Below are positions 1 through 64,000 of a stretch of DNA of 64,000 nucleotides, one piece after another (positions within the stretch are counted from its first letter, which is position 1; the number at the start of each line of letters is the position of its first letter). Origin of the DNA: Botryococcus braunii (taxonomy: Eukaryota > Chlorophyta > Trebouxiophyceae); NCBI GenBank assembly GCA_002005505.1, contig MVGU01001296.1, positions 91,687 through 155,686 on the forward strand. The letters are read 5' to 3'. The notes under the pieces are model-generated. The model was not told the origin of the DNA, ran no database searches, and saw only the letters and a program-made list of their open reading frames with translations. A program made the translations under genes and the position numbers.

Positions 1-1
1 G

Positions 2-565
2 GCAGCCACCACTGCCGTCGAATATGCCTACCCCACAGCCACCCCGGACGGGACATGGACAGGATACAACTATGGCTATGGTTATCAACAAGCCCCAACG
101 TATGCTGCGGCTCCCATGGCCATGGCCCCAGTCTACCCTCAAGCAGGTCCATTAGCCTCCATGGCAGGTGGGCCTTCCCTGTATCCCCGTAGGGATGGGG
201 TACCACCCTCAATGCGGGTAGATCGCCGCACTGGGTTCAACCCCGAGAGGCAGTGTTTCTCGTGTCAGAGCATGGGTCATGAGGCGTGGGTGTGCCCTTT
301 CAAACAAATGGCTGAACACCCTGAGATCCCCCTCACTGCTTTTCAGTTGCACATTGCTCAACAGATTGTGAGGGACCGGCGGGCTCGGGGAGTTCCACTT
401 CCTGTCATCCCTGCACAGTTTGCAGAGATGGTGAATAGGGGCCAAGCATATGGTGGGGTGGGAACGGGCGGGACTGGACCAGCTGGTAGGACTGGGCGCG
501 GGCGCGGACGAGGCCGGGGACGAGGACGGGGCTACGGAAGAGGGCGGGGACGGGCTAGAACATGA
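2..565 (+). CDS. gag: Gag (C-terminal part, nucleocapsid), chromovirus A
   Basis: The frame is open from base 2, so the gene begins upstream of the window; the Met codons near 116 are internal. A Tyr/Gly/Pro/Ala-rich stretch is followed by one CCHC zinc knuckle (C-x2-C-x4-H-x4-C) encoded at about 259-300, and then by a Gly-Arg repeat tail at about 496-562. The knuckle and the basic tail are typical of the nucleocapsid part of Gag, which binds and packages element RNA in cytoplasmic particles. The stop codon overlaps the pol start in the sequence ATGA, so Pol is in the -1 frame. Only this C-terminal part is visible, and the capsid domain is not. Confidence 0.85.
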   Translation, partial: AATTAVEYAYPTATPDGTWTGYNYGYGYQQAPTYAAAPMAMAPVYPQAGPLASMAGGPSLYPRRDGVPPSMRVDRRTGFNPERQCFSCQSMGHEAWVCPFKQMAEHPEIPLTAFQLHIAQQIVRDRRARGVPLPVIPAQFAEMVNRGQAYGGVGTGGTGPAGRTGRGRGRGRGRGRGYGRGRGRART

Positions 566-3500
566 ACATGGAACAATACCTCACCACATTTTCTCCTTAT
601 CCTAATTTTTATTCTTCTTTAAAACAGCAAGCGGGACAGCTTTTAGATTGTTTATTTTCTTGTAGCACTTCTTTGGAAGTTCAGCCCGATGGTACACACT
701 TACCACAGTTTGTTGTTGTTAAACGGGGGGAAGTTGAACAAACATTATCACGCTTTCGGCAAGACCAACTTGGGACACCTCAAATGCATGCTTGCTTTGT
801 CTTAGGGGCAAAAGTTGCCAAAAGTGCGACCATTTTTCCCTTTTTGAAGGGCATGCGTGTGCTCCTGCAAGGGAAAAAAGATAGGAATATTCCCTATTCC
901 TATGTCGTTTACTATGCACCTCCCCAACATTGCATATCATTTTGTCAGGCCCTAGCACATCCAGACCTTGCCTTCATCTTCAATATCAGGTGTGGGGGGG
1001 TCAGTGGAGTCGCTCTGATAGATACCGGGGCAACCCACACATTTGTGCGCAGGTCTTTTGTGAACACCTTAGGCCTTCGGCCGGTGAACACTCCGGTGTC
1101 TGTCCAATTGGCAGATGGCCAAACAATGACCTCTGCCGGCACTGTTTCTTTAAGGTTGCATTTGTCAAGAACTTACGTTGAACAAAGGAAATTCATAGTC
1201 TGTGACAGGCTCTTGGATGGTATAGATGTCATTTTAGGAAATGATTTCTTGAAAGACCGGGGCGCATTCATAGACTACGCGCAAAATGCCTTGCATTTGA
1301 AGCCGGCACACTTCCCTCACTACATAACTCTCCGAAATAATGCGATTGTGCCCGAGACAAGCCTAATAAATCATACTAAGATTATTTCAGCAATAAGTGC
1401 AAACAGGGCTTTACGGAAGGGTGCTCAAATGTTTTGGGGAGTCGTGCGAGAGGAGACAAAGGAGGGGACAATGGGGAATGGAAGGGACCAGTCATGGGAG
1501 GAGATTGTATTGGGGAAAGTGGCCTCGGCTACCATGAAAGAAGAACCTCCCCCATGGGATACAGATGAAGCCACCGACCTTAACCTAAACTCTCGGGATG
1601 CAATTGGTAGTATGACTGGCAAACCAAAGGAGCTGCGAGAACTTCTGTTGCAGTTTCTAGATGTTTTCCCAGATAAGCTGCCAGAGTTGCCACCAGATAG
1701 GGGCGTAGCTCACACTATACCAATGGAACCAGGCCATGTACCCCCGTGCCGACCCACCTATAGGCTTGCTGAACCTGAAGTCAAAGAATGTAGGCGGCAC
1801 GTCGAAGAACTCTTAACCCAAGGGTTCATTAGGCCTAGTTCCTCTCCTTATGGCAGCCCAATTCTGTTTGTTAGAAAAAAGGATGGTTCTTTCCGTATGG
1901 TCATCGACTATCGAGCGGTCAATAATCTCACAAGGAAAGACAAATATCCATTACCAAGAATTGACGATTTGCTAGATAAACTACAAGGCTCACGATATTT
2001 CAGTTCGTTTGACCTGTTGTCGGGTTACCACCAAGTACGACTGCATGAGGCGGATGTACCCAAAACAGCATTTAGGACACCTTTTGGGTCCTATGAGTTT
2101 TTGGTTATGCCCTTTGGGCTAACGAATGCTCCGTCAACTTTTCAAAGGTTGATGAATTCAATATTTCACGACTTTATTCGTGAAGGCTTCGTCGTTGTTT
2201 ATCTAGATGACTTGTTAATCCACAGTCAATCCTTAGAGGATCATTACCAACATTTGGCACGTGTGCTCGAGCGGCTCCGGGAACAGAAACTGTATGCTAA
2301 GTTATCCAAATGTGACTTCCTAACGTCAGAGTTGTGTTACTTGGGACATGTTGTTGGACGGGACGGGCTGAAAGTGGATCCGGCTAAAGTTAAAGCTATC
2401 AAGGACTGGCCAACTCCCACTACGGCGACGCACGTACGGCAATTTCTGGGGCTAGCCAACTACTTCCGCAAGTTTGTCAAAAACTATAGTACGATAGCTG
2501 CCCCACTTACCCATCTAACTGGCAAGACTCCATGGATTTGGGGCAACACCGAGCAACATTCTTTTGATAGTCTCAAAAATGCCTTAGTCAATGCTCCCAC
2601 CTTGGTATTGCCAAATCCACAAAAGCCGTACCGTGTCGTTACCGATGCTAGTGACATAGGAGTTGGTGCAGTTTTATTACAAGACCAAAAGCCGGTCGCT
2701 TATTTCAGTAAAAAATTCAATTCAGCTGAGACGCGATATAGCACAACTGAAAAAGAACTTTTAGGAGTCTTATATGCTTTGAAAGAGTGGCGCTGCTATG
2801 TCCTAGGCACCTCATTTGTTGTTGTCACTGACCATAAGGCTAACAGCTTTTTACAAACCCAATCTCTCCTTTCACCCAGAAGGGCGCGGTGGGAATATCT
2901 GCAACAATTTGACATTAAGTGGGAATGGTCACCTGGGGTTGGCAACCCAGCAGACCCACTTTCAAGATGTCCTAACCTGGCCGTGGCCAACGTGTCGGGT
3001 GAACATCTGGGGGAGCACTCTCTCCTTGTCGAAGCGGATATGATGGGGGCAGGGGAGGCTGCAGACTCTCACTCCCTACCCTCGCAACTGGAAGGAATGG
3101 AAGCATGGGTGCGGGTTCTCAAGGATGCTTATTTAGTTGATGGATGGCTCTCGCGTAAACAAAACCGTCGGAAATTGGCCCACCGGAACGGGTTCTGGTA
3201 TAAAAACTCGCGTTTGTATGTGCCCTCGCATTACGTTTCAGTGGACGGGGCGGAAAGGAACCTCCGTAGGGAAATACTTGAAAACCTTCATGGACCCCCA
3301 ATAGTGGGTCACCAAGGGCGGGACAGGACAATCGAGCTGGTCGCCAGATCTTGGTGGTGGCCAGGGGTAAATGCAGATGTAACCGACTATGTAGCGCATT
3401 GCGACTCGTGCCAAAGAGTAAAACCTTTTTCAGGCTTACCTGTAGGGTTGTTACACCCCTTAGAAATCCCTTCTCGAAAATGGGAGTCCATGTCCATGGA

Positions 3501-4641
3501 TCTCATCACGGGATTACCTAAGACCAAATCTGGGTGCAATGCAATTTGGGTTGGGGTTGATAGATTATCTAAATTTGCCCATTTTGCGCCGACGTCACAG
3601 GAGGCCGACGCCGCTGACATTGCCCAACTATTGCGCACGCGTGTCTTCACTTTACATGGCTTTCCCCGTGAGATAGTTTCAGATAGAGACCCACGTTGGG
3701 TGGGCAAGTTCTGTCAAGAGTTGTTTAGGCTCACGGGGTGCCGGTCCGCCTTGTCTACTGCTTTCCACCCCCAGAGCGACGGCCAGACTGAACGCATCAA
3801 CAGAATCTTGGAAGATTACCTTCGGCACTATGTGGGGGGGAGACAGACTGATTGGGATAAGCATTTGTGTGAGGCCGAGTTTGCATATAATAACACTTAC
3901 AATCAATCTATCAATACTACTCCGTTTCGCTTAACTTTTGGGCAGGACCCTGTGATCCCTTTTCAAGAAATCTATGATGCACCTGTTCTTGGTCGTGGTA
4001 TCGAGCAAGAATATGTTCCAGCTGCGGCTGAGTTTGTCAGACGTATGCGGTGGGACTTAGAACGGGCCAGGACTTGCCTTAAGGCAGCCCAAGAAAGACA
4101 GAAGGCGTACGCCGATAAAAGGCGGCGGGACCTACCAGGCTTTGAAGTAGGTCAACAAGTCCTGCTTTCGTCAAAGAATATTAAGTTCAAACATTCCCGG
4201 ACTAAGAAATTGTTGCCAAGGTACATTGGCCCCTTTCCGGTCACCCGGGTTATTTCCCCGGTAGCATACAAGTTGCTGCTACCTACGCATATGCGCATGC
4301 ACGACGTATTCCATGTTTCCCTTCTCAAACCGTATAAAACTGACGGAAGCGTGCAACCCCCACCTCCTCCTGAAATCATAGATGGTGAGCTAGGATATGA
4401 GGTGGAGGCAGTGCTTGCACATAGAGAGCGGAAACTTAGGGGCAAGAAAGTAGTGCGCGAGTATCTTATTAAGTGGTCCGGCTATGAGAGCATCCATAAT
4501 ACCTGGGAACCTGAGGAAAACTTAGTGCATTCTCGAGAGGCGGTACAGCAGTACTGGAGTCTAACCACGGGGCGTGGGTCGGAAGCTAAACGGACAGGAA
4601 CGGAAGCTACATCTCAACGCAAGCGTGCTAGGCGTGCTTGA
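562..4641 (+). CDS. pol: Pol polyprotein (PR-RT-RNase H-IN-chromodomain), chromovirus A
   Basis: This is an intact 1359-codon ORF. The aspartic protease has DTGA at residue 154. The reverse transcriptase spans about 440-600 with the catalytic YLDD at 547-550. RNase H begins near 690, with the first Asp (TDAS) at about 695. Integrase has an HHCC zinc site near 915-955 and the catalytic Asp, Asp and Glu at about 979, 1042 and 1077 (MDLITG, SDRDPRW, QTERIN). A chromodomain lies at about 1278-1335 and includes YLIKWSGY and NTWEPEENL. In chromoviruses the chromodomain directs integration to modified chromatin. The ATG overlaps the gag stop by four bases (ATGA), so expression needs reinitiation or -1 frameshifting. 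I see no premature stop. Confidence 0.95.
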   Translation: MNMEQYLTTFSPYPNFYSSLKQQAGQLLDCLFSCSTSLEVQPDGTHLPQFVVVKRGEVEQTLSRFRQDQLGTPQMHACFVLGAKVAKSATIFPFLKGMRVLLQGKKDRNIPYSYVVYYAPPQHCISFCQALAHPDLAFIFNIRCGGVSGVALIDTGATHTFVRRSFVNTLGLRPVNTPVSVQLADGQTMTSAGTVSLRLHLSRTYVEQRKFIVCDRLLDGIDVILGNDFLKDRGAFIDYAQNALHLKPAHFPHYITLRNNAIVPETSLINHTKIISAISANRALRKGAQMFWGVVREETKEGTMGNGRDQSWEEIVLGKVASATMKEEPPPWDTDEATDLNLNSRDAIGSMTGKPKELRELLLQFLDVFPDKLPELPPDRGVAHTIPMEPGHVPPCRPTYRLAEPEVKECRRHVEELLTQGFIRPSSSPYGSPILFVRKKDGSFRMVIDYRAVNNLTRKDKYPLPRIDDLLDKLQGSRYFSSFDLLSGYHQVRLHEADVPKTAFRTPFGSYEFLVMPFGLTNAPSTFQRLMNSIFHDFIREGFVVVYLDDLLIHSQSLEDHYQHLARVLERLREQKLYAKLSKCDFLTSELCYLGHVVGRDGLKVDPAKVKAIKDWPTPTTATHVRQFLGLANYFRKFVKNYSTIAAPLTHLTGKTPWIWGNTEQHSFDSLKNALVNAPTLVLPNPQKPYRVVTDASDIGVGAVLLQDQKPVAYFSKKFNSAETRYSTTEKELLGVLYALKEWRCYVLGTSFVVVTDHKANSFLQTQSLLSPRRARWEYLQQFDIKWEWSPGVGNPADPLSRCPNLAVANVSGEHLGEHSLLVEADMMGAGEAADSHSLPSQLEGMEAWVRVLKDAYLVDGWLSRKQNRRKLAHRNGFWYKNSRLYVPSHYVSVDGAERNLRREILENLHGPPIVGHQGRDRTIELVARSWWWPGVNADVTDYVAHCDSCQRVKPFSGLPVGLLHPLEIPSRKWESMSMDLITGLPKTKSGCNAIWVGVDRLSKFAHFAPTSQEADAADIAQLLRTRVFTLHGFPREIVSDRDPRWVGKFCQELFRLTGCRSALSTAFHPQSDGQTERINRILEDYLRHYVGGRQTDWDKHLCEAEFAYNNTYNQSINTTPFRLTFGQDPVIPFQEIYDAPVLGRGIEQEYVPAAAEFVRRMRWDLERARTCLKAAQERQKAYADKRRRDLPGFEVGQQVLLSSKNIKFKHSRTKKLLPRYIGPFPVTRVISPVAYKLLLPTHMRMHDVFHVSLLKPYKTDGSVQPPPPPEIIDGELGYEVEAVLAHRERKLRGKKVVREYLIKWSGYESIHNTWEPEENLVHSREAVQQYWSLTTGRGSEAKRTGTEATSQRKRARRA

Positions 4642-5141
4642 CGCCCTGGCAGGTCGGGTCGGCCCCTTGGTGCTCCTTTTGTGGGAAGCTCTGGACGTGG
4701 CAACCAGAGTGCACCTTGGGGGTACTCCAGTATGGGTAGACCTTAGGAGTGGAACGGACATGGGAACGGACGAGAGTGAGGCGCGTGGCCCCTCTCGGGT
4801 GCGTGCGGTGCTAACCGCTCACCCTGGACAGGACACATGTGTAGAGTGTCGCGACTTGTGTTTACCCTGATGTATCGTGATGTGGAAAGGACCAGTGGAA
4901 AGGACCGGACTAGTTGTCGTATCGGTTCCCGGGTTCGCGTAAAGGACAGGACTGGACATGTAGGAACATACACGGACTGGACTGGATATGTAAGGAATGG
5001 ACAGGACAAGGGGTCCGGCTGGGGCTGGGGACGCCGGACTAGCGACTCTCGGTCTCTAAAGCTCCAAAACCTAAAGCCTTGGGTGGTTAGGTTAGTCTCC
5101 TTACCTACTTGGCCGGGACGTCCAAGATAGGAGGGGGAGGA
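4642..5141 (+). other. 3' untranslated region and polypurine tract of chromovirus A
   Basis: No credible ORF is seen. Between about 4945 and 5010 short GGACTGGA/GGACAGGA-like motifs recur, a simple degenerate repeat. The segment ends in the purine run GAGGGGGAGGA at 5131-5141, directly before the LTR. That is where a polypurine tract for plus-strand DNA priming belongs. Confidence 0.7.
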
Positions 5142-5382
5142 TGTAACAGGGGTTCAACGATCGGGTGAACCTCGTGACGCATAACGGCGTTACACGTGCA
5201 GTAGCGCACCGGTGGTGCTGCTGTGCAGAGAGAGATTGGACAAGATAGAGAGGTGTTAGGATAGTCTAGGCACCTAAAGGCTTGGGTTTAGAGTTATAGA
5301 GACCTTGGGCGAGAGGTGGAGCCCCATTATGTAAGGTTCGTGGCAGTCGGGGTTTGGGACCTTTGCCGATCGGTCCGTGACA
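5142..5382 (+). repeat. 3' LTR of chromovirus A
   Basis: It begins TGTAACAGGGG right after the polypurine tract and ends CCGTGACA, where copia coding sequence resumes. Its length is 241 bp, short but normal for chromoviruses. The other LTR is outside the window, so identity between the two cannot be judged. Confidence 0.82.
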
Positions 5383-5832
5383 TATGTTGATTCAGACTTT
5401 GCAGGGGATCTGGATGGGTACAGATCCACCTCCGGTTTTATCTTCCTGTCTGATGGCACGGCTATCTCTTGGGGTAGCAAACTCCAAAAGCTGGCTGCCC
5501 TGTCAACTGTTGAGGCTGAATTCATAGCAATGAGCACTGGTGTCCAGGAGGCACTTTGGCTGTCCAAGTTGGTGCAGGATGTTGGCGAGGATCTGGAAGC
5601 TGCAGTCATACTCTCAGATAATACTGGAGCCCTGGCCAACATTAGAGGCATACCCATTTCACCCAGGACGAAGCACATTGGAGTCCGCTATCACAGAGTC
5701 AGGGGTGAAGTGGTCAAGGGGAACATTAATCCTCAATACATCCACACATCAGAAAATGTTGCTGATATGTTCACCAAAATTCTACCAAAAGCCTCATTTG
5801 TTAAGTTCAGGGAGATGGCAGGAATGAAATGA
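5383..5832 (+). pseudogene. pol: Pol C-terminal fragment (RNase H), copia B(+)
   Basis: It encodes the last 149 residues of a copia Pol, starting in the RNase H motif YVDSDFAGDLDGY and containing SWGSKLQ, STVEAEF and ADMFTKIL, with the stop TGA at 5830-5832. It matches the 3' end of the B(-) pol almost residue for residue; one visible difference is Glu instead of Gly in the EDL(E/G)AA stretch. The upstream part of the gene was separated by the insertion of chromovirus A, so this piece cannot be functional alone. Confidence 0.93.
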
Positions 5833-6115
5833 TTTTTTTTTATTGTGCTTTTGACTATCAAGATAAATCAGACACCCTGCGCATCATCAGATACTCCCCA
5901 CCATAAACCCACCTTGAAGAAGGGGGAGGTGACACCGCACCCAATAAAAAAGAGGGGGGGTCATTTGGTGGCTGGATGTCAAGGGGTTAGTGGCTGACAC
6001 GGTTTGGAGCACCGAGCCATTGCAACATCTGATGATTTTCTTGATGCTCATTAGCCTTAAAATGTTAACCAGTTAATGAATTGCATAAAAGTTTCATACT
6101 TCACATGAGGGGAGG
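5833..6115 (+). other. 3' UTR and polypurine tract of copia B(+)
   Basis: There is a T-rich run just after the stop codon, then non-coding sequence, then the purine tract GAGGGGAGG at 6107-6115 directly before the LTR start TGTTGGC. The same order is found in B(-) at 40262-40542 on the other strand. Confidence 0.75.
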
Positions 6116-6693
6116 TGTTGGCAAAGACATCTTTTATTGGACATATAATGTCTTAGCATAAGTTGCATGTTCGTATGAACCTTAGTTTATGGCCCTACAA
6201 TAATGAACAGTTATCTTACTTTGCAAAAATTGGGTCTTTCCGTAAAATCCGGAGGTTCTTAGAGATACGGATATTTTAGGACGACAACGGATGTTTCGGA
6301 CTCTTGTTGATTCGGTCGATTTCGAAGTACGAGTCGATCGGACACGTACAATAAACAATTGGCTGCAAAGTGTACTTGTTCTTAAGTACGATCGGTTATT
6401 TTACGAATGAGTCGACGAGGCCGATCGACAAGGCGTAGAAGTATTTCTGTCCATAAGTGTCGACGGAGCTGATCGACTGGGCCGATCAACGCGGCATATG
6501 GCATTCTGGCAAGTAGTATTCTGTCAATAGGAATCTGTTTTGCACGGAACAACGATTCTAGGTTGATAAAGGGGTAGAGACAGAGTCGTATCCTCAGACA
6601 TTCGATTGCTGTCTCCGGTGCCTCAAGTCGGACCTCTGTATTTCCGTTTGGCACCGTCCTTTGCCTGCATTAACTCAGCTTTCGCTTGCTATG
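6116..6693 (+). repeat. 3' LTR of copia B(+), first part
   Basis: It starts TGTTGGCAAAGACATC, as do both 777-bp LTRs of B(-) read on the minus strand. It is interrupted after CTATG by copia C. The rest lies at 13711-13863 and 28934-28979. Confidence 0.9.
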
Positions 6694-7387
6694 TGTTGAG
6701 TTCTGAACATTATTATTGAATGCCTTGTGCTTTAAGTGATCTTCATGTGTGCACTATTAGGATATGGGTCCATTGAGAACATAAGGTACCTTGAGACACG
6801 GCAGATTCTGGACGTTTTCGAACATAAGGTACAATCCTATCTAGATCACACGTTTGTCGGATGAACTCTTAAGGCTGCCCCACCGGAGTGAATACCAACT
6901 GGTTGTGAAAGATGCTGGGCATCACCAGATGCTAGTCTTGTCCGACAGTTGTGTGTGGCACTCAGCAGACAGTCGTACGGACTGTAGCTGGAGTAACTTC
7001 GTCTATTGACGACCTGTCTGCTTTGTACAGGTACGGTGCGGCAGTGTGTGTTGTATCATTGTTGCTATTGTGAGAGTGAACAAGCTTAGTGTACCCTGTA
7101 GTCACTCAAACAGATAAGGGACAGTGACTTCAGGGAGTATAGGCATGTACTTGAACGTAGCCGTCTAGAGCCTTATCTAGTGATTGCTTGATCGGTGCTT
7201 GTGTACAAGATAATGATGTAACGCAACTGGTTGTGAAAGATGCTGGGCATCACCAGATGCTAGTCTTGTCCGACAGTTGTGTGTGGCACTCAGCAGACAG
7301 TCGTACGGACTGTAGCTGGAGTAACTTCGTCTATTGACGACCTGTCTGCTTTGTACAGGGAAAGCCGATTGCCCATAACCTTTCACA
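6694..7387 (+). repeat. 5' LTR of copia C
   Basis: It starts TGTTGAGTTCTG and ends CCCATAACCTTTCACA. A 136-bp block is present twice inside it (6896-7031 and 7224-7359), identical as far as I can read and ending in GTACAGG both times. Two ATAAGGTAC motifs lie at 6781-6789 and 6824-6832. Confidence 0.95.
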
Positions 7388-7403
7388 GGTTATGGGCCCA
7401 CGC
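7388..7403 (+). other. Primer-binding site of copia C (half-tRNA type)
   Basis: GGTTATGGGCCCACGC follows the LTR directly. It does not begin with TGG, so it does not pair with a tRNA 3' end. GGTTATGGGCCCA is complementary to the anticodon arm of eukaryotic initiator tRNA-Met, the arrangement known for Drosophila copia and yeast Ty5. The same site occurs in E and, shortened, in F. Confidence 0.75.
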
Positions 7404-7777
7404 CCTTCCAGCTGAGCCAAGTAAAAGCAGGAGTGAAGGTCGTCTACGGATGGGTCAGACGTAAGCGTCAACAAAGGAGCTCGAGCATGGCGCAGCGGCG
7501 CAAGGGAACTCGAGTGTACCAGGACCATTATCTTACTCACAGTTTACCTTTCTGGGAAATTCATAATTGAAGTTTTAGCTGTGCTTTATCATTCATAGAC
7601 GTTGTCTAGAAGCACTGAGTGAGTCGGGCCGGACTCCGGCGCAAACTTCTGAGGGGAACATATCTGCTACTACTGTGCAAGACTGGCTGGTAAATTTCCA
7701 TGACATGGAGGGAATTGTAGGGTATTGCTGCATTCCAGAAGTTTATGAGTAAGTTTGGCTGGTGAAGTGACAATAGT
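7404..7777 (+). other. Leader of copia C
   Basis: This is untranslated sequence between the primer-binding site and the Gag-Pol ATG. I see no conserved coding sequence in it. Packaging signals would be expected here but cannot be recognised by eye. Confidence 0.5.
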
Positions 7778-10700
7778 ATGACAAAAAGGGGCAAAGAAAA
7801 GGAAAGTAGCAGTGAAACAGCAATGTCTCAACCTGGAGAAGTCAGTGGGGCCACTCCAGGGCAGTCTATGACCGGGACACAATCAGCCACTGCAGAACCA
7901 AAGGTGGAGATTGACAAGGCAGCCTACATCCCCAATACCTCTAATCCAAAGATGACTGTCATGCTTGATGATGGAGGGCGCAATTTTGAATTTTGGTATG
8001 AAAATTTGGAGGCGTGCGCAAACACCAAGGGGGTCAGAGCGGCTTTGGAGAGGCCAATGCCAGGGTCGGTGGAGAACTCAGCCATCAAGCAGTGGCTGAT
8101 CCAGTCAGTTCCAGTCATCTGGCATTCTCAGATCTCATGCCACAAAGCAGCGTTCGACTTCATCGCGTGGGTGAAGAACAGTCACACTGGAGGGAGCAAC
8201 CAAGACATCAACCTTGAGTGGTACAAGGAAATGGAGCAGGGCATCAAGACAGGGGAGACACTCAAGGTCTACCTCTACAGAATGATGGATCTGGCTACAA
8301 GTCTCAGAAACAACGCGTTCATCCTCTTGGACCACAATGTTGGGGAGCTGATGGTGAAGGGCCTCCCTCCTGTGCTGAGGCTCGAGTCCCTGGAGGTTAT
8401 GGCAACCGACAAGCCGCCATTGGAGCTGATTCAAAGAATCCTGCGCGCCGCAGCCAGCCGTGGGTACAAGGACCCACCTGCAGAGGGAACACCTCAGGCC
8501 ATGGCAGCTGCAGCAGTGGCTGGTCCCTCTGGGGGGGTAGCTGGAGCGTCATCAAGCGCTGGAGCTGCACCAGGAGTGGGAGCAGTACCGGGAGTTGGAG
8601 CAGCACTACCAGCAAACGAACAGCCTCCCGCTGGCCCCTCTGCAACTACTTTTGGTGGCAGGGGGCGTGGACCTGGCAGGGCAAGAAGGCCCAGAGAGGA
8701 GCTTACATGCCACTTCTGCAAGGCAAAGGGCCACTTCATGACTGACTGCGGACCGCTCAGGCAGCTGCAGGCTCTGCATCAAAACATGCAAGCGGCAAGC
8801 GTTGGGCCTGCAGCTTACTGGGGCCAGGGAGGCCCACAGTCGTCTCCTCAAGCCTGGTGGGACCATGGATCTGGCCGGGGTGGCCCGCCTTCATCCGCTT
8901 CCAGCCCTGGACCTCCTTCAGCATATAACTATCCAACAAGTCAACACACGTTTCCGGGGTGGCATTTACCACCTCCACCCCCTCCTTCTGGTGAGGCGAT
9001 GTTTATCTCTCTCAATGTGCTTGCCCCAACTTCGCATGGAGCTAGCAGCACATCTTGGTTAATAGATAGTGGTGCCTCTGTGCATATAGTCAATGATCTC
9101 TCATTGCTCCATAATCCAGTTATGCATAGACAGCCTCTTCCTCTGCACTTGGCAACCTCAGACGCCAAGGGAGGAATCATTGCATCTGGGTCTGTATGCC
9201 TTGTGAATGCAAGGCACGAAGTATTCTGGCTGCACAATGTGCAGTGTGTTCCTTCTGCGCATACCAACCTCATTTCAGTCACTGGTGCAATTCAGGATGG
9301 AGCATCTTTCCTGACTGACACTGCAGGTGGTTACACAGCCATGAAGGGACCTGAAGGGTGGTGTGGAGATATCACCCGCGCACGAGGTCTGTTTTTTTTG
9401 GAGTTTGTTAGTCCTGTCAGAGGGCAGCAAGTTGGCTGCAGACATATTGATCACATGGCTGAGGCGTCTCATCTTAGGAAAGGACACGTGTGTAGCGAGA
9501 GATCTCTGTGGCATGCTAGGTTAGGTCATCCTGGTGCCAGCAGCATGCAGAGGTTCTCCAAGGAAGATCTGGTTACAGGAATCAATATCTCCCTTGCTCC
9601 CTGCTCTGAGTGCCCCAAGCACTGTGAATCGTGTATACAAGGGAAACACTGCAGACCTCCTTTCCCTGTATCTTCCAGGCCTGCACATCACCCACTCGAT
9701 AGAGTCCATGTGGATACTGTGGGTCCCATATCACCTCCTGCCATCACAGGTGAACGATATTGGGTCACTGTAGTGGATGAAAGTTCACACCAAGTTGCCT
9801 CCCTGCCTGTGAAGTCAAAGGATGGCATCCCAAAGGCTGTGATAGACCTGCTCCGTTTTTGGCAGACCCAACGAGGCACGGTTGTGAAGTGTGTGAGGAC
9901 TGACAGGGGTTCAGAGTTCCTGAACCAGCAATTCAAAGAGTTTTGTGCTCAGCAGGGCACTAAGATGGAGTCCTCAGCGCCCTACACGCCTCAGCAGAAT
10001 GGGGTGGCGGAGAGGATGAATAGGACCCTGAAGGAGCGAACAAGGACTCTGTTGGTCCATGCTGCAGCAGACCCCTCCCTTTGGAAGGAGTCGCTTGAGA
10101 CAGCTACCCTCCTCTACAATGTGGGTCCTACTTCAGGCAGGTCCCTGACCCCCATGGAATTATTCTTTGGTGTCAAACCTGATGTGTCTGTGCTGCGCAC
10201 GTTTGGCTGTGTAACCCATGTGCACATTCCCAGTGGCCAAAGGTCTGTTTTTGGGCCCAAGACCATCCCTGGGATGTTTACTGGTTATTGTCCCCAGTCT
10301 AAAGCGTATCGTGTGTACGTGGGGAATGGAGTGTGGAAGGAAAGTAGGGACGTCAGCTTTATCGAGCACTTGAGGGGGGCTGAGAGAGTGGGTCTATCAA
10401 AGGTCCAGCCTGGGTCTGTCTATGATTCTAGGATATCACCCCCCCTTGGCAGTGAGAATCTGGCAACGCCTCAAGCAATTCCCTCTGCTGCTCCACCCAC
10501 GTTCTGGGATGAGGAGGATGACCATGGAGTGGAGACGCTTTCCACTGGGGCTCCTGGGACCTCTGGACTTTGTGCTGGGGATCAGTCTGGAGACGGGACC
10601 ACAGCAGCACATGACCAAGGAAACCCCACCAGCCTGGATTCTACTGTTGGGACCCCAGAACCATCTCAGCACTCGTGGTCGGTGCTTGAGCATATGCAGA

Positions 10701-12991
10701 ATCTGGCCAGGGGGGGTGTAGAAACTCAATCCCAGGTAGAAAAAATGCAGAAGGTACAAGAGGGGTTGCGAATGCAGGGGAAGTCACAAATTCCCCTTCC
10801 TCCAGGGACCACCCTTACAAGGGAGCAGCGTTATGTACAGCGCGTGGCTAGGAGAGAGCATTCTGACATCCCATTGCATGCCCCTGACCCAGGTCAGGCA
10901 ATTGTGAGTGAGCCAAACATGGTTGGTCTCCCTGATATGCAGGGGCAGGTTGAGACAGTCGAGGCTATGTTCGGTGCAGATGTAAGAGATGAGAGCAGTG
11001 GGTTAGACATGCCAGCAGTAGGGGAAGCTGGTGCCCAATCCCAGTCACTGGCTAGTCATGCTTATGGTGTGCAGGCTGACATTGTAGGCGCAGCTCAGGC
11101 AAGTCTGGGTAGTGTGCCCAAGTGTGAGTCCAGGAGAGAGAGAGAGCTGCTGCTCCCCTCTGCATTGCGGAAGGTGCGAGAATGTAAGGGTGCTGCACAT
11201 GAGTCCAGTAGTCAAGGAGAGAGAGAGAGACTTGAGAAGGAATCAGATAATCCCGGCAGTACTGCCCAGTCCCAGCATAAGGTACATAATGTACCTTATT
11301 CTGGCAACCAGGGAGAGAGAGAGAGAGAAGGGAACAGCATCAGTAAGGCTGACAGCCCTGCTGCACCACAGCATAAGGTACAGAGTGTACCTTCTGTCAC
11401 GTTGGGAAAAGTTCACGTGCCCTCAAACTTGAGGGAAGCCCAGCGCTCACCTCAGTGGGAGTTTTGGCAGCAGGCAATGCAAGAGGAGATGGAGTCTTTA
11501 GACACCCATGAGGTTATGCAGTATGTGGAAAGACCCCATGGGCAGAAAGTTATCCCTGTTCATTGGATTTTTTCTACAAAAAACGATGCACATGGGAATG
11601 TCACTCGGTTTAAAGCAAGATTGGTTGCCCAGGGTTGCAGACAGATTCCTGGTATAGATGTTGGTGAGGTTTTTGCACCTACCAGCAGCTATGGTGCTAG
11701 GAGAGCTGTGCTGGCAGTGGCTGCCACACAAAATCTTGAGATCCACCAAGTGGATATCAAGACAGCTTTTCTCAATGGGGAGTTGGAGGAAGAGGTCTAT
11801 GTAACCCAACCACCAGGATTTGAGAATGGCAACACGAGAGTTGTGTGCAAGCTCAGGAAGGCACTCTACGGTCTTAAGCAAGCCCCACGGGCTTGGCACA
11901 AGACCTTGAGCGACAAGTTGAGCGTGATGGGGTATAGTGTGTGCAAGAGCGACGCTGGGGTATACATCAGGAGGGCCCCTGATGGTAATCTGTCGTTTAT
12001 TCTTGTTTATGTCGATGATCTTCTCATAGTTGCCAGAGTGGTTGCAGAGATTGAGTGGGGGAAAGAGTTATTGAAGAAGGACTTCACCATCCATGATTTG
12101 GGAGAGGTGAATGATTTCCTGGGGTGTCAGGTCCTACGCAATAGAGTTCAGGGCACTATTTCCATGAGTTGCACTCCCAAGATTGATGCTCTTGTGGAGA
12201 AGTTTGGCGTTGCTGATGATGGACGTGGGGTTGATACCCCCATGTCCAAGGACTTCGTGGCTAGCAGCAGACCCGAGTCCTCAGATGGTATGTCACATGG
12301 GGCTGGTACCCCTCTGCCACCTGGTCATCGATACTGCGAGTTAATTGGATCGTTACTGTACATAGCCAATACGACCCGGCCTGACATTTCTCAGGCTGTT
12401 GGAGTGTTGTCAAGGTATAGAATGACACCCACTACCTCACACTGGAATGAGGCCATTCGAGTGCTGAAGTACTTGAGAGATACCAGAGAGTTAGCTCTTA
12501 CTCTGGGTGGAAAGGGCCCTGAGCTAGAAGGCTATGTTGATGCCGACTATGCTGGGGACCTGGACCACAGGTATTCCACCACTGGCTATGTTCTATCAGT
12601 CTATGGTAGTGCCGTGGTTTGGGGAAGCAAGAAGCAGAGCTCAGTTGCTACCTCAACTGTGCAAGCTGAGTTTATGGCAGCTGGCCATATTGTGAAGGAA
12701 GCCAACTGGCTAAGGGGCTTCTTGGAAGAGATAGGGGCTGCACCTTGGAGGGTCAAAATTTTCTGTGACAACCAAGGATGCATTTCTAATTTACGGAACC
12801 CCCTGTATTCCAAATTCACAAAGCACGTTGCAGTAAGCTTCCACTACGCTAGGGAAGCTATGGCACTTGGGCAGGTAGATATCCTCTATGTGGAATCTGC
12901 ACGCAATGTGGCTGACATTATGACCAAGCCACTTGCCAAGCCCGTGTTTGTTGGTCATCGTGATTCACTAGGTTTGAGAAGATACACTTAA
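7778..12991 (+). CDS. gag-pol: Gag-Pol polyprotein, copia C
   Basis: A single 1737-codon ORF starting at ATG has the copia order. The Gag capsid region covers about residues 50-230. The zinc knuckle CHFCKAKGHFMTDC starts near 311. The protease has DSGA at about 430. The integrase zinc region (LWHARLGHPG) starts near 575, with catalytic Asp, Asp and Glu near 645, 707 and 743. The reverse transcriptase has YVDD at about 1411-1414. RNase H begins near 1584 (YVDADYAGDLD). No stop or frameshift separates Gag from Pol, as in Drosophila copia. The linker between integrase and RT (about 880-1210) is low-complexity, with Gly-Glu-Arg runs encoded by GA repeats. It is the closest relative of E in the window. 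Confidence 0.96.
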   Translation: MTKRGKEKESSSETAMSQPGEVSGATPGQSMTGTQSATAEPKVEIDKAAYIPNTSNPKMTVMLDDGGRNFEFWYENLEACANTKGVRAALERPMPGSVENSAIKQWLIQSVPVIWHSQISCHKAAFDFIAWVKNSHTGGSNQDINLEWYKEMEQGIKTGETLKVYLYRMMDLATSLRNNAFILLDHNVGELMVKGLPPVLRLESLEVMATDKPPLELIQRILRAAASRGYKDPPAEGTPQAMAAAAVAGPSGGVAGASSSAGAAPGVGAVPGVGAALPANEQPPAGPSATTFGGRGRGPGRARRPREELTCHFCKAKGHFMTDCGPLRQLQALHQNMQAASVGPAAYWGQGGPQSSPQAWWDHGSGRGGPPSSASSPGPPSAYNYPTSQHTFPGWHLPPPPPPSGEAMFISLNVLAPTSHGASSTSWLIDSGASVHIVNDLSLLHNPVMHRQPLPLHLATSDAKGGIIASGSVCLVNARHEVFWLHNVQCVPSAHTNLISVTGAIQDGASFLTDTAGGYTAMKGPEGWCGDITRARGLFFLEFVSPVRGQQVGCRHIDHMAEASHLRKGHVCSERSLWHARLGHPGASSMQRFSKEDLVTGINISLAPCSECPKHCESCIQGKHCRPPFPVSSRPAHHPLDRVHVDTVGPISPPAITGERYWVTVVDESSHQVASLPVKSKDGIPKAVIDLLRFWQTQRGTVVKCVRTDRGSEFLNQQFKEFCAQQGTKMESSAPYTPQQNGVAERMNRTLKERTRTLLVHAAADPSLWKESLETATLLYNVGPTSGRSLTPMELFFGVKPDVSVLRTFGCVTHVHIPSGQRSVFGPKTIPGMFTGYCPQSKAYRVYVGNGVWKESRDVSFIEHLRGAERVGLSKVQPGSVYDSRISPPLGSENLATPQAIPSAAPPTFWDEEDDHGVETLSTGAPGTSGLCAGDQSGDGTTAAHDQGNPTSLDSTVGTPEPSQHSWSVLEHMQNLARGGVETQSQVEKMQKVQEGLRMQGKSQIPLPPGTTLTREQRYVQRVARREHSDIPLHAPDPGQAIVSEPNMVGLPDMQGQVETVEAMFGADVRDESSGLDMPAVGEAGAQSQSLASHAYGVQADIVGAAQASLGSVPKCESRRERELLLPSALRKVRECKGAAHESSSQGERERLEKESDNPGSTAQSQHKVHNVPYSGNQGEREREGNSISKADSPAAPQHKVQSVPSVTLGKVHVPSNLREAQRSPQWEFWQQAMQEEMESLDTHEVMQYVERPHGQKVIPVHWIFSTKNDAHGNVTRFKARLVAQGCRQIPGIDVGEVFAPTSSYGARRAVLAVAATQNLEIHQVDIKTAFLNGELEEEVYVTQPPGFENGNTRVVCKLRKALYGLKQAPRAWHKTLSDKLSVMGYSVCKSDAGVYIRRAPDGNLSFILVYVDDLLIVARVVAEIEWGKELLKKDFTIHDLGEVNDFLGCQVLRNRVQGTISMSCTPKIDALVEKFGVADDGRGVDTPMSKDFVASSRPESSDGMSHGAGTPLPPGHRYCELIGSLLYIANTTRPDISQAVGVLSRYRMTPTTSHWNEAIRVLKYLRDTRELALTLGGKGPELEGYVDADYAGDLDHRYSTTGYVLSVYGSAVVWGSKKQSSVATSTVQAEFMAAGHIVKEANWLRGFLEEIGAAPWRVKIFCDNQGCISNLRNPLYSKFTKHVAVSFHYAREAMALGQVDILYVESARNVADIMTKPLAKPVFVGHRDSLGLRRYT

Positions 12992-13001
12992 AGCATGCAG
13001 G

Positions 13002-13011
13002 CAAGGGGAAG
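13002..13011 (+). other. Polypurine tract of copia C
   Basis: CAAGGGGAAG lies immediately before the 3' LTR. The same decamer precedes the E LTR (35804-35813), and CCAAGGGGAAG precedes the F LTRs. This suggests C, E and F form one clade. Confidence 0.85.
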
Positions 13012-13705
13012 TGTTGAGTTCTGAACATTATTATTGAATGCCTTGTGCTTTAAGTGATCTTCATGTGTGCACTATTAGGATATGGGTCCATTGAGAACAT
13101 AAGGTACCTTGAGACACGGCAGATTCTGGACGTTTTCGAACATAAGGTACAATCCTATCTAGATCACACGTTTGTCGGATGAACTCTTAAGGCTGCCCCA
13201 CCGGAGTGAATACCAACTGGTTGTGAAAGATGCTGGGCATCACCAGATGCTAGTCTTGTCCGACAGTTGTGTGTGGCACTCAGCAGACAGTCGTACGGAC
13301 TGTAGCTGGAGTAACTTCGTCTATTGACGACCTGTCTGCTTTGTACAGGTACGGTGCGGCAGTGTGTGTTGTATCATTGTTGCTATTGTGAGAGTGAACA
13401 AGCTTAGTGTACCCTGTAGTCACTCAAACAGATAAGGGACAGTGACTTCAGGGAGTATAGGCATGTACTTGAACGTAGCCGTCTAGAGCCTTATCTAGTG
13501 ATTGCTTGATCGGTGCTTGTGTACAAGATAATGATGTAACGCAACTGGTTGTGAAAGATGCTGGGCATCACCAGATGCTAGTCTTGTCCGACAGTTGTGT
13601 GTGGCACTCAGCAGACAGTCGTACGGACTGTAGCTGGAGTAACTTCGTCTAGTGACGACCTGTCTGCTTTGTACAGGGAAAGCCGATTGCCCATAACCTT
13701 TCACA
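13012..13705 (+). repeat. 3' LTR of copia C
   Basis: It is 694 bp long, nearly identical to the 5' LTR and has the same duplicated 136-bp block. It is followed by the second copy of the target site CTATG (13706-13710). Confidence 0.95.
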
Positions 13706-13863
13706 CTATGCAGGTGTGTTTAGTTGTTTCGAGCTTTATTGTATAGTTTGATATATGTAATAGACATTCGATTGCTGTCTCCGGTGCCTCAAGTCGGACC
13801 TCTGTATTTCCGTTTGGCACCGTCCTTTGCCTGCATTAACTCAGCTTTCGCTTGCTATGCAGG
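13706..13863 (+). mobile_element. Copia B(+) LTR, second piece
   Basis: The B LTR continues after the C target duplication. It contains the spacer between the LTR's two 102-bp blocks and the second block, ending CTATGCAGG where element D is inserted. The reverse complement is found within 39531-39683 and 46985-47135. Confidence 0.9.
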
Positions 13864-15373
13864 TGTGACGATATAGCAAGTGCCTGTTATACTAAGTAGC
13901 CATTATGGATTTCGAACAGAATATGTCCTTTCCGGGTGCCCTGGAGACCAGGAAGACTGCGCCCTCGAGTTGGGACTTGCGCGGCTCGAGAGGATTTTGT
14001 ACTGCTTGATAAAACCCTCAATCTTGTGCCCTTTTAAGTCCCAGCCCCGCACGTGTTGGTCTGGAGTGGGTCTTAGAGGGAAATTTGTTGTTTGACACGT
14101 TGTTGGCCCGCACGTTGAAGGCCAGTTTTAATGTGCAGTTCATAAGCAGCTGCTAAACAGTTCCTTGATGTTTCAGGAATCAGCTCGTACTTTCTAGAAC
14201 AGTGGTGACGTGTAATGTTTAGCGTCTCTTCATTGTGAACTTCGTGTCTAGAACTTTCTCCATCAGTCTAGAACTCTCTAGATTTCTTATACGTGTCAGT
14301 TTGTCATGCAATTGAAGTGCGTGGCTGATTGTAAGAGCTTCTCTGGATTCCTCCAGAAGGTTCTAAGTTCTTCTGGACCTTTCGGTTAGAAGGGTCCAGA
14401 ATCTTCCAGAATCTCCGCGTAAGTTCGGGGACGACTGTATAAGGGCGTCCAGCCGTCCTCTAAACCACGCTGTGCTAGGTGTTAGGAGAGGGAAACCTCT
14501 GTCGCAAGTCTCTTTGTAAGCACAAGTTGAACCCCAAGATTCCTACCAGCCACGTCCGTCTCGCCTGCGTTAATGTGCCAGACCGTTTGTCCTTGAATGT
14601 CCTAGTCGTAACTTGATCTACCCCACTTGTCTGTCGTAACTCGTCGCAATTGTGAAGCAACACCTCTGAAACTCAGTGCCAGTATTGATTTGGATATCTT
14701 CAATCAAATCTTAATAGTATCAGTGAGCATTCCACCCTTTTAGCAAGAACCGAAGATCAATACCAAGATCTAGCCGTCCCACCTTCGTGCCGTAACAATC
14801 AATTTACCTGTTCCAGTACCTATAGTAATTCATAGTTTAACATATAGTCGTTCATAAATTTCATTTAACAAGCGCCGCAAGTAATTTGGTACGAAGCCGC
14901 CACACCTAAGTCGTAACATCACGCACAGTAGTACCAACCCGGATCCTGAAAAGGAGCATCAAACCCTAACAGTAGGATTAGAATAAAATAGATTAACACC
15001 TTTGAAAGTGAAATATCTGATTTATAACTCCAGTTAAGATCATACTCCAGCCGTCAACCCCCAAAGTCCGATAGCCCGGCCTGCGATAGGCCGTAAGCCG
15101 GTGATCCCGACTACGAAACTCCGACTAAAACATCCGTGACTTGAACCGCAGCAGTCTCCGATTGTAACCTCCAGCCATCGAATCGCAGAATCGAAAGTAC
15201 CAGTAATCCAGTAATCCGGTAACCCAGGTCTCAAGGCCGAATCCTTGAGTGGCGATCCGCATAATTTACCTTGATACAGAAGCCGCAGCCCAGCTATTAC
15301 TAACCGTAGTTGCATAATCTCTAATTTCAATCAGAAAAAAATTTGTCTACCTTGGGTAACGGGAATCCCTATA
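13864..15373 (+). repeat. Terminal repeat 1 of element D
   Basis: It starts TGTGACGATATAGC and shares 1511 bases with the third repeat, up to CCCTATAT. A primer-binding site beginning TGG probably starts at 15374, so the repeat would end TA. It carries GTATAAG where repeats 2 and 3 have TATATAAG. The reading frames visible in it on either strand are short and show no recognisable motif. Confidence 0.85.
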
Positions 15374-16292
15374 TGGCGATCCGTCCAGGGAGTTTTAGCG
15401 CGTTGAATTAGTCAGCGCCTGAGCTCTCCGAATCTGGCCTTCTGCGCAGATTTGCCGTGTTTATAGCACCACGTGAGTACCGTATTTGGAATCAGTTGAG
15501 CTTTGTCCACTTATAGAACTGGGTATACCCCTTTAGGAGGGGCTTGATTACATTCCGTGTGTCGCAGGAACGACAGCAAAGACATCAGCAACGACCGTTT
15601 GCAGCGAAACCATATATTAGGAAAGTTCAGTTTGAAGCACCCCATCATTGTACTGAAGAAGTTAGTTGAGACAATCTGATAGCTTTCAGTACTTGTTTTC
15701 TGTTTGAACACAATTGAGAAATAGTAAATATTATACTATTGGAATCGCGTTTGCATATCTGTTTCTTTTTCGAAATCTTAGCAACATCAAAGATCGCGGT
15801 TTCGTGATACACACCTGTGGAAATACATAATATTTCGATCTCATATTTAGAAGGAAGGTCTGGTTTCACATTAAAAGTACTTCCAGAGTTCATCTGCACT
15901 GTTTGCATTTATGAGTTGAAGGTCCGAGGTTGGCGTAACTAGCTGAATTGAGACTCGAGCTTCTGCAAATCCTGAAATACTTATAGTTTGTTTTATCGTT
16001 TGTTGGAGAATTAAAATTATTAAGAAGCTTCAGAGTACCCTGATTTGAAAGAAGACTTATCTGCAACTCCATTATCAGAGTTAGTGAGATGCCCCTTTAG
16101 GAGGGGTCTGATTACACTCCGTTTGTTGAACAGGCACCCCTACAGCCAGCTATAATAGCAGAATCAGCATTTAAGTATATCCCAGTATCAACATTATCTG
16201 ACATTAATTAGTATAGTGAACACTCGAGCGTAATCTCTAATAGTGTGTTAGGCAATCTAGAGCAAAAGACCTTGTTTGATTGAACAATTATC
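15374..16292 (+). other. Leader of element D, unit 1, with probable primer-binding site
   Basis: TGGCGATCCGTCCAGGGA at 15374-15391 follows the terminal repeat and begins with the TGG expected of a site pairing with a tRNA 3' CCA end; I cannot name the tRNA. A motif of about 35 bases containing the hairpin CCCCTTTAGGAGGGG followed by TGATTACA occurs twice, at 15528 and 16092. The rest holds no recognisable coding sequence. Confidence 0.6.
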
Positions 16293-19200
16293 ATGGCAGA
16301 CATACAAGCCCCAGTACGTTTGGAATTTTTCTATGGAAAGCCTACAGAGGACCCTTTTCAGTGGTTAGAGTCTTTTGAACTTTTTCTTGAGATCAACCAA
16401 GTAGTGGGTGATCGGGTTTTACGTTTTGTTAAGCATGCCATGCGCGAGGAGGCTTACACCTGGTTCCGCGCAAATCAAGATGATATACATGACTGGGATG
16501 ACTGTAAAGAGGCCTTTCTTGAACGATTTGGCCTTGATGAAGACACCCTTATGTTAAAGTTAGACACATGTGCACAATTGTCAAATGAGACCGTTCGCAG
16601 CTACGCTGACAGATACAGGAAATTAGTGGGTTACTTGCAGAACTCTCTGCCACCCAGGATGGTGACCCAGTTATTTGTGAAAGGCTTAGTTCCCCATCTT
16701 AGGGAGCGAGTACAGATGACCTACCCCGGCAATGGAGCGTTAGCCGACATAATACGTTTGGCTGCAAACTATGAACAGACCTTTGGGCATGCACCATTAG
16801 GAGGTATGTACGTTAATCAAAACACAGAAGTACCAGCACGCGAAAGAAGTGAGCCTTGGACTCGCCGCCCGATTGACAATGTGGATCAGCGAGCGCCACG
16901 CGCGCCGCAGCAGCAAAATCAAAGGGAGAACAACAGAGATAACAGAGAAAATAGAAACTGGCCGCGTCAGCGAGATTTCCCCGAGAGGCGTAATCAGCCG
17001 CAACCAGCAGCACCGCCAAGACAGATTGCACCAGCTAACCTACCTAGGGAGGCACCTCTTCCGCCACCCGCAACCGATATAGATACGCTTACCAGGGAAA
17101 TGGAGAGACTCAGAATCCAAATTGCAGAATTATAGAGGCCCATGCCCGCCGCTAATTTTACTCAGTTTCATGAGGACCCAGCCGAGGAGGAACAGCCCCA
17201 AGTAAGGATGATGTATGATGGGTTTACTGACCCATTCCCCGTCTATGCCACCAAAAGACCAGCCGAAAATCCACCTGAATTGGATCAGCCATTGCTACGC
17301 CGCCGGCCTAATAATGTGCAAAACACCACTGTGGACCCCAGATCTTCAAATAGGCCAGCTGCCCCAGGGCCTAATGAACCTTCAGCACCAAGAAATAATC
17401 CTTCAACTGCTGCACCGCCTACGCCAGCCCCAGTACCTGCTTTTCCTAGGAGGGCACCTGCGCCGCGCCCGCCAGTCGACTTAGGGGGACTGCCACCACT
17501 TCCAGATCCTCCCCGGCCGGCGTACCGGAGACCACCAGTTGTGCCAGCCCCTTCCAGCGAGCCTATCCAACAAATTAAAGGCTTACCCATGAAGCTGACA
17601 GTACAATCATATTTGAATCATATAAGTGAGGAGGAATTTCAAAGATCCATCCAGGAGCTACATGCGTCCCGCCAACAATTCCAGCGAAGCAAGCAAATCA
17701 CTTCAACACCACCAAGAGCTGTGGAGGCAGAGCTTGTAGTAATCTCTAGCGACACCTCCGTGAGCCCCTCAGCCAGCGACACGCCCGAGGCGCCGCGAGT
17801 CCAACAGCATCTGCAACGCAACCCGATCAGCACCACTGTAGCCACAGTCCCTATTATTCTTAACAATACTATCTTTGACGAAGGAATTATCGACACTGGA
17901 GCAACAAATACCATGATATCGCAATCTGCAGCTAGACAATTGGGCATGCTTAACCAGATCGAGCCTTGTAGACTTAAGTACTCTTGTGCTGATGGCAACA
18001 TGTCTGCCCCATGGGGCATAATTAGAAAGCTTCCAGTAGGTGTTGATGGATTGATATTCCCAATTGACGTTTTTGTTAGTGGAGCGACAAACTACGATGT
18101 ACTGCTGGGTACCGATTGGCTAACACAAGCCCACGCCGAGATCAGCTTTGCCAAGTCAGAAATGTCATACAAAATAGACCCTAACCTCATTGGGAAAGTC
18201 CCTATAACAGTACTGCCGTCTGATAAGACTTTTAATCGTTATTGTGTTATGCGGGCTCCCGGTGAGAACCTGGGAGACCCGGAGGGACCGGAGGGACCAG
18301 CACTGCCAGAAGTAATTTATTTCGACGAGAGCGGCTCTGACACCTCTGCGCCCGAGGATTCAAGTGAAGAAGAAGCCAGTAGTGAAGAGACTGCCAGTTC
18401 ACCGTCTGAAGAAGAATACCCAGACCTTAACGAGGAGCCACCAGCAATGCAAGTAGACTTTTTAAATTCCACCGCCGCCGACATCACCCTTGCAGAGGGA
18501 CCATTTCTCCCGCCGCCTTCCACGAATAACACCGAAGACTGGATGCTAGAAAAGACTATATTCAAAGACATTGAGGAGCAATTCGGCCCATTTGACCTTG
18601 ACGCTTGCTGCGATCAGGAAGGCCGTAACTCTCAATTGCCTTACTTTTGGACACCCCAGCAAGACTGTTTAAAGCAAGATTGGACCCACAAGAACATTTA
18701 TTGCAATCCACCTTTTTCAAAAGCAATGGAGATTGTGCAGCACTGCCTCACATGTTATGACAGCAGCCCAACCACGACGTCAGCCGTCCTTGTTTTACCC
18801 TGGTGGCCTGAAGCCACATGGTTTCCGATAGTAATGGAGAAATTCCAAATCGTTCGACAATATCCTCTAGGAGTGCAGCTGTTCACAGCCCCGGGACGAT
18901 CCCCCAGCTTTTCTCGCATGCGTGTGGGGCCTACTCGTTGGCCGGTAATGATTGTGAAGACACCTGCACCCAACTTGATTGAAGACCCTGGCCTACAGAA
19001 ATTGCCAGACATCCAAATAATTAAAGAGGAGACATACCACCTTGAGCCGGAAGAGGTTCCCCTGGGGACCGCAATTTTACCCGAAGAGCGCAAGCGCGCC
19101 CTTGGACTTGTTATGGAGTACAGGGATGTGTTTTCCCCCGGCATTACGCAGCAACGTACGACTCTAATTCATCATAGGATAGGCCCCGGCTTGCCGCACC

Positions 19201-20144
19201 TTATCGCTGTCCCTGCAGAAGCAGTGGTACACCAAGACAAAAGTCTAACGGGAGCTCCCATGCAGCCTAAGTCTGCCGCAATACAATCAGAAGTAGTTAA
19301 TTTACGTCTACCGACGCAACCCCGGGATGCGCATTCCCCGGATCACCTTCAACACGCAGTAAATAGTATGCAGAAGCCTCAGATTGACCGTAGTCACAAT
19401 GTATTAAGTACCCCCACGAGCCCTCGCTTGTGCGTCGCCCCAGCGAACTCATGCAACATAAAAGACTCAGACCACTTCAGCCCACTGTTCGCGTCAGCAA
19501 AAGTAATGTGTTCTATGTTAGAACCAGTTCACTTTAAAAGTGCCCCACATGATAGTACTGGGAGTGCCATGTCTTCTTTAGGCTGGACGCACAGATGTTG
19601 TAGTGTTTTACCTAGAGTGTTTGGAATTCCCACAAGACTTGTTGAAATATTTAGAAAAGGAATAGTATTGCCCGCATTGAAAAGGTTTAAAGTAGCTTAT
19701 ATCACCACCGGTAGAATGCTAAAGGATGCAACCTCCCTACGAAGGAAGACCATGCATGATAAGAAGCTTGCTATAGGGGACTTTAGCCAAAGCAGTGTCA
19801 TGTTGGCATGTCGGAGTTTGGATTTGGAAGGAATACGTATGCAAGGAGCCGCGGCACGAGCAATTCAGCCCTGCGCAACTATACTCATGGACCAAGGGTC
19901 CCTGATCAACAACGGTGATGCCGCAAATGCGGTGCATTCTGAATCACCTCCCCAACACGCAGCAACCGACAACAACACCTACAAAGTACCTTGCAGCAAG
20001 GGCGAAGTACAAGAACTTATTCCGGGGTCAATGACCAAGGATCAGGTGTGCCGCATGCCGCCGTCACAACTTGGGTCATTCTGCTATCATGGATATCTCA
20101 ACGAGAAATATGCAACACGTCAGCGCATCCGAGCATCAATCTAA
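16293..20144 (+). pseudogene. Gag-protease-methyltransferase ORF of element D, unit 1, broken by one nonsense codon
   Basis: This is the same polyprotein as the intact ORF in unit 2, with which it is almost identical. TAG at 17133-17135 (CAG in unit 2) ends translation after 280 residues, just past the Gag domain. An ATG at 17142 follows six bases later, so the remaining 1000 codons stay open and could be read by reinitiation or readthrough. That would leave Gag separate from the protease-methyltransferase part. Other residue differences from unit 2 are Glu for Asp in PP(E/D)LDQ and Ala for Val in TG(A/V)PMQ. I treat the TAG as decay, but a Gag/Pol-type stop cannot be excluded from two copies. 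Confidence 0.85.
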
Positions 20145-20636
20145 AAGGAGCAGCATATTTGGAAGGGTTTGGATTCCCGAAGTGGGAGCAATAATATCAC
20201 ACAGGCTTTTAGTCCCGAAAGACTGGCTTTAATCAACCATGTACACCTTCATGGTGGAAGCAATCTGACGCATTCGAACTCTGGTGGAGGAAAATAATTA
20301 GTCGTCTATGGTAATTATGCGTTTCTACAAGTGGTATCTGATATGCCACCATATTGGCAAAGTTACGCATCCGCACCAGTACATAGGTTGTACCTTATTG
20401 ACCCATTCATTGCAGTACAAGAATATATTGTGACCACCTCAATGCAAGCAAAACCCTCTTTGAGAGTCAGGATTTCCACGTAAGTTGGCCCCTGAGTTAG
20501 ACTTAACATCTCATGCAACATCAAATCGTACCTTATTTTACCTAACAAGCTGTACCTTATGCAGGCCAAAGGCTGCTTCTCGAAAAGACGTACCCAGTCT
20601 TTTCCTTCCTTTTAGGGGGGGGAAGGACGTGACATA
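20145..20636 (+). other. 3' region and polypurine tract of element D, unit 1
   Basis: This is non-coding sequence containing three GTACCTTAT motifs (20390, 20528, 20552) and the purine run AGGGGGGGGAAGGA at 20614-20627. Nine bases, CGTGACATA, then separate the tract from the second terminal repeat, whereas in most LTR elements the tract abuts the LTR. Confidence 0.65.
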
Positions 20637-22143
20637 TGTGACGATATAGCAGTGCCTGTTATACTAAGTAGCCATTATGGATTTCGAACAGAATATGTCC
20701 TTTCCGGGTGCCCTGGAGACCAGGAAGACTGCGCCCTCGAGTTGGGACTTGCGCGGCTCGAGAGGATTTTGTACTGCTTGATAAAACCCTCAATCTTGTG
20801 CCCTTTAAGTCCCAGCCCCGCACGTGTTGGTCTGGAGTGGGTCTTAGAGGGAAATTTGTTGTTTGACACGTTGTGGCCCGCACGTTGAAGGCCAGTTTTA
20901 ATGTGCAGTTCATAAGCAGCTGCTAAACAGTTCCTTGATGTTTCAGGAATCAGCTCGTACTTTCTAGAAAAGTGGTGACGTGTAATGTTTAGCGTCTCTT
21001 CATTGTGAACTTCGTGTCTAGAACTTTCTCCATCAGTCTAGAACTCTCTAGATTTCTTATACGTGTCAGTTTGTCATGCATTGAAGTGCGTGGCTGATTG
21101 TAAGAGCTTCTCTGGATTCCTCCAGAAGGTTCTAAGTTCTTCTGGACCTTTCGGTTAGAAGGGTCCAGAATCTTCCAGAATCTCCGCGTAAGTTCGGGGA
21201 CGACTATATAAGGGCGTCCAGCCGTCCTCTAAACCACGCTGTGCTAGGTGTTAGGAGAGGGAAACCTCTGTCGCAAGTCTCTCTGTAAGCACAAGTTGAA
21301 CCCCAAGATTCCTACCAGCCACGTCCGTCTCGCCTGCGTTAATGTGCCAGACCGTTTGTCCTTGAATGTCCTAGTCGTAACTTGATCTACCCCACTTGTC
21401 TGTCGTAACTCGTCGCAATTGTGAAGCAACACCTCTGAAACTCAGTGCCAGTATTGATTTGGATATCTTCAATCAAATCTTAATAGTATCAGTGAGCATT
21501 CCACCCTTTTAGCAAGAACCGAAGATCAATACCAAGATCTAGCCGTCCCACCTTCGTGCCGTAACAATCAATTTACCTGTTCCAGTACCTATAGTAATTC
21601 ATAGTTTAACATATAGTCGTTCATAAATTTCATTTAACAAGCGCCGCAAGTAATTTGGTACGAAGCCGCCACACCTAAGTCGTAACATCACGCACAGTAG
21701 TACCAACCCGGATCCTGAAAAGGAGCATCAAACCCTAACAGTAGGATTAGAATAAAATAGATTAACACCTTTGAAAGTGAAATATCTGATTTATAACTCC
21801 AGTTAAGATCATACTCCAGCCGTCAACCCCCAAAGTCCGATAGCCCGGCCTGCGATAGGCCGTAAGCCGGTGATCCCGACTACGAAACTCCGACTAAAAC
21901 ATCCGTGACTTGAACCGCAGCAGTCTCCGATTGTAACCTCCAGCCATCGAATCGCAGAATCGAAAGTACCAGTAATCCAGTAATCCGGTAACCCAGGTCT
22001 CAAGGCCGAATCCTTGAGTGGCGATCCGCATAATTTACCTTGATACAGAAGCCGCAGCCCAGCTATTACTAACCGTAGTTGCATAATCTCTAATTTCAAT
22101 CAGAAAAAAATTTGTCTACCTTGGGTAACGGGAATCCCTATAT
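20637..22143 (+). repeat. Terminal repeat 2 of element D (shared, middle)
   Basis: It is 1507 bp long. Against repeats 1 and 3 it lacks single bases in four short runs (GCAAG, CCTTTTAAG, GTTGTTGG, CAATTG) and has at least two substitutions. It ends unit 1 and begins unit 2. Confidence 0.85.
21204..21211 (+). promoter_or_regulatory. Putative TATA box in terminal repeat 2 of element D
   Basis: CTATATAAGGGCG is the best TATA-box match in the repeat. It lies about 570 bp into it, a position that would place the transcript start well within the repeat. The third repeat has the same sequence at 27979-27986, and the first has GTATAAG at 14437. Confidence 0.5.
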
Positions 22144-23061
22144 GGCGATCCGTCCAGGGAGTTTTAGCGCGTTGAATTAGTCAGCGCCTGAGCTCTCCGA
22201 ATCTGGCCTTCTGCGCAGATTTGCCGTGTTTATAGCACCACGTGAGTACCGTATTTGGAATCAGTTGAGCTTTGTCCACTTATAGAACTGGGTATACCCC
22301 TTTAGGAGGGGCTTGATTACATTCCGTGTGTCGCAGGAACGACAGCAAAGACATCAGCAACGACCGTTTGCAGCGAAACCATATATTAGGAAAGTTCAGT
22401 TTGAAGCACCCCATCATTGTACTGAAGAAGTTAGTTGAGACAATCTGATAGCTTTCAGTACTTGTTTTCTGTTTGAACACAATTGAGAAATAGTAAATAC
22501 TATACTATTGGAATCGCGTTTGCATATCTGTTTCTTTTTCGAAATCTTAGCAACATCAAAGATCGCGGTTTCGTGATACACACCTGTGGAAATACATAAT
22601 ATTTCGATCTCATATTTGGAAGGAAGGTCTGGTTTCACATTAAAAGTACTTCCAGAGTTCATCTGCACTGTTTGCATTTATGAGTTGAAGGTCCGAGGTT
22701 GGCGTAACTAGCTGAATTGAGACTCGAGCTTCTGCAAATCCTGAAATACTTATAGTTTGTTTTATCGTTTGTTGGAGAATTAAAATTATTAAGAAGCTTC
22801 AGAGTACCCTGATTTGAAAGAAGACTTATCTGCAACTCCATTATCAGAGTTAGTGAGATGCCCCTTTAGGAGGGGTCTGATTACACTCCGTTTGTTGAAC
22901 AGGCACCCCTACAGCCAGCTATAATAGCAGAATCAGCATTTAAGTATATCCCAGTATCAACATTATCTGACATTAATTAGTATAGTGAACACTCGAGCGT
23001 AATCTCTAATAGTGTGTTAGGCAATCTAGAGCAAAAGACCTTGTTTGATTGAACAATTATC
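22144..23061 (+). other. Leader of element D, unit 2
   Basis: It nearly matches the unit 1 leader, differing at a few single bases. It includes the candidate primer-binding site directly after the repeat and the two hairpin-bearing repeats at 22297 and 22861. Confidence 0.6.
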
Positions 23062-26000
23062 ATGGCAGACATACAAGCCCCAGTACGTTTGGAATTTTTC
23101 TATGGAAAGCCTACAGAGGACCCTTTTCAGTGGTTAGAGTCTTTTGAACTTTTTCTTGAGATCAACCAAGTAGTGGGTGATCGGGTTTTACGTTTTGTTA
23201 AGCATGCCATGCGCGAGGAGGCTTACACCTGGTTCCGCGCAAATCAAGATGATATACATGACTGGGATGACTGTAAAGAGGCCTTTCTTGAACGATTTGG
23301 CCTTGATGAAGACACCCTTATGTTAAAGTTAGACACATGTGCACAATTGTCAAATGAGACCGTTCGCAGCTACGCTGACAGATACAGGAAATTAGTGGGT
23401 TACTTGCAGAACTCTCTGCCACCCAGGATGGTGACCCAGTTATTTGTGAAAGGCTTAGTTCCCCATCTTAGGGAGCGAGTACAGATGACCTACCCCGGCA
23501 ATGGAGCGTTAGCCGACATAATACGTTTGGCTGCAAACTATGAACAGACCTTTGGGCATGCACCATTAGGAGGTATGTACGTTAATCAAAACACAGAAGT
23601 ACCAGCACGCGAAAGAAGTGAGCCTTGGACTCGCCGCCCGATTGACAATGTGGATCAGCGAGCGCCACGCGCGCCGCAGCAGCAAAATCAAAGGGAGAAC
23701 AACAGAGATAACAGAGAAAATAGAAACTGGCCGCGTCAGCGAGATTTCCCCGAGAGGCGTAATCAGCCGCAACCAGCAGCACCGCCAAGACAGATTGCAC
23801 CAGCTAACCTACCTAGGGAGGCACCTCTTCCGCCACCCGCAACCGATATAGATACGCTTACCAGGGAAATGGAGAGACTCAGAATCCAAATTGCAGAATT
23901 ACAGAGGCCCATGCCCGCCGCTAATTTTACTCAGTTTCATGAGGACCCAGCCGAGGAGGAACAGCCCCAAGTAAGGATGATGTATGATGGGTTTACTGAC
24001 CCATTCCCCGTCTATGCCACCAAAAGACCAGCCGAAAATCCACCTGACTTGGATCAGCCATTGCTACGCCGCCGGCCTAATAATGTGCAAAACACCACTG
24101 TGGACCCCAGATCTTCAAATAGGCCAGCTGCCCCAGGGCCTAATGAACCTTCAGCACCAAGAAATAATCCTTCAACTGCTGCACCGCCTACGCCAGCCCC
24201 AGTACCTGCTTTTCCTAGGAGGGCACCTGCGCCGCGCCCGCCAGTCGACTTAGGGGGACTGCCACCACTTCCAGATCCTCCCCGGCCGGCGTACCGGAGA
24301 CCACCAGTTGTGCCAGCCCCTTCCAGCGAGCCTATCCAACAAATTAAAGGCTTACCCATGAAGCTGACAGTACAATCATATTTGAATCATATAAGTGAGG
24401 AGGAATTTCAAAGATCCATCCAGGAGCTACATGCGTCCCGCCAACAATTCCAGCGAAGCAAGCAAATCACTTCAACACCACCAAGAGCTGTGGAGGCAGA
24501 GCTTGTAGTAATCTCTAGCGACACCTCCGTGAGCCCCTCAGCCAGCGACACGCCCGAGGCGCCGCGAGTCCAACAGCATCTGCAACGCAACCCGATCAGC
24601 ACCACTGTAGCCACAGTCCCTATTATTCTTAACAATACTATCTTTGACGAAGGAATTATCGACACTGGAGCAACAAATACCATGATATCGCAATCTGCAG
24701 CTAGACAATTGGGCATGCTTAACCAGATCGAGCCTTGTAGACTTAAGTACTCTTGTGCTGATGGCAACATGTCTGCCCCATGGGGCATAATTAGAAAGCT
24801 TCCAGTAGGTGTTGATGGATTGATATTCCCAATTGACGTTTTTGTTAGTGGAGCGACAAACTACGATGTACTGCTGGGTACCGATTGGCTAACACAAGCC
24901 CACGCCGAGATCAGCTTTGCCAAGTCAGAAATGTCATACAAAATAGACCCTAACCTCATTGGGAAAGTCCCTATAACAGTACTGCCGTCTGATAAGACTT
25001 TTAATCGTTATTGTGTTATGCGGGCTCCCGGTGAGAACCTGGGAGACCCGGAGGGACCGGAGGGACCAGCACTGCCAGAAGTAATTTATTTCGACGAGAG
25101 CGGCTCTGACACCTCTGCGCCCGAGGATTCAAGTGAAGAAGAAGCCAGTAGTGAAGAGACTGCCAGTTCACCGTCTGAAGAAGAATACCCAGACCTTAAC
25201 GAGGAGCCACCAGCAATGCAAGTAGACTTTTTAAATTCCACCGCCGCCGACATCACCCTTGCAGAGGGACCATTTCTCCCGCCGCCTTCCACGAATAACA
25301 CCGAAGACTGGATGCTAGAAAAGACTATATTCAAAGACATTGAGGAGCAATTCGGCCCATTTGACCTTGACGCTTGCTGCGATCAGGAAGGCCGTAACTC
25401 TCAATTGCCTTACTTTTGGACACCCCAGCAAGACTGTTTAAAGCAAGATTGGACCCACAAGAACATTTATTGCAATCCACCTTTTTCAAAAGCAATGGAG
25501 ATTGTGCAGCACTGCCTCACATGTTATGACAGCAGCCCAACCACGACGTCAGCCGTCCTTGTTTTACCCTGGTGGCCTGAAGCCACATGGTTTCCGATAG
25601 TAATGGAGAAATTCCAAATCGTTCGACAATATCCTCTAGGAGTGCAGCTGTTCACAGCCCCGGGACGATCCCCCAGCTTTTCTCGCATGCGTGTGGGGCC
25701 TACTCGTTGGCCGGTAATGATTGTGAAGACACCTGCACCCAACTTGATTGAAGACCCTGGCCTACAGAAATTGCCAGACATCCAAATAATTAAAGAGGAG
25801 ACATACCACCTTGAGCCGGAAGAGGTTCCCCTGGGGACCGCAATTTTACCCGAAGAGCGCAAGCGCGCCCTTGGACTTGTTATGGAGTACAGGGATGTGT
25901 TTTCCCCCGGCATTACGCAGCAACGTACGACTCTAATTCATCATAGGATAGGCCCCGGCTTGCCGCACCTTATCGCTGTCCCTGCAGAAGCAGTGGTACA

Positions 26001-26913
26001 CCAAGACAAAAGTCTAACGGGAGTTCCCATGCAGCCTAAGTCTGCCGCAATACAATCAGAAGTAGTTAATTTACGTCTACCGACGCAACCCCGGGATGCG
26101 CATTCCCCGGATCACCTTCAACACGCAGTAAATAGTATGCAGAAGCCTCAGATTGACCGTAGTCACAATGTATTAAGTACCCCCACGAGCCCTCGCTTGT
26201 GCGTCGCCCCAGCGAACTCATGCAACATAAAAGACTCAGACCACTTCAGCCCACTGTTCGCGTCAGCAAAAGTAATGTGTTCTATGTTAGAACCAGTTCA
26301 CTTTAAAAGTGCCCCACATGATAGTACTGGGAGTGCCATGTCTTCTTTAGGCTGGACGCACAGATGTTGTAGTGTTTTACCTAGAGTGTTTGGAATTCCC
26401 ACAAGACTTGTTGAAATATTTAGAAAAGGAATAGTATTGCCCGCATTGAAAAGGTTTAAAGTAGCTTATATCACCACCGGTAGAATGCTAAAGGATGCAA
26501 CCTCCCTACGAAGGAAGACCATGCATGATAAGAAGCTTGCTATAGGGGACTTTAGCCAAAGCAGTGTCATGTTGGCATGTCGGAGTTTGGATTTGGAAGG
26601 AATACGTATGCAAGGAGCCGCGGCACGAGCAATTCAGCCCTGCGCAACTATACTCATGGACCAAGGGTCCCTGATCAACAACGGTGATGCCGCAAATGCG
26701 GTGCATTCTGAATCACCTCCCCAACACGCAGCAACCGACAACAACACCTACAAAGTACCTTGCAGCAAGGGCGAAGTACAAGAACTTATTCCGGGGTCAA
26801 TGACCAAGGATCAGGTGTGCCGCATGCCACCGTCACAACTTGGGTCATTCTGCTATCATGGATATCTCAACGAGAAATATGCAACACGTCAGCGCATCCG
26901 AGCATCAATCTAA
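23062..26913 (+). CDS. Gag-protease-Dam-like methyltransferase polyprotein, intact copy of element D
   Basis: A 1283-codon ORF starts at ATG. Residues 1-170 form a Ty3-type Gag capsid domain (FFYGKPTEDPFQWL, YADRYRKLVGYL). Residues 185-275 are rich in Arg, Asn and Gln with no CCHC knuckle. After a Pro-rich linker comes an aspartic protease with DTGA at 534 and the later LLGTDWL motif. An acidic Ser/Glu stretch follows. Residues about 748-890 resemble phage-type adenine-N6 methyltransferases (Dam, PF05869): FDLDACCD at 767-774, two Trp-containing motifs, and the catalytic-type CNPPFS at 804-809. Residues about 905-960 recall the stretch before RT in Ty3 Pol (EYRDVFSPGI). The expected RT is absent, and the last 320 or so residues match nothing I know. 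No RNase H or integrase is present. Confidence 0.88.
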   Translation: MADIQAPVRLEFFYGKPTEDPFQWLESFELFLEINQVVGDRVLRFVKHAMREEAYTWFRANQDDIHDWDDCKEAFLERFGLDEDTLMLKLDTCAQLSNETVRSYADRYRKLVGYLQNSLPPRMVTQLFVKGLVPHLRERVQMTYPGNGALADIIRLAANYEQTFGHAPLGGMYVNQNTEVPARERSEPWTRRPIDNVDQRAPRAPQQQNQRENNRDNRENRNWPRQRDFPERRNQPQPAAPPRQIAPANLPREAPLPPPATDIDTLTREMERLRIQIAELQRPMPAANFTQFHEDPAEEEQPQVRMMYDGFTDPFPVYATKRPAENPPDLDQPLLRRRPNNVQNTTVDPRSSNRPAAPGPNEPSAPRNNPSTAAPPTPAPVPAFPRRAPAPRPPVDLGGLPPLPDPPRPAYRRPPVVPAPSSEPIQQIKGLPMKLTVQSYLNHISEEEFQRSIQELHASRQQFQRSKQITSTPPRAVEAELVVISSDTSVSPSASDTPEAPRVQQHLQRNPISTTVATVPIILNNTIFDEGIIDTGATNTMISQSAARQLGMLNQIEPCRLKYSCADGNMSAPWGIIRKLPVGVDGLIFPIDVFVSGATNYDVLLGTDWLTQAHAEISFAKSEMSYKIDPNLIGKVPITVLPSDKTFNRYCVMRAPGENLGDPEGPEGPALPEVIYFDESGSDTSAPEDSSEEEASSEETASSPSEEEYPDLNEEPPAMQVDFLNSTAADITLAEGPFLPPPSTNNTEDWMLEKTIFKDIEEQFGPFDLDACCDQEGRNSQLPYFWTPQQDCLKQDWTHKNIYCNPPFSKAMEIVQHCLTCYDSSPTTTSAVLVLPWWPEATWFPIVMEKFQIVRQYPLGVQLFTAPGRSPSFSRMRVGPTRWPVMIVKTPAPNLIEDPGLQKLPDIQIIKEETYHLEPEEVPLGTAILPEERKRALGLVMEYRDVFSPGITQQRTTLIHHRIGPGLPHLIAVPAEAVVHQDKSLTGVPMQPKSAAIQSEVVNLRLPTQPRDAHSPDHLQHAVNSMQKPQIDRSHNVLSTPTSPRLCVAPANSCNIKDSDHFSPLFASAKVMCSMLEPVHFKSAPHDSTGSAMSSLGWTHRCCSVLPRVFGIPTRLVEIFRKGIVLPALKRFKVAYITTGRMLKDATSLRRKTMHDKKLAIGDFSQSSVMLACRSLDLEGIRMQGAAARAIQPCATILMDQGSLINNGDAANAVHSESPPQHAATDNNTYKVPCSKGEVQELIPGSMTKDQVCRMPPSQLGSFCYHGYLNEKYATRQRIRASI

Positions 26914-27406
26914 AAGGAGCAGCATATTTGGAAGGGTTTGGATTCCCGAAGTGGGAGCAATAATATCACACAGGCTTTTAGTCCCGAAAGACTGGCTTTA
27001 ATCAACCATGTACACCTTCATGGTGGAAGCAATCTGACGCATTCGAACTCTGGTGGAGGAAAATAATTAGTCGTCTATGGTAATTATGCGTTTCTACAAG
27101 TGGTATCTGATATGCCACCATATTGGCAAAGTTACGCATCCGCACACAGTACATAGGTTGTACCTTATTGACCCATTCATTGCAGTACAAGAATATATTG
27201 TGACCACCTCAATGCAAGCAAAACCCTCTTTGAGAGTCAGGATTTCCACGTAAGTTGGCCCCTGAGTTAGACTTAACATCTCATGCAACATCAAATCGTA
27301 CCTTATTTTACCTAACAAGCTGTACCTTATGCAGGCCAAAAGGCTGCTTCTCGAAAAGACGTACCCAGTCTTTTCCTTCCTTTTAGGGGGGGAAGGACGT
27401 GACATA
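26914..27406 (+). other. 3' region and polypurine tract of element D, unit 2
   Basis: It is equivalent to 20145-20636, with the GTACCTTAT motifs and a purine run of seven G's (eight in unit 1) before AAGGACGTGACATA. It differs from unit 1 by a few single-base indels, such as CGCACACAG against CGCACCAG. Confidence 0.65.
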
Positions 27407-28929
27407 TGTGACGATATAGCAAGTGCCTGTTATACTAAGTAGCCATTATGGATTTCGAACAGAATATGTCCTTTCCGGGTGCCCTGGAGACCAGGAAGAC
27501 TGCGCCCTCGAGTTGGGACTTGCGCGGCTCGAGAGGATTTTGTACTGCTTGATAAAACCCTCAATCTTGTGCCCTTTTAAGTCCCAGCCCCGCACGTGTT
27601 GGTCTGGAGTGGGTCTTAGAGGGAAATTTGTTGTTTGACACGTTGTTGGCCCGCACGTTGAAGGCCAGTTTTAATGTGCAGTTCATAAGCAGCTGCTAAA
27701 CAGTTCCTTGATGTTTCAGGAATCAGCTCGTACTTTCTAGAACAGTGGTGACGTGTAATGTTTAGCGTCTCTTCATTGTGAACTTCGTGTCTAGAACTTT
27801 CTCCATCAGTCTAGAACTCTCTAGATTTCTTATACGTGTCAGTTTGTCATGCAATTGAAGTGCGTGGCTGATTGTAAGAGCTTCTCTGGATTCCTCCAGA
27901 AGGTTCTAAGTTCTTCTGGACCTTTCGGTTAGAAGGGTCCAGAATCTTCCAGAATCTCCGCGTAAGTTCGGGGACGACTATATAAGGGCGTCCAGCCGTC
28001 CTCTAAACCACGCTGTGCTAGGTGTTAGGAGAGGGAAACCTCTGTCGCAAGTCTCTTTGTAAGCACAAGTTGAACCCCAAGATTCCTACCAGCCACGTCC
28101 GTCTCGCCTGCGTTAATGTGCCAGACCGTTTGTCCTTGAATGTCCTAGTCGTAACTTGATCTACCCCACTTGTCTGTCGTAACTCGTCGCAATTGTGAAG
28201 CAACACCTCTGAAACTCAGTGCCAGTATTGATTTGGATATCTTCAATCAAATCTTAATAGTATCAGTGAGCATTCCACCCTTTTAGCAAGAACCGAAGAT
28301 CAATACCAAGATCTAGCCGTCCCACCTTCGTGCCGTAACAATCAATTTACCTGTTCCAGTACCTATAGTAATTCATAGTTTAACATATAGTCGTTCATAA
28401 ATTTCATTTAACAAGCGCCGCAAGTAATTTGGTACGAAGCCGCCACACCTAAGTCGTAACATCACGCACAGTAGTACCAACCCGGATCCTGAAAAGGAGC
28501 ATCAAACCCTAACAGTAGGATTAGAATAAAATAGATTAACACCTTTGAAAGTGAAATATCTGATTTATAACTCCAGTTAAGATCATACTCCAGCCGTCAA
28601 CCCCCAAAGTCCGATAGCCCGGCCTGCGATAGGCCGTAAGCCGGTGATCCCGACTACGAAACTCCGACTAAAACATCCGTGACTTGAACCGCAGCAGTCT
28701 CCGATTGTAACCTCCAGCCATCGAATCGCAGAATCGAAAGTACCAGTAATCCAGTAATCCGGTAACCCAGGTCTCAAGGCCGAATCCTTGAGTGGCGATC
28801 CGCATAATTTACCTTGATACAGAAGCCGCAGCCCAGCTATTACTAACCGTAGTTGCATAATCTCTAATTTCAATCAGAAAAAAATTTGTCTACCTTGGGT
28901 AACGGGAATCCCTATATTAGGACGTGACA
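27407..28929 (+). repeat. Terminal repeat 3 of element D with 12-base extension
   Basis: Bases 27407-28917 match repeat 1 in length (1511), differing visibly only at the TATA box. After CCCTATAT it has TAGGACGTGACA before the second CAGG. The 11-mer AGGACGTGACA also stands just before repeats 2 and 3 (20624 and 27394), but it is absent where repeats 1 and 2 meet their leaders. The element therefore ends in a short sequence otherwise found at the 3' end of its internal region. Confidence 0.82.
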
Positions 28930-28979
28930 CAGGAATCCTGAAACTGTTTTTGATCAAATTGACATCAAATAATCGAATA
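28930..28979 (+). mobile_element. Copia B(+) LTR, third and last piece
   Basis: After the second CAGG the B LTR resumes with AATCCTGAAACTG and ends AATCGAATA, the same end as the B(-) LTRs. The flank that follows, GCAAGAGCAAGC, is the exact complement of the flank of B(-) at 39473-39484. Both B copies therefore share one insertion point in an F LTR. Confidence 0.88.
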
Positions 28980-29293
28980 GCAAGAGCAAGCTTCAATTTG
29001 CATCAAACAGACAGGACTTCCATTCCGTGGCACAGGATTCGGCCAACCAACGAATGACGAGTCTGTCGCCTCCAGCAGTTAAATACCTGACCGTGTTTGG
29101 CGCCCAAGGGACTCGATAAAAGTCGAGTCCCTGAAAGCTTCTCACTCCAAAAGGTCCCTATTTGGTAATCCAATACGGATGATGTGTCCTAGACAAAATA
29201 CCTAAAGGTCCCATTTTCTGTACCTAATTAAACACACTGATGTGGCCGCCTAAGAATTAGTTTGACTGACCTCGAATACGTATTCGAGGTCCC
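28980..29293 (-). repeat. Fragment of family F LTR, inverted
   Basis: This is the reverse complement of 39171-39484, with the same private variants. It ends with a perfect 24-bp palindrome (29268-29291: GACCTCGAATAC followed by its reverse complement) plus CC, and then switches to F internal coding sequence on the opposite strand. Confidence 0.9.
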
Positions 29294-29456
29294 AAGCAGG
29301 AGAAGCAGAATGTACTGGGAGGGGTACTGGAGTTGACACTGACTCTGCAGTGGAGGGTGATTCAAGTGCTGTTGATCAGTGTAGCGATGACAATGCTGTT
29401 GCTATGCATGTACGTGATGAGGCTGTAGGGAGGCTTGTTAATGCAAAATGTGAATC
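29294..29456 (+). pseudogene. pol: Gag-Pol linker fragment of copia F1, before the E insertion
   Basis: It encodes about 52 residues of the variable region between integrase and RT of family F (GEAECTGRGTGVDTD to NAKCES). It matches the F2 coding sequence at about 56175-56340 and F3 at about 63155-63320. All of gag, protease and integrase is missing, because the 5' side is joined to an inverted F LTR fragment. It is interrupted at GAATC by copia E and resumes at 36694. Confidence 0.9.
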
Positions 29457-30335
29457 TGTTGAATGAATTGGTCAATACTGTACTTAGTGACATCCCCTGT
29501 CACATGCCATCAACAGCAGTGTAAACTATAGCCGTTATAGCCCTTTATGAACGGTATAGATCATACTCGTACCTCAATGACATAACACGTGACTTGTACG
29601 ATATGCGTTCTCAATAGACATTACGTATGGTAGTACTTTAGGATCCCTGCAGTCCGAGCCATCCCTGGGCAGCCCAGGAACGGCTCGGTACTTGTCCGAA
29701 GCATGTTGGTATCCTTGACCAACCTCTACTGTTGGAGAGTGCTGTGTGCTGTTCCTGGAAACGTTGTAGCGTGGACGGTTTTTCCCACAGGCTACGAAGT
29801 GACGCTGCCGTCGTGCCATCACTGCAGGTGTGTTTAGGATTCTCAAAGCCGTTCCAGATATGATTGTGCTCAAACATTCAGACCAGTTAGATATTACTGC
29901 TGTGTGCATTGATGAGAGTGCATGACGAGAGCGCACTGAATGTTTGACCTCATTGAGACTTATGTTGACGTCCACCGTTGTGGCGGTAAGATAGTTTCAC
30001 TGTACAAACATCACAAAGAGACCTTGCTGAGTTACTGATGAACTATTATTGTATTCTAGTGACGTAAAGTAGACATCGCAAGGCCTCTTTGGTGCTGAAC
30101 TCTGCTATCAGGCAAGGCGTAGTGTTACGTGGTCTTTAGCAAGAGTGAGAGCAGTTAAGATCATTTGTAAGACTTGTCCGAAGCATGTTGGTATCCTTGA
30201 CCAACCTCTACTGTTGGAGAGTGCTGTGTGCTGTTCCTGGAAACGTTGTAGCGTGGACGGTTTTTCCCACAGGCTACGAAGTGACGCTGCCGTCGTGCCA
30301 TCACTGCAGGTGACGCCGCAAGCAGAAATGCTTGA
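29457..30335 (+). repeat. 5' LTR of copia E
   Basis: It starts TGTTGAATGAATTGG and ends AAGCAGAAATGCTTGA, so the terminal dinucleotide is GA rather than CA. The last bases can form the hairpin AAGCA/TGCTT. A 141-bp block is present twice (29690-29830 and 30172-30312), ending CTGCAGGTG each time. Confidence 0.93.
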
Positions 30336-30351
30336 GGTTATGGGCCCACGC
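30336..30351 (+). other. Primer-binding site of copia E (half-tRNA type)
   Basis: GGTTATGGGCCCACGC is identical to the site in C and complementary to the initiator tRNA-Met anticodon arm. It directly follows the LTR. Confidence 0.75.
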
Positions 30352-30643
30352 TTTCCAAGCTGAGCTTGCAGTGACGCACGACAGATTTCCAGGGAGAAAA
30401 GGGGTTTCGGACCCCGCTTCGAGACTGCGAGCTTCACTGACGAGTGAGGTCTGGCCGTTCAAACATATCGAGCTAGTCACGTAAAATTATTCCTTCTGTA
30501 GTGCTGGAAGGAATTGTTGTACAGTAGCAACTGGGCTGGGAAAGCAGAAGTACTTCTGGGACTGATCAACTCAGTGTCAGAGCTAGGAAGAAGTGCTTCC
30601 AGGGGAAGTCATTTAAGGCTTGGAGTGAAGAACTGGCTTGATC
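30352..30643 (+). other. Leader of copia E
   Basis: This is untranslated sequence between the primer-binding site and the first ATG at 30644. I see nothing recognisable in it. Confidence 0.45.
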
Positions 30644-33600
30644 ATGAAAACTAGAAGCAGACAAGTGATCATGAAAACGAGAAGTAAGCGCACTGCAACG
30701 GAGTCTGGATCAGCTGGGTCTGGCTCCTCCATCAGTGCATCACCCAGCCAGCCAGCAAACTCCACTGCGCAGAGTGGAGAGATGTGCATCGCAATGACGA
30801 AAACCGGTGGCGTCGTCACCACGAATGTCAAATGTCCAGTGACTCTGGACAGAGAGGGAGTGGAATTTCCACTCTGGGATCTGGCATATGTGGCAGCCTG
30901 TGGCCTCAAAAGGTGCAAGGCAGCCATTGAAGCTCCAATGCCAGACACAGAGGAGAATGCAGCAGCGCTCCTAATGCTGATTGAGAGCGTCCCCAAGGCG
31001 TGGGGTGCCAAGCTGGCTGCAATGCAAGTGGCAGCCAATGCCTACCAGTGGGTTCGAGAGCGTTTTACTGGAGGGGCAGACCAGGAGGTAACAGCACGCT
31101 GGCTGGAGCTCCTACACACCAGCATGGGAGAGACAGAAACGTTGGAGGACTACTACAACAGGAAGGTGGCACTCTTCCATGCACTCAAGCGAAATGGGCA
31201 CTCCATCATGGAGAGAGAAGCCAAGCTGGCAATCATCAAGGGCCTGCCAGAGGAAGCGAAGGAGACTGGGATGTTCTCCTCATCTGCTGGGAAGGATCTG
31301 GAGGGACTGTGGGAGATCATCTCCACCACAGCCAAGGGACTGGGCTTCAACGACCAGGTCCCCAGAGTCACCCCTGTGGCCAGGGCAGCCATCACACCAG
31401 CCTACTCCACCACACCAGGGACTGCAAGCCCACAGGAGACCCAAGCTGGAGGCCAGGGGGGCCAAGCTTCATCGACCAAGGTGGAGGGACGGGACCGGCG
31501 TGACAACAGGCGCTGCCGCTACTGCAACAAGCTAGGCCATTTTGAGAGGAACTGCCTCAAGAAGGAGGCGGACGAGAAGATGCAACAGAACCTGCAGCAA
31601 GTCATGGCTGCAATGGCCAATCTGCTTCCGCAATTCCAAAATCAAGCGTCGGCTGCAGTGGCTCGACCTCCGGAGGGCAGCGGGAACGGCAACAACTTTT
31701 TCCCCGGGGGATATCCACCACCCTCTGGTATGTCTGCCATGATTTCTCTGAATGTCTTAACACCAACACGCGTCATGCCAGAAGCGAGAAGTTTTCTGGT
31801 GGACAGTGGAGCCACCATCCACCTAGTCAATGATCTGTCCCTGCTACATTCCCCCACCCTGCACAGAAATCCCATTCCTTTGCATATGGCTACGTCAGAT
31901 GCCACGGGACAGATAATTGCAACTGGTTCCCTGTGCTTGAGCAGTGCAGAACAGCAACCCCTGTGGCTTCACAATGTGCATTGTGTTCCTTCAGCTACAG
32001 CTAATCTGATTTCAGTGACAGCTGCTATACGTGATGGGGCTAGTTTTGTGACAGACAGTGTGGGAAGTTACACTGGTATGCGTGGCGCTCAAAACTGGTC
32101 TTGTTCAGTTGCACAGAGAAATGGCCTGTATTTCTTGCAGAAGGTCAGTCCAGTCAGAAACCCTGCCTCTGTGTTTGTTAACACAGCCAGAGCACCAGTC
32201 GCTCATGATTGCAGATTGAGAGCACTGTGGCACAGTAGACTGGGGCACCCAGGGGAGGTTAATATGAGGCGACTGCAGTCTGAAGATTTGGTCCTGGGCA
32301 TCCCTGTATCTCTCTCCCCTTGCGCAAACTGTCACTCTTCGTGTGAAGCGTGCATTCAAGGAAAGCACAGTCGTCCCCCTTTTGGAACCAGTTCCAGAGC
32401 AGCCACTGAGCCCCTTGAGAGAATTCATTTGGACACAGTTGGCCCCATCTCCCCTACAGCTATTACTGGGGAGCGCTTCTTTGTCACGATTGTGGATGAG
32501 GCTACGCACTACGTCATAGCCCTGGCAGTAAAAACCAAGGATGCAATCAGCAGTGCAGTCAGAGACCTCCTGATTTTTTGGCAGAGGCAGTTGAACCGCT
32601 CTGTTAAGTGCATTCGTACTGACAGGGGGACAGAATTCCTCAACAGTACATTGAAGGGTTTCTGTACGCAGGAGGGAATTAAATTTGAGACCTCTGCAGC
32701 ATACACGCCTCAGCAAAATGGCGTTGCTGAACGGATGAACCGAACAATCAAGGAGAAGGCCAGAACACTCATGTTGCATGCAGCTGCCAAACAGTCACTC
32801 TGGAAGGAAGCAGTGGAGACAGCCTGCATCCTGTACAATATGGGACCTGTGACTGGACGTGACAAGACGCCTTATGAAGCCTTCCATGGGGTAAAGCCCG
32901 ATGTATCCCTGCTCAGGACTTTTGGCTGTCTAGCACATGTGCACATACCTGATCACCAAAGGGGAGTGTTTGAGTCTAAGACCTCCCCTGGTCTCTTCAC
33001 AGGGTATTCCAGTGTGTCAAAGGCATATAGAATTTATATGGGAAACGGGATTTGGAAAGAAAGCAGAGATGTTACCTTTCTGGAGCACTTAAGGGGCGCA
33101 GACAGAGTGGGGCTTAGCACCATGTCTCCTGTGAGTCCAAATGCAGTCCAGCAGCCCTTTGCCTTGCCTTTTGTACAACAGGAGGGCCAGCAGTCCTTGG
33201 GTCAGTTGTCTTTTTGGGACTCAGATGATCCTGAGCCTCTCTGCAACCGAGAGGTCAACGTGCAGCAGTCCGGACCTGACTCCCCCTGTGCAACCACCCC
33301 CTGTGCAACTACCCCATGTGCAATCAACCCCTGTGAGAATTCTGAGACTACAAGTGTCAACGTGGACGGGGAGCCCACTTCCTCGGAGCTGAGCCATACG
33401 CAGTCCGGCCACAGCTGGTCCGTACTCGGACACATGGAGAACCTGGCGCGAGGAGGCGAGGAGACCAAGTCACACATGCAACGTTTGAATAATGTGCAAG
33501 AATGTGTTCGAATGGAAGTTGGGGCCATGGGTGTCCGAGGGCAAGACGGGCTGACCCGGCAGCAACGGTATGATCAGAGAGTAGCAGCACGTGAGACTGC

Positions 33601-35788
33601 AGCTGAGGTCACTGTGGAACATGATGGAGATGTGAGTGATGGAGAGAATAGGAGAATGTCAGAGGCCATTTGCCCAGGGGAAGCAACGGAAGCTCAGCCT
33701 AATGGACAGGACTTGGCCAGGCTGGAGGGCATGTCTGATCATGTAAGCGCTGAGAGTGAGGCAAGAGAGGTCAGTTTGGAGATTTCCAATCAGACACTTG
33801 ATGGACAAAGGGAGTCTTCAGATGGCCAGGCTCTGCGTGCTTGTGAGGGACACACTGGGGAGTCACAGGTGTGTTGTGAGAGTACAAGCGTGGATGAGAG
33901 AGACACCACTGCAGGGTGTCGCACAGTGCCAGATTATGCTGCGCCTTTGAGTGATGAGTGCGTTTGGGACATGACGAGTGATGTAAGACCCAGATTGAGT
34001 GGAGCAGCATGTGAATCCTCCAAGGAGAGAAAGCTGCAGACACCTCCAGAGTGGGAGAGAGTCAGAGAGGTGTGTAACGCAGTAACCTCGAGCGAAAGAG
34101 TAGTGGAAGCACGTGCGTGTGAGCCTAGAGAGGATAGCCATGTTGTGCATGATCACAATCTGAATCCTGTAAAGGGTAAGATACCTGGGGTGAGGTGGTC
34201 CAAGGTGCCAATCCCTGGAAACCTCAGGGAGGCGCAAAGATCCCCTCAGTGGGAATTCTGGCGCCAGGCAATGCAAGAGGAGCAAGATTCTCTTGATGCG
34301 CACGAGGTGATGGAGTACGTTGAGAGACCCAGGGGACACAAGGTGATCCCTGTGCATTGGATCTTCTCTGTGAAGACTGATGCACATGGGAACGTGTTGA
34401 GATTTAAGGCTCGGCTTGTAGCCCAGGGCTGTAGACAGATTCCTGGAGTTGATGTAGATGAGGTCTTTGCACCTACCAGTAGCTATGGGTCCAGGAGGAC
34501 TTTGCTAGCAACTGCTGCAGCAAAGAACATGGAAATTCACCAGGTGGATATAAAGACCGCCTTTTTGAATGGTGAATTAGAGGAGGAGGTGTATGTGACA
34601 CAGCCTCCTGGATTTGATAATGGCAACCCCAACATTGTGTGCAGACTGCGTAAGGCCCTTTATGGCCTGAAGCAGGCTCCCAGGGCTTGGCACAAGACCC
34701 TGAATGAGAAGCTGCTGAGTATGGGATATGAAGTGTGTAAGAGCGATGCGGGAGTTTACATAAAGAGACACGAGGATGGGGAGCTGTCATACATGCTTGT
34801 GTATGTTGATGATCTTTTGATTGTGGCAATGGGTGCGGAAGAGATAGAATGGGTGAAAAAGGAGCTGTTGGCAAGCTTCAAGATTCATGACCTTGGTGAA
34901 GTCAAGGACTTCTTGGGCTGCCAGATCCTGAGAGATAGAGAGAATCGGTGCTTATCACTGAGCTGCGTGCCTAAGATTGATGCACTGTGTGAGAAGTTTG
35001 GGGTGAGTGCTGAGTCACGTACAGTCGATACTCCCATGAGTAAAGACTTTGTGATGTCTGGGATGCCGCAGGTTACAGTGGGTGAGACCAGCTTTGGGTC
35101 TGGGACTCCACTGCCTCCCGGGCATAGATATTGTGAGCTTGTTGGGTCTCTGTTGTATATTGCTAATACAACTCGACCTGATATAGCTCAGGCTGTGGGT
35201 GTTCTGTCCCGTTACCGGAACGCTCCCACCACTGCCCACATGAATGAGGGCTTGAGGGTATTGAGGTATCTTCAGTCTACTCGAGAGTGTGTCTTAGTGC
35301 TGGGAGGGAAAGGGCCTGTGTTAGAAGGTCATGTTGATGCAGATTATGCTGGCGATATTGACAGCAGGCATTCTACCTCGGGATATGTGCTATCAGTGTT
35401 TGGCAGTGCTGTGGTCTGGGGTAGTAAGAAGCAACACTCAGTTGCTACCTCCACTGTGGAGGCAGAATTCATGGCAACCAGTCTGGCTATTAAGGAGCTT
35501 AACTGGCTGCGTGGGTTCATGGAGGAAATCGGAACTCCTCCTTGGTCAGTGAAGCTATACTGTGACAATCAGGGGTGCATTGCTAACCTGAAAAACCCAC
35601 TGTATAGCAAGTATACTAAGCACATTGCAGTGTGCTTCCACTTTGCACGTGAAGCTATTGCAAAGGGGCAGGTTACACTCTGCTATGTGGAGTCTGCAAG
35701 GAACAAGGCAGACATGCTGACAAAGCCTCTCGCTCGCCCTGCCTTCCAGACGCACAGGCGAGGGTTTGGACTTGTGAAGATGACATAG
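30644..35788 (+). CDS. gag-pol: Gag-Pol polyprotein, copia E
   Basis: An intact 1714-codon ORF; I chose the ATG at 30644 over the in-frame TTG two codons earlier. The Gag capsid region is followed by a zinc knuckle CRYCNKLGHFERNC near 291 and a protease with DSGA near 387. The integrase zinc region is LWHSRLGHPG, with the catalytic motifs HLDTVGP, IRTDRGTEF and NGVAERMN between about 590 and 700. The reverse transcriptase has YVDD near 1387, and RNase H (HVDADYAGDID) starts near 1561. The region between integrase and RT holds a four-unit PCATT-like repeat (about 33283-33342). Sequence and layout are closest to C. Confidence 0.96.
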   Translation: MKTRSRQVIMKTRSKRTATESGSAGSGSSISASPSQPANSTAQSGEMCIAMTKTGGVVTTNVKCPVTLDREGVEFPLWDLAYVAACGLKRCKAAIEAPMPDTEENAAALLMLIESVPKAWGAKLAAMQVAANAYQWVRERFTGGADQEVTARWLELLHTSMGETETLEDYYNRKVALFHALKRNGHSIMEREAKLAIIKGLPEEAKETGMFSSSAGKDLEGLWEIISTTAKGLGFNDQVPRVTPVARAAITPAYSTTPGTASPQETQAGGQGGQASSTKVEGRDRRDNRRCRYCNKLGHFERNCLKKEADEKMQQNLQQVMAAMANLLPQFQNQASAAVARPPEGSGNGNNFFPGGYPPPSGMSAMISLNVLTPTRVMPEARSFLVDSGATIHLVNDLSLLHSPTLHRNPIPLHMATSDATGQIIATGSLCLSSAEQQPLWLHNVHCVPSATANLISVTAAIRDGASFVTDSVGSYTGMRGAQNWSCSVAQRNGLYFLQKVSPVRNPASVFVNTARAPVAHDCRLRALWHSRLGHPGEVNMRRLQSEDLVLGIPVSLSPCANCHSSCEACIQGKHSRPPFGTSSRAATEPLERIHLDTVGPISPTAITGERFFVTIVDEATHYVIALAVKTKDAISSAVRDLLIFWQRQLNRSVKCIRTDRGTEFLNSTLKGFCTQEGIKFETSAAYTPQQNGVAERMNRTIKEKARTLMLHAAAKQSLWKEAVETACILYNMGPVTGRDKTPYEAFHGVKPDVSLLRTFGCLAHVHIPDHQRGVFESKTSPGLFTGYSSVSKAYRIYMGNGIWKESRDVTFLEHLRGADRVGLSTMSPVSPNAVQQPFALPFVQQEGQQSLGQLSFWDSDDPEPLCNREVNVQQSGPDSPCATTPCATTPCAINPCENSETTSVNVDGEPTSSELSHTQSGHSWSVLGHMENLARGGEETKSHMQRLNNVQECVRMEVGAMGVRGQDGLTRQQRYDQRVAARETAAEVTVEHDGDVSDGENRRMSEAICPGEATEAQPNGQDLARLEGMSDHVSAESEAREVSLEISNQTLDGQRESSDGQALRACEGHTGESQVCCESTSVDERDTTAGCRTVPDYAAPLSDECVWDMTSDVRPRLSGAACESSKERKLQTPPEWERVREVCNAVTSSERVVEARACEPREDSHVVHDHNLNPVKGKIPGVRWSKVPIPGNLREAQRSPQWEFWRQAMQEEQDSLDAHEVMEYVERPRGHKVIPVHWIFSVKTDAHGNVLRFKARLVAQGCRQIPGVDVDEVFAPTSSYGSRRTLLATAAAKNMEIHQVDIKTAFLNGELEEEVYVTQPPGFDNGNPNIVCRLRKALYGLKQAPRAWHKTLNEKLLSMGYEVCKSDAGVYIKRHEDGELSYMLVYVDDLLIVAMGAEEIEWVKKELLASFKIHDLGEVKDFLGCQILRDRENRCLSLSCVPKIDALCEKFGVSAESRTVDTPMSKDFVMSGMPQVTVGETSFGSGTPLPPGHRYCELVGSLLYIANTTRPDIAQAVGVLSRYRNAPTTAHMNEGLRVLRYLQSTRECVLVLGGKGPVLEGHVDADYAGDIDSRHSTSGYVLSVFGSAVVWGSKKQHSVATSTVEAEFMATSLAIKELNWLRGFMEEIGTPPWSVKLYCDNQGCIANLKNPLYSKYTKHIAVCFHFAREAIAKGQVTLCYVESARNKADMLTKPLARPAFQTHRRGFGLVKMT

Positions 35789-35803
35789 GTGACAGGGTGC
35801 TGT

Positions 35804-35813
35804 CAAGGGGAAG
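35804..35813 (+). other. Polypurine tract of copia E
   Basis: CAAGGGGAAG directly precedes the 3' LTR. The tract is identical to that of C. Confidence 0.85.
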
Positions 35814-36693
35814 TGTTGAATGAATTGGTCAATACTGTACTTAGTGACATCCCCTGTCACATGCCATCAACAGCAGTGTAAACTATAGCCGTTATAGCCC
35901 TTTATGAACGGTATAGATCATACTCGTACCTCAATGACATAACACGTGACTTGTACGATATGCGTTCTCAATAGACATTACGTATGGTAGTACTTTAGGA
36001 TCCCTGCAGTCCGAGCCATCCCTGGGCAGCCCAGGAACGGCTCGGTACTTGTCCGAAGCATGTTGGTATCCTTGACCAACCTCTACTGTTGGAGAGTGCT
36101 GTGTGCTGTTCCTGGAAACGTTGTAGCGTGGACGGTTTTTTCCCACAGGCTACGAAGTGACGCTGCCGTCGTGCCATCACTGCAGGTGTGTTTAGGATTC
36201 TCAAAGCCGTTCCAGATATGATTGTGCTCAAACATTCAGACCAGTTAGATATTACTGCTGTGTGCATTGATGAGAGTGCATGACGAGAGCGCACTGAATG
36301 TTTGACCTCATTGAGACTTATGTTGACGTCCACCGTTGTGGCGGTAAGATAGTTTCACTGTACAAACATCACAAAGAGACCTTGCTGAGTTACTGATGAA
36401 CTATTATTGTATTCTAGTGACGTAAAGTAGACATCGCAAGGCCTCTTTGGTGCTGAACTCTGCTATCAGGCAAGGCGTAGTGTTACGTGGTCTTTAGCAA
36501 GAGTGAGAGCAGTTAAGATCATTTGTAAGACTTGTCCGAAGCATGTTGGTATCCTTGACCAACCTCTACTGTTGGAGAGTGCTGTGTGCTGTTCCTGGAA
36601 ACGTTGTAGCGTGGACGGTTTTTCCCACAGGCTACGAAGTGACGCTGCCGTCGTGCCATCACTGCAGGTGACGCCGCAAGCAGAAATGCTTGA
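35814..36693 (+). repeat. 3' LTR of copia E
   Basis: It is 880 bp and matches the 5' LTR except for one extra T in a run (six against five) near 36140. It is followed by the target duplicate GAATC. Confidence 0.93.
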
Positions 36694-38676
36694 GAATCTG
36701 ATCGTGAAACTCGACTTCGAGTTAGCAATGTGCATGACGCAGTGGACCATTCTGAGATGGTATGTGAACATGAAGAGATGATAACTGCTGCTGCTGTGAG
36801 AGAAGATGAGAGCGGGAGTCAGGAAGCACGGAGAGTAGTGGGTCAGATGAGATCCAGAGGCAAGGTTGCATTCTTTGATAATCTGCCATCTGCCACAAGG
36901 CAGAGCTCAGATAATCCATGGGCAGGATCTGCCAGGATTGTTAGAGACATTTTGCATGAGCAAGATGGGGCAGAACCCAGTGGGGAGATGCCTTCATGTG
37001 TGTTCCGTACCGCGGATTCAGGAGGGGATGCCAGTGAACCTGCCAGTATTGCTTTTCTACGTGCTTGCCTTGCTCGTCCTGCAGGAGTGAGATTTAGCAA
37101 GATTCCTGTACCAAGTAACTATCGTGAGGCACGAATGTCTGATGAGTGGGTGTTTTGGGAACAAGCCATGATCGAGGAGAAGAACTCTCTCGATGCTCAT
37201 GAGTGCTTTGAGTACACTGAAAGACCCAGAGGAAAGAAAGTCATCCCAGTTCACTGGATCTATTATGTTAAAGTCGATGCCCATGGTAATGTTATAAGGT
37301 ACAAAGCTCGTCTTGTTGCACAAGGATGTCGTCAAATTCAGGGTATTGATGTGGACGAAGTCTTCGCACCCACCAGTAGCTTTGGGGCTCGACGTGTTCT
37401 TCTGTGTAAGGCAGCTGCTGAGGATATGGAAATTCATCAGCTCGATATAAAAACGGCCTTTTTGAATGGGGATCTGGAGGAAGAGGTTTACGTTACTCAA
37501 CCTCCAGGATTTCACAATGGTGGTCCCCAAGTGTGTCGCTTGCGTAAGGCTCTGTACGGCCTCAAACAAGCTCCACGTGCCTGGTATCATACGCTTGATG
37601 CCACACTGGCTAAACATGGATTTACTGCATGCATGTCAGATGCAGGAATCTATGTATCAAATGTTCCAGGGGAAGATCCTGTGTATTTGGTTCTCTTTGT
37701 AGACGACATGCTGATCATGTCAAAGGCTCTCCCACGTGTATTGGCCTTTAAGGAGACCATAGGGAAAGAGTTCTCTATTCATGATCTCGGGGAAGTCAAG
37801 GATTTCCTGGGATGTCAGATTGTTCGAGATCGAGAGCGGAAGCTGATGTGGATGAGTAGTGGGCTGAAAATAGATGCATTGGTGGACAGTTTTGGACTTA
37901 GTGGCGACACACGGGCCTATGACACACCCATGAGTAAATCATTTGTGCACACCAGTCACTCCAGTCAGTCCAACCCCATTGATGGGGCTGGGGTTGCTTT
38001 GGAACCCGGGCATCGTTACTGTGAGCTGATTGGCTCCCTTCTGTATTTAGCTAATACCACACGTCCTGATATTGCTCATGCGGTAGGGGTTCTTTCACGG
38101 TATAGGGGCACACCTACTACGGCACACATGCAAGAAGGTCTTCGTGTGGTCCGATATTTGAAGGACACTCGGGATCTTGCACTCCAGCTTGGTGGGGGCA
38201 CATCTCCTCTTGAGGGTTATGTCGATGCCGACTATGCGGGTGATCTAGATATGCGAGCATCCACTACAGGTTTCGTGTTCCAAGTTTATGGTGGATCAGT
38301 TGTTTGGGGCAGCAAGAAACAAAGTGCCACTGCTACATCAACAGTGGAATCAGAGTTTCGAGCTGCTAGTCATGCTGTCAAAGAAGCCATTTGGCTTCGC
38401 GGTTTCTTGGAGGAGATTCATGTTGATGTGTGGAAACCTCCTCTGTTCATTGATAACTCTGGGTGCGTTCGGAATTTACGGAATCTTGTAAATTCCAAGT
38501 ACACCAAGCATGTTGCAGTGGCATTTCACCATGCACGTGCTGCCGTCATTCAAGGTGACGTGGACGTGAAGTATGTACCCACCCAGAAAAATGTGGCGGA
38601 CATCTTTACGAAACCACTCGTCCCTGTGTTGTTCAAGATTCACCGCAATACACTTGGTGTCGTTTCACGCGAGTGA
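36694..38676 (+). pseudogene. pol: Pol fragment (RT-RNase H), copia F1
   Basis: The F frame resumes after copia E (ESDRETRLRV) and runs to the normal stop at 38676. It encodes the linker, the reverse transcriptase (FVDDML in place of YVDD, as in F2 and F3) and RNase H (YVDADYAGDLD, STVESEF, ADIFTKPL), with no internal stop. It matches F2 closely; visible differences include Arg for Ser in LA(R/S)PAG and Tyr for Ser in HWIY(Y/S)VK. Without gag, protease and integrase it is a remnant. Confidence 0.93.
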
Positions 38677-38863
38677 CGTCTTATTTTCCGGCTGGTGTTC
38701 ACCACGACCGAGTGACCACGAGCAAAGGCGGAGGGTGAGGAGATTAGCTACCTCCTTCACTAGTAACTCCCCCGAAGCACGCCTGACCCAGAAGCATGTA
38801 CTACAGTGGGCGCTGCCTGAGAAGTAGTACAATAGCTGGACCTCTGAAACGTCCAAGGGGAAG
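38677..38863 (+). other. 3' UTR and polypurine tract of copia F1
   Basis: Non-coding sequence includes a short inverted repeat (GTACTACAGTGGGCGC ... GAAGTAGTAC) and ends in CCAAGGGGAAG at 38853-38863. The same region in F2 is where chromovirus G inserted. Confidence 0.7.
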
Positions 38864-39484
38864 TGTTGTAGGTAATGACCTAGATCAGGTATTACTTAGG
38901 GAGCATTACTGTTGGACTTATTCAGAGGTATTCTTCTGACTCATCCTAGGCAAAACAGTCGTGCATGCCAGGCTGCCCTGGACGGCACGACACTGTTGTG
39001 CCTTAGGTCTAAACTACTGCATATGTCTCCCAGCTAGTCCTAGGAACTTGGCTGTGAAGCGACATAATTCCTTGACAGACTTCAGTCTTCCTCACGTAAC
39101 TTCACGAAGAGGTTACGACAACTTTGCATTGACTCACACAGCATCGTGGCACTCAATGGAATATGTTTTTGGGACCTCGAATACGTATTCGAGGTCAGTC
39201 AAACTAATTCTTAGGCGGCCACATCAGTGTGTTTAATTAGGTACAGAAAATGGGACCTTTAGGTATTTTGTCTAGGACACATCATCCGTATTGGATTACC
39301 AAATAGGGACCTTTTGGAGTGAGAAGCTTTCAGGGACTCGACTTTTATCGAGTCCCTTGGGCGCCAAACACGGTCAGGTATTTAACTGCTGGAGGCGACA
39401 GACTCGTCATTCGTTGGTTGGCCGAATCCTGTGCCACGGAATGGAAGTCCTGTCTGTTTGATGCAAATTGAAGCTTGCTCTTGC
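38864..39484 (+). repeat. LTR of copia F1, truncated at its 3' end by B(-)
   Basis: It starts TGTTGTAGGTAATGACC and covers about 620 of the roughly 808 bases of the full LTR. It holds the 24-bp palindrome at 39173-39196. Bases 39171-39484 are the reverse complement of 28980-29293. Confidence 0.92.
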
Positions 39485-40261
39485 TATTCGATTATTTGAT
39501 GTCAATTTGATCAAAAACAGTTTCAGGATTCCTGCATAGCAAGCGAAAGCTGAGTTAATGCAGGCAAAGGACGGTGCCAAACGGAAATACAGAGGTCCGA
39601 CTTGAGGCACCGGAGACAGCAATCGAATGTCTATTACATATATCAAACTATACAATAAAGCTCGAAACAACTAAACACACCTTCATAGCAAGCGAAAGCT
39701 GAGTTAATGCAGGCAAAGGACGGTGCCAAACGGAAATACAGAGGTCCGACTTGAGGCACCGGAGACAGCAATCGAATGTCTGAGGATACGACTCTGTCTC
39801 TACCCCTTTATCAACCTAGAATCGTTGTTCCGTGCAAAACAGATTCCTATTGACAGAATACTACTTTCCAGAATGCTATATGCCGCGTCGATCGGCCCAG
39901 TCGATCAGCTCCGTCGACACTTATGGACAGAAATACTTCTACGCCTTGTCGATCGGCCTCGTCGACTCATTCGTAAAATAACCGATCGTACTTAAGAACA
40001 AGTACACTTTGCAGCCAATTGTTTATTGTACGTGTCCGATCGACTCATACTTCGAAATCGACCGAATCAACAAGAGTCCGAAACATCCGTTGTCGTCCTA
40101 AAATATCCGTATCTCTAAGAACCTCCGGATTTTACGAAAAAACCCAATTTTTGCAAAGTAAGATAACTGTTCATTATTGTAGGGCCATAAACTAAGGTTC
40201 ATACGAACATGCAACTTATGCTAAGACATTATATGTCCAATAAAAGATGTCTTTGCCAACA
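39485..40261 (-). repeat. 3' LTR of copia B(-)
   Basis: On the minus strand it starts TGTTGGCAAAGACATC and ends AATCGAATA. It contains a block of about 102 bp twice, separated by about 47 bases, as do the other B LTR copies. Confidence 0.92.
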
Positions 40262-40542
40262 CCTCCCCTCATGTGAAGTATGAAACTTTTATGCAATTCA
40301 TTAACTGGTTAACATTTTAAGGCTAATGAGCATCAAGAAATACATCAGATGTTGCAATGGCTCGGTGCTCCAAACCGTGTCAGCCACTAACCCCTTGACA
40401 TCCAGCCACCAAATGACCCCCCCTCTTTTTTATTGGGTGCGGTGTCACCTCCCCCTTCTTCAAGGTGGGTTTATGGTGGGGAGTATCTGATGATGCGCAG
40501 GGTGTCTGATTTATCTTGATAGTCAAAAGCACAATAAAAAAA
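40262..40542 (-). other. 3' UTR and polypurine tract of copia B(-)
   Basis: On the minus strand there is non-coding sequence from the pol stop to the purine tract GAGGGGAGG, next to the LTR. It is the counterpart of 5833-6115. Confidence 0.75.
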
Positions 40543-43500
40543 TCATTTCATTCCTGCCATCTCCCTGAACTTAACAAATGAGGCTTTTGGTAGAATTTTG
40601 GTGAACATATCAGCAACATTTTCTGATGTGTGGATGTATTGAGGATTAATGTTCCCCTTGACCACTTCACCCCTGACTCTGTGATAGCGGACTCCAATGT
40701 GCTTCGTCCTGGGTGAAATGGGTATGCCTCTAATGTTGGCCAGGGCTCCAGTATTATCTGAGAGTATGACTGCAGCTCCCAGATCCTCTCCAACATCCTG
40801 CACCAACTTGGACAGCCAAAGTGCCTCCTGGACACCAGTGCTCATTGCTATGAATTCAGCCTCAACAGTTGACAGGGCAGCCAGCTTTTGGAGTTTGCTA
40901 CCCCAAGAGATAGCCGTGCCATCAGACAGGAAGATAAAACCAGAGGTGGATCTGTACCCATCCAGATCCCCTGCAAAGTCTGAATCAACGTATCCTATGA
41001 TCCCTCCGTTGCTCCTTTCCCATTTGAGACCTAACTCCTTGGTCCCCGACAGATATTGGAGCAGATGAATCCCAGCCCCCCAGTGAATAGAAGTCGGAGA
41101 GTTTGAGAATCTTGCTAGGAGTGAAGCAGAGTAGGAAATGTCTGGTCTGGTAGTGTTTGACAAGTAAAGAACACCCCCAACCAATTCCCTATATCTGTTG
41201 TTTTGGGGAAGTGGTTTGCCTTCTCCCTTTTTAAGTTTCATTGATCTATCGAGGGGAGTAGATTTGGGCTTGTCCCCTTTTAAATCGAAACTCTCAAGCA
41301 TGTCACTGATCAATTTCTCATTTGAGAGTGTAATTGACAACAAAGCACCATTTGCATCTCTCTCTTGTTTTATTTGCATGCCTAGAAAGTGTTTTGCCTC
41401 CCCTAAGTCCTTTATGCTGAAATGACTTAACAAAAGTGATTTGACTTCTGTTATGACAGACATGCTCTGTGATAGTAATAGTATGTCATCAACATACAGC
41501 AGAAGATAGACTACAGACCCCTCTGACTTGTTCAGGATGAATAGGGATGGATCAGCATCTGAGATAGTAAAACCTGAACTCACAAGGACATGACTGATAG
41601 TGTCATACCAAGCCTTGGGCGCCTGCTTGAGCTCATAGAGGGCCTTGTGCAGCTTGCAAACAGTATTGGGTCCACCTACATGAAAACCCTCTGGTTGCTG
41701 CACATAAATTTTCTCTGCTAATTTCCCATGTAGGAAGGCTGTGCTGACATCCATCTGATGCACATGCATGTCCCTGTTCACAGCCTTCGCCAACAGGTAC
41801 CTTAGTGTGGTATGTTTAGACACAGGGGCATAGACTTCAGTGTAATCTATGCCATATATCTGTTTGAAACCCTTTGCTACCAGTCTTGCTTTAAATCTAT
41901 CCACCTCCCCTGTTTCAGTGAGCTTTATTTTGTAGACCCATTTGACAGGGAGGGCCTTTTTGCGTTGTGCATCTGAAACTTCCACATATGTCAAGGTGCC
42001 AAGAGCAGAGAGAGACTGCATTTCATCTTTCATGGCATCCAACCATTTTTCAGCTTCAGGAGAGTTGATAGCTTGAAAGTAAGTGACAGGTTCAACATAT
42101 ATTGTGTCTTTTTGGGCTTGAACATATCCAAGGAAAGAGGTTTGGGTTTCTGTAGTGTGTGCACCAGACCACCAGGGATGTGTTTCTGCATTTTTCCTAT
42201 TCCTAACGAGATATTTACTGCTGAAACCACCTGCTGGAGGCTTAGGGACCACATCCTGGTCTACTCCAGGTTCTAATTGGGGGTCTGGGACACTCCCCCC
42301 ACTCATTTCATGGATAGTCGCTTGTGGAACACCCTTAAGTGGGCGCGGACTTGCAGCACTTGTGTAACAGGGTTCTGGATCCAAAGCGTCCGTACTTCCC
42401 GCGGCTGCACTTTTACCATGCTTAGTCCCACTAGGATCAAGACCAAAGTGGTCCTGATCCTTTCCCGTTTGCTCTCCAGCACTAACTAGTGTAGTACCCT
42501 GATCTAGCTCTAAGCTAATTTCTGGGATATCTAATGCAGAAGAGACATCAGGCATTTGCTCAGTGTTATCACCATCATCAGAATGACCATCTTCTGAGTC
42601 AGAATCAGAGACACTCACTAGTGATGGGCAAGTGTCATCCTCATCGTCGTCAGCCAATGCTTCAGGCAGATCATGAACAGCATGTTCAGAGAATTTGACA
42701 TATTCTCTGCAGTAAACATCAATCTTTCCATCAACAAGAACTTTGTAGTTCTTGCTAAGGCCATCATAACCTACAAAGATACCCTCAGCACTGACAGGCT
42801 CAAATTTCCCTCCCCTCTTTGACTTAGGAAGAAGGAGAAAACATTTGGAGCCAAAGATTCTGAGATGTGAAACATTGGGAGCCTTTCCATGCATCATTTC
42901 AAATGGGGTTTTGCTCAAGTGCTTAACAGGAGACATATTTCTAACATAATTTGAAGTAAGAAGAGCTTCACCCCAGTTTTCACATGATAAACCTGAGGCA
43001 GCTAGCAAACACCTTGCTTTCTCCTGTAGCGTACGGTTGAGCCTCTCTATTTTCCCATTCTGCTGATGTGCATATGGGGCAGTCTTCTGGTGAACTGCCC
43101 CATGCTCCCTACAGAATTTGAACAACCCATTGAACTCAGTACCATTATCTGTTCTGATAAATTGTACCTTACAGTCTTGCTGGTTTTGCAAAGCTGTGAG
43201 AATGTATGTAGCTTCTTTTGCTGCATCACTCTTAGATTTAATCAGAACAACAAATGAGTACTCTGTGAACTCATCCAAAATGACAAGGGCATACTTGTAT
43301 CCTTCAGGAGTTTCAGGATCTATGGGGCCCATAAGGTCCATGTGAATGACTTCAAGAGGTTTTGAACAAGTATTTTGGGTTGATTTAAATGGTGAGGCTG
43401 TCTGCCTCCCATGCATACAGGCATCGCAAGTACCTTGATCACCAATGCACTTGGATAGGTCACCTGATGGGAGTTTTAAGCCTTCTACCATTTTCTCCCT

Positions 43501-44534
43501 GCTCAACCTTTGCAAGTTTTGAGCAGAGAGATGACCAAAACGCTGATGCCATATGTTTACCAGATCTACATCCACCTTTGTATGGTTGCACTGTGTCTTT
43601 TCATTTGACACTGGTAGGGGAACACTGTTTTGTATAGAAAGGTCTGTGAGCCACTGATAAGGGTATACATGTTCAGCAATGCCCACAAGATCACCATTTG
43701 AATCTGTAAGGTGACAGTGAATGCCATTTATATGAACATCTAACCCATCATGATAGGCCTTCCCTACAGACAATAAACGCTTTTTAGCTGAGGGTACATG
43801 TTTAACATTGTACAGGTAAAGAGAGTTTCCTGTTTCCAGGAAGACCTGCACAGTACCCTCACCAATGATTTCCTCCCTACCACCATTTGCTACTATCAGG
43901 ATATCTGGTTTATCATACTTGACATAATTCATCATATTCTCACAGTCAGGGGAAATATGATCTGTTGAACCAGAATCTATCAGCCAACCAGAAATAGAGG
44001 GTTCAGAGCAAACTGTATATAGCTGTGTGCAGTGGCTCTGCTTTGGTGGAGAAGCAAAGCTAACTCTCTTCCCCTCCAACTTTGGGCAGGTCTCTATGCT
44101 GTGTCCAGCCTGCTTGCAGTACCTGCAAAATGGTAAAGGCCTCCCTATCTGTTGGAAGGCTGTTTTACCACTCTGCCCACCACCACCTTGATTAGCACCT
44201 TTCTCTACAGCATTTGAAGTAGGAGAATTTGGTGCCTTATACTTAAGGTTGTAACCTTGACCAGGAGAGGACTTCTGGTTAAAGGTGTTGGTTTTAGGTG
44301 GTGGGGTTTGGAGTTTCTTATTCACTATCTGCATATGTGCCAGCTCTAAAGAGTGTTGTAGCAGATTCACATCAGGATTGGACACTATAATAGATTGTTG
44401 AACCTGCTTATGTATATTATACTCCTCAGGGAGTCCATTTAAAAGCATAGTGCAGAGTGAGAGGTCACTGAACTCATGTCCTAAGCTTTTAATTGTGTTG
44501 GCTATTTTTCTACCCCTTAACACATATGAGGAAG
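40543..44534 (-). CDS. pol: Gag C-terminus and Pol, copia B(-)
   Basis: This is the main part of the B Gag-Pol frame, separated from the gag start by a solo LTR; the frame is open up to that insertion. With numbering from base 44523, the zinc knuckle CRYCKQAGHSIETC is near residue 132. The protease has DSGS near 182. The integrase zinc region (IWHQRFGHLS) lies near 330, with catalytic motifs HMDLMGP, IRTDNGTEF and NGKIERLN near 395, 458 and 491. The reverse transcriptase has YVDD near 1009, and RNase H (YVDSDFAGDLD) lies near 1177. Pol has no stop. It belongs to a different copia lineage from C, E and F. As it stands it could not be expressed from its own start. Confidence 0.93.
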
Positions 44535-44539
44535 GTTTC

Positions 44540-45347
44540 TGTTATAGGTAATGACCTAGATTAGGTAATTACTTAGGGAGCATTACTGTTGGACTTATTC
44601 AGAGGTATTCTTCTGACTCATCCTAGGCAAAACAGTCGTGCATGCCAGGCTGCCCTGGACGGCACAACACTGTTGGGCCTTAGGTGCAAACTACTGCATA
44701 CTTCTTCCAGCTAGTCCTAGGAACTTGGCTGTGAAGCGACATAATTCCTTGACAGACCTCAGTCTTCCTCACGTAACTTCACATAGAGGTTTGGACAACT
44801 TTGCATTGACTCACACAGCATCGTGGCACTCAGTGGAACTTGTTTTTGGGACCTCGAATACGTCTTCGAGGTCAGTCAAACTAATTCTTAGGCGGCCACA
44901 TCAGTGTGTTTAATTAGGTACAGAAAATGGGACCTTTAGGTATTTTGTCTAGGACACATCATCCGTATTGGATTACCAATTAGGGACCTTTTGGAATGAG
45001 AAGCTTTCAGGGACACGACTTTTATCGAGTCCCTTGGGCGCCAAACACGGTCAGGTATTTAACTGCTGGAGGCGACAGACTCGTCATTCGTTGGTTGGCC
45101 GAATCCTGTGCCACGGAATGGAAGTCCTGTCTGTTTGCTACAAGTTGAAGCTTGCTATTGCATATTTGATTTGTGTTTGAGACAGTCGCACTTGCTTTTT
45201 GGTTGCCGCAAGGGAAGGCGCTCCTGTCGAACCTGTATCAGTCGCGCGCAAAGGGTGTGTCGAGGTCTGACTGACGAAACCTCTACAGTGCATTGACAAA
45301 TCCTTTTGCGGACTTACAGGTGTTCTCTCTGCCCATAACCTTTCACA
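44540..45347 (+). repeat. Solo LTR of family F inside the gag of B(-)
   Basis: It is 808 bp, starting TGTTATAGG and ending CCCATAACCTTTCACA, flanked by the target duplication GTTTC (44535-44539 and 45348-45352). It is the only uninterrupted full-length F LTR in the window, so it defines the LTR ends. The palindrome here (44852-44875) has one mismatched pair. A solo LTR is what remains after recombination between the two LTRs of an element. Confidence 0.95.
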
Positions 45348-45352
45348 GTTTC

Positions 45353-46587
45353 TCATTTGTATGCATCTTGAAGGTGCGGGACTCTTCCTGGAGGGATATG
45401 ATTTTGCCATTTGCTTTTGTAACAAATAGGGCCATTAAGTAGTCCCACATAGAGTAGGCAGACAAATGATCAGAGATTTGTATTTGATACTCCTCTGAAC
45501 ATGACTGTGTTATAATGCTCTGGGCCTTATAATCATCTAAATAGCCTCTCATGTCATGAAGAATACAGTATTCTACCCCCATCTCTATAAGCATTGCATG
45601 AACATATCTAGACCATATGACCCAGTTATCATCATTTAGTTTCAGGGGCTCTAACTTTGGAGTAAGCCTTTGAGAAGGAGAATTGAACTTCATGAAGGGA
45701 TACCCACTGTAACCATAGGGGTTGGAATTCACCATACCCCAACTGCCAGGTACACCACTAAACCAGGGAGGGCCTGAGGAAGAACCCCCTGGTGGATTTG
45801 GAGGCCAGCCACCACCTCCTGGAGGACCACTATAAGGAGGCCCACCACCTGGTGGAGGTGGAGGAGGTGGGGCAGACACTTGTGCCGCTGACTGTGCAGC
45901 AGTTCCCTGTGTAGCACTCAAACTTTGAACAGTTGGTGCAATGGAGTTTAAAATTGTAGATGTTGGCAAACTGATTGGCATTGTGCCACCAGTTGCCAAG
46001 GGAACATGCACTACTGTAGTACCTGATGCTGTACTTGCCTGATTTATGTTTCCTGAAAGGAGCATAATACCTGTGTGTGGTACACTTGTCATGAATGAGG
46101 AAACATTGACTGGTGCACCTGCCAGTGGTGCACTAGGTACAGGTAAGTGTGTAGGCCTCACTGGCATCCTGACTGCAGTCCTAGGTATCCCAAACAAAGG
46201 GCTTAAGACAGGTCTAGAGGCAGGCAAATTTGTTTGAAAGCCTAGCACTCTAGAAGACATAGGGGCAGGAGATGCAGCAGCTTGCTGAGCAGGTACAAAG
46301 GTACCAAGGTTGTCTCGTCTTGAGAAAGCAGGGTTTAGAGGTATGTTTTGAGTCTGTGGATCATATCCCCATGCTTCCCATTCTGAGTCTCCATGTGGTC
46401 TTTGTAGACCCTCATCAGTTTGCTGCTGCATTCCATTGAGGACCCCTGTAACATGTGACACAGAATCATCAGTGACTGCTTCTGCATCATAGGTAGGATT
46501 CCTAAAGACATTCCTGCCCATTGGGCTGGCAGGTTCTATCTCAATACTGACATTGAATCCTTCATCTTGTGATTCTGTCTGTGACAT
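45353..46587 (-). CDS. gag: Gag N-terminal part, copia B(-), cut by solo LTR
   Basis: The first in-frame ATG after the leader is at 46587 (MSQTESQD). About 300 residues of Ser/Thr/Pro-rich sequence, with a run of seven prolines and Gly-Pro repeats near 240-280, precede the conserved copia Gag domain (LKLNDDNWVIWSRYVHAML, AYSMWDYLM). The frame runs into the solo LTR at 45352 and would continue in the 40543-44534 ORF if that LTR were absent. The long N-terminal extension is unusual, because copia Gag domains normally start close to the N-terminus. Its role is unknown. Confidence 0.85.
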
Positions 46588-46922
46588 TATTCCAGAAGCC
46601 TTGACGGGCAACTGGCAAAGAAAGATCAAAAGGAAAACAAACTTGCTTGCACTTTAAACAGATATTCCACAACCACCAGATCCCAACAGCCAATACATCC
46701 AATTGTCTCTCACTACTGGATCAACACAAGTGCCTTTCCAGCGAGACAATCCAGCAACCCGAAGTTCCAAGCGATCGTTCAACCCAAGACACTACAAACA
46801 ACTACGTTGAAAGCAGAGAAATGGGCGAGAATTTCTGGAGACTTGCTGAAGCTTGCAAATAGTTGTATGCGTATTATTCTCCTCGCTGCTGGCGGGAGCA
46901 GTGACCAGTATCGACACCAAAC
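46588..46922 (-). other. Leader of copia B(-)
   Basis: This is untranslated sequence between the primer-binding site and the gag ATG. The end next to the primer-binding site can fold back on it (GACACC pairing with GGTGTC, then TATC with GATA). Confidence 0.5.
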
Positions 46923-46938
46923 GGTGTCGCCGATACCA
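46923..46938 (-). other. Primer-binding site of copia B(-)
   Basis: On the minus strand TGGTATCGGCGACACC follows the LTR. Its first seven bases equal those of the usual plant copia site for the 3' end of initiator tRNA-Met (TGGTATCAGAGC), so priming is by a tRNA 3' end, unlike C, E and F. Confidence 0.65.
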
Positions 46939-47715
46939 TATTCGATTATTTGATGTCAATTTGATCAAAAACAGTTTCAGGATTCCTGCATAGCAAGCGA
47001 AAGCTGAGTTAATGCAGGCAAAGGACGGTGCCAAACGGAAATACAGAGGTCCGACTTGAGGCACCGGAGACAGCAATCGAATGTCTATTACATATATCAA
47101 ACTATACAATAAAGCTCGAAACAACTAAACACACCTGCATAGCAAGCGAAAGCTGAGTTAATGCAGGCAAAGGACGGTGCCAAACGGAAATACAGAGGTC
47201 CGACTTGAGGCACCGGAGACAGCAATCGAATGTCTGAGGATACGACTCTGTCTCTACCCCTTTATCAACCTAGAATCGTTGTTCCGTGCAAAACAGATTC
47301 CTATTGACACAATACTACTTGCCAGAATGCTATATGCCGCGTCGATCGGCCCAGTCGATCAGCTCCGTCGACACTTATGGACAGAAATACTTCTACGCCT
47401 TGTCGATCGGCCTCGTCGACTCATTCGTAAAATAACCGATCGTACTTAAGAACAAGTACACTTTGCAGCCAATTGTTTATTGTACGTGTCCGATCGACTC
47501 GTACTTCGAAATCGACCGAATCAACAAGAGTCCGAAACATCCGTTGTCGTCCTAAAATATACGTATCTCTAAGAACCTCCGGATTTTACGGAAAGACCCA
47601 ATTTTTGCAAAGTAAGATAACTGTTCATTATTGTAGGGCCATAAACTAAGGTTCATACGAACATGCAACTTATGCTAAGACATTATATGTCCAATAAAAG
47701 ATGTCTTTGCCAACA
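46939..47715 (-). repeat. 5' LTR of copia B(-)
   Basis: It is 777 bp, the same length as the 3' LTR, with a few visible base differences. The duplicated 102-bp block is at 46985-47086 and 47134-47235. Confidence 0.92.
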
Positions 47716-48064
47716 AGAATTAGTTTGACTGACCTCGAATACGTATTCGAGGTCCCAAAAACAAATTCCACTGAGTGCCACGATGCTGTGTGAGTCAATG
47801 CAAAGTTGTCCTAACCTCTTCGTGAAGTTACGTGAGGAAGACTGAAGTCTGTCAAGGAATTATGTCGCTTCACAGCCAAGTTCCTAGGACTAGCTGGGAG
47901 ACTTATGCAGTAGTTTAGACCTAAGGCACAACAGTGTCGTGCCGTCCAGGGCAGCCTGGCATGCACGACTGTTTTGCCTAGGATGAGTCAGAAGAATACC
48001 TCTGAATAAGTCCAACAGTAATGCTCCCTAAGTAATTACCTGATCTAGGTCATTACCTACAACA
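47716..48064 (-). repeat. 3' LTR of copia F2, truncated
   Basis: On the minus strand it begins TGTTGTAGG after the tract CCAAGGGGAAG (48065-48075) and breaks off after about 349 bases, where B(-) begins. It holds a perfect copy of the 24-bp palindrome (47731-47754), 15 bases from the break. Confidence 0.9.
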
Positions 48065-48103
48065 CTTCCCCTTGGACGTTTCAGAGATCCAGCTATTGTA
48101 CTA
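48065..48103 (-). other. Polypurine tract and end of 3' UTR of copia F2
   Basis: This part of the F2 3' UTR was separated from the rest (54053-54200) by chromovirus G. It ends in the target sequence TACTA (48099-48103). Confidence 0.85.
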
Positions 48104-48266
48104 TGTAAAGTTATCCGAATTGTTTGCACCGATGAAAGTGCCAGTGTGGCCCGAGCGCCACACCGTATGTGCTAGCGCGAAGCCTAAAGAGGCTACGCCT
48201 GGCCTAATGTACCGCTTGGCATCCGACGGGGCTAACCCTGGCGGAGTCTGCCTGCCGCGCGCTACA
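48104..48266 (-). repeat. 3' LTR of chromovirus G
   Basis: On the minus strand it starts TGTAGCGCGCGG and ends AACTTTACA. At 163 bp it is very short for an LTR. The purine tract AGGAGGGGGAGAA lies next to it at about 48267-48281. Confidence 0.95.
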
Positions 48267-48695
48267 TTCTCCCCCTCCTAGGTGACCGAGCTCCCGGGAG
48301 GCCTGCCAAAGCAAGCCGCAGTCACAGGCAGAGGTGTATAGAAGGTCACTGCCACACTTCTATACATCACACTTTGAGCCGGCGAGTCTCCTCCAGACAC
48401 CAGACCGCAGCCTGGGTGTACACTTGCCTGAGGTATCTCTATGGTACGCCTAGACCAGAATCCCGCAGTGACGGGGCCCAAAGGGCAGTCGTCGGCGTGA
48501 ACAAATGTACACTCCACGTGTACAGGTTCCCATGAAGAAGCAGTGAAGTTGCTAGCTTCAGGGCGGATAGTAGGGGCCGGGGCTGGACGACACTTAGCCA
48601 CCAAGTCAGGGGACGTTCTGTGATCACGCGAACGTATGGGTAAACCACGACCCCCCGGTGACGCAGCTTGACAGGCTCGTGCTGCTGTGTTTCCC
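48267..48695 (-). other. 3' UTR and polypurine tract of chromovirus G
   Basis: About 430 bases follow the pol stop. A frame of 144 codons is open on the minus strand (48278-48712), but it has only a GTG start and no recognisable domain, so I do not call it a gene. Confidence 0.6.
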
Positions 48696-51600
48696 CTAGT
48701 CAACCTGCCCACGACGGCGTGCCCCGCCTCGTGGTGCCCGTGCGTTGACTGTGTCCCAGTATCCCTTTACAACATTGGGAGCATTTGTCAAATTCCGTTC
48801 CTCTTCCCAGGTGTCATGCTCTGACGAGTAACCCTTCCAGCGGACAAGGTACTCATACTTGGGACGGCCACGTGAATTGACACGACGGTGGTCCATTAAG
48901 GCTTCCACCTCGTACTCATCTTCCCCCTCCAGCACCTCGGCAGGTGGTGGGGGTTGCATCGAACCATCCCGCCGGTACCGTTCCAGGTTGGAGACATGAA
49001 AGACATCATGAATCCTCCATCGTGCCGGGAGGTCAAGCTCATAAGCTTGGGTACCCACACGTTTCACGACTTGGAACGGCCCTACCCAACGCGGGAGGAG
49101 CTTGGGCGTGCCCACCTTGAAACGGAGGTTCTTTGAGGAGAGGAGGACCCAGTCCCCCACACCAAATTGAACGTCCCTTCGTTTGGTGTTGGCATACTGC
49201 GCTTGTCTCGCAGTGGCCACCCGATGGGTCATCCTGGCCTCATTGATGAGGCGTTGCATGCCCTGAACAAAGTCAGACGCACCAGGTACCCGTCTATTGG
49301 GGAGAATCGCGACTGGCAGGTGGGGGTGAAACCCGTAGTTCAGCAAAAACGGCGAGGACCCCGTGGACTCGTGATCGCAATTATTGATCGCGAATTCTGC
49401 ACAGACCAACTTCTCATCCCAATCATCCTGGGACTTGGCCACATACATGCGTAGCATGTCCTCGAGCACTCGATTCACTCTCTCAGTCTGCCCATCCGTC
49501 TGCGGATGGTAGGCTGTTGACATGGCTTGTCGAGTCCCAATGGATTGACACAAAGCTCTAGCAAAGTGGCTGGTGAAGAGCTTATCTCTATCGGACACCA
49601 CCACTTGGGGAACACCATGCAACTTCCACACATTGTCAACGTACAGCTTAGCCGTCTGCTCAGCCGTAGCCTTGGTGGTTGTGGGCATAAGATGCACCAT
49701 CTTGGTCAGCTTATCCACTACGACGAAAATGGCATCATGACCCTTGCCTGTCCTAGGCAATTGGGTAATGAAATCCATAGTCACCGTGTGCCAAGGATTC
49801 AGCGGCAACTGTAAAGGTTGCAGCAACCCCGCAGGCAAAGTGTTCCGAGCCTTGTTCTTCTGACACAAGTGGCACGTTAGCACGTAACGTTCGATGTCAG
49901 CAAGCATGGTAGGCCACCAATAATGGCGCCTTACCAGGGCCAAGGTTTTCTTCACTCCTTGATGGCCAGCATACGGGCTATCATGCAGTTCCTTGAGGAT
50001 GTGAGCTCGCAGCCCGAAAGCATCCGGAACCACGGCCTTCCCCTCCCTCAGAAGGAAGCCGTCAAAGTCTAGCAGACCTTCAACATTCTGCTTATCTTGG
50101 AACCATGGGTCTTGAGTATAACCCTGGACAAATTTGTCCTTCCAAGACAGAGCAACCCCGGCCGCAGCACTCCCCTCCCCCGCAGAGCGGATAGTGCCAA
50201 CCAAGGCACAAAGAGAGAGCGTTGGCAGACAACGGTGCGCCGGGTGCGAACACCCACCAATCACCACGCCATTGATGATTGGACAAGGAGCCTCATAGTC
50301 GGACGGATGCCGACTCAGAGCGTCAGCCACCACATTGGACGTTCCGGGGGCATAGTCCATGCGAAAATTGAACCTTGAAAGGAACTCTGCCCACCTGGTT
50401 TGCCGTCTACTTAAAGTAGGCAAAGTGTCCAAATAAGTGATAGCCTTGTGGTCCGTGACTACACGAAACTCAGGGGCCCCCTCTAGGTAGCACCTCCAGA
50501 CTGTCAATGCATGCACCACAGCTAGAAGTTCTTGCTCCCCAGTAGGATAGTTAACCTCAGCGGGAGTCAAGCGACGACTCTCGTAGGCAACTGGGCGACC
50601 CTCCTGGTACAACACGGCCCCCAACCCTGCCAAAGACGCATCGCAATGGACCTCAAACGGCTTTGAGAAGTCAGGATACGCTAAGCAAGGTGCATGTGTC
50701 AAGGCATGTTTAATCTCGGTAAACGCCCGAACACACCCAGCACTCCATACCCAGGTCACACCTTGGCGTAGGAGTCTGTACAGTGGCGATGCAAGTGCTG
50801 CAAAATTGCGAACAAACTTGCGAAAGTAAGTTGCCAGCCCCAGGAAAGACCGCAACTCGCCAACATTCTTCGGTGTGCTCCAATTAGCAACTGAAGCCAC
50901 CTTACGTGGGTCCACTTTAATCCCATCGGCTGAGACTAAATGGCCCAAGTACTCCAGCTCATCCTTGGCGAAAGAGCACTTCTTTAGGTTAGCATACAAC
51001 TTATGCTGCCGCAACAGTTCAAGGACTTTGCGGAGATGCTCCCTATGCTCTTCAATGGACTTGCTGTAGATGAGGATGTCATCAAGGTACACGAGCACAA
51101 ACTTGTGCAGGTAAGGAGCAAAGATAGCATTCATGGCAGTTTGAAACGTGGCCGGGGCATTAGTCAGCCCAAATGGCAAAACCCGCCACTCGAACAACCC
51201 CGCGGGTGTTCTGAAAGCTGTCTTTGGCATATCCTCATCTGTGATCCGGATCTGGTGATAGCCAGACGTGAGGTCAAGACTAGAGAACACTGTAGAACCC
51301 TGCAGTTGATCAAGAGTATCATCGATACGAGGCATCGGATACCTGTTCTTGACCGTCTGTCGATTCAAAGCTCGGTAATCAATGACCATCCGGAGGCTTC
51401 CATCCTTCTTTTGCACAAAAAGAATGGGCGCACCATAGGGTGATGTAGACGGCTGGATATACCCTTTGTCCAACAATAGCTTTGTCTGGCGTAACGCCTC
51501 ATCATACTCTAAGCGTGAAAGCCGGTACAACGGACGAGACGGTGGACGAGCATGTGGATCGCTCAAGGGTATAGTGTGTCTAACCCCTTGCCTCTCAGGC

Positions 51601-52292
51601 GGAAGGTGCGGGACATCTTCAGGGAAAACATCTTGGAATTCACTGAGTATGTCAACAACAGGAGAGTTAGGAGAAGGAATGGAGACATTCGGATCGGTAG
51701 ACAGATCGGTTACAATTGCCAGAAAGGACTGACAGCCTTTTCTGCTTAACCTTCTAGCCTGCACCGCAGACAAAACCAATCTAGGCACATCCTCCACTTC
51801 TGAACCCTTCAAAGGCCTCTCCTCCTTAGGCGGGCAACGCAAAACGAACGGCTTGTTCTTTCTTGTATACCCCCTAACGGTGTCCTCTTCAAACATGAGA
51901 TTTGCACGGAATGTCTTTAACCAGGGAGTCCCCAACAGCACATTCCAATCCATGGCAAAGTCTAGCACAAGACACGACACCTTAGCAAACTGTACCCCCT
52001 GGATGACAATGTCTAAGACAGCACATCCGATATGGTTTACAGTTCTCCCGTCAGCCAACTTAATGCTTAAAGAATCCCCCTTCGGCGGCACAATCTCCAA
52101 GTGAAGGGCTTTAGCAAAGTCTGCACTGACCACATTGCAAGAAGCTCCAGAGTCCAGCATTGCCGTGGCCTTGCTCCCCTGCACCTCGGCAGGAAACACC
52201 ATCACAAGCTGTGACACGGCTTCTTGACAAGCAAATGCATGAATAGACGTCAAACATGCAGGGCCTACATCGCCAAGCGAAGGCCCACACCT
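48696..52292 (-). CDS. pol: Pol polyprotein (PR-RT-RNase H-IN-chromodomain), chromovirus G
   Basis: This is read in the same frame as Gag after a single TGA (52293-52295), with no in-frame ATG close behind it, so it is probably made by stop-codon readthrough. Numbering residues from base 52253: protease DSGA at 34-37, reverse transcriptase YLDD near 387, RNase H Asp (CDASLAG) near 537. The integrase zinc region (GHQGVKK to CHLCQKNK) spans about 760-800, with catalytic Asp, Asp and Glu near 828, 888 and 923 (MDFITQLP, VSDRDKLF, QTERVN). A chromodomain at about 1114-1170 has YLVRWKGY and DTWEEERNL. No stops occur within it. It belongs to a different chromovirus lineage from A. Confidence 0.94.
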   Translation of the reverse strand, partial: RCGPSLGDVGPACLTSIHAFACQEAVSQLVMVFPAEVQGSKATAMLDSGASCNVVSADFAKALHLEIVPPKGDSLSIKLADGRTVNHIGCAVLDIVIQGVQFAKVSCLVLDFAMDWNVLLGTPWLKTFRANLMFEEDTVRGYTRKNKPFVLRCPPKEERPLKGSEVEDVPRLVLSAVQARRLSRKGCQSFLAIVTDLSTDPNVSIPSPNSPVVDILSEFQDVFPEDVPHLPPERQGVRHTIPLSDPHARPPSRPLYRLSRLEYDEALRQTKLLLDKGYIQPSTSPYGAPILFVQKKDGSLRMVIDYRALNRQTVKNRYPMPRIDDTLDQLQGSTVFSSLDLTSGYHQIRITDEDMPKTAFRTPAGLFEWRVLPFGLTNAPATFQTAMNAIFAPYLHKFVLVYLDDILIYSKSIEEHREHLRKVLELLRQHKLYANLKKCSFAKDELEYLGHLVSADGIKVDPRKVASVANWSTPKNVGELRSFLGLATYFRKFVRNFAALASPLYRLLRQGVTWVWSAGCVRAFTEIKHALTHAPCLAYPDFSKPFEVHCDASLAGLGAVLYQEGRPVAYESRRLTPAEVNYPTGEQELLAVVHALTVWRCYLEGAPEFRVVTDHKAITYLDTLPTLSRRQTRWAEFLSRFNFRMDYAPGTSNVVADALSRHPSDYEAPCPIINGVVIGGCSHPAHRCLPTLSLCALVGTIRSAGEGSAAAGVALSWKDKFVQGYTQDPWFQDKQNVEGLLDFDGFLLREGKAVVPDAFGLRAHILKELHDSPYAGHQGVKKTLALVRRHYWWPTMLADIERYVLTCHLCQKNKARNTLPAGLLQPLQLPLNPWHTVTMDFITQLPRTGKGHDAIFVVVDKLTKMVHLMPTTTKATAEQTAKLYVDNVWKLHGVPQVVVSDRDKLFTSHFARALCQSIGTRQAMSTAYHPQTDGQTERVNRVLEDMLRMYVAKSQDDWDEKLVCAEFAINNCDHESTGSSPFLLNYGFHPHLPVAILPNRRVPGASDFVQGMQRLINEARMTHRVATARQAQYANTKRRDVQFGVGDWVLLSSKNLRFKVGTPKLLPRWVGPFQVVKRVGTQAYELDLPARWRIHDVFHVSNLERYRRDGSMQPPPPAEVLEGEDEYEVEALMDHRRVNSRGRPKYEYLVRWKGYSSEHDTWEEERNLTNAPNVVKGYWDTVNARAPRGGARRRGQVD

Positions 52293-53780
52293 TCAAGCAT
52301 TAGAAGGTCCCGCGCCGGGGCTTGTCTTCTTGCCAGAAGACCCCTTCTTGAGAGGGCATTCGAATGCAAAATGGCCGGGCTTGTTGCATTCGAAACAGAC
52401 GCCAGCGGCCAGCTTCCCAGCCGCCTCTCGCCTGTCCTGGCTTAGGCCGTACTTCTTCTGAAGTTTGCCCAAGTGGCGTGTGGCTCCCTTGGGATGGTTA
52501 TGGGCGGGACGCTTGGTCCCACGGTCCCGAGGTACTTCTCCCTCCTCGCGGTCCCCATAGACCTTCTCCTTTCCCTTGGAGACACCTGAAAGCATAGCCA
52601 ACAAAGATTCAGCCTCTTTGGCAGCTTTCACCACCGCCTCCACATTGCTCATCTCACGCCTTACCGAGGCATCCTTCATAATGAGTTCAAGTAGAGCGGG
52701 TTTTAGGCCAGCCCGAAAAGCTGCACAAGCTTCAGGCCCAGTTACTGGATATGTGACTGCCTCAACTGTTATTGCCCTAAAGGCAGTATAGTATTGAGCC
52801 ACTGTTCCAGATTGTTTAAGTTGCGCCAAACGATATCGCACGGTGTCTTCCACTGACATATCGACAAAGTTGGCCAACAATTCAGCTTTGAACAAATCAA
52901 AGTCTTTCACATCCTTGCCATGCAAAGCCAAAGACTTTTTAATCAAAGCCCATTGTTCAGCTGCTTTCCCAGAAAGACACAAGGATGCGTGATCCACAAG
53001 CGTATCAGGAGTGAGCTGCAACAACGCCGCGTATGCCGCAAACTGCTCGAACCAAGTTGTTATCTTAGTCCCATCCTTGCTTCCATTAAAAATAGGCGCT
53101 GGAGGCCTCGTTTTAGGAGCAACGAAAGGCATAGGCGAGGGAGACGCACCTTGTCCCCCCCCCGATCCTTGCAGCAAACGCATAATCGCGTCCATCTTGC
53201 CGTCCAGGCTGCCAACTTGGGTTCCCAAAGACCCAATATCAGTGTTAAGAGCCTGGACGGACGACTCTATGCTGGTCACCCTTCTGTCGTGTAGGACATG
53301 ACTCGGGATCCGAGCATAAAAAGCGCGCGCCGCAGCGCACCAAAGCCAATACCTCCACACAACTTTTGCCCAAATAGTGGAAGCTTCCACTAAATCTTTG
53401 GAACATTGTGCAAGGCCTAGGCCATCGTCGCCCTCAGAGGACGGGTGCCGAACTGAATCGGCACACTCCGTCATAAGTGCCCGAGCCTCTTTCAAATCGT
53501 TGATGACTTCAACAATGCCGAGCCTTGCCCACTCAAGAGCTTCCTCAGCAGTCTCAAAGTCAAAAACCTTGGAAAGCAAGCCCTTCCAGTCATAACCCGA
53601 AGTCGAGTCGACCGGGTCAACACCCTCTGGAATATCTGGCACCTCAATATCCAACTCTTTCAGATATGAATAATAAGGTCTAGTATTTCCAGGGTATGGG
53701 AGCCTCCTTAGCGTGTATCGAGGAGGTTTGCCCACCAAAGGGACGAGGTCGGTCGGGATCGGCGGCAAAACGAGAGCCAT
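52293..53780 (-). CDS. gag: Gag, chromovirus G
   Basis: I start it at the first in-frame ATG (53780; MALVLPP), since the frame upstream of it has no ATG. It comprises an N-terminal region of about 200 residues with a coiled-coil-like stretch (SIESSVQALNTDIGSL), a Ty3 capsid domain (IFNGSKDGTKITTWFEQF, FVDMSVEDTVRYRLAQLKQSG) and a zinc knuckle CFECNKPGHFAFEC near the C-terminus, followed by a basic tail. It ends at TGA, and Pol continues in the same frame. The N-terminal 200 residues are longer than in many Ty3 Gags. Confidence 0.9.
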   Translation of the reverse strand: MALVLPPIPTDLVPLVGKPPRYTLRRLPYPGNTRPYYSYLKELDIEVPDIPEGVDPVDSTSGYDWKGLLSKVFDFETAEEALEWARLGIVEVINDLKEARALMTECADSVRHPSSEGDDGLGLAQCSKDLVEASTIWAKVVWRYWLWCAAARAFYARIPSHVLHDRRVTSIESSVQALNTDIGSLGTQVGSLDGKMDAIMRLLQGSGGGQGASPSPMPFVAPKTRPPAPIFNGSKDGTKITTWFEQFAAYAALLQLTPDTLVDHASLCLSGKAAEQWALIKKSLALHGKDVKDFDLFKAELLANFVDMSVEDTVRYRLAQLKQSGTVAQYYTAFRAITVEAVTYPVTGPEACAAFRAGLKPALLELIMKDASVRREMSNVEAVVKAAKEAESLLAMLSGVSKGKEKVYGDREEGEVPRDRGTKRPAHNHPKGATRHLGKLQKKYGLSQDRREAAGKLAAGVCFECNKPGHFAFECPLKKGSSGKKTSPGAGPSNA

Positions 53781-53866
53781 TAAACCCAAACAAAGGAGCG
53801 CAACCCCAAACCGAAAAGCAAAGATGCTTAAAAAAAATTTTGTCAAGCCAATCAAAGCAGAAGTGA

Positions 53867-53882
53867 CCGATATGGGGCACCA
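53867..53882 (-). other. Primer-binding site of chromovirus G
   Basis: On the minus strand TGGTGCCCCATATCGG begins two bases after the 5' LTR. The initial TGG fits pairing with a tRNA 3' CCA end. I cannot name the tRNA with certainty. Confidence 0.6.
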
Positions 53883-53884
53883 AA

Positions 53885-54047
53885 TGTAAAGTTATCCGAA
53901 TTGTTTGCACCGATGAAAGTGCCAGTGTGGCCCGAGCGCCACACCGTATGTGCTAGCGCGAAGCCTAAAGAGGCTACGCCTGGCCTAATGTACCGCTTGG
54001 CATCCGACGGGGCTAACCCTGGCGGAGTCTGCCTGCCGCGCGCTACA
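53885..54047 (-). repeat. 5' LTR of chromovirus G
   Basis: It is 163 bp and identical to the 3' LTR on reading. It is followed on the plus strand by the target duplicate TACTA (54048-54052). Confidence 0.95.
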
Positions 54048-54200
54048 TACTACTTCTCAGGCAGCGCCCACTGTAGTACATGCTTCTGGGTCAGGCGTGC
54101 TTCGGGGGAGTTACTAGTGAAGGAGGTAGCTAATCTCCTCACCCTCCGCCTTTGCCCGTGGTCACTCGGTCATGGTGAACACCAGCCGGAAAGTAAGACA

Positions 54201-57200
54201 TCACTCGCGGGAAACAACACCAAGTGTATTGCGGTGAATCTTGAACAACACAGGGACGAGTGGTTTCGTAAAGATGTCCGCCACATTTTTCTGGGTGGGT
54301 ACATACTTCACGTCCACGTCACCTTGAATGACGGCAGCACGTGCATGGTGAAATGCCACAGCAACATGCTTGGTGTACTTGGAATTTACAAGATTCCGTA
54401 AATTCCGAACACACCCAGAGTTATCAATGAACAGAGGAGGTTTCCACACATCAACATGAATCTCCTCCAAGAAACCGCGAAGCCAAATGGCTTCTTTGAC
54501 AGCATGACTAGCAGCTCGAAACTCTGATTCCACTGTTGATGTAGCAGTGGCACTTTGTTTCTTGCTGCCCCAAACAACTGACCCACCATAAACTTGGAAC
54601 ACGAAACCTGTAGTGGATGCTCGCATATCTAGATCACCCGCATAGTCGGCATCGACATAACCCTCAAGAGGAGATGTGCCCCCACCAAGCTGGAGTGCAA
54701 GATCCCGAGTGTCCTTCAAATACCGGACCACTCGAAGACCTTCTTGCATATGTGCAGTGGTAGGTGTGCCTCTATACCGTGAAAGAACCCCTACCGCATG
54801 AGCAATATCAGGACGTGTGGTATTAGCTAAATACAGAAGAGAGCCAATCAGCTCACAGTAACGATGCCCGGGTTCCAAAGCAACCCCAGCCCCATCAATG
54901 GGATTGGACTGAGTGGAGTGACTGGTGTGCACAAATGATTTACTCATGGGTGTGTCATAGGCCCGTGTGTCGCCACTAAGTCCAAAACTGTCGACCAATG
55001 CATCTATTTTCAGCCCACTACTCATCCACATCAGCTTCCGCTCTCGATCTCGAACAATCTGACATCCCAGGAAATCCTTGACTTCCCCGAGATCATGAAT
55101 AGAGAACTCTTTCCCTATGGTCTCCTTAAAGGCCAATACACGTGGGAGAGCCTTTGACATGATCAGCATGTCGTCTACAAAGAGAACCAAATACACAGGA
55201 TCTTCCCCTGGAACATTTGACACATAGATTCCTGCATCTGACATGCATGCAGTAAATCCATGTTTAGCCAGTGTGGCATCAAGCGTATGATACCAGGCAC
55301 GTGGAGCTTGTTTGAGGCCGTACAGAGCCTTACGCAAGCGACACACTTGGGGACCACCATTGTGAAATCCTGGAGGTTGAGTAACGTAAACCTCTTCCTC
55401 CAGATCCCCATTCAAAAAGGCCGTTTTTATATCGAGCTGATGAATTTCCATATCCTCAGCAGCTGCCTTACACAGAAGAACACGTCGAGCCCCAAAGCTA
55501 CTGGTGGGTGCGAAGACTTCGTCCACATCAATACCCTGAATTTGACGACATCCTTGTGCAACAAGACGAGCTTTGTACCTTATAACATTACCATGGGCAT
55601 CGACTTTTACAGAATAGATCCAGTGAACTGGGATGACTTTCTTTCCTCTGGGTCTTTCAGTGTACTCAAAGCACTCATGAGCATCGAGAGAGTTCTTCTC
55701 CTCGATCATGGCTTGTTCCCAAAACACCCACTGATCAGACATTCGTGCCTCACGATAGTTACTTGGTACAGGAATCTTGCTAAATCTCACTCCTGCAGGA
55801 CTAGCAAGGCAAGCACGTAGAAAAGCAATACTGGCAGGTTCACTGGCATCCCCTCCTGAATCCGCGGTACGGAACACACATGAAGGCATCTCCCCACTGG
55901 GTTCTGCCCCATCTTGCTCATGCAAAATGTCTCTAACAATCCTGGCAGATCCTGCCCATGGATTATCTGAGCTCTGCCTTGTGGCAGATGGCAGATTATC
56001 AAAGAATGCAACCTTGCCTCTGGATCTCATCTGACCCACTACTCTCCGTGCTTCCTGACTCCCGCTCTCATCTTCTCTCACAGCAGCAGCAGTTATCATC
56101 TCTTCATGTTCACATACCATCTCAGAATGGTCCACTGCGTCATGCACATTGCTAACTCGAAGTCGAGTTTCACGATCAGATTCACATTTTGCATTAACAA
56201 GCCTCCCTACAGCCTCATCACGTACATGCATAACAACAGCATTGTCATCGCTACACTGATCAACAGCACTTGAATCACCCTCCACTGCAGAGTCAGTGTC
56301 AACTCCAGTACCCCTCCCAGTACATTCTGCTTCTCCTGCTTCCCCTACGTCTCCTGCTTCCCCTGGTTCCCTGGACGTTGTAATCCCCCCTTCTTCTGTA
56401 CTGATGTCATCATGTACAGTGACGGTGGTAGGAGCTTCATCAGCAGCTTCGATCCCAGCCTGCTCTGTGATGTCACCAGACTTGGGTTGCTGTTTACGAG
56501 CATTTCGTTGCTGCAGACGCTCTGCACGTGTCAAAGCTCCAGGCTGCAGCTGGAAACGTGCCGTACCACCAGGCCAGGGGAATGCGCCCGGGGTGCGTGA
56601 AGTTGGAGACTTGGCCAGTGGTACTGCCATGAGTCTCACTCGGGCTATGGTGCGAATCCCTCCACTGGTGGTTGGTGCAGAGGTCCCATGCCTGGTCGCA
56701 GCATGCATGCGCCTGGGCACCTCACTGACTCCAGGTGATTGGCTTGAGGATGCTGGACAAGGCGCAGTAGAACCAGGAGACCCCACTGGGGATGGCGCAG
56801 AGGGGGCGCAGGGTGCAGTGAGGTCGGAGTGCCTAGTGCGCGCTGGGGGTGCACAAGGTGCGCGGGGTGCAGTGGGGTCTGGATGCAGTCGGGCAGTTTG
56901 AAGGCGAGCTGGGGAGGGTTCATCGTCCTCGCTACTGTTGTCCTCCATGGGAATTGTTGCCTCAGTGGATGCAGGGGTCTCCAATTCCACAGGATTCAGG
57001 TCCTGGTCCAGGCTGGGTCCCGGTTGGGGTGAGGCTGGGTCCGGATCCAGGCTAGATCCAGGCTGGGTTGCAGATACGGGACCGGGCCCAGCAGCTTGCA
57101 GCCCAATGGCAGACGCACCACTCTGGCTCTCCACAAAATGTACACTCGGAGACACCACTGTCCTACCAGGCAGTCGGACCTTGTACCCCTTGGTGTGTGG

Positions 57201-59466
57201 ACAGTATCCCACAAACATACCTGCCTCAGACTGTGCACCCAAAGATGACACCTGGTGTTTGGCATGTTTCACGTATGCCAAACAGCCCCACTTGCGCAAA
57301 TGGGACAGATCAGGGACAGAGCCAGTGAACATTTCAAATGGGGTTTTCTCCTGACCAGAGACTGGCATCACATTATGTAAATATGCAGCAGTAAGCATTG
57401 CATCCACCCAAAGACTCTCATCTGCCTGAACACCCAACAGCAATGTTCTGGCCTTCTCTTTCAATGTTCGATTCATTCTCTCAGCAACTCCATTCTGCTG
57501 TGGAGTATACGCGGCAGAGGTCTCAGTGTGAATGCCATTCTCTGTACAGAAACCATGAAACGTTTTATTCAAGAACTCTGAGCCCCTGTCAGTCCTAACC
57601 GCCTTAACCTTGGATTCTGTCTGTCTCTCCCAGTATGTAATAGTGTCTGTCAAATGAGATGCAATGCTAGCCTTGCTAGTGACTGGTAACACTGAAACGA
57701 AATTAGACAACTCATCCACCACTGTGACAGAAAACTTTTCCCCTTCAACGCCAGGAGTTGACATGGCACCAACCGTATCCGCATGTATTCGATGCAGTAC
57801 TCGAGGCGGCTCATGTGAACTTGGCTTGAAAGATGGTTTACACTGCTTTCCCCGAACACAAGGGTCACAGTGAGTATCGCACTTTGAACAAGGAAGAAAG
57901 GACACAGGTATCCCAGTACACAACTCCTCCCTGCTCAAACGCTCTTTGGCTGTCTTCCCAGGATGCCCTAACCTCTCATGCCAAAGTTTTCGCAACTTGC
58001 AGTTATGTGCAGGTTTGTGCGCAGCATGATGTGCAGACATAGGGTTCACACACACTTGACAAGCCACCTGATATTTGGTGGGATAAATTCCCCTCAGAAC
58101 ATACAACCCATATCTTTCTACAATGCTGCATTCCCAACCCATGGGTCCCACCAGACTGCTGTAGGTCCCATTCTCACGTGGAACAAATTGAATACCATCC
58201 CTTACCCCAGCTGATACAGACAAGAGATTTGTGCTGGCCTGTGGAACACATTGTACATTATGGAGCCACAGTAACTGCCCTTCTGCATTCACCCGACACA
58301 CACTCCCACTAGCAATGATGGAACCATGAGACTCTGATGTAGCCAACTGCAGTTGACGTGGTTCTGTGTACACCGTGGGGTTCTGCAATACACCAAAGTC
58401 ATTAACCAGGTGGACAGTAGCCCCAGAGTCCACAAGCCATTCCTCGCACGAGTGCCCTATCCCACCACTCTGTAATACATTAAACGTCACACTGGGCAGT
58501 GAGATAGGAACGGCTTCTGCGTTTTTAGGACATGGAACATGGGTACTGTTGGATGCAGAGGGAACACTTGGCAGTGAATGCTTACTTCTGTCGCCAGCTT
58601 GCTCCTCTCCAGTACCCTTTTTCCATTTTGTGCACTCCTTGCTGATGTGTCCACGGCTCCCACACTCCCAGCACCTGACTTTTCGTGACCTCTTTCTGTC
58701 TTGCTCTGACTGGTCTGCCTCAGGGTCCTGGGACTTTGGGAGGACTGCCGCTGCCTTGGGAAGAGGTCGAGGGAGCTGGTCATTGAAGCCGGCACCATAG
58801 GCATGGCTCTGCAGGATTTTTACCACATCTTCTGAGGAGCGCCCGCAACAATGCCCATAGAGTGCTCCTTTGAACTGTGCTAGCTCAGTGGGGAGACAAT
58901 CCACAATAGCATTAGTGACATCTTCGGGGTCAATGGAGTGGGAGTTGTCCAGGAGGTTCTGGAAAAGTATGAATTTTTTCATGACAAATGTCTCGAACGT
59001 CTCCTCCCAGGTCATGTGCTCTGTTTTGAGTGTATGTAGCCACTGGCGGTTAACAGACTTGTTGTGTCCTCCAGTGAACTTATTGGCTATGTATAACAGG
59101 GCATCAAAGGCAGAGGGCTTCATTGTCAACATAGGACTCCACTCCACTGGGACACTGCCAGTGATCAGCAGCATTTGCTCTCGTAAAAGGAAGGGGTTTC
59201 TGAAAGGCCTCCGTGCACTCCTTGTGGATAGCTGCAGTGGTCAGATCATAAAGCCAGGACTTGAAATTCCACCCATCCTTTAATAAGGGATGGGCTACCT
59301 TAACATTTGTTGTTGATGGCTTTGTTGTGTCCTCGTGCAGTAAGGCTGTCAGTATCGAAACCACTGGGAGTGCTGTCTTCTCCTGTTCTGTGGATTGACC
59401 ACCCAGACTTACAGGAGGCTGTTGGTTCAGCTGGTCCATTGGAGATGATTCCGCAGACTGGGTCAT
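54201..59466 (-). pseudogene. gag-pol: Gag-Pol polyprotein, copia F2, one frameshift in gag
   Basis: Gag starts at ATG 59466 (MTQSAESSP). The frame changes near 59185-59195, next to a TTTT run, after which 1657 codons are open from 59174 to the stop at 54201. With numbering from 59174: Gag capsid, zinc knuckle CWECGSRGHISKEC near 168, protease DSGAT near 248, integrase zinc region LWHERLGHPG near 405, then catalytic motifs HADTVGA, VRTDRGSEF and NGVAERMN. A long Pro/Ala-rich linker with repeated TAPCAP and GPSLD units follows. The reverse transcriptase has FVDDML near 1331, and RNase H (YVDADYAGDLD) is near 1505. The frameshift could be decay or a consensus error in the T run. Confidence 0.88.
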
Positions 59467-59617
59467 TGTGTGAAAGGTTATGGGTTTCTGCAAGTCTGGG
59501 TCACTTTGCAGATATGAATCGTTCTGGATATGACGTGCAGCAGGTATTCAAGGCGGACTCCTCGTACTCTGCAACCTTGGCTTCGGCGTAGCTCGATGGG
59601 CAGGTGGGCCCATAACC
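59467..59617 (-). other. Leader and primer-binding site of copia F2
   Basis: On the minus strand GGTTATGGGCCCACC (59603-59617) follows the LTR. It is the same half-tRNA site as in C and E over 13 bases. The LTR-end motif CCCATAACCTTTCACA occurs again just before the gag ATG (59470-59485). No coding sequence is seen. Confidence 0.7.
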
Positions 59618-60994
59618 TGTGAAAGGTTATGGGCAGAGAGAACACCTGTAAGTCCGCAAAAGGATTTGTCAATGCACTGTAGAGGTTTCGTCAGTCAGAC
59701 CTCGACACACCCTTTGCGCGCGACTGATACAGGTTCGACAGGAGCGCCTTCCCTTGCGGCAACCAAAAAGCAAGTGCGACTGTCTCAAACACAAATCAAA
59801 TATGCAATAGCAAGCTTCAACTTGTAGCAAACAGACAGGACTTCCATTCCGTGGCACAGGATTCGGCCAACCAACGAATCGATTACATGGGACAATATTA
59901 CTGCTTGCCCTACTGGCACAATCTCATATACGCATAAATTACTTCTCACATCAGCTGGTTTTATAGCATCGTCTCAAACATGTTCTGTGCCGGACCTGAG
60001 TCCGGCACTCTCGTTCCCTTGACGACCTAACAGCACAGCTTTGCGACAGTCAGCGAAATATCTAACCAAATAGGAATTATCTCATTAAATCACAACTACA
60101 TCAATACCTGTAAGTCCGCAAAAGGACTTGTCAATGCACTGTAGAGGTTTCGTCAGTCAGACCTCGACACACCTATTGCCCCAAGCATTACGATTTAGCC
60201 AGAGCAATGAGCAACATTGCAAATGCAGTGGTTATCAAATACATCATGATATTCTATCATCTGTCAAAGTGCCAACGTACCCTTTGCGCGCGACTGATAC
60301 AGGTTCGACAGGAGCGCCTTCCCTTGCGGCAACCAAAAAGCAAGTGCGACTGTCTCAAACACAAATCAAATATGCAATAGCAAGCTTCAACTTGTAGCAA
60401 ACAGACAGGACTTCCATTCCGTGGCACAGGATTCGGCCAACCAACGAATGACGAGTCTGTCGCCTCCAGCAGTTAAATACCTGACCGTGTTTGGCGCCCA
60501 AGGGACTCGATAAAAGTCGAGTCCCTGAAAGCTTCTCATTCCAAAAGTCCCTTATTGGTAATCCAATACGGATGATGTGTCCTAGACAAAATACCTAAAG
60601 GTCCCATTTTCTGTACCTAATTAAACACACTGATGTGGCCGCCTAAGAATTAGTTTGACTGACCTCGAAGACGTATTCGAGGTCCCAAAAACAAGTTCCA
60701 CTGAGTGCCACGATGCTGTGTGAGTCAATGCAAAGTTGTCCAAACCTCTATGTGAAGTTACGTGAGGAAGACTGAGGTCTGTCAAGGAATTATGTCGCTT
60801 CACAGCCAAGTTCCTAGGACTAGCTGGAAGAAGTATGCAGTAGTTTGCACCTAAGGCCCAACAGTGTTGTGCCGTCCAGGGCAGCCTGGCATGCACGACT
60901 GTTTTGCCTAGGATGAGTCAGAAGAATACCTCTGAATAAGTCCAACAGTAATGCTCCCTAAGTAATTACCTGATCTAGGTCATTACCTACAACA
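59618..60994 (-). repeat. Expanded LTR shared by copia F2 and F3
   Basis: It is 1377 bp against 808 bp for the solo F LTR. A segment near its 3' end is present twice (about 59645-59880 and 60107-60454). Unrelated sequence lies between the copies (about 59881-60105), and a further 106 bases are inserted in the second copy (60174-60279). Neither insert resembles other sequence in the window. The LTR serves as 5' LTR of F2 and 3' LTR of F3. Confidence 0.85.
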
Positions 60995-63900
60995 CTTCCC
61001 CTTGGACGTTTCAGAGGTCCAGCTATTGTACTACTTCTCAGGCAACGCCCACTGTAGTACATGCTTCTGGGTCAGGCGTGCTTCGGGGAGTTACTAGAGA
61101 AGAAGGTAGCTAATCTCCTCACCCTCCGCCTTTGCCCGTGGTCACTCGGTCGTGGTGAACACCAGCCGGAAAATAAGACGTCACTCGCGTGAAACGACAC
61201 CAAGTGTATTGCGATGAATCTTGAACAACACAGGGACGAGTGGTTTCGTAAAGATGTCCGCCACATTCTTCTGGGTGGGTACATACTTCACGTCCACGTC
61301 ACCCTGAATGACAGCAGCACGTGCATGGTGAAATGCCACAGCAACATGCTTGGTGTACTTGGAATTTACAAGATTCCGTAAATTCCGAACACACCCAGAG
61401 TTATCAATGAACAGAGGAGGTTTCCACACATCAACATGAATCTCCTCCAAGAAACCGCGAAGCCAAATGGCTTCTTTGACAGCATGACTAGCAGCTCGAA
61501 ACTCTGATTCCACTGTTGATGTAGCAGTGGCACTTTGTTTCTTGCTGCCCCAAACAACTGACCCACCATAAACTTGGAACACGAAACCTGTAGTGGATGC
61601 TCGCATATCTAGATCACCCGCATAGTCGGCATCGACATAACCCTCAAGAGGAGATGTGCCCCCACCAAGCTGGAGTGCAAGATCCCGAGTGTCCTTCAAA
61701 TACCGGACCACTCGAAGACCTTCTTGCATATGTGCAGTGGTAGGTGTGCCTCTATACCGTGAAAGAACCCCTACCGCATGAGCAATATCAGGACGTGTGG
61801 TATTAGCTAAATACAGAAGAGAGCCAATCAGCTCACAGTAACGATGCCCGGGTTCCAAAGCAACCCCAGCCCCATCAATGGGATTGGACTGAGTGGAGTG
61901 ACTGGTGTGCACAAATGATTTACTCATGGGTGTGTCATAGGCCCGTGTGTCACCACTAAGTCCAAAACTGTCCACCAATGCATCTATCTTCAGCCCACTA
62001 CTCATCCACATCAGCTTCCGCTCTCGATCTCGAACAATCTGACATCCCAGGAAATCCTTGACTTCCCCAAGATCATGAATAGAAAACTCTTTCCCTATAG
62101 TCTCCTTAAAGGCCAATACACGTGGGAGAGCCTTTGACATGATCAGCATGTCGTCTACAAAGAGAACCAAATACACAGGATCTTCCCCTGGAACATTTGA
62201 CACATAGATTCCTGCATCTGACATGCATGCAGTAAATCCATGTTTAGCCAGTGTGGCATCAAGCGTATGATACCAGGCACGTGGAGCTTGTTTGAGGCCG
62301 TACAGAGCCTTACGCAAGCGACACACTTGGGGACCACCATTGTGAAATCCTGGAGGTTGAGTAACGTAAACCTCTTCCTCCAGATCCCCATTCAAAAAGG
62401 CCGTTTTTATATCGAGCTGATGAATTTCCATATCCTCAGCAGCTGCCTTACACAGAAGAACACGTCGAGCCCCAAAGCTACTGGTGGGTGCGAAGACCTC
62501 GTCCACATCAATACCCTGAATTTGACGACATCCTTGTGCAACAAGACGAGCTTTGTACCTTATAACATTACCATGGGCATCGACTTTAACAGAATAGATC
62601 CAGTGAACTGGGATGACTTTCTTTCCTCTGGGTCTTTCAGTGTACTCAAAGCACTCATGAGCATCGAGAGAGTTCTTCTCCTCGATCATGGCTTGTTCCC
62701 AAAACACCCACTGATCAGACATTCGTGCCTCACGATAGTTACTTGGTACAGGAATCTTGCTAAATCTCACTCCTGCAGGACTAGCAAGGCAAGCACGTAG
62801 AAAAGCAATACTGGCAGGTTCACTGGCATCCCCTCCTGAATCCGCGGTACGGAACACACATGAAGGCATCTCCCCACTGGGTTCTGCCCCATCTTGCTCA
62901 TGCAAAATGTCTCTAACAATCCTGGCAGATCCTGCCCATGGATTATCTGAGCTCTGCCTTGTGGCAGATGGCAGATTATCAAAGAATGCAACCTTGCCTC
63001 TGGATCTCATCTGACCCACTACTCTCCGTGCTTCCTGACTCCCGCTCTCATCTTCTCTCACAGCAGCAGCAGTTATCATCTCTTCATGTTCACATACCAT
63101 CTCAGAATGGTCCACTGCGTCATGCACATTGCTAACTCGAAGTCGAGTTTCACGATCAGATTCACATTTTGCATTAACAAGCCTCCCTACAGCCTCATCA
63201 CGTACATGCATAGCAACAGCATTGTCATCGCTACACTGATCAACAGCACTTGAATCACCCTCCACTGCAGAGTCAGTGTCAACTCCAGTACCCCTCCCAG
63301 TACATTCTGCTTCTCCTGCTTCCCCTACGTCTCCTGCTTCCCCTGGTTCCCTGGACGTTGTAATCCCCCCTTCTTCTGTACTGATGTCATCATGTACAGT
63401 GACGGTGGTAGGAGCTTCATCAGCAGCTTCGATCCCAGCCTGCTCTGTGATGTCACCAGACTTGGGTTGCTGTTTACGAGCATTTCGTTGCTGCAGACGC
63501 TCTGCACGTGTCAAAGCTCCAGGCTGCAGCTGGAAACGTGCCGTACCACCAGGCCAGGGAATGCGCCCGGGTGCGTGAAGTTGGAGACTTGGCCAGTGGT
63601 ACTGCCATGAGTCTCATCGGGCTATGGTGCGAATCCCTCCACTGGTGGTTGGTGCAGAGGTCCCATGCCTGGTCGCAGCATGCATGCGCCTGGGCACCTC
63701 ACTGACTCCAGGTGATTGGCTTGAGGATGCTGGACAAGGCGCAGTAGAACCAGGAGACCCACTGGGGATGGCGCAGAGGGGCGCAGGGTGCAGTGAGGTC
63801 GGAGTGCCTAGTGCGCGCTGGGGGTGCACAAGGTGCGCGGGTGCAGTGGGGTCTGGATGCAGTCGGGCAGTTTGAAGGCGAGCTGGGGAGGTTCATCGTC

Positions 63901-64000
63901 CTCGCTACTGTTGTCCTCCATGGGAATTGTTGCCTCAGTGGATGCAGGGGTCTCCAATTCCACAGGATTCAGTCTGGTCCAGCTGGGTCCGGTTGAGGCG
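60995..64000 (-). mobile_element. Ty1/copia element F3, 3' part, continues beyond window
   Basis: This is a second F copy on the minus strand, directly adjoining F2 through the shared LTR. Its polypurine tract CCAAGGGGAAG is at 60995-61005 and its 3' UTR runs to 61180. The 5' half lies beyond the window end. Its 3' UTR shows the empty site of chromovirus G (GTACTACTTCTC). Confidence 0.92.
61181..64000 (-). pseudogene. pol: Pol fragment (linker-RT-RNase H), copia F3, frameshifted near the window end
   Basis: From 63514 down to the stop at 61181 the frame is open for 777 codons and encodes the linker, reverse transcriptase (FVDDML) and RNase H, nearly identical to F2. Above 63514 the sequence still matches the F2 linker but loses single bases in several runs (GGGG to GGG, CCCC to CCC and others), so the frame breaks repeatedly up to base 64000. 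The concentration of run-length deletions at the edge suggests low consensus quality rather than decay. The N-terminal half is outside the window. Confidence 0.88.

What the first reader, a model, noticed from the sequence alone, without database searches (positions are those of the whole stretch)
23062..26913. Adenine-N6 methyltransferase domain inside a Gag-protease polyprotein
The 1283-residue ORF joins a Ty3-type Gag, an aspartic protease (DTGA) and a domain with FDLDACCD and CNPPFS in the order and spacing of phage-type Dam methyltransferases (PF05869). Such domains are known in DIRS-like tyrosine-recombinase elements, and cytosine methyltransferases have been reported in LTR elements of dinoflagellates and a charophyte. 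I know of no described Gag-protease-adenine methyltransferase arrangement. The catalytic-type NPPF is retained, and both D units keep the domain open. The element might methylate its own DNA copy or insertion site, or affect silencing. That role is inference.
Basis: partly seen in the sequence, partly recalled or inferred. Interest (0 to 1): 0.88.

Follow-up and report, generated by a model that had tools for sequence, protein, structure and literature searches.

The report
Retrotransposon lineage carrying adenine methyltransferase
A family of jumping genes in what looks like a green alga carries, in the middle of its protein chain, a well-preserved enzyme domain of the kind that puts methyl groups on adenine, which suggests that the element chemically marks its own genetic material.

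Summary
ORF 23062-26913 joins Ty3-type Gag, an aspartic protease and a PF05869 Dam domain (58 bits, cut-off 28.1). A predicted model (pLDDT 87.7) has the SAM-methyltransferase fold; its best solved matches are adenine-N6 methyltransferases. The same 176-Mb genome holds 72 Dam places over the cut-off. One copy with nearly the same LTR reads Gag-PR-Dam-RT-RNaseH-PHD-integrase in one 2001-codon frame. So this is an autonomous Ty3 lineage with Dam in the PR-RT linker, plus a Dam-keeping deletion derivative. Dam is under purifying selection (median dN/dS 0.09-0.21) and follows 60 of 63 close protease copies. The module also sits in copia, DIRS-like and RNaseH-Dam-integrase proteins; the 20 retroelement Dams treed split from seven phage/viral ones at 100/99. 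Against an essential enzyme: 5 of 12 metagenomic Ty3 relatives have a changed NPPF. Substrate (element DNA, or RNA) is untested. Ten literature searches listed no Dam in a Ty3 or copia element.

The parts
13860..13863 (.). target-site duplication CAGG, left copy
   Evidence: the flanks 13706-13863 and 28930-29295 meet with a 4-nt overlap in the inverted copies 39531-39688 and 39169-39534 (coordinates); letters
13864..15374 (+). LTR 1 (1511-nt repeat, starts TGTGACG)
   Evidence: 1 mismatch in 1511 to 27407-28917
16293..17135 (+). unit 1 Gag ORF, ended by an in-frame TAG
   Evidence: Retrotrans_gag 1.1e-11; 1 TAG
17142..20144 (+). unit 1 PR-Dam-tail ORF (1000 codons)
   Evidence: Dam 1.2e-15 at res 465-568, gag-asp_proteas 1.5e-9
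20637..22143 (+). LTR 2, shared by the two units
   Evidence: 99.63% to LTR 1 over an aligned 2430 nt that include the leader
23194..23457 (+). Gag domain (res 45-132)
   Evidence: PF03732 9e-11
24652..24897 (+). aspartic protease (res 531-612)
   Evidence: PF13975 2e-9
25297..25731 (+). Dam-type adenine-N6 methyltransferase module (res 746-890)
   Evidence: PF05869 over 748-851; retroelement Dam profile 746-890; AlphaFold2 model
25363..25383 (+). DLDACCD motif (res 768-774)
   Evidence: D.DACCD kept in 67 of 68 genomic copies read
25474..25485 (+). NPPF catalytic-type motif (res 805-808)
   Evidence: NPPF in 55 of 68 genomic copies read
25952..26913 (+). non-homologous tail where RT starts in autonomous relatives
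   Evidence: 97.3% DNA match to autonomous L041 stops at 25951; dN/dS 0.66 against 0.14 for Dam in four copies
26413..27064 (+). part of the tail region about 81% like DNA 3' of pol in family C elements
27407..28917 (+). LTR 3
28930..28933 (.). target-site duplication CAGG, right copy

Best explanation
The window holds a young tandem insertion of a non-autonomous LTR element derived from an autonomous Ty3 lineage whose polyprotein is Gag-PR-Dam-RT-RNaseH-PHD-integrase. The Dam module is a SAM-dependent adenine-N6 methyltransferase-type domain between protease and RT. It is kept by selection in autonomous elements and in the RT/integrase-deleted derivative, which presumably makes or shares Gag particles and borrows RT and integrase in trans. 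Most likely mechanism: the domain enters the particle with the polyprotein and N6-methylates adenines of the newly made cDNA (or of the just-integrated copy), so that the new copy resembles host 6mA-marked permissive chromatin or resists host nucleases or silencing. Shown: anatomy, homology, predicted fold, selection. Inferred: catalytic activity, DNA as substrate, packaging, trans-supply and benefit. Confidence is about 0.95 for the anatomy and about 0.4 for the mechanism; the number given is for the whole statement.
Against: No activity or 6mA data. In 12 metagenomic Ty3 relatives with the domain, the NPPF position is altered in 5 (HPPF in P0004 and P0009, NSPF in P0008, HPPP in P0010, QPPI in P0011), two of which have RT in frame; three further relatives (P0012-P0014) show no Dam. 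So catalysis is not indispensable to every lineage. 13 of 68 genomic copies have a changed NPPF. The copies used for dN/dS were complete and stop-free (58 of 68, 47 unique), which lowers dN. In one pair (L041-L003) Dam had 2 nonsynonymous and 1 synonymous change, and Dam against the adjacent linker is not significant (p = 0.10). The best structural match is an RNA-cap enzyme, so DNA is not the only candidate substrate.
Confidence: 0.5

Rival explanations
1. The domain is an RNA adenine-N6 methyltransferase: it modifies the element's own RNA (for example a cap-proximal adenosine, as PCIF1 does) to aid stability, translation or packaging.
Against: Sequence homology is to PF05869 and to phage proteins annotated as DNA methyltransferases. 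No solved chain matches by sequence except one meaningless row at E 0.44, so the Z ranking may lack the closest comparator.
Confidence: 0.22
2. The domain no longer works as an enzyme; it is kept as a structural or nucleic-acid-binding spacer between protease and RT.
For: Altered NPPF in 5 of 12 metagenomic Ty3 relatives, with P0010 and P0011 keeping the overall domain by the retroelement profile; 13 of 68 genomic copies with a changed NPPF; Dam changes faster than PR and RT between L041 and L079 (dN 0.28 against 0.11 and 0.12).
Against: D.DACCD in 67 of 68 and NPPF in 55 of 68 genomic copies read; 7 of 12 metagenomic Ty3 relatives and 4 of 4 other retroelement Dams keep NPP[FWY]. In eight chosen rows from four element types both motifs hold invariant columns (these rows all have the motif intact).
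Confidence: 0.18
3. Passive hitch-hiker: a captured fragment with no role, open by chance in young copies.
For: The window insertion is very young (LTR1/LTR3 one mismatch in 1511), so an open frame alone says little.
Against: Median dN/dS 0.09-0.21; the same module and order in divergent relatives P0010, P0015 and P0016 (44, 29 and 39% identity); the faster tail of the same ORF as internal control.
Confidence: 0.03
4. The domain acts on others: it helps the element or host against DNA viruses or competing elements (the anti-viral proposal for retrotransposon methylases in PMC6338049).
For: Published as a speculation (PMC6338049, passages). The domain weakly matches PADLOC orphan and Type II methyltransferase models.
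Against: No restriction partner among the Pfam matches of the polyproteins; nothing here tests the idea.
Confidence: 0.05

Closest known systems
DIRS1-like tyrosine-recombinase retrotransposons (RT-RNaseH-MT pol; MT = PF05869)
   Same: Same Dam family; the DIRS-like protein P0017 is 40% identical over 147 residues to the window's module, and the role of the DIRS methyltransferase is stated as unknown (PMC3266345, passages).
   Different: DIRS lacks aspartic protease and DDE integrase (PMC3783388, passages) and has its MT after RNaseH. Here the order is Gag-PR-Dam-RT-RH-PHD-IN with direct LTRs and a DDE-type integrase.
KnitGypsy-Dnmt3, SymbioDIRS-Dnmt3 and SymbioLINE-Dnmt (PMC5890265)
   Same: Retrotransposons, including an LTR Gypsy element of a charophyte, with a DNA methyltransferase, in the Gypsy case in Pol and under purifying selection (passages).
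   Different: Those are cytosine enzymes, stated there to be structurally unrelated to Dam; here it is an adenine-N6-type domain between PR and RT.
Phage Dam (PF05869, TIGR01712)
   Same: Same Pfam family; 294 phage records match by tblastn, all under 60% identity, the 30 listed at 24-39%.
   Different: The five annotated phage proteins fetched are separate genes. The seven phage/viral rows treed have NPPY, and they split from the 20 retroelement rows at 100/99. Many retroelement modules, not all, end in a GPTRWPV-like stretch.
PCIF1/CAPAM cap-specific adenosine-N6 methyltransferase
   Different: PF12237 match is below its cut-off; no sequence match to PDB chains.
ParB-plus-methyltransferase proteins in algal DNA transposons
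   Same: Algal transposons carrying a 4mC/6mA-type methyltransferase (PMC12477816, passage).
   Different: A separate gene in a DNA transposon, not part of an LTR retrotransposon polyprotein.

Membership tests
Ty3/Gypsy LTR retrotransposons | Ty3-type Gag and aspartic protease | tested here: met
   PF03732 and PF13975 over their cut-offs; PF19259 Ty3_capsid matches below its cut-off
Ty3/Gypsy LTR retrotransposons | PR-RT-RNaseH-integrase order in pol | tested here: met
   met by relatives L041, L039, P0003, P0010, P0015, P0016
Ty3/Gypsy LTR retrotransposons | RT and integrase in the window element itself | tested here: not met
   no RT or integrase match in either unit's ORFs; homology to L041 stops at 25951: a non-autonomous derivative, so the window copy is filed as derived from the group, not as a complete member
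Ty3/Gypsy LTR retrotransposons | direct LTRs and short target duplication | tested here: met
   three direct LTRs of about 1511 nt; CAGG on both sides, with 12 unexplained nt before the right one
PF05869 Dam adenine-N6 methyltransferases | profile score over the curated cut-off | tested here: met
   58.0 bits, cut-off 28.1; 72 of 72 genomic places over the cut-off
PF05869 Dam adenine-N6 methyltransferases | acidic motif and (D/N)PP(Y/F/W) catalytic motif | tested here: met
   DLDACCD and NPPF in both units; the role of the motifs is recalled
PF05869 Dam adenine-N6 methyltransferases | SAM-dependent methyltransferase (Rossmann-like) fold | tested here: met
   model pLDDT 87.7; best matches are adenine-N6 methyltransferases. 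A shared fold shows no activity
PF05869 Dam adenine-N6 methyltransferases | methylates adenine N6 of DNA | not testable with these tools
   needs an enzyme assay or 6mA map
DIRS elements | tyrosine recombinase, no aspartic protease, no DDE integrase | tested here: not met
   aspartic protease present; rve and H2C2 integrase matches in autonomous relatives; no tyrosine-recombinase family listed for them
Retrotransposons with cytosine methyltransferase (KnitGypsy-Dnmt3) | C5 cytosine methyltransferase domain | tested here: not met
   the only methyltransferase family over its cut-off is PF05869
PCIF1 | PF12237 over its cut-off | tested here: inconclusive
   13.5 bits against 31.1, yet the best fold match

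The most novel reading that the evidence does not exclude
The Dam module is a travelling self-marking cassette of retroelements. Ty3, copia, DIRS-like and RNaseH-Dam-integrase elements exchange it, and each uses it to write N6-methyladenine on its own cDNA so that new copies look like host 6mA/H3K4me3 permissive chromatin. In the Ty3 lineage the PHD finger beside the integrase would steer insertion into the same chromatin, giving one polyprotein with both a writer and a reader of an active-chromatin state.
Probability: 0.2. Interest if true: 0.92.

Novelty: new variant of a known kind. Interest (0 to 1): 0.74.

Why it matters
Methyltransferase capture by retrotransposons is known for adenine enzymes in DIRS elements, with unknown role, and for cytosine enzymes in Gypsy, DIRS and LINE elements. 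A selected, multi-copy Ty3 lineage with an adenine-type enzyme inside the polyprotein, together with a PHD finger, plus the same module in copia and other contexts, suggests that adenine-enzyme capture is recurrent. It gives direct tests of what such enzymes are for: autonomous and deleted families, NPPF-intact and NPPF-altered clades, and Dam-less relatives can be compared, some within one genome.

Tried and rejected
Host name: not found. The Rfam 18S search did not complete. Light-harvesting matches scattered exon by exon, one read by eye as LHCII-like, point to the green lineage; that signature is recalled. The only named proteins among the 20 are two of the alga Cymbomonas tetramitiformis.

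DNA context from public collections: P0003 found no viral contig. The Dam alignment A3 found three viral loci at 29-31%; in prokaryote genomes its one pattern hit nine stretches, none confirmed. Protein searches with the P0003 and P0017 Dam regions returned two proteins and one, queries included.

Foldseek 'pdb' and 'viral' were busy, so the fold comparison rests on one VIA-align job. No PF05869 phage structure is among its 50 rows, which is no evidence against relatedness.

Rows dropped: from the Dam tree the Klebsiella phage protein L084, which the retroelement profile did not report, and L087, identical to L086 over the match; three of its seven 'phage' rows are unannotated (L085) or IMG/VR contigs (L086, L088). 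From the RT tree P0020, too short. From the protease count 24 partial rows of the 92.

Considered and rejected: contamination by a phage gene (61 of 72 Dam places have the protease just upstream); a DIRS element (protease and DDE-type integrase present); a chance motif match (Pfam score, fold, selection). Whether the Ty3 module came from DIRS or the reverse is not resolved: the Ty3 rows need 2 changes on the tree and are one group in 46% of 200 bootstrap trees.

Literature: ten searches listed no paper that I could see describing PF05869/Dam in a Ty3 or copia element. Searches listed only 20 of 160 and 10 of 29 papers; most listed papers I saw as title and start of abstract only, and eight papers as passages. 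The library lacks most subscription journals and bioRxiv; PMC4738411, a likely place, is not held. [quoted passage not shown]
Full report
OBSERVATION. ORF 23062-26913 (1283 codons, ATG) exists as described. Pfam finds Retrotrans_gag, gag-asp_proteas and Dam PF05869 (58.0 bits, E 1.3e-15, cut-off 28.1), with DLDACCD at residues 768-774 and NPPF at 805-808. Of 13 window ORFs scanned (of 24 with at least 150 codons), the two PR-Dam ORFs match Dam; the other 11, one of them unit 1's Gag, do not at E <= 0.1.

THE INSERTION. The ORF belongs to a tandem array: LTR 13864-15374, unit 1, LTR 20637-22143, unit 2, LTR 27407-28917. LTR1 and LTR3 differ at one of 1511 positions, so the insertion is young. 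The flanks meet with a 4-nt overlap (CAGG) in inverted repeat copies elsewhere in the window (coordinates, letters). Unit 1 has an in-frame TAG in gag. Neither unit's ORFs match RT or integrase.

THE PARENT. The window lies in a 176.1-Mb, 989-contig assembly. The ORF matches 36 places: 16 at 90-100% identity and 20 at 66-69% (lower bounds). One copy (L041, contig C164) reads Gag-PR-Dam-RT-RNaseH-PHD-integrase in a single 2001-codon frame. It shares the window's LTR at 98.3% over 1075 nt and 99.9% over 718 nt, the parts held. DNA homology of unit 2 to L041 runs at 97.3% to position 25951, about 50 codons before the RT domain, and resumes at 27355. Between them lies a tail, part of which (26413-27064) is about 81% like DNA that follows pol in family C elements. 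So the window element is a pol-deleted derivative that has multiplied as a family. The tail was found at 93-100% identity over at least 878 nt at 12 places on 11 contigs, the window's two included (overlapping loci counted once). Related tails, 57-74% identical as protein, occur in metagenome proteins P0002, P0007 and P0012-P0014.

HOW MANY AND HOW WELL KEPT. PF05869 finds 72 places in the genome, all over the cut-off; of 14 control genomes only E. coli rings. I read 68 of 72 (four short fragments were not fetched): family A 22, B 30, C 16. D.DACCD is intact in 67 of 68 and NPPF in 55 of 68. 58 are complete and stop-free, and 50 of these have both motifs. A protease search gave 92 places (150 of 600 candidates scored). 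Of the 68 near-complete ones, 63 have at least 75% identity, and 60 of these 63 have Dam within 1.5 kb downstream; of the five at 59-67%, four have none. One of those four, fetched, has no Dam by profile in the 1.1 kb read.

SELECTION. Among 47 unique complete copies median dN/dS is 0.18 in A, 0.21 in B, 0.09 in C and 0.11 between B and C; A-B and A-C are saturated at synonymous sites. For one pair, L079 (B) and L039 (C): PR 0.02, PR-Dam linker 0.17, Dam 0.12, RT 0.07, integrase 0.05. In four intact non-autonomous copies: Gag 0.03, PR 0.03, PR-Dam linker 0.37, Dam 0.14, tail 0.66. Variable codons, nonsynonymous against synonymous only, are 10/17 for Dam and 19/9 for the tail (Fisher p = 0.031), and 17/10 for the linker (Dam against linker p = 0.10). 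The filter for intact copies lowers dN, and pairs are not independent, so I rely on the contrast with the tail rather than on absolute values. One pair, L041-L003, shows 2 nonsynonymous and 1 synonymous change in Dam.

RELATIVES. One search returned 20 proteins. P0003, P0010, P0015 and P0016 are polyproteins Gag-PR-Dam-RT-RH-PHD-IN, 59, 44, 29 and 39% identical to the query region (over 96, 96, 97 and 48% of it). P0018 is a copia polyprotein with Dam between integrase and RT. P0020 (Cymbomonas) has RNaseH-Dam-integrase zinc domain-chromodomain. P0017 and P0019 (Cymbomonas) have RT then Dam, as DIRS does; I did not test them for a tyrosine recombinase. On a 27-row Dam tree, 20 retroelement rows split from seven phage or viral rows at 100/99; within the retroelement side the Ty3 rows are not resolved from the others. 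On a 13-row RT tree the eight Ty3 rows with the module form one side of a branch at 85/99. So this Ty3 clade may have gained the module once, and the sampled retroelement modules are closer to each other than to the sampled phage enzymes.

CONTRARY RESULTS. Of 12 metagenomic Ty3 proteins carrying the module, five have a changed NPPF position: P0004 and P0009 HPPF, P0008 NSPF, P0010 HPPP, P0011 QPPI, the last with the acidic motif changed as well. P0011's Dam is not found by Pfam at E <= 0.01. P0012-P0014 show no Dam. A lineage can therefore live with a changed or absent domain.

MECHANISM. Because the domain sits between PR and RT in the same polyprotein, it should be made with Pol and enter the particle (general knowledge of Ty3 elements). 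The likeliest substrate is the cDNA made there, or the new insertion. The host has two MT-A70 gene places. One reads like the RNA enzyme METTL3 and one like the DNA enzyme AMT1, both by recalled sequence. Published maps tie AMT1-dependent 6mA to H3K4me3 and permissive chromatin, and note a PHD finger on an AMT1 partner in ichthyosporeans (PMC12695648, passages). An element that writes 6mA and carries a PHD finger beside its integrase would fit a self-marking, chromatin-mimicking strategy. This is inference; RNA methylation and a scaffold role remain open.

KNOWN OR NEW. DIRS elements carry PF05869 in pol, with unknown role (PMC3783388 and PMC3266345, passages). Cytosine methyltransferases occur in Gypsy, DIRS and LINE elements (PMC5890265, passages). 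None of the papers listed by the ten searches was seen to describe an adenine-type enzyme in a Ty3 or copia element; two of those lists were cut. I rate this a new variant of a known kind: a known enzyme family, a known strategy, a new class of carrier and new positions.

Noticed in passing
28918-28929: Twelve nt (TAGGACGTGACA) lie between the end of the LTR3 repeat and the right CAGG; they resemble the internal stretch just before LTR2 and LTR3 (GGACGTGACATA). Unexplained; the LTR boundary or PBS may be misread.
   Followed up: partly
L041, L039, L040 (relatives in the genome); P0003, P0010, P0015, P0016: A PHD finger (PF00628) lies between RNaseH and integrase in the polyprotein, unlike the chromodomain after integrase in two other Ty3 elements of the window.
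   Followed up: partly
P0018 (ENA), P0020 (Cymbomonas tetramitiformis): Dam also sits between integrase and RT of a copia polyprotein and between RNaseH and the integrase zinc domain of a chromodomain-bearing polyprotein.
   Followed up: partly
L079 (family B) against L039 (family C): From the Dam-RT linker to integrase dS is 0.10-0.42, while PR and Dam have dS over 1.1 and Gag is saturated: the front half was probably swapped by recombination.
   Followed up: partly
P0002: Gag-PR and the first half of Dam are nearly the window's, but the second half of Dam is of the P0005-P0008 type and lacks GPTRWPV: recombination inside the module.
   Followed up: no
P0001 residues 964-1283; P0002, P0007, P0012-P0014: The tail that replaces pol is 57-74% identical as protein to metagenome relatives, although it changes almost freely among four window-family copies (dN/dS 0.66).
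   Followed up: partly
G000 C164:22052-22453 and 22400-23500 (L092): A frame with 63% protease identity and no Dam by profile in the 1.1 kb read.
   Followed up: partly
window 562-4641, 48696-53855, 7778-12991, 30638-35788, 40543-44523, 54201-59174: Much of the rest of the window is other LTR elements: chromodomain Ty3 elements without Dam and copia elements.
   Followed up: partly
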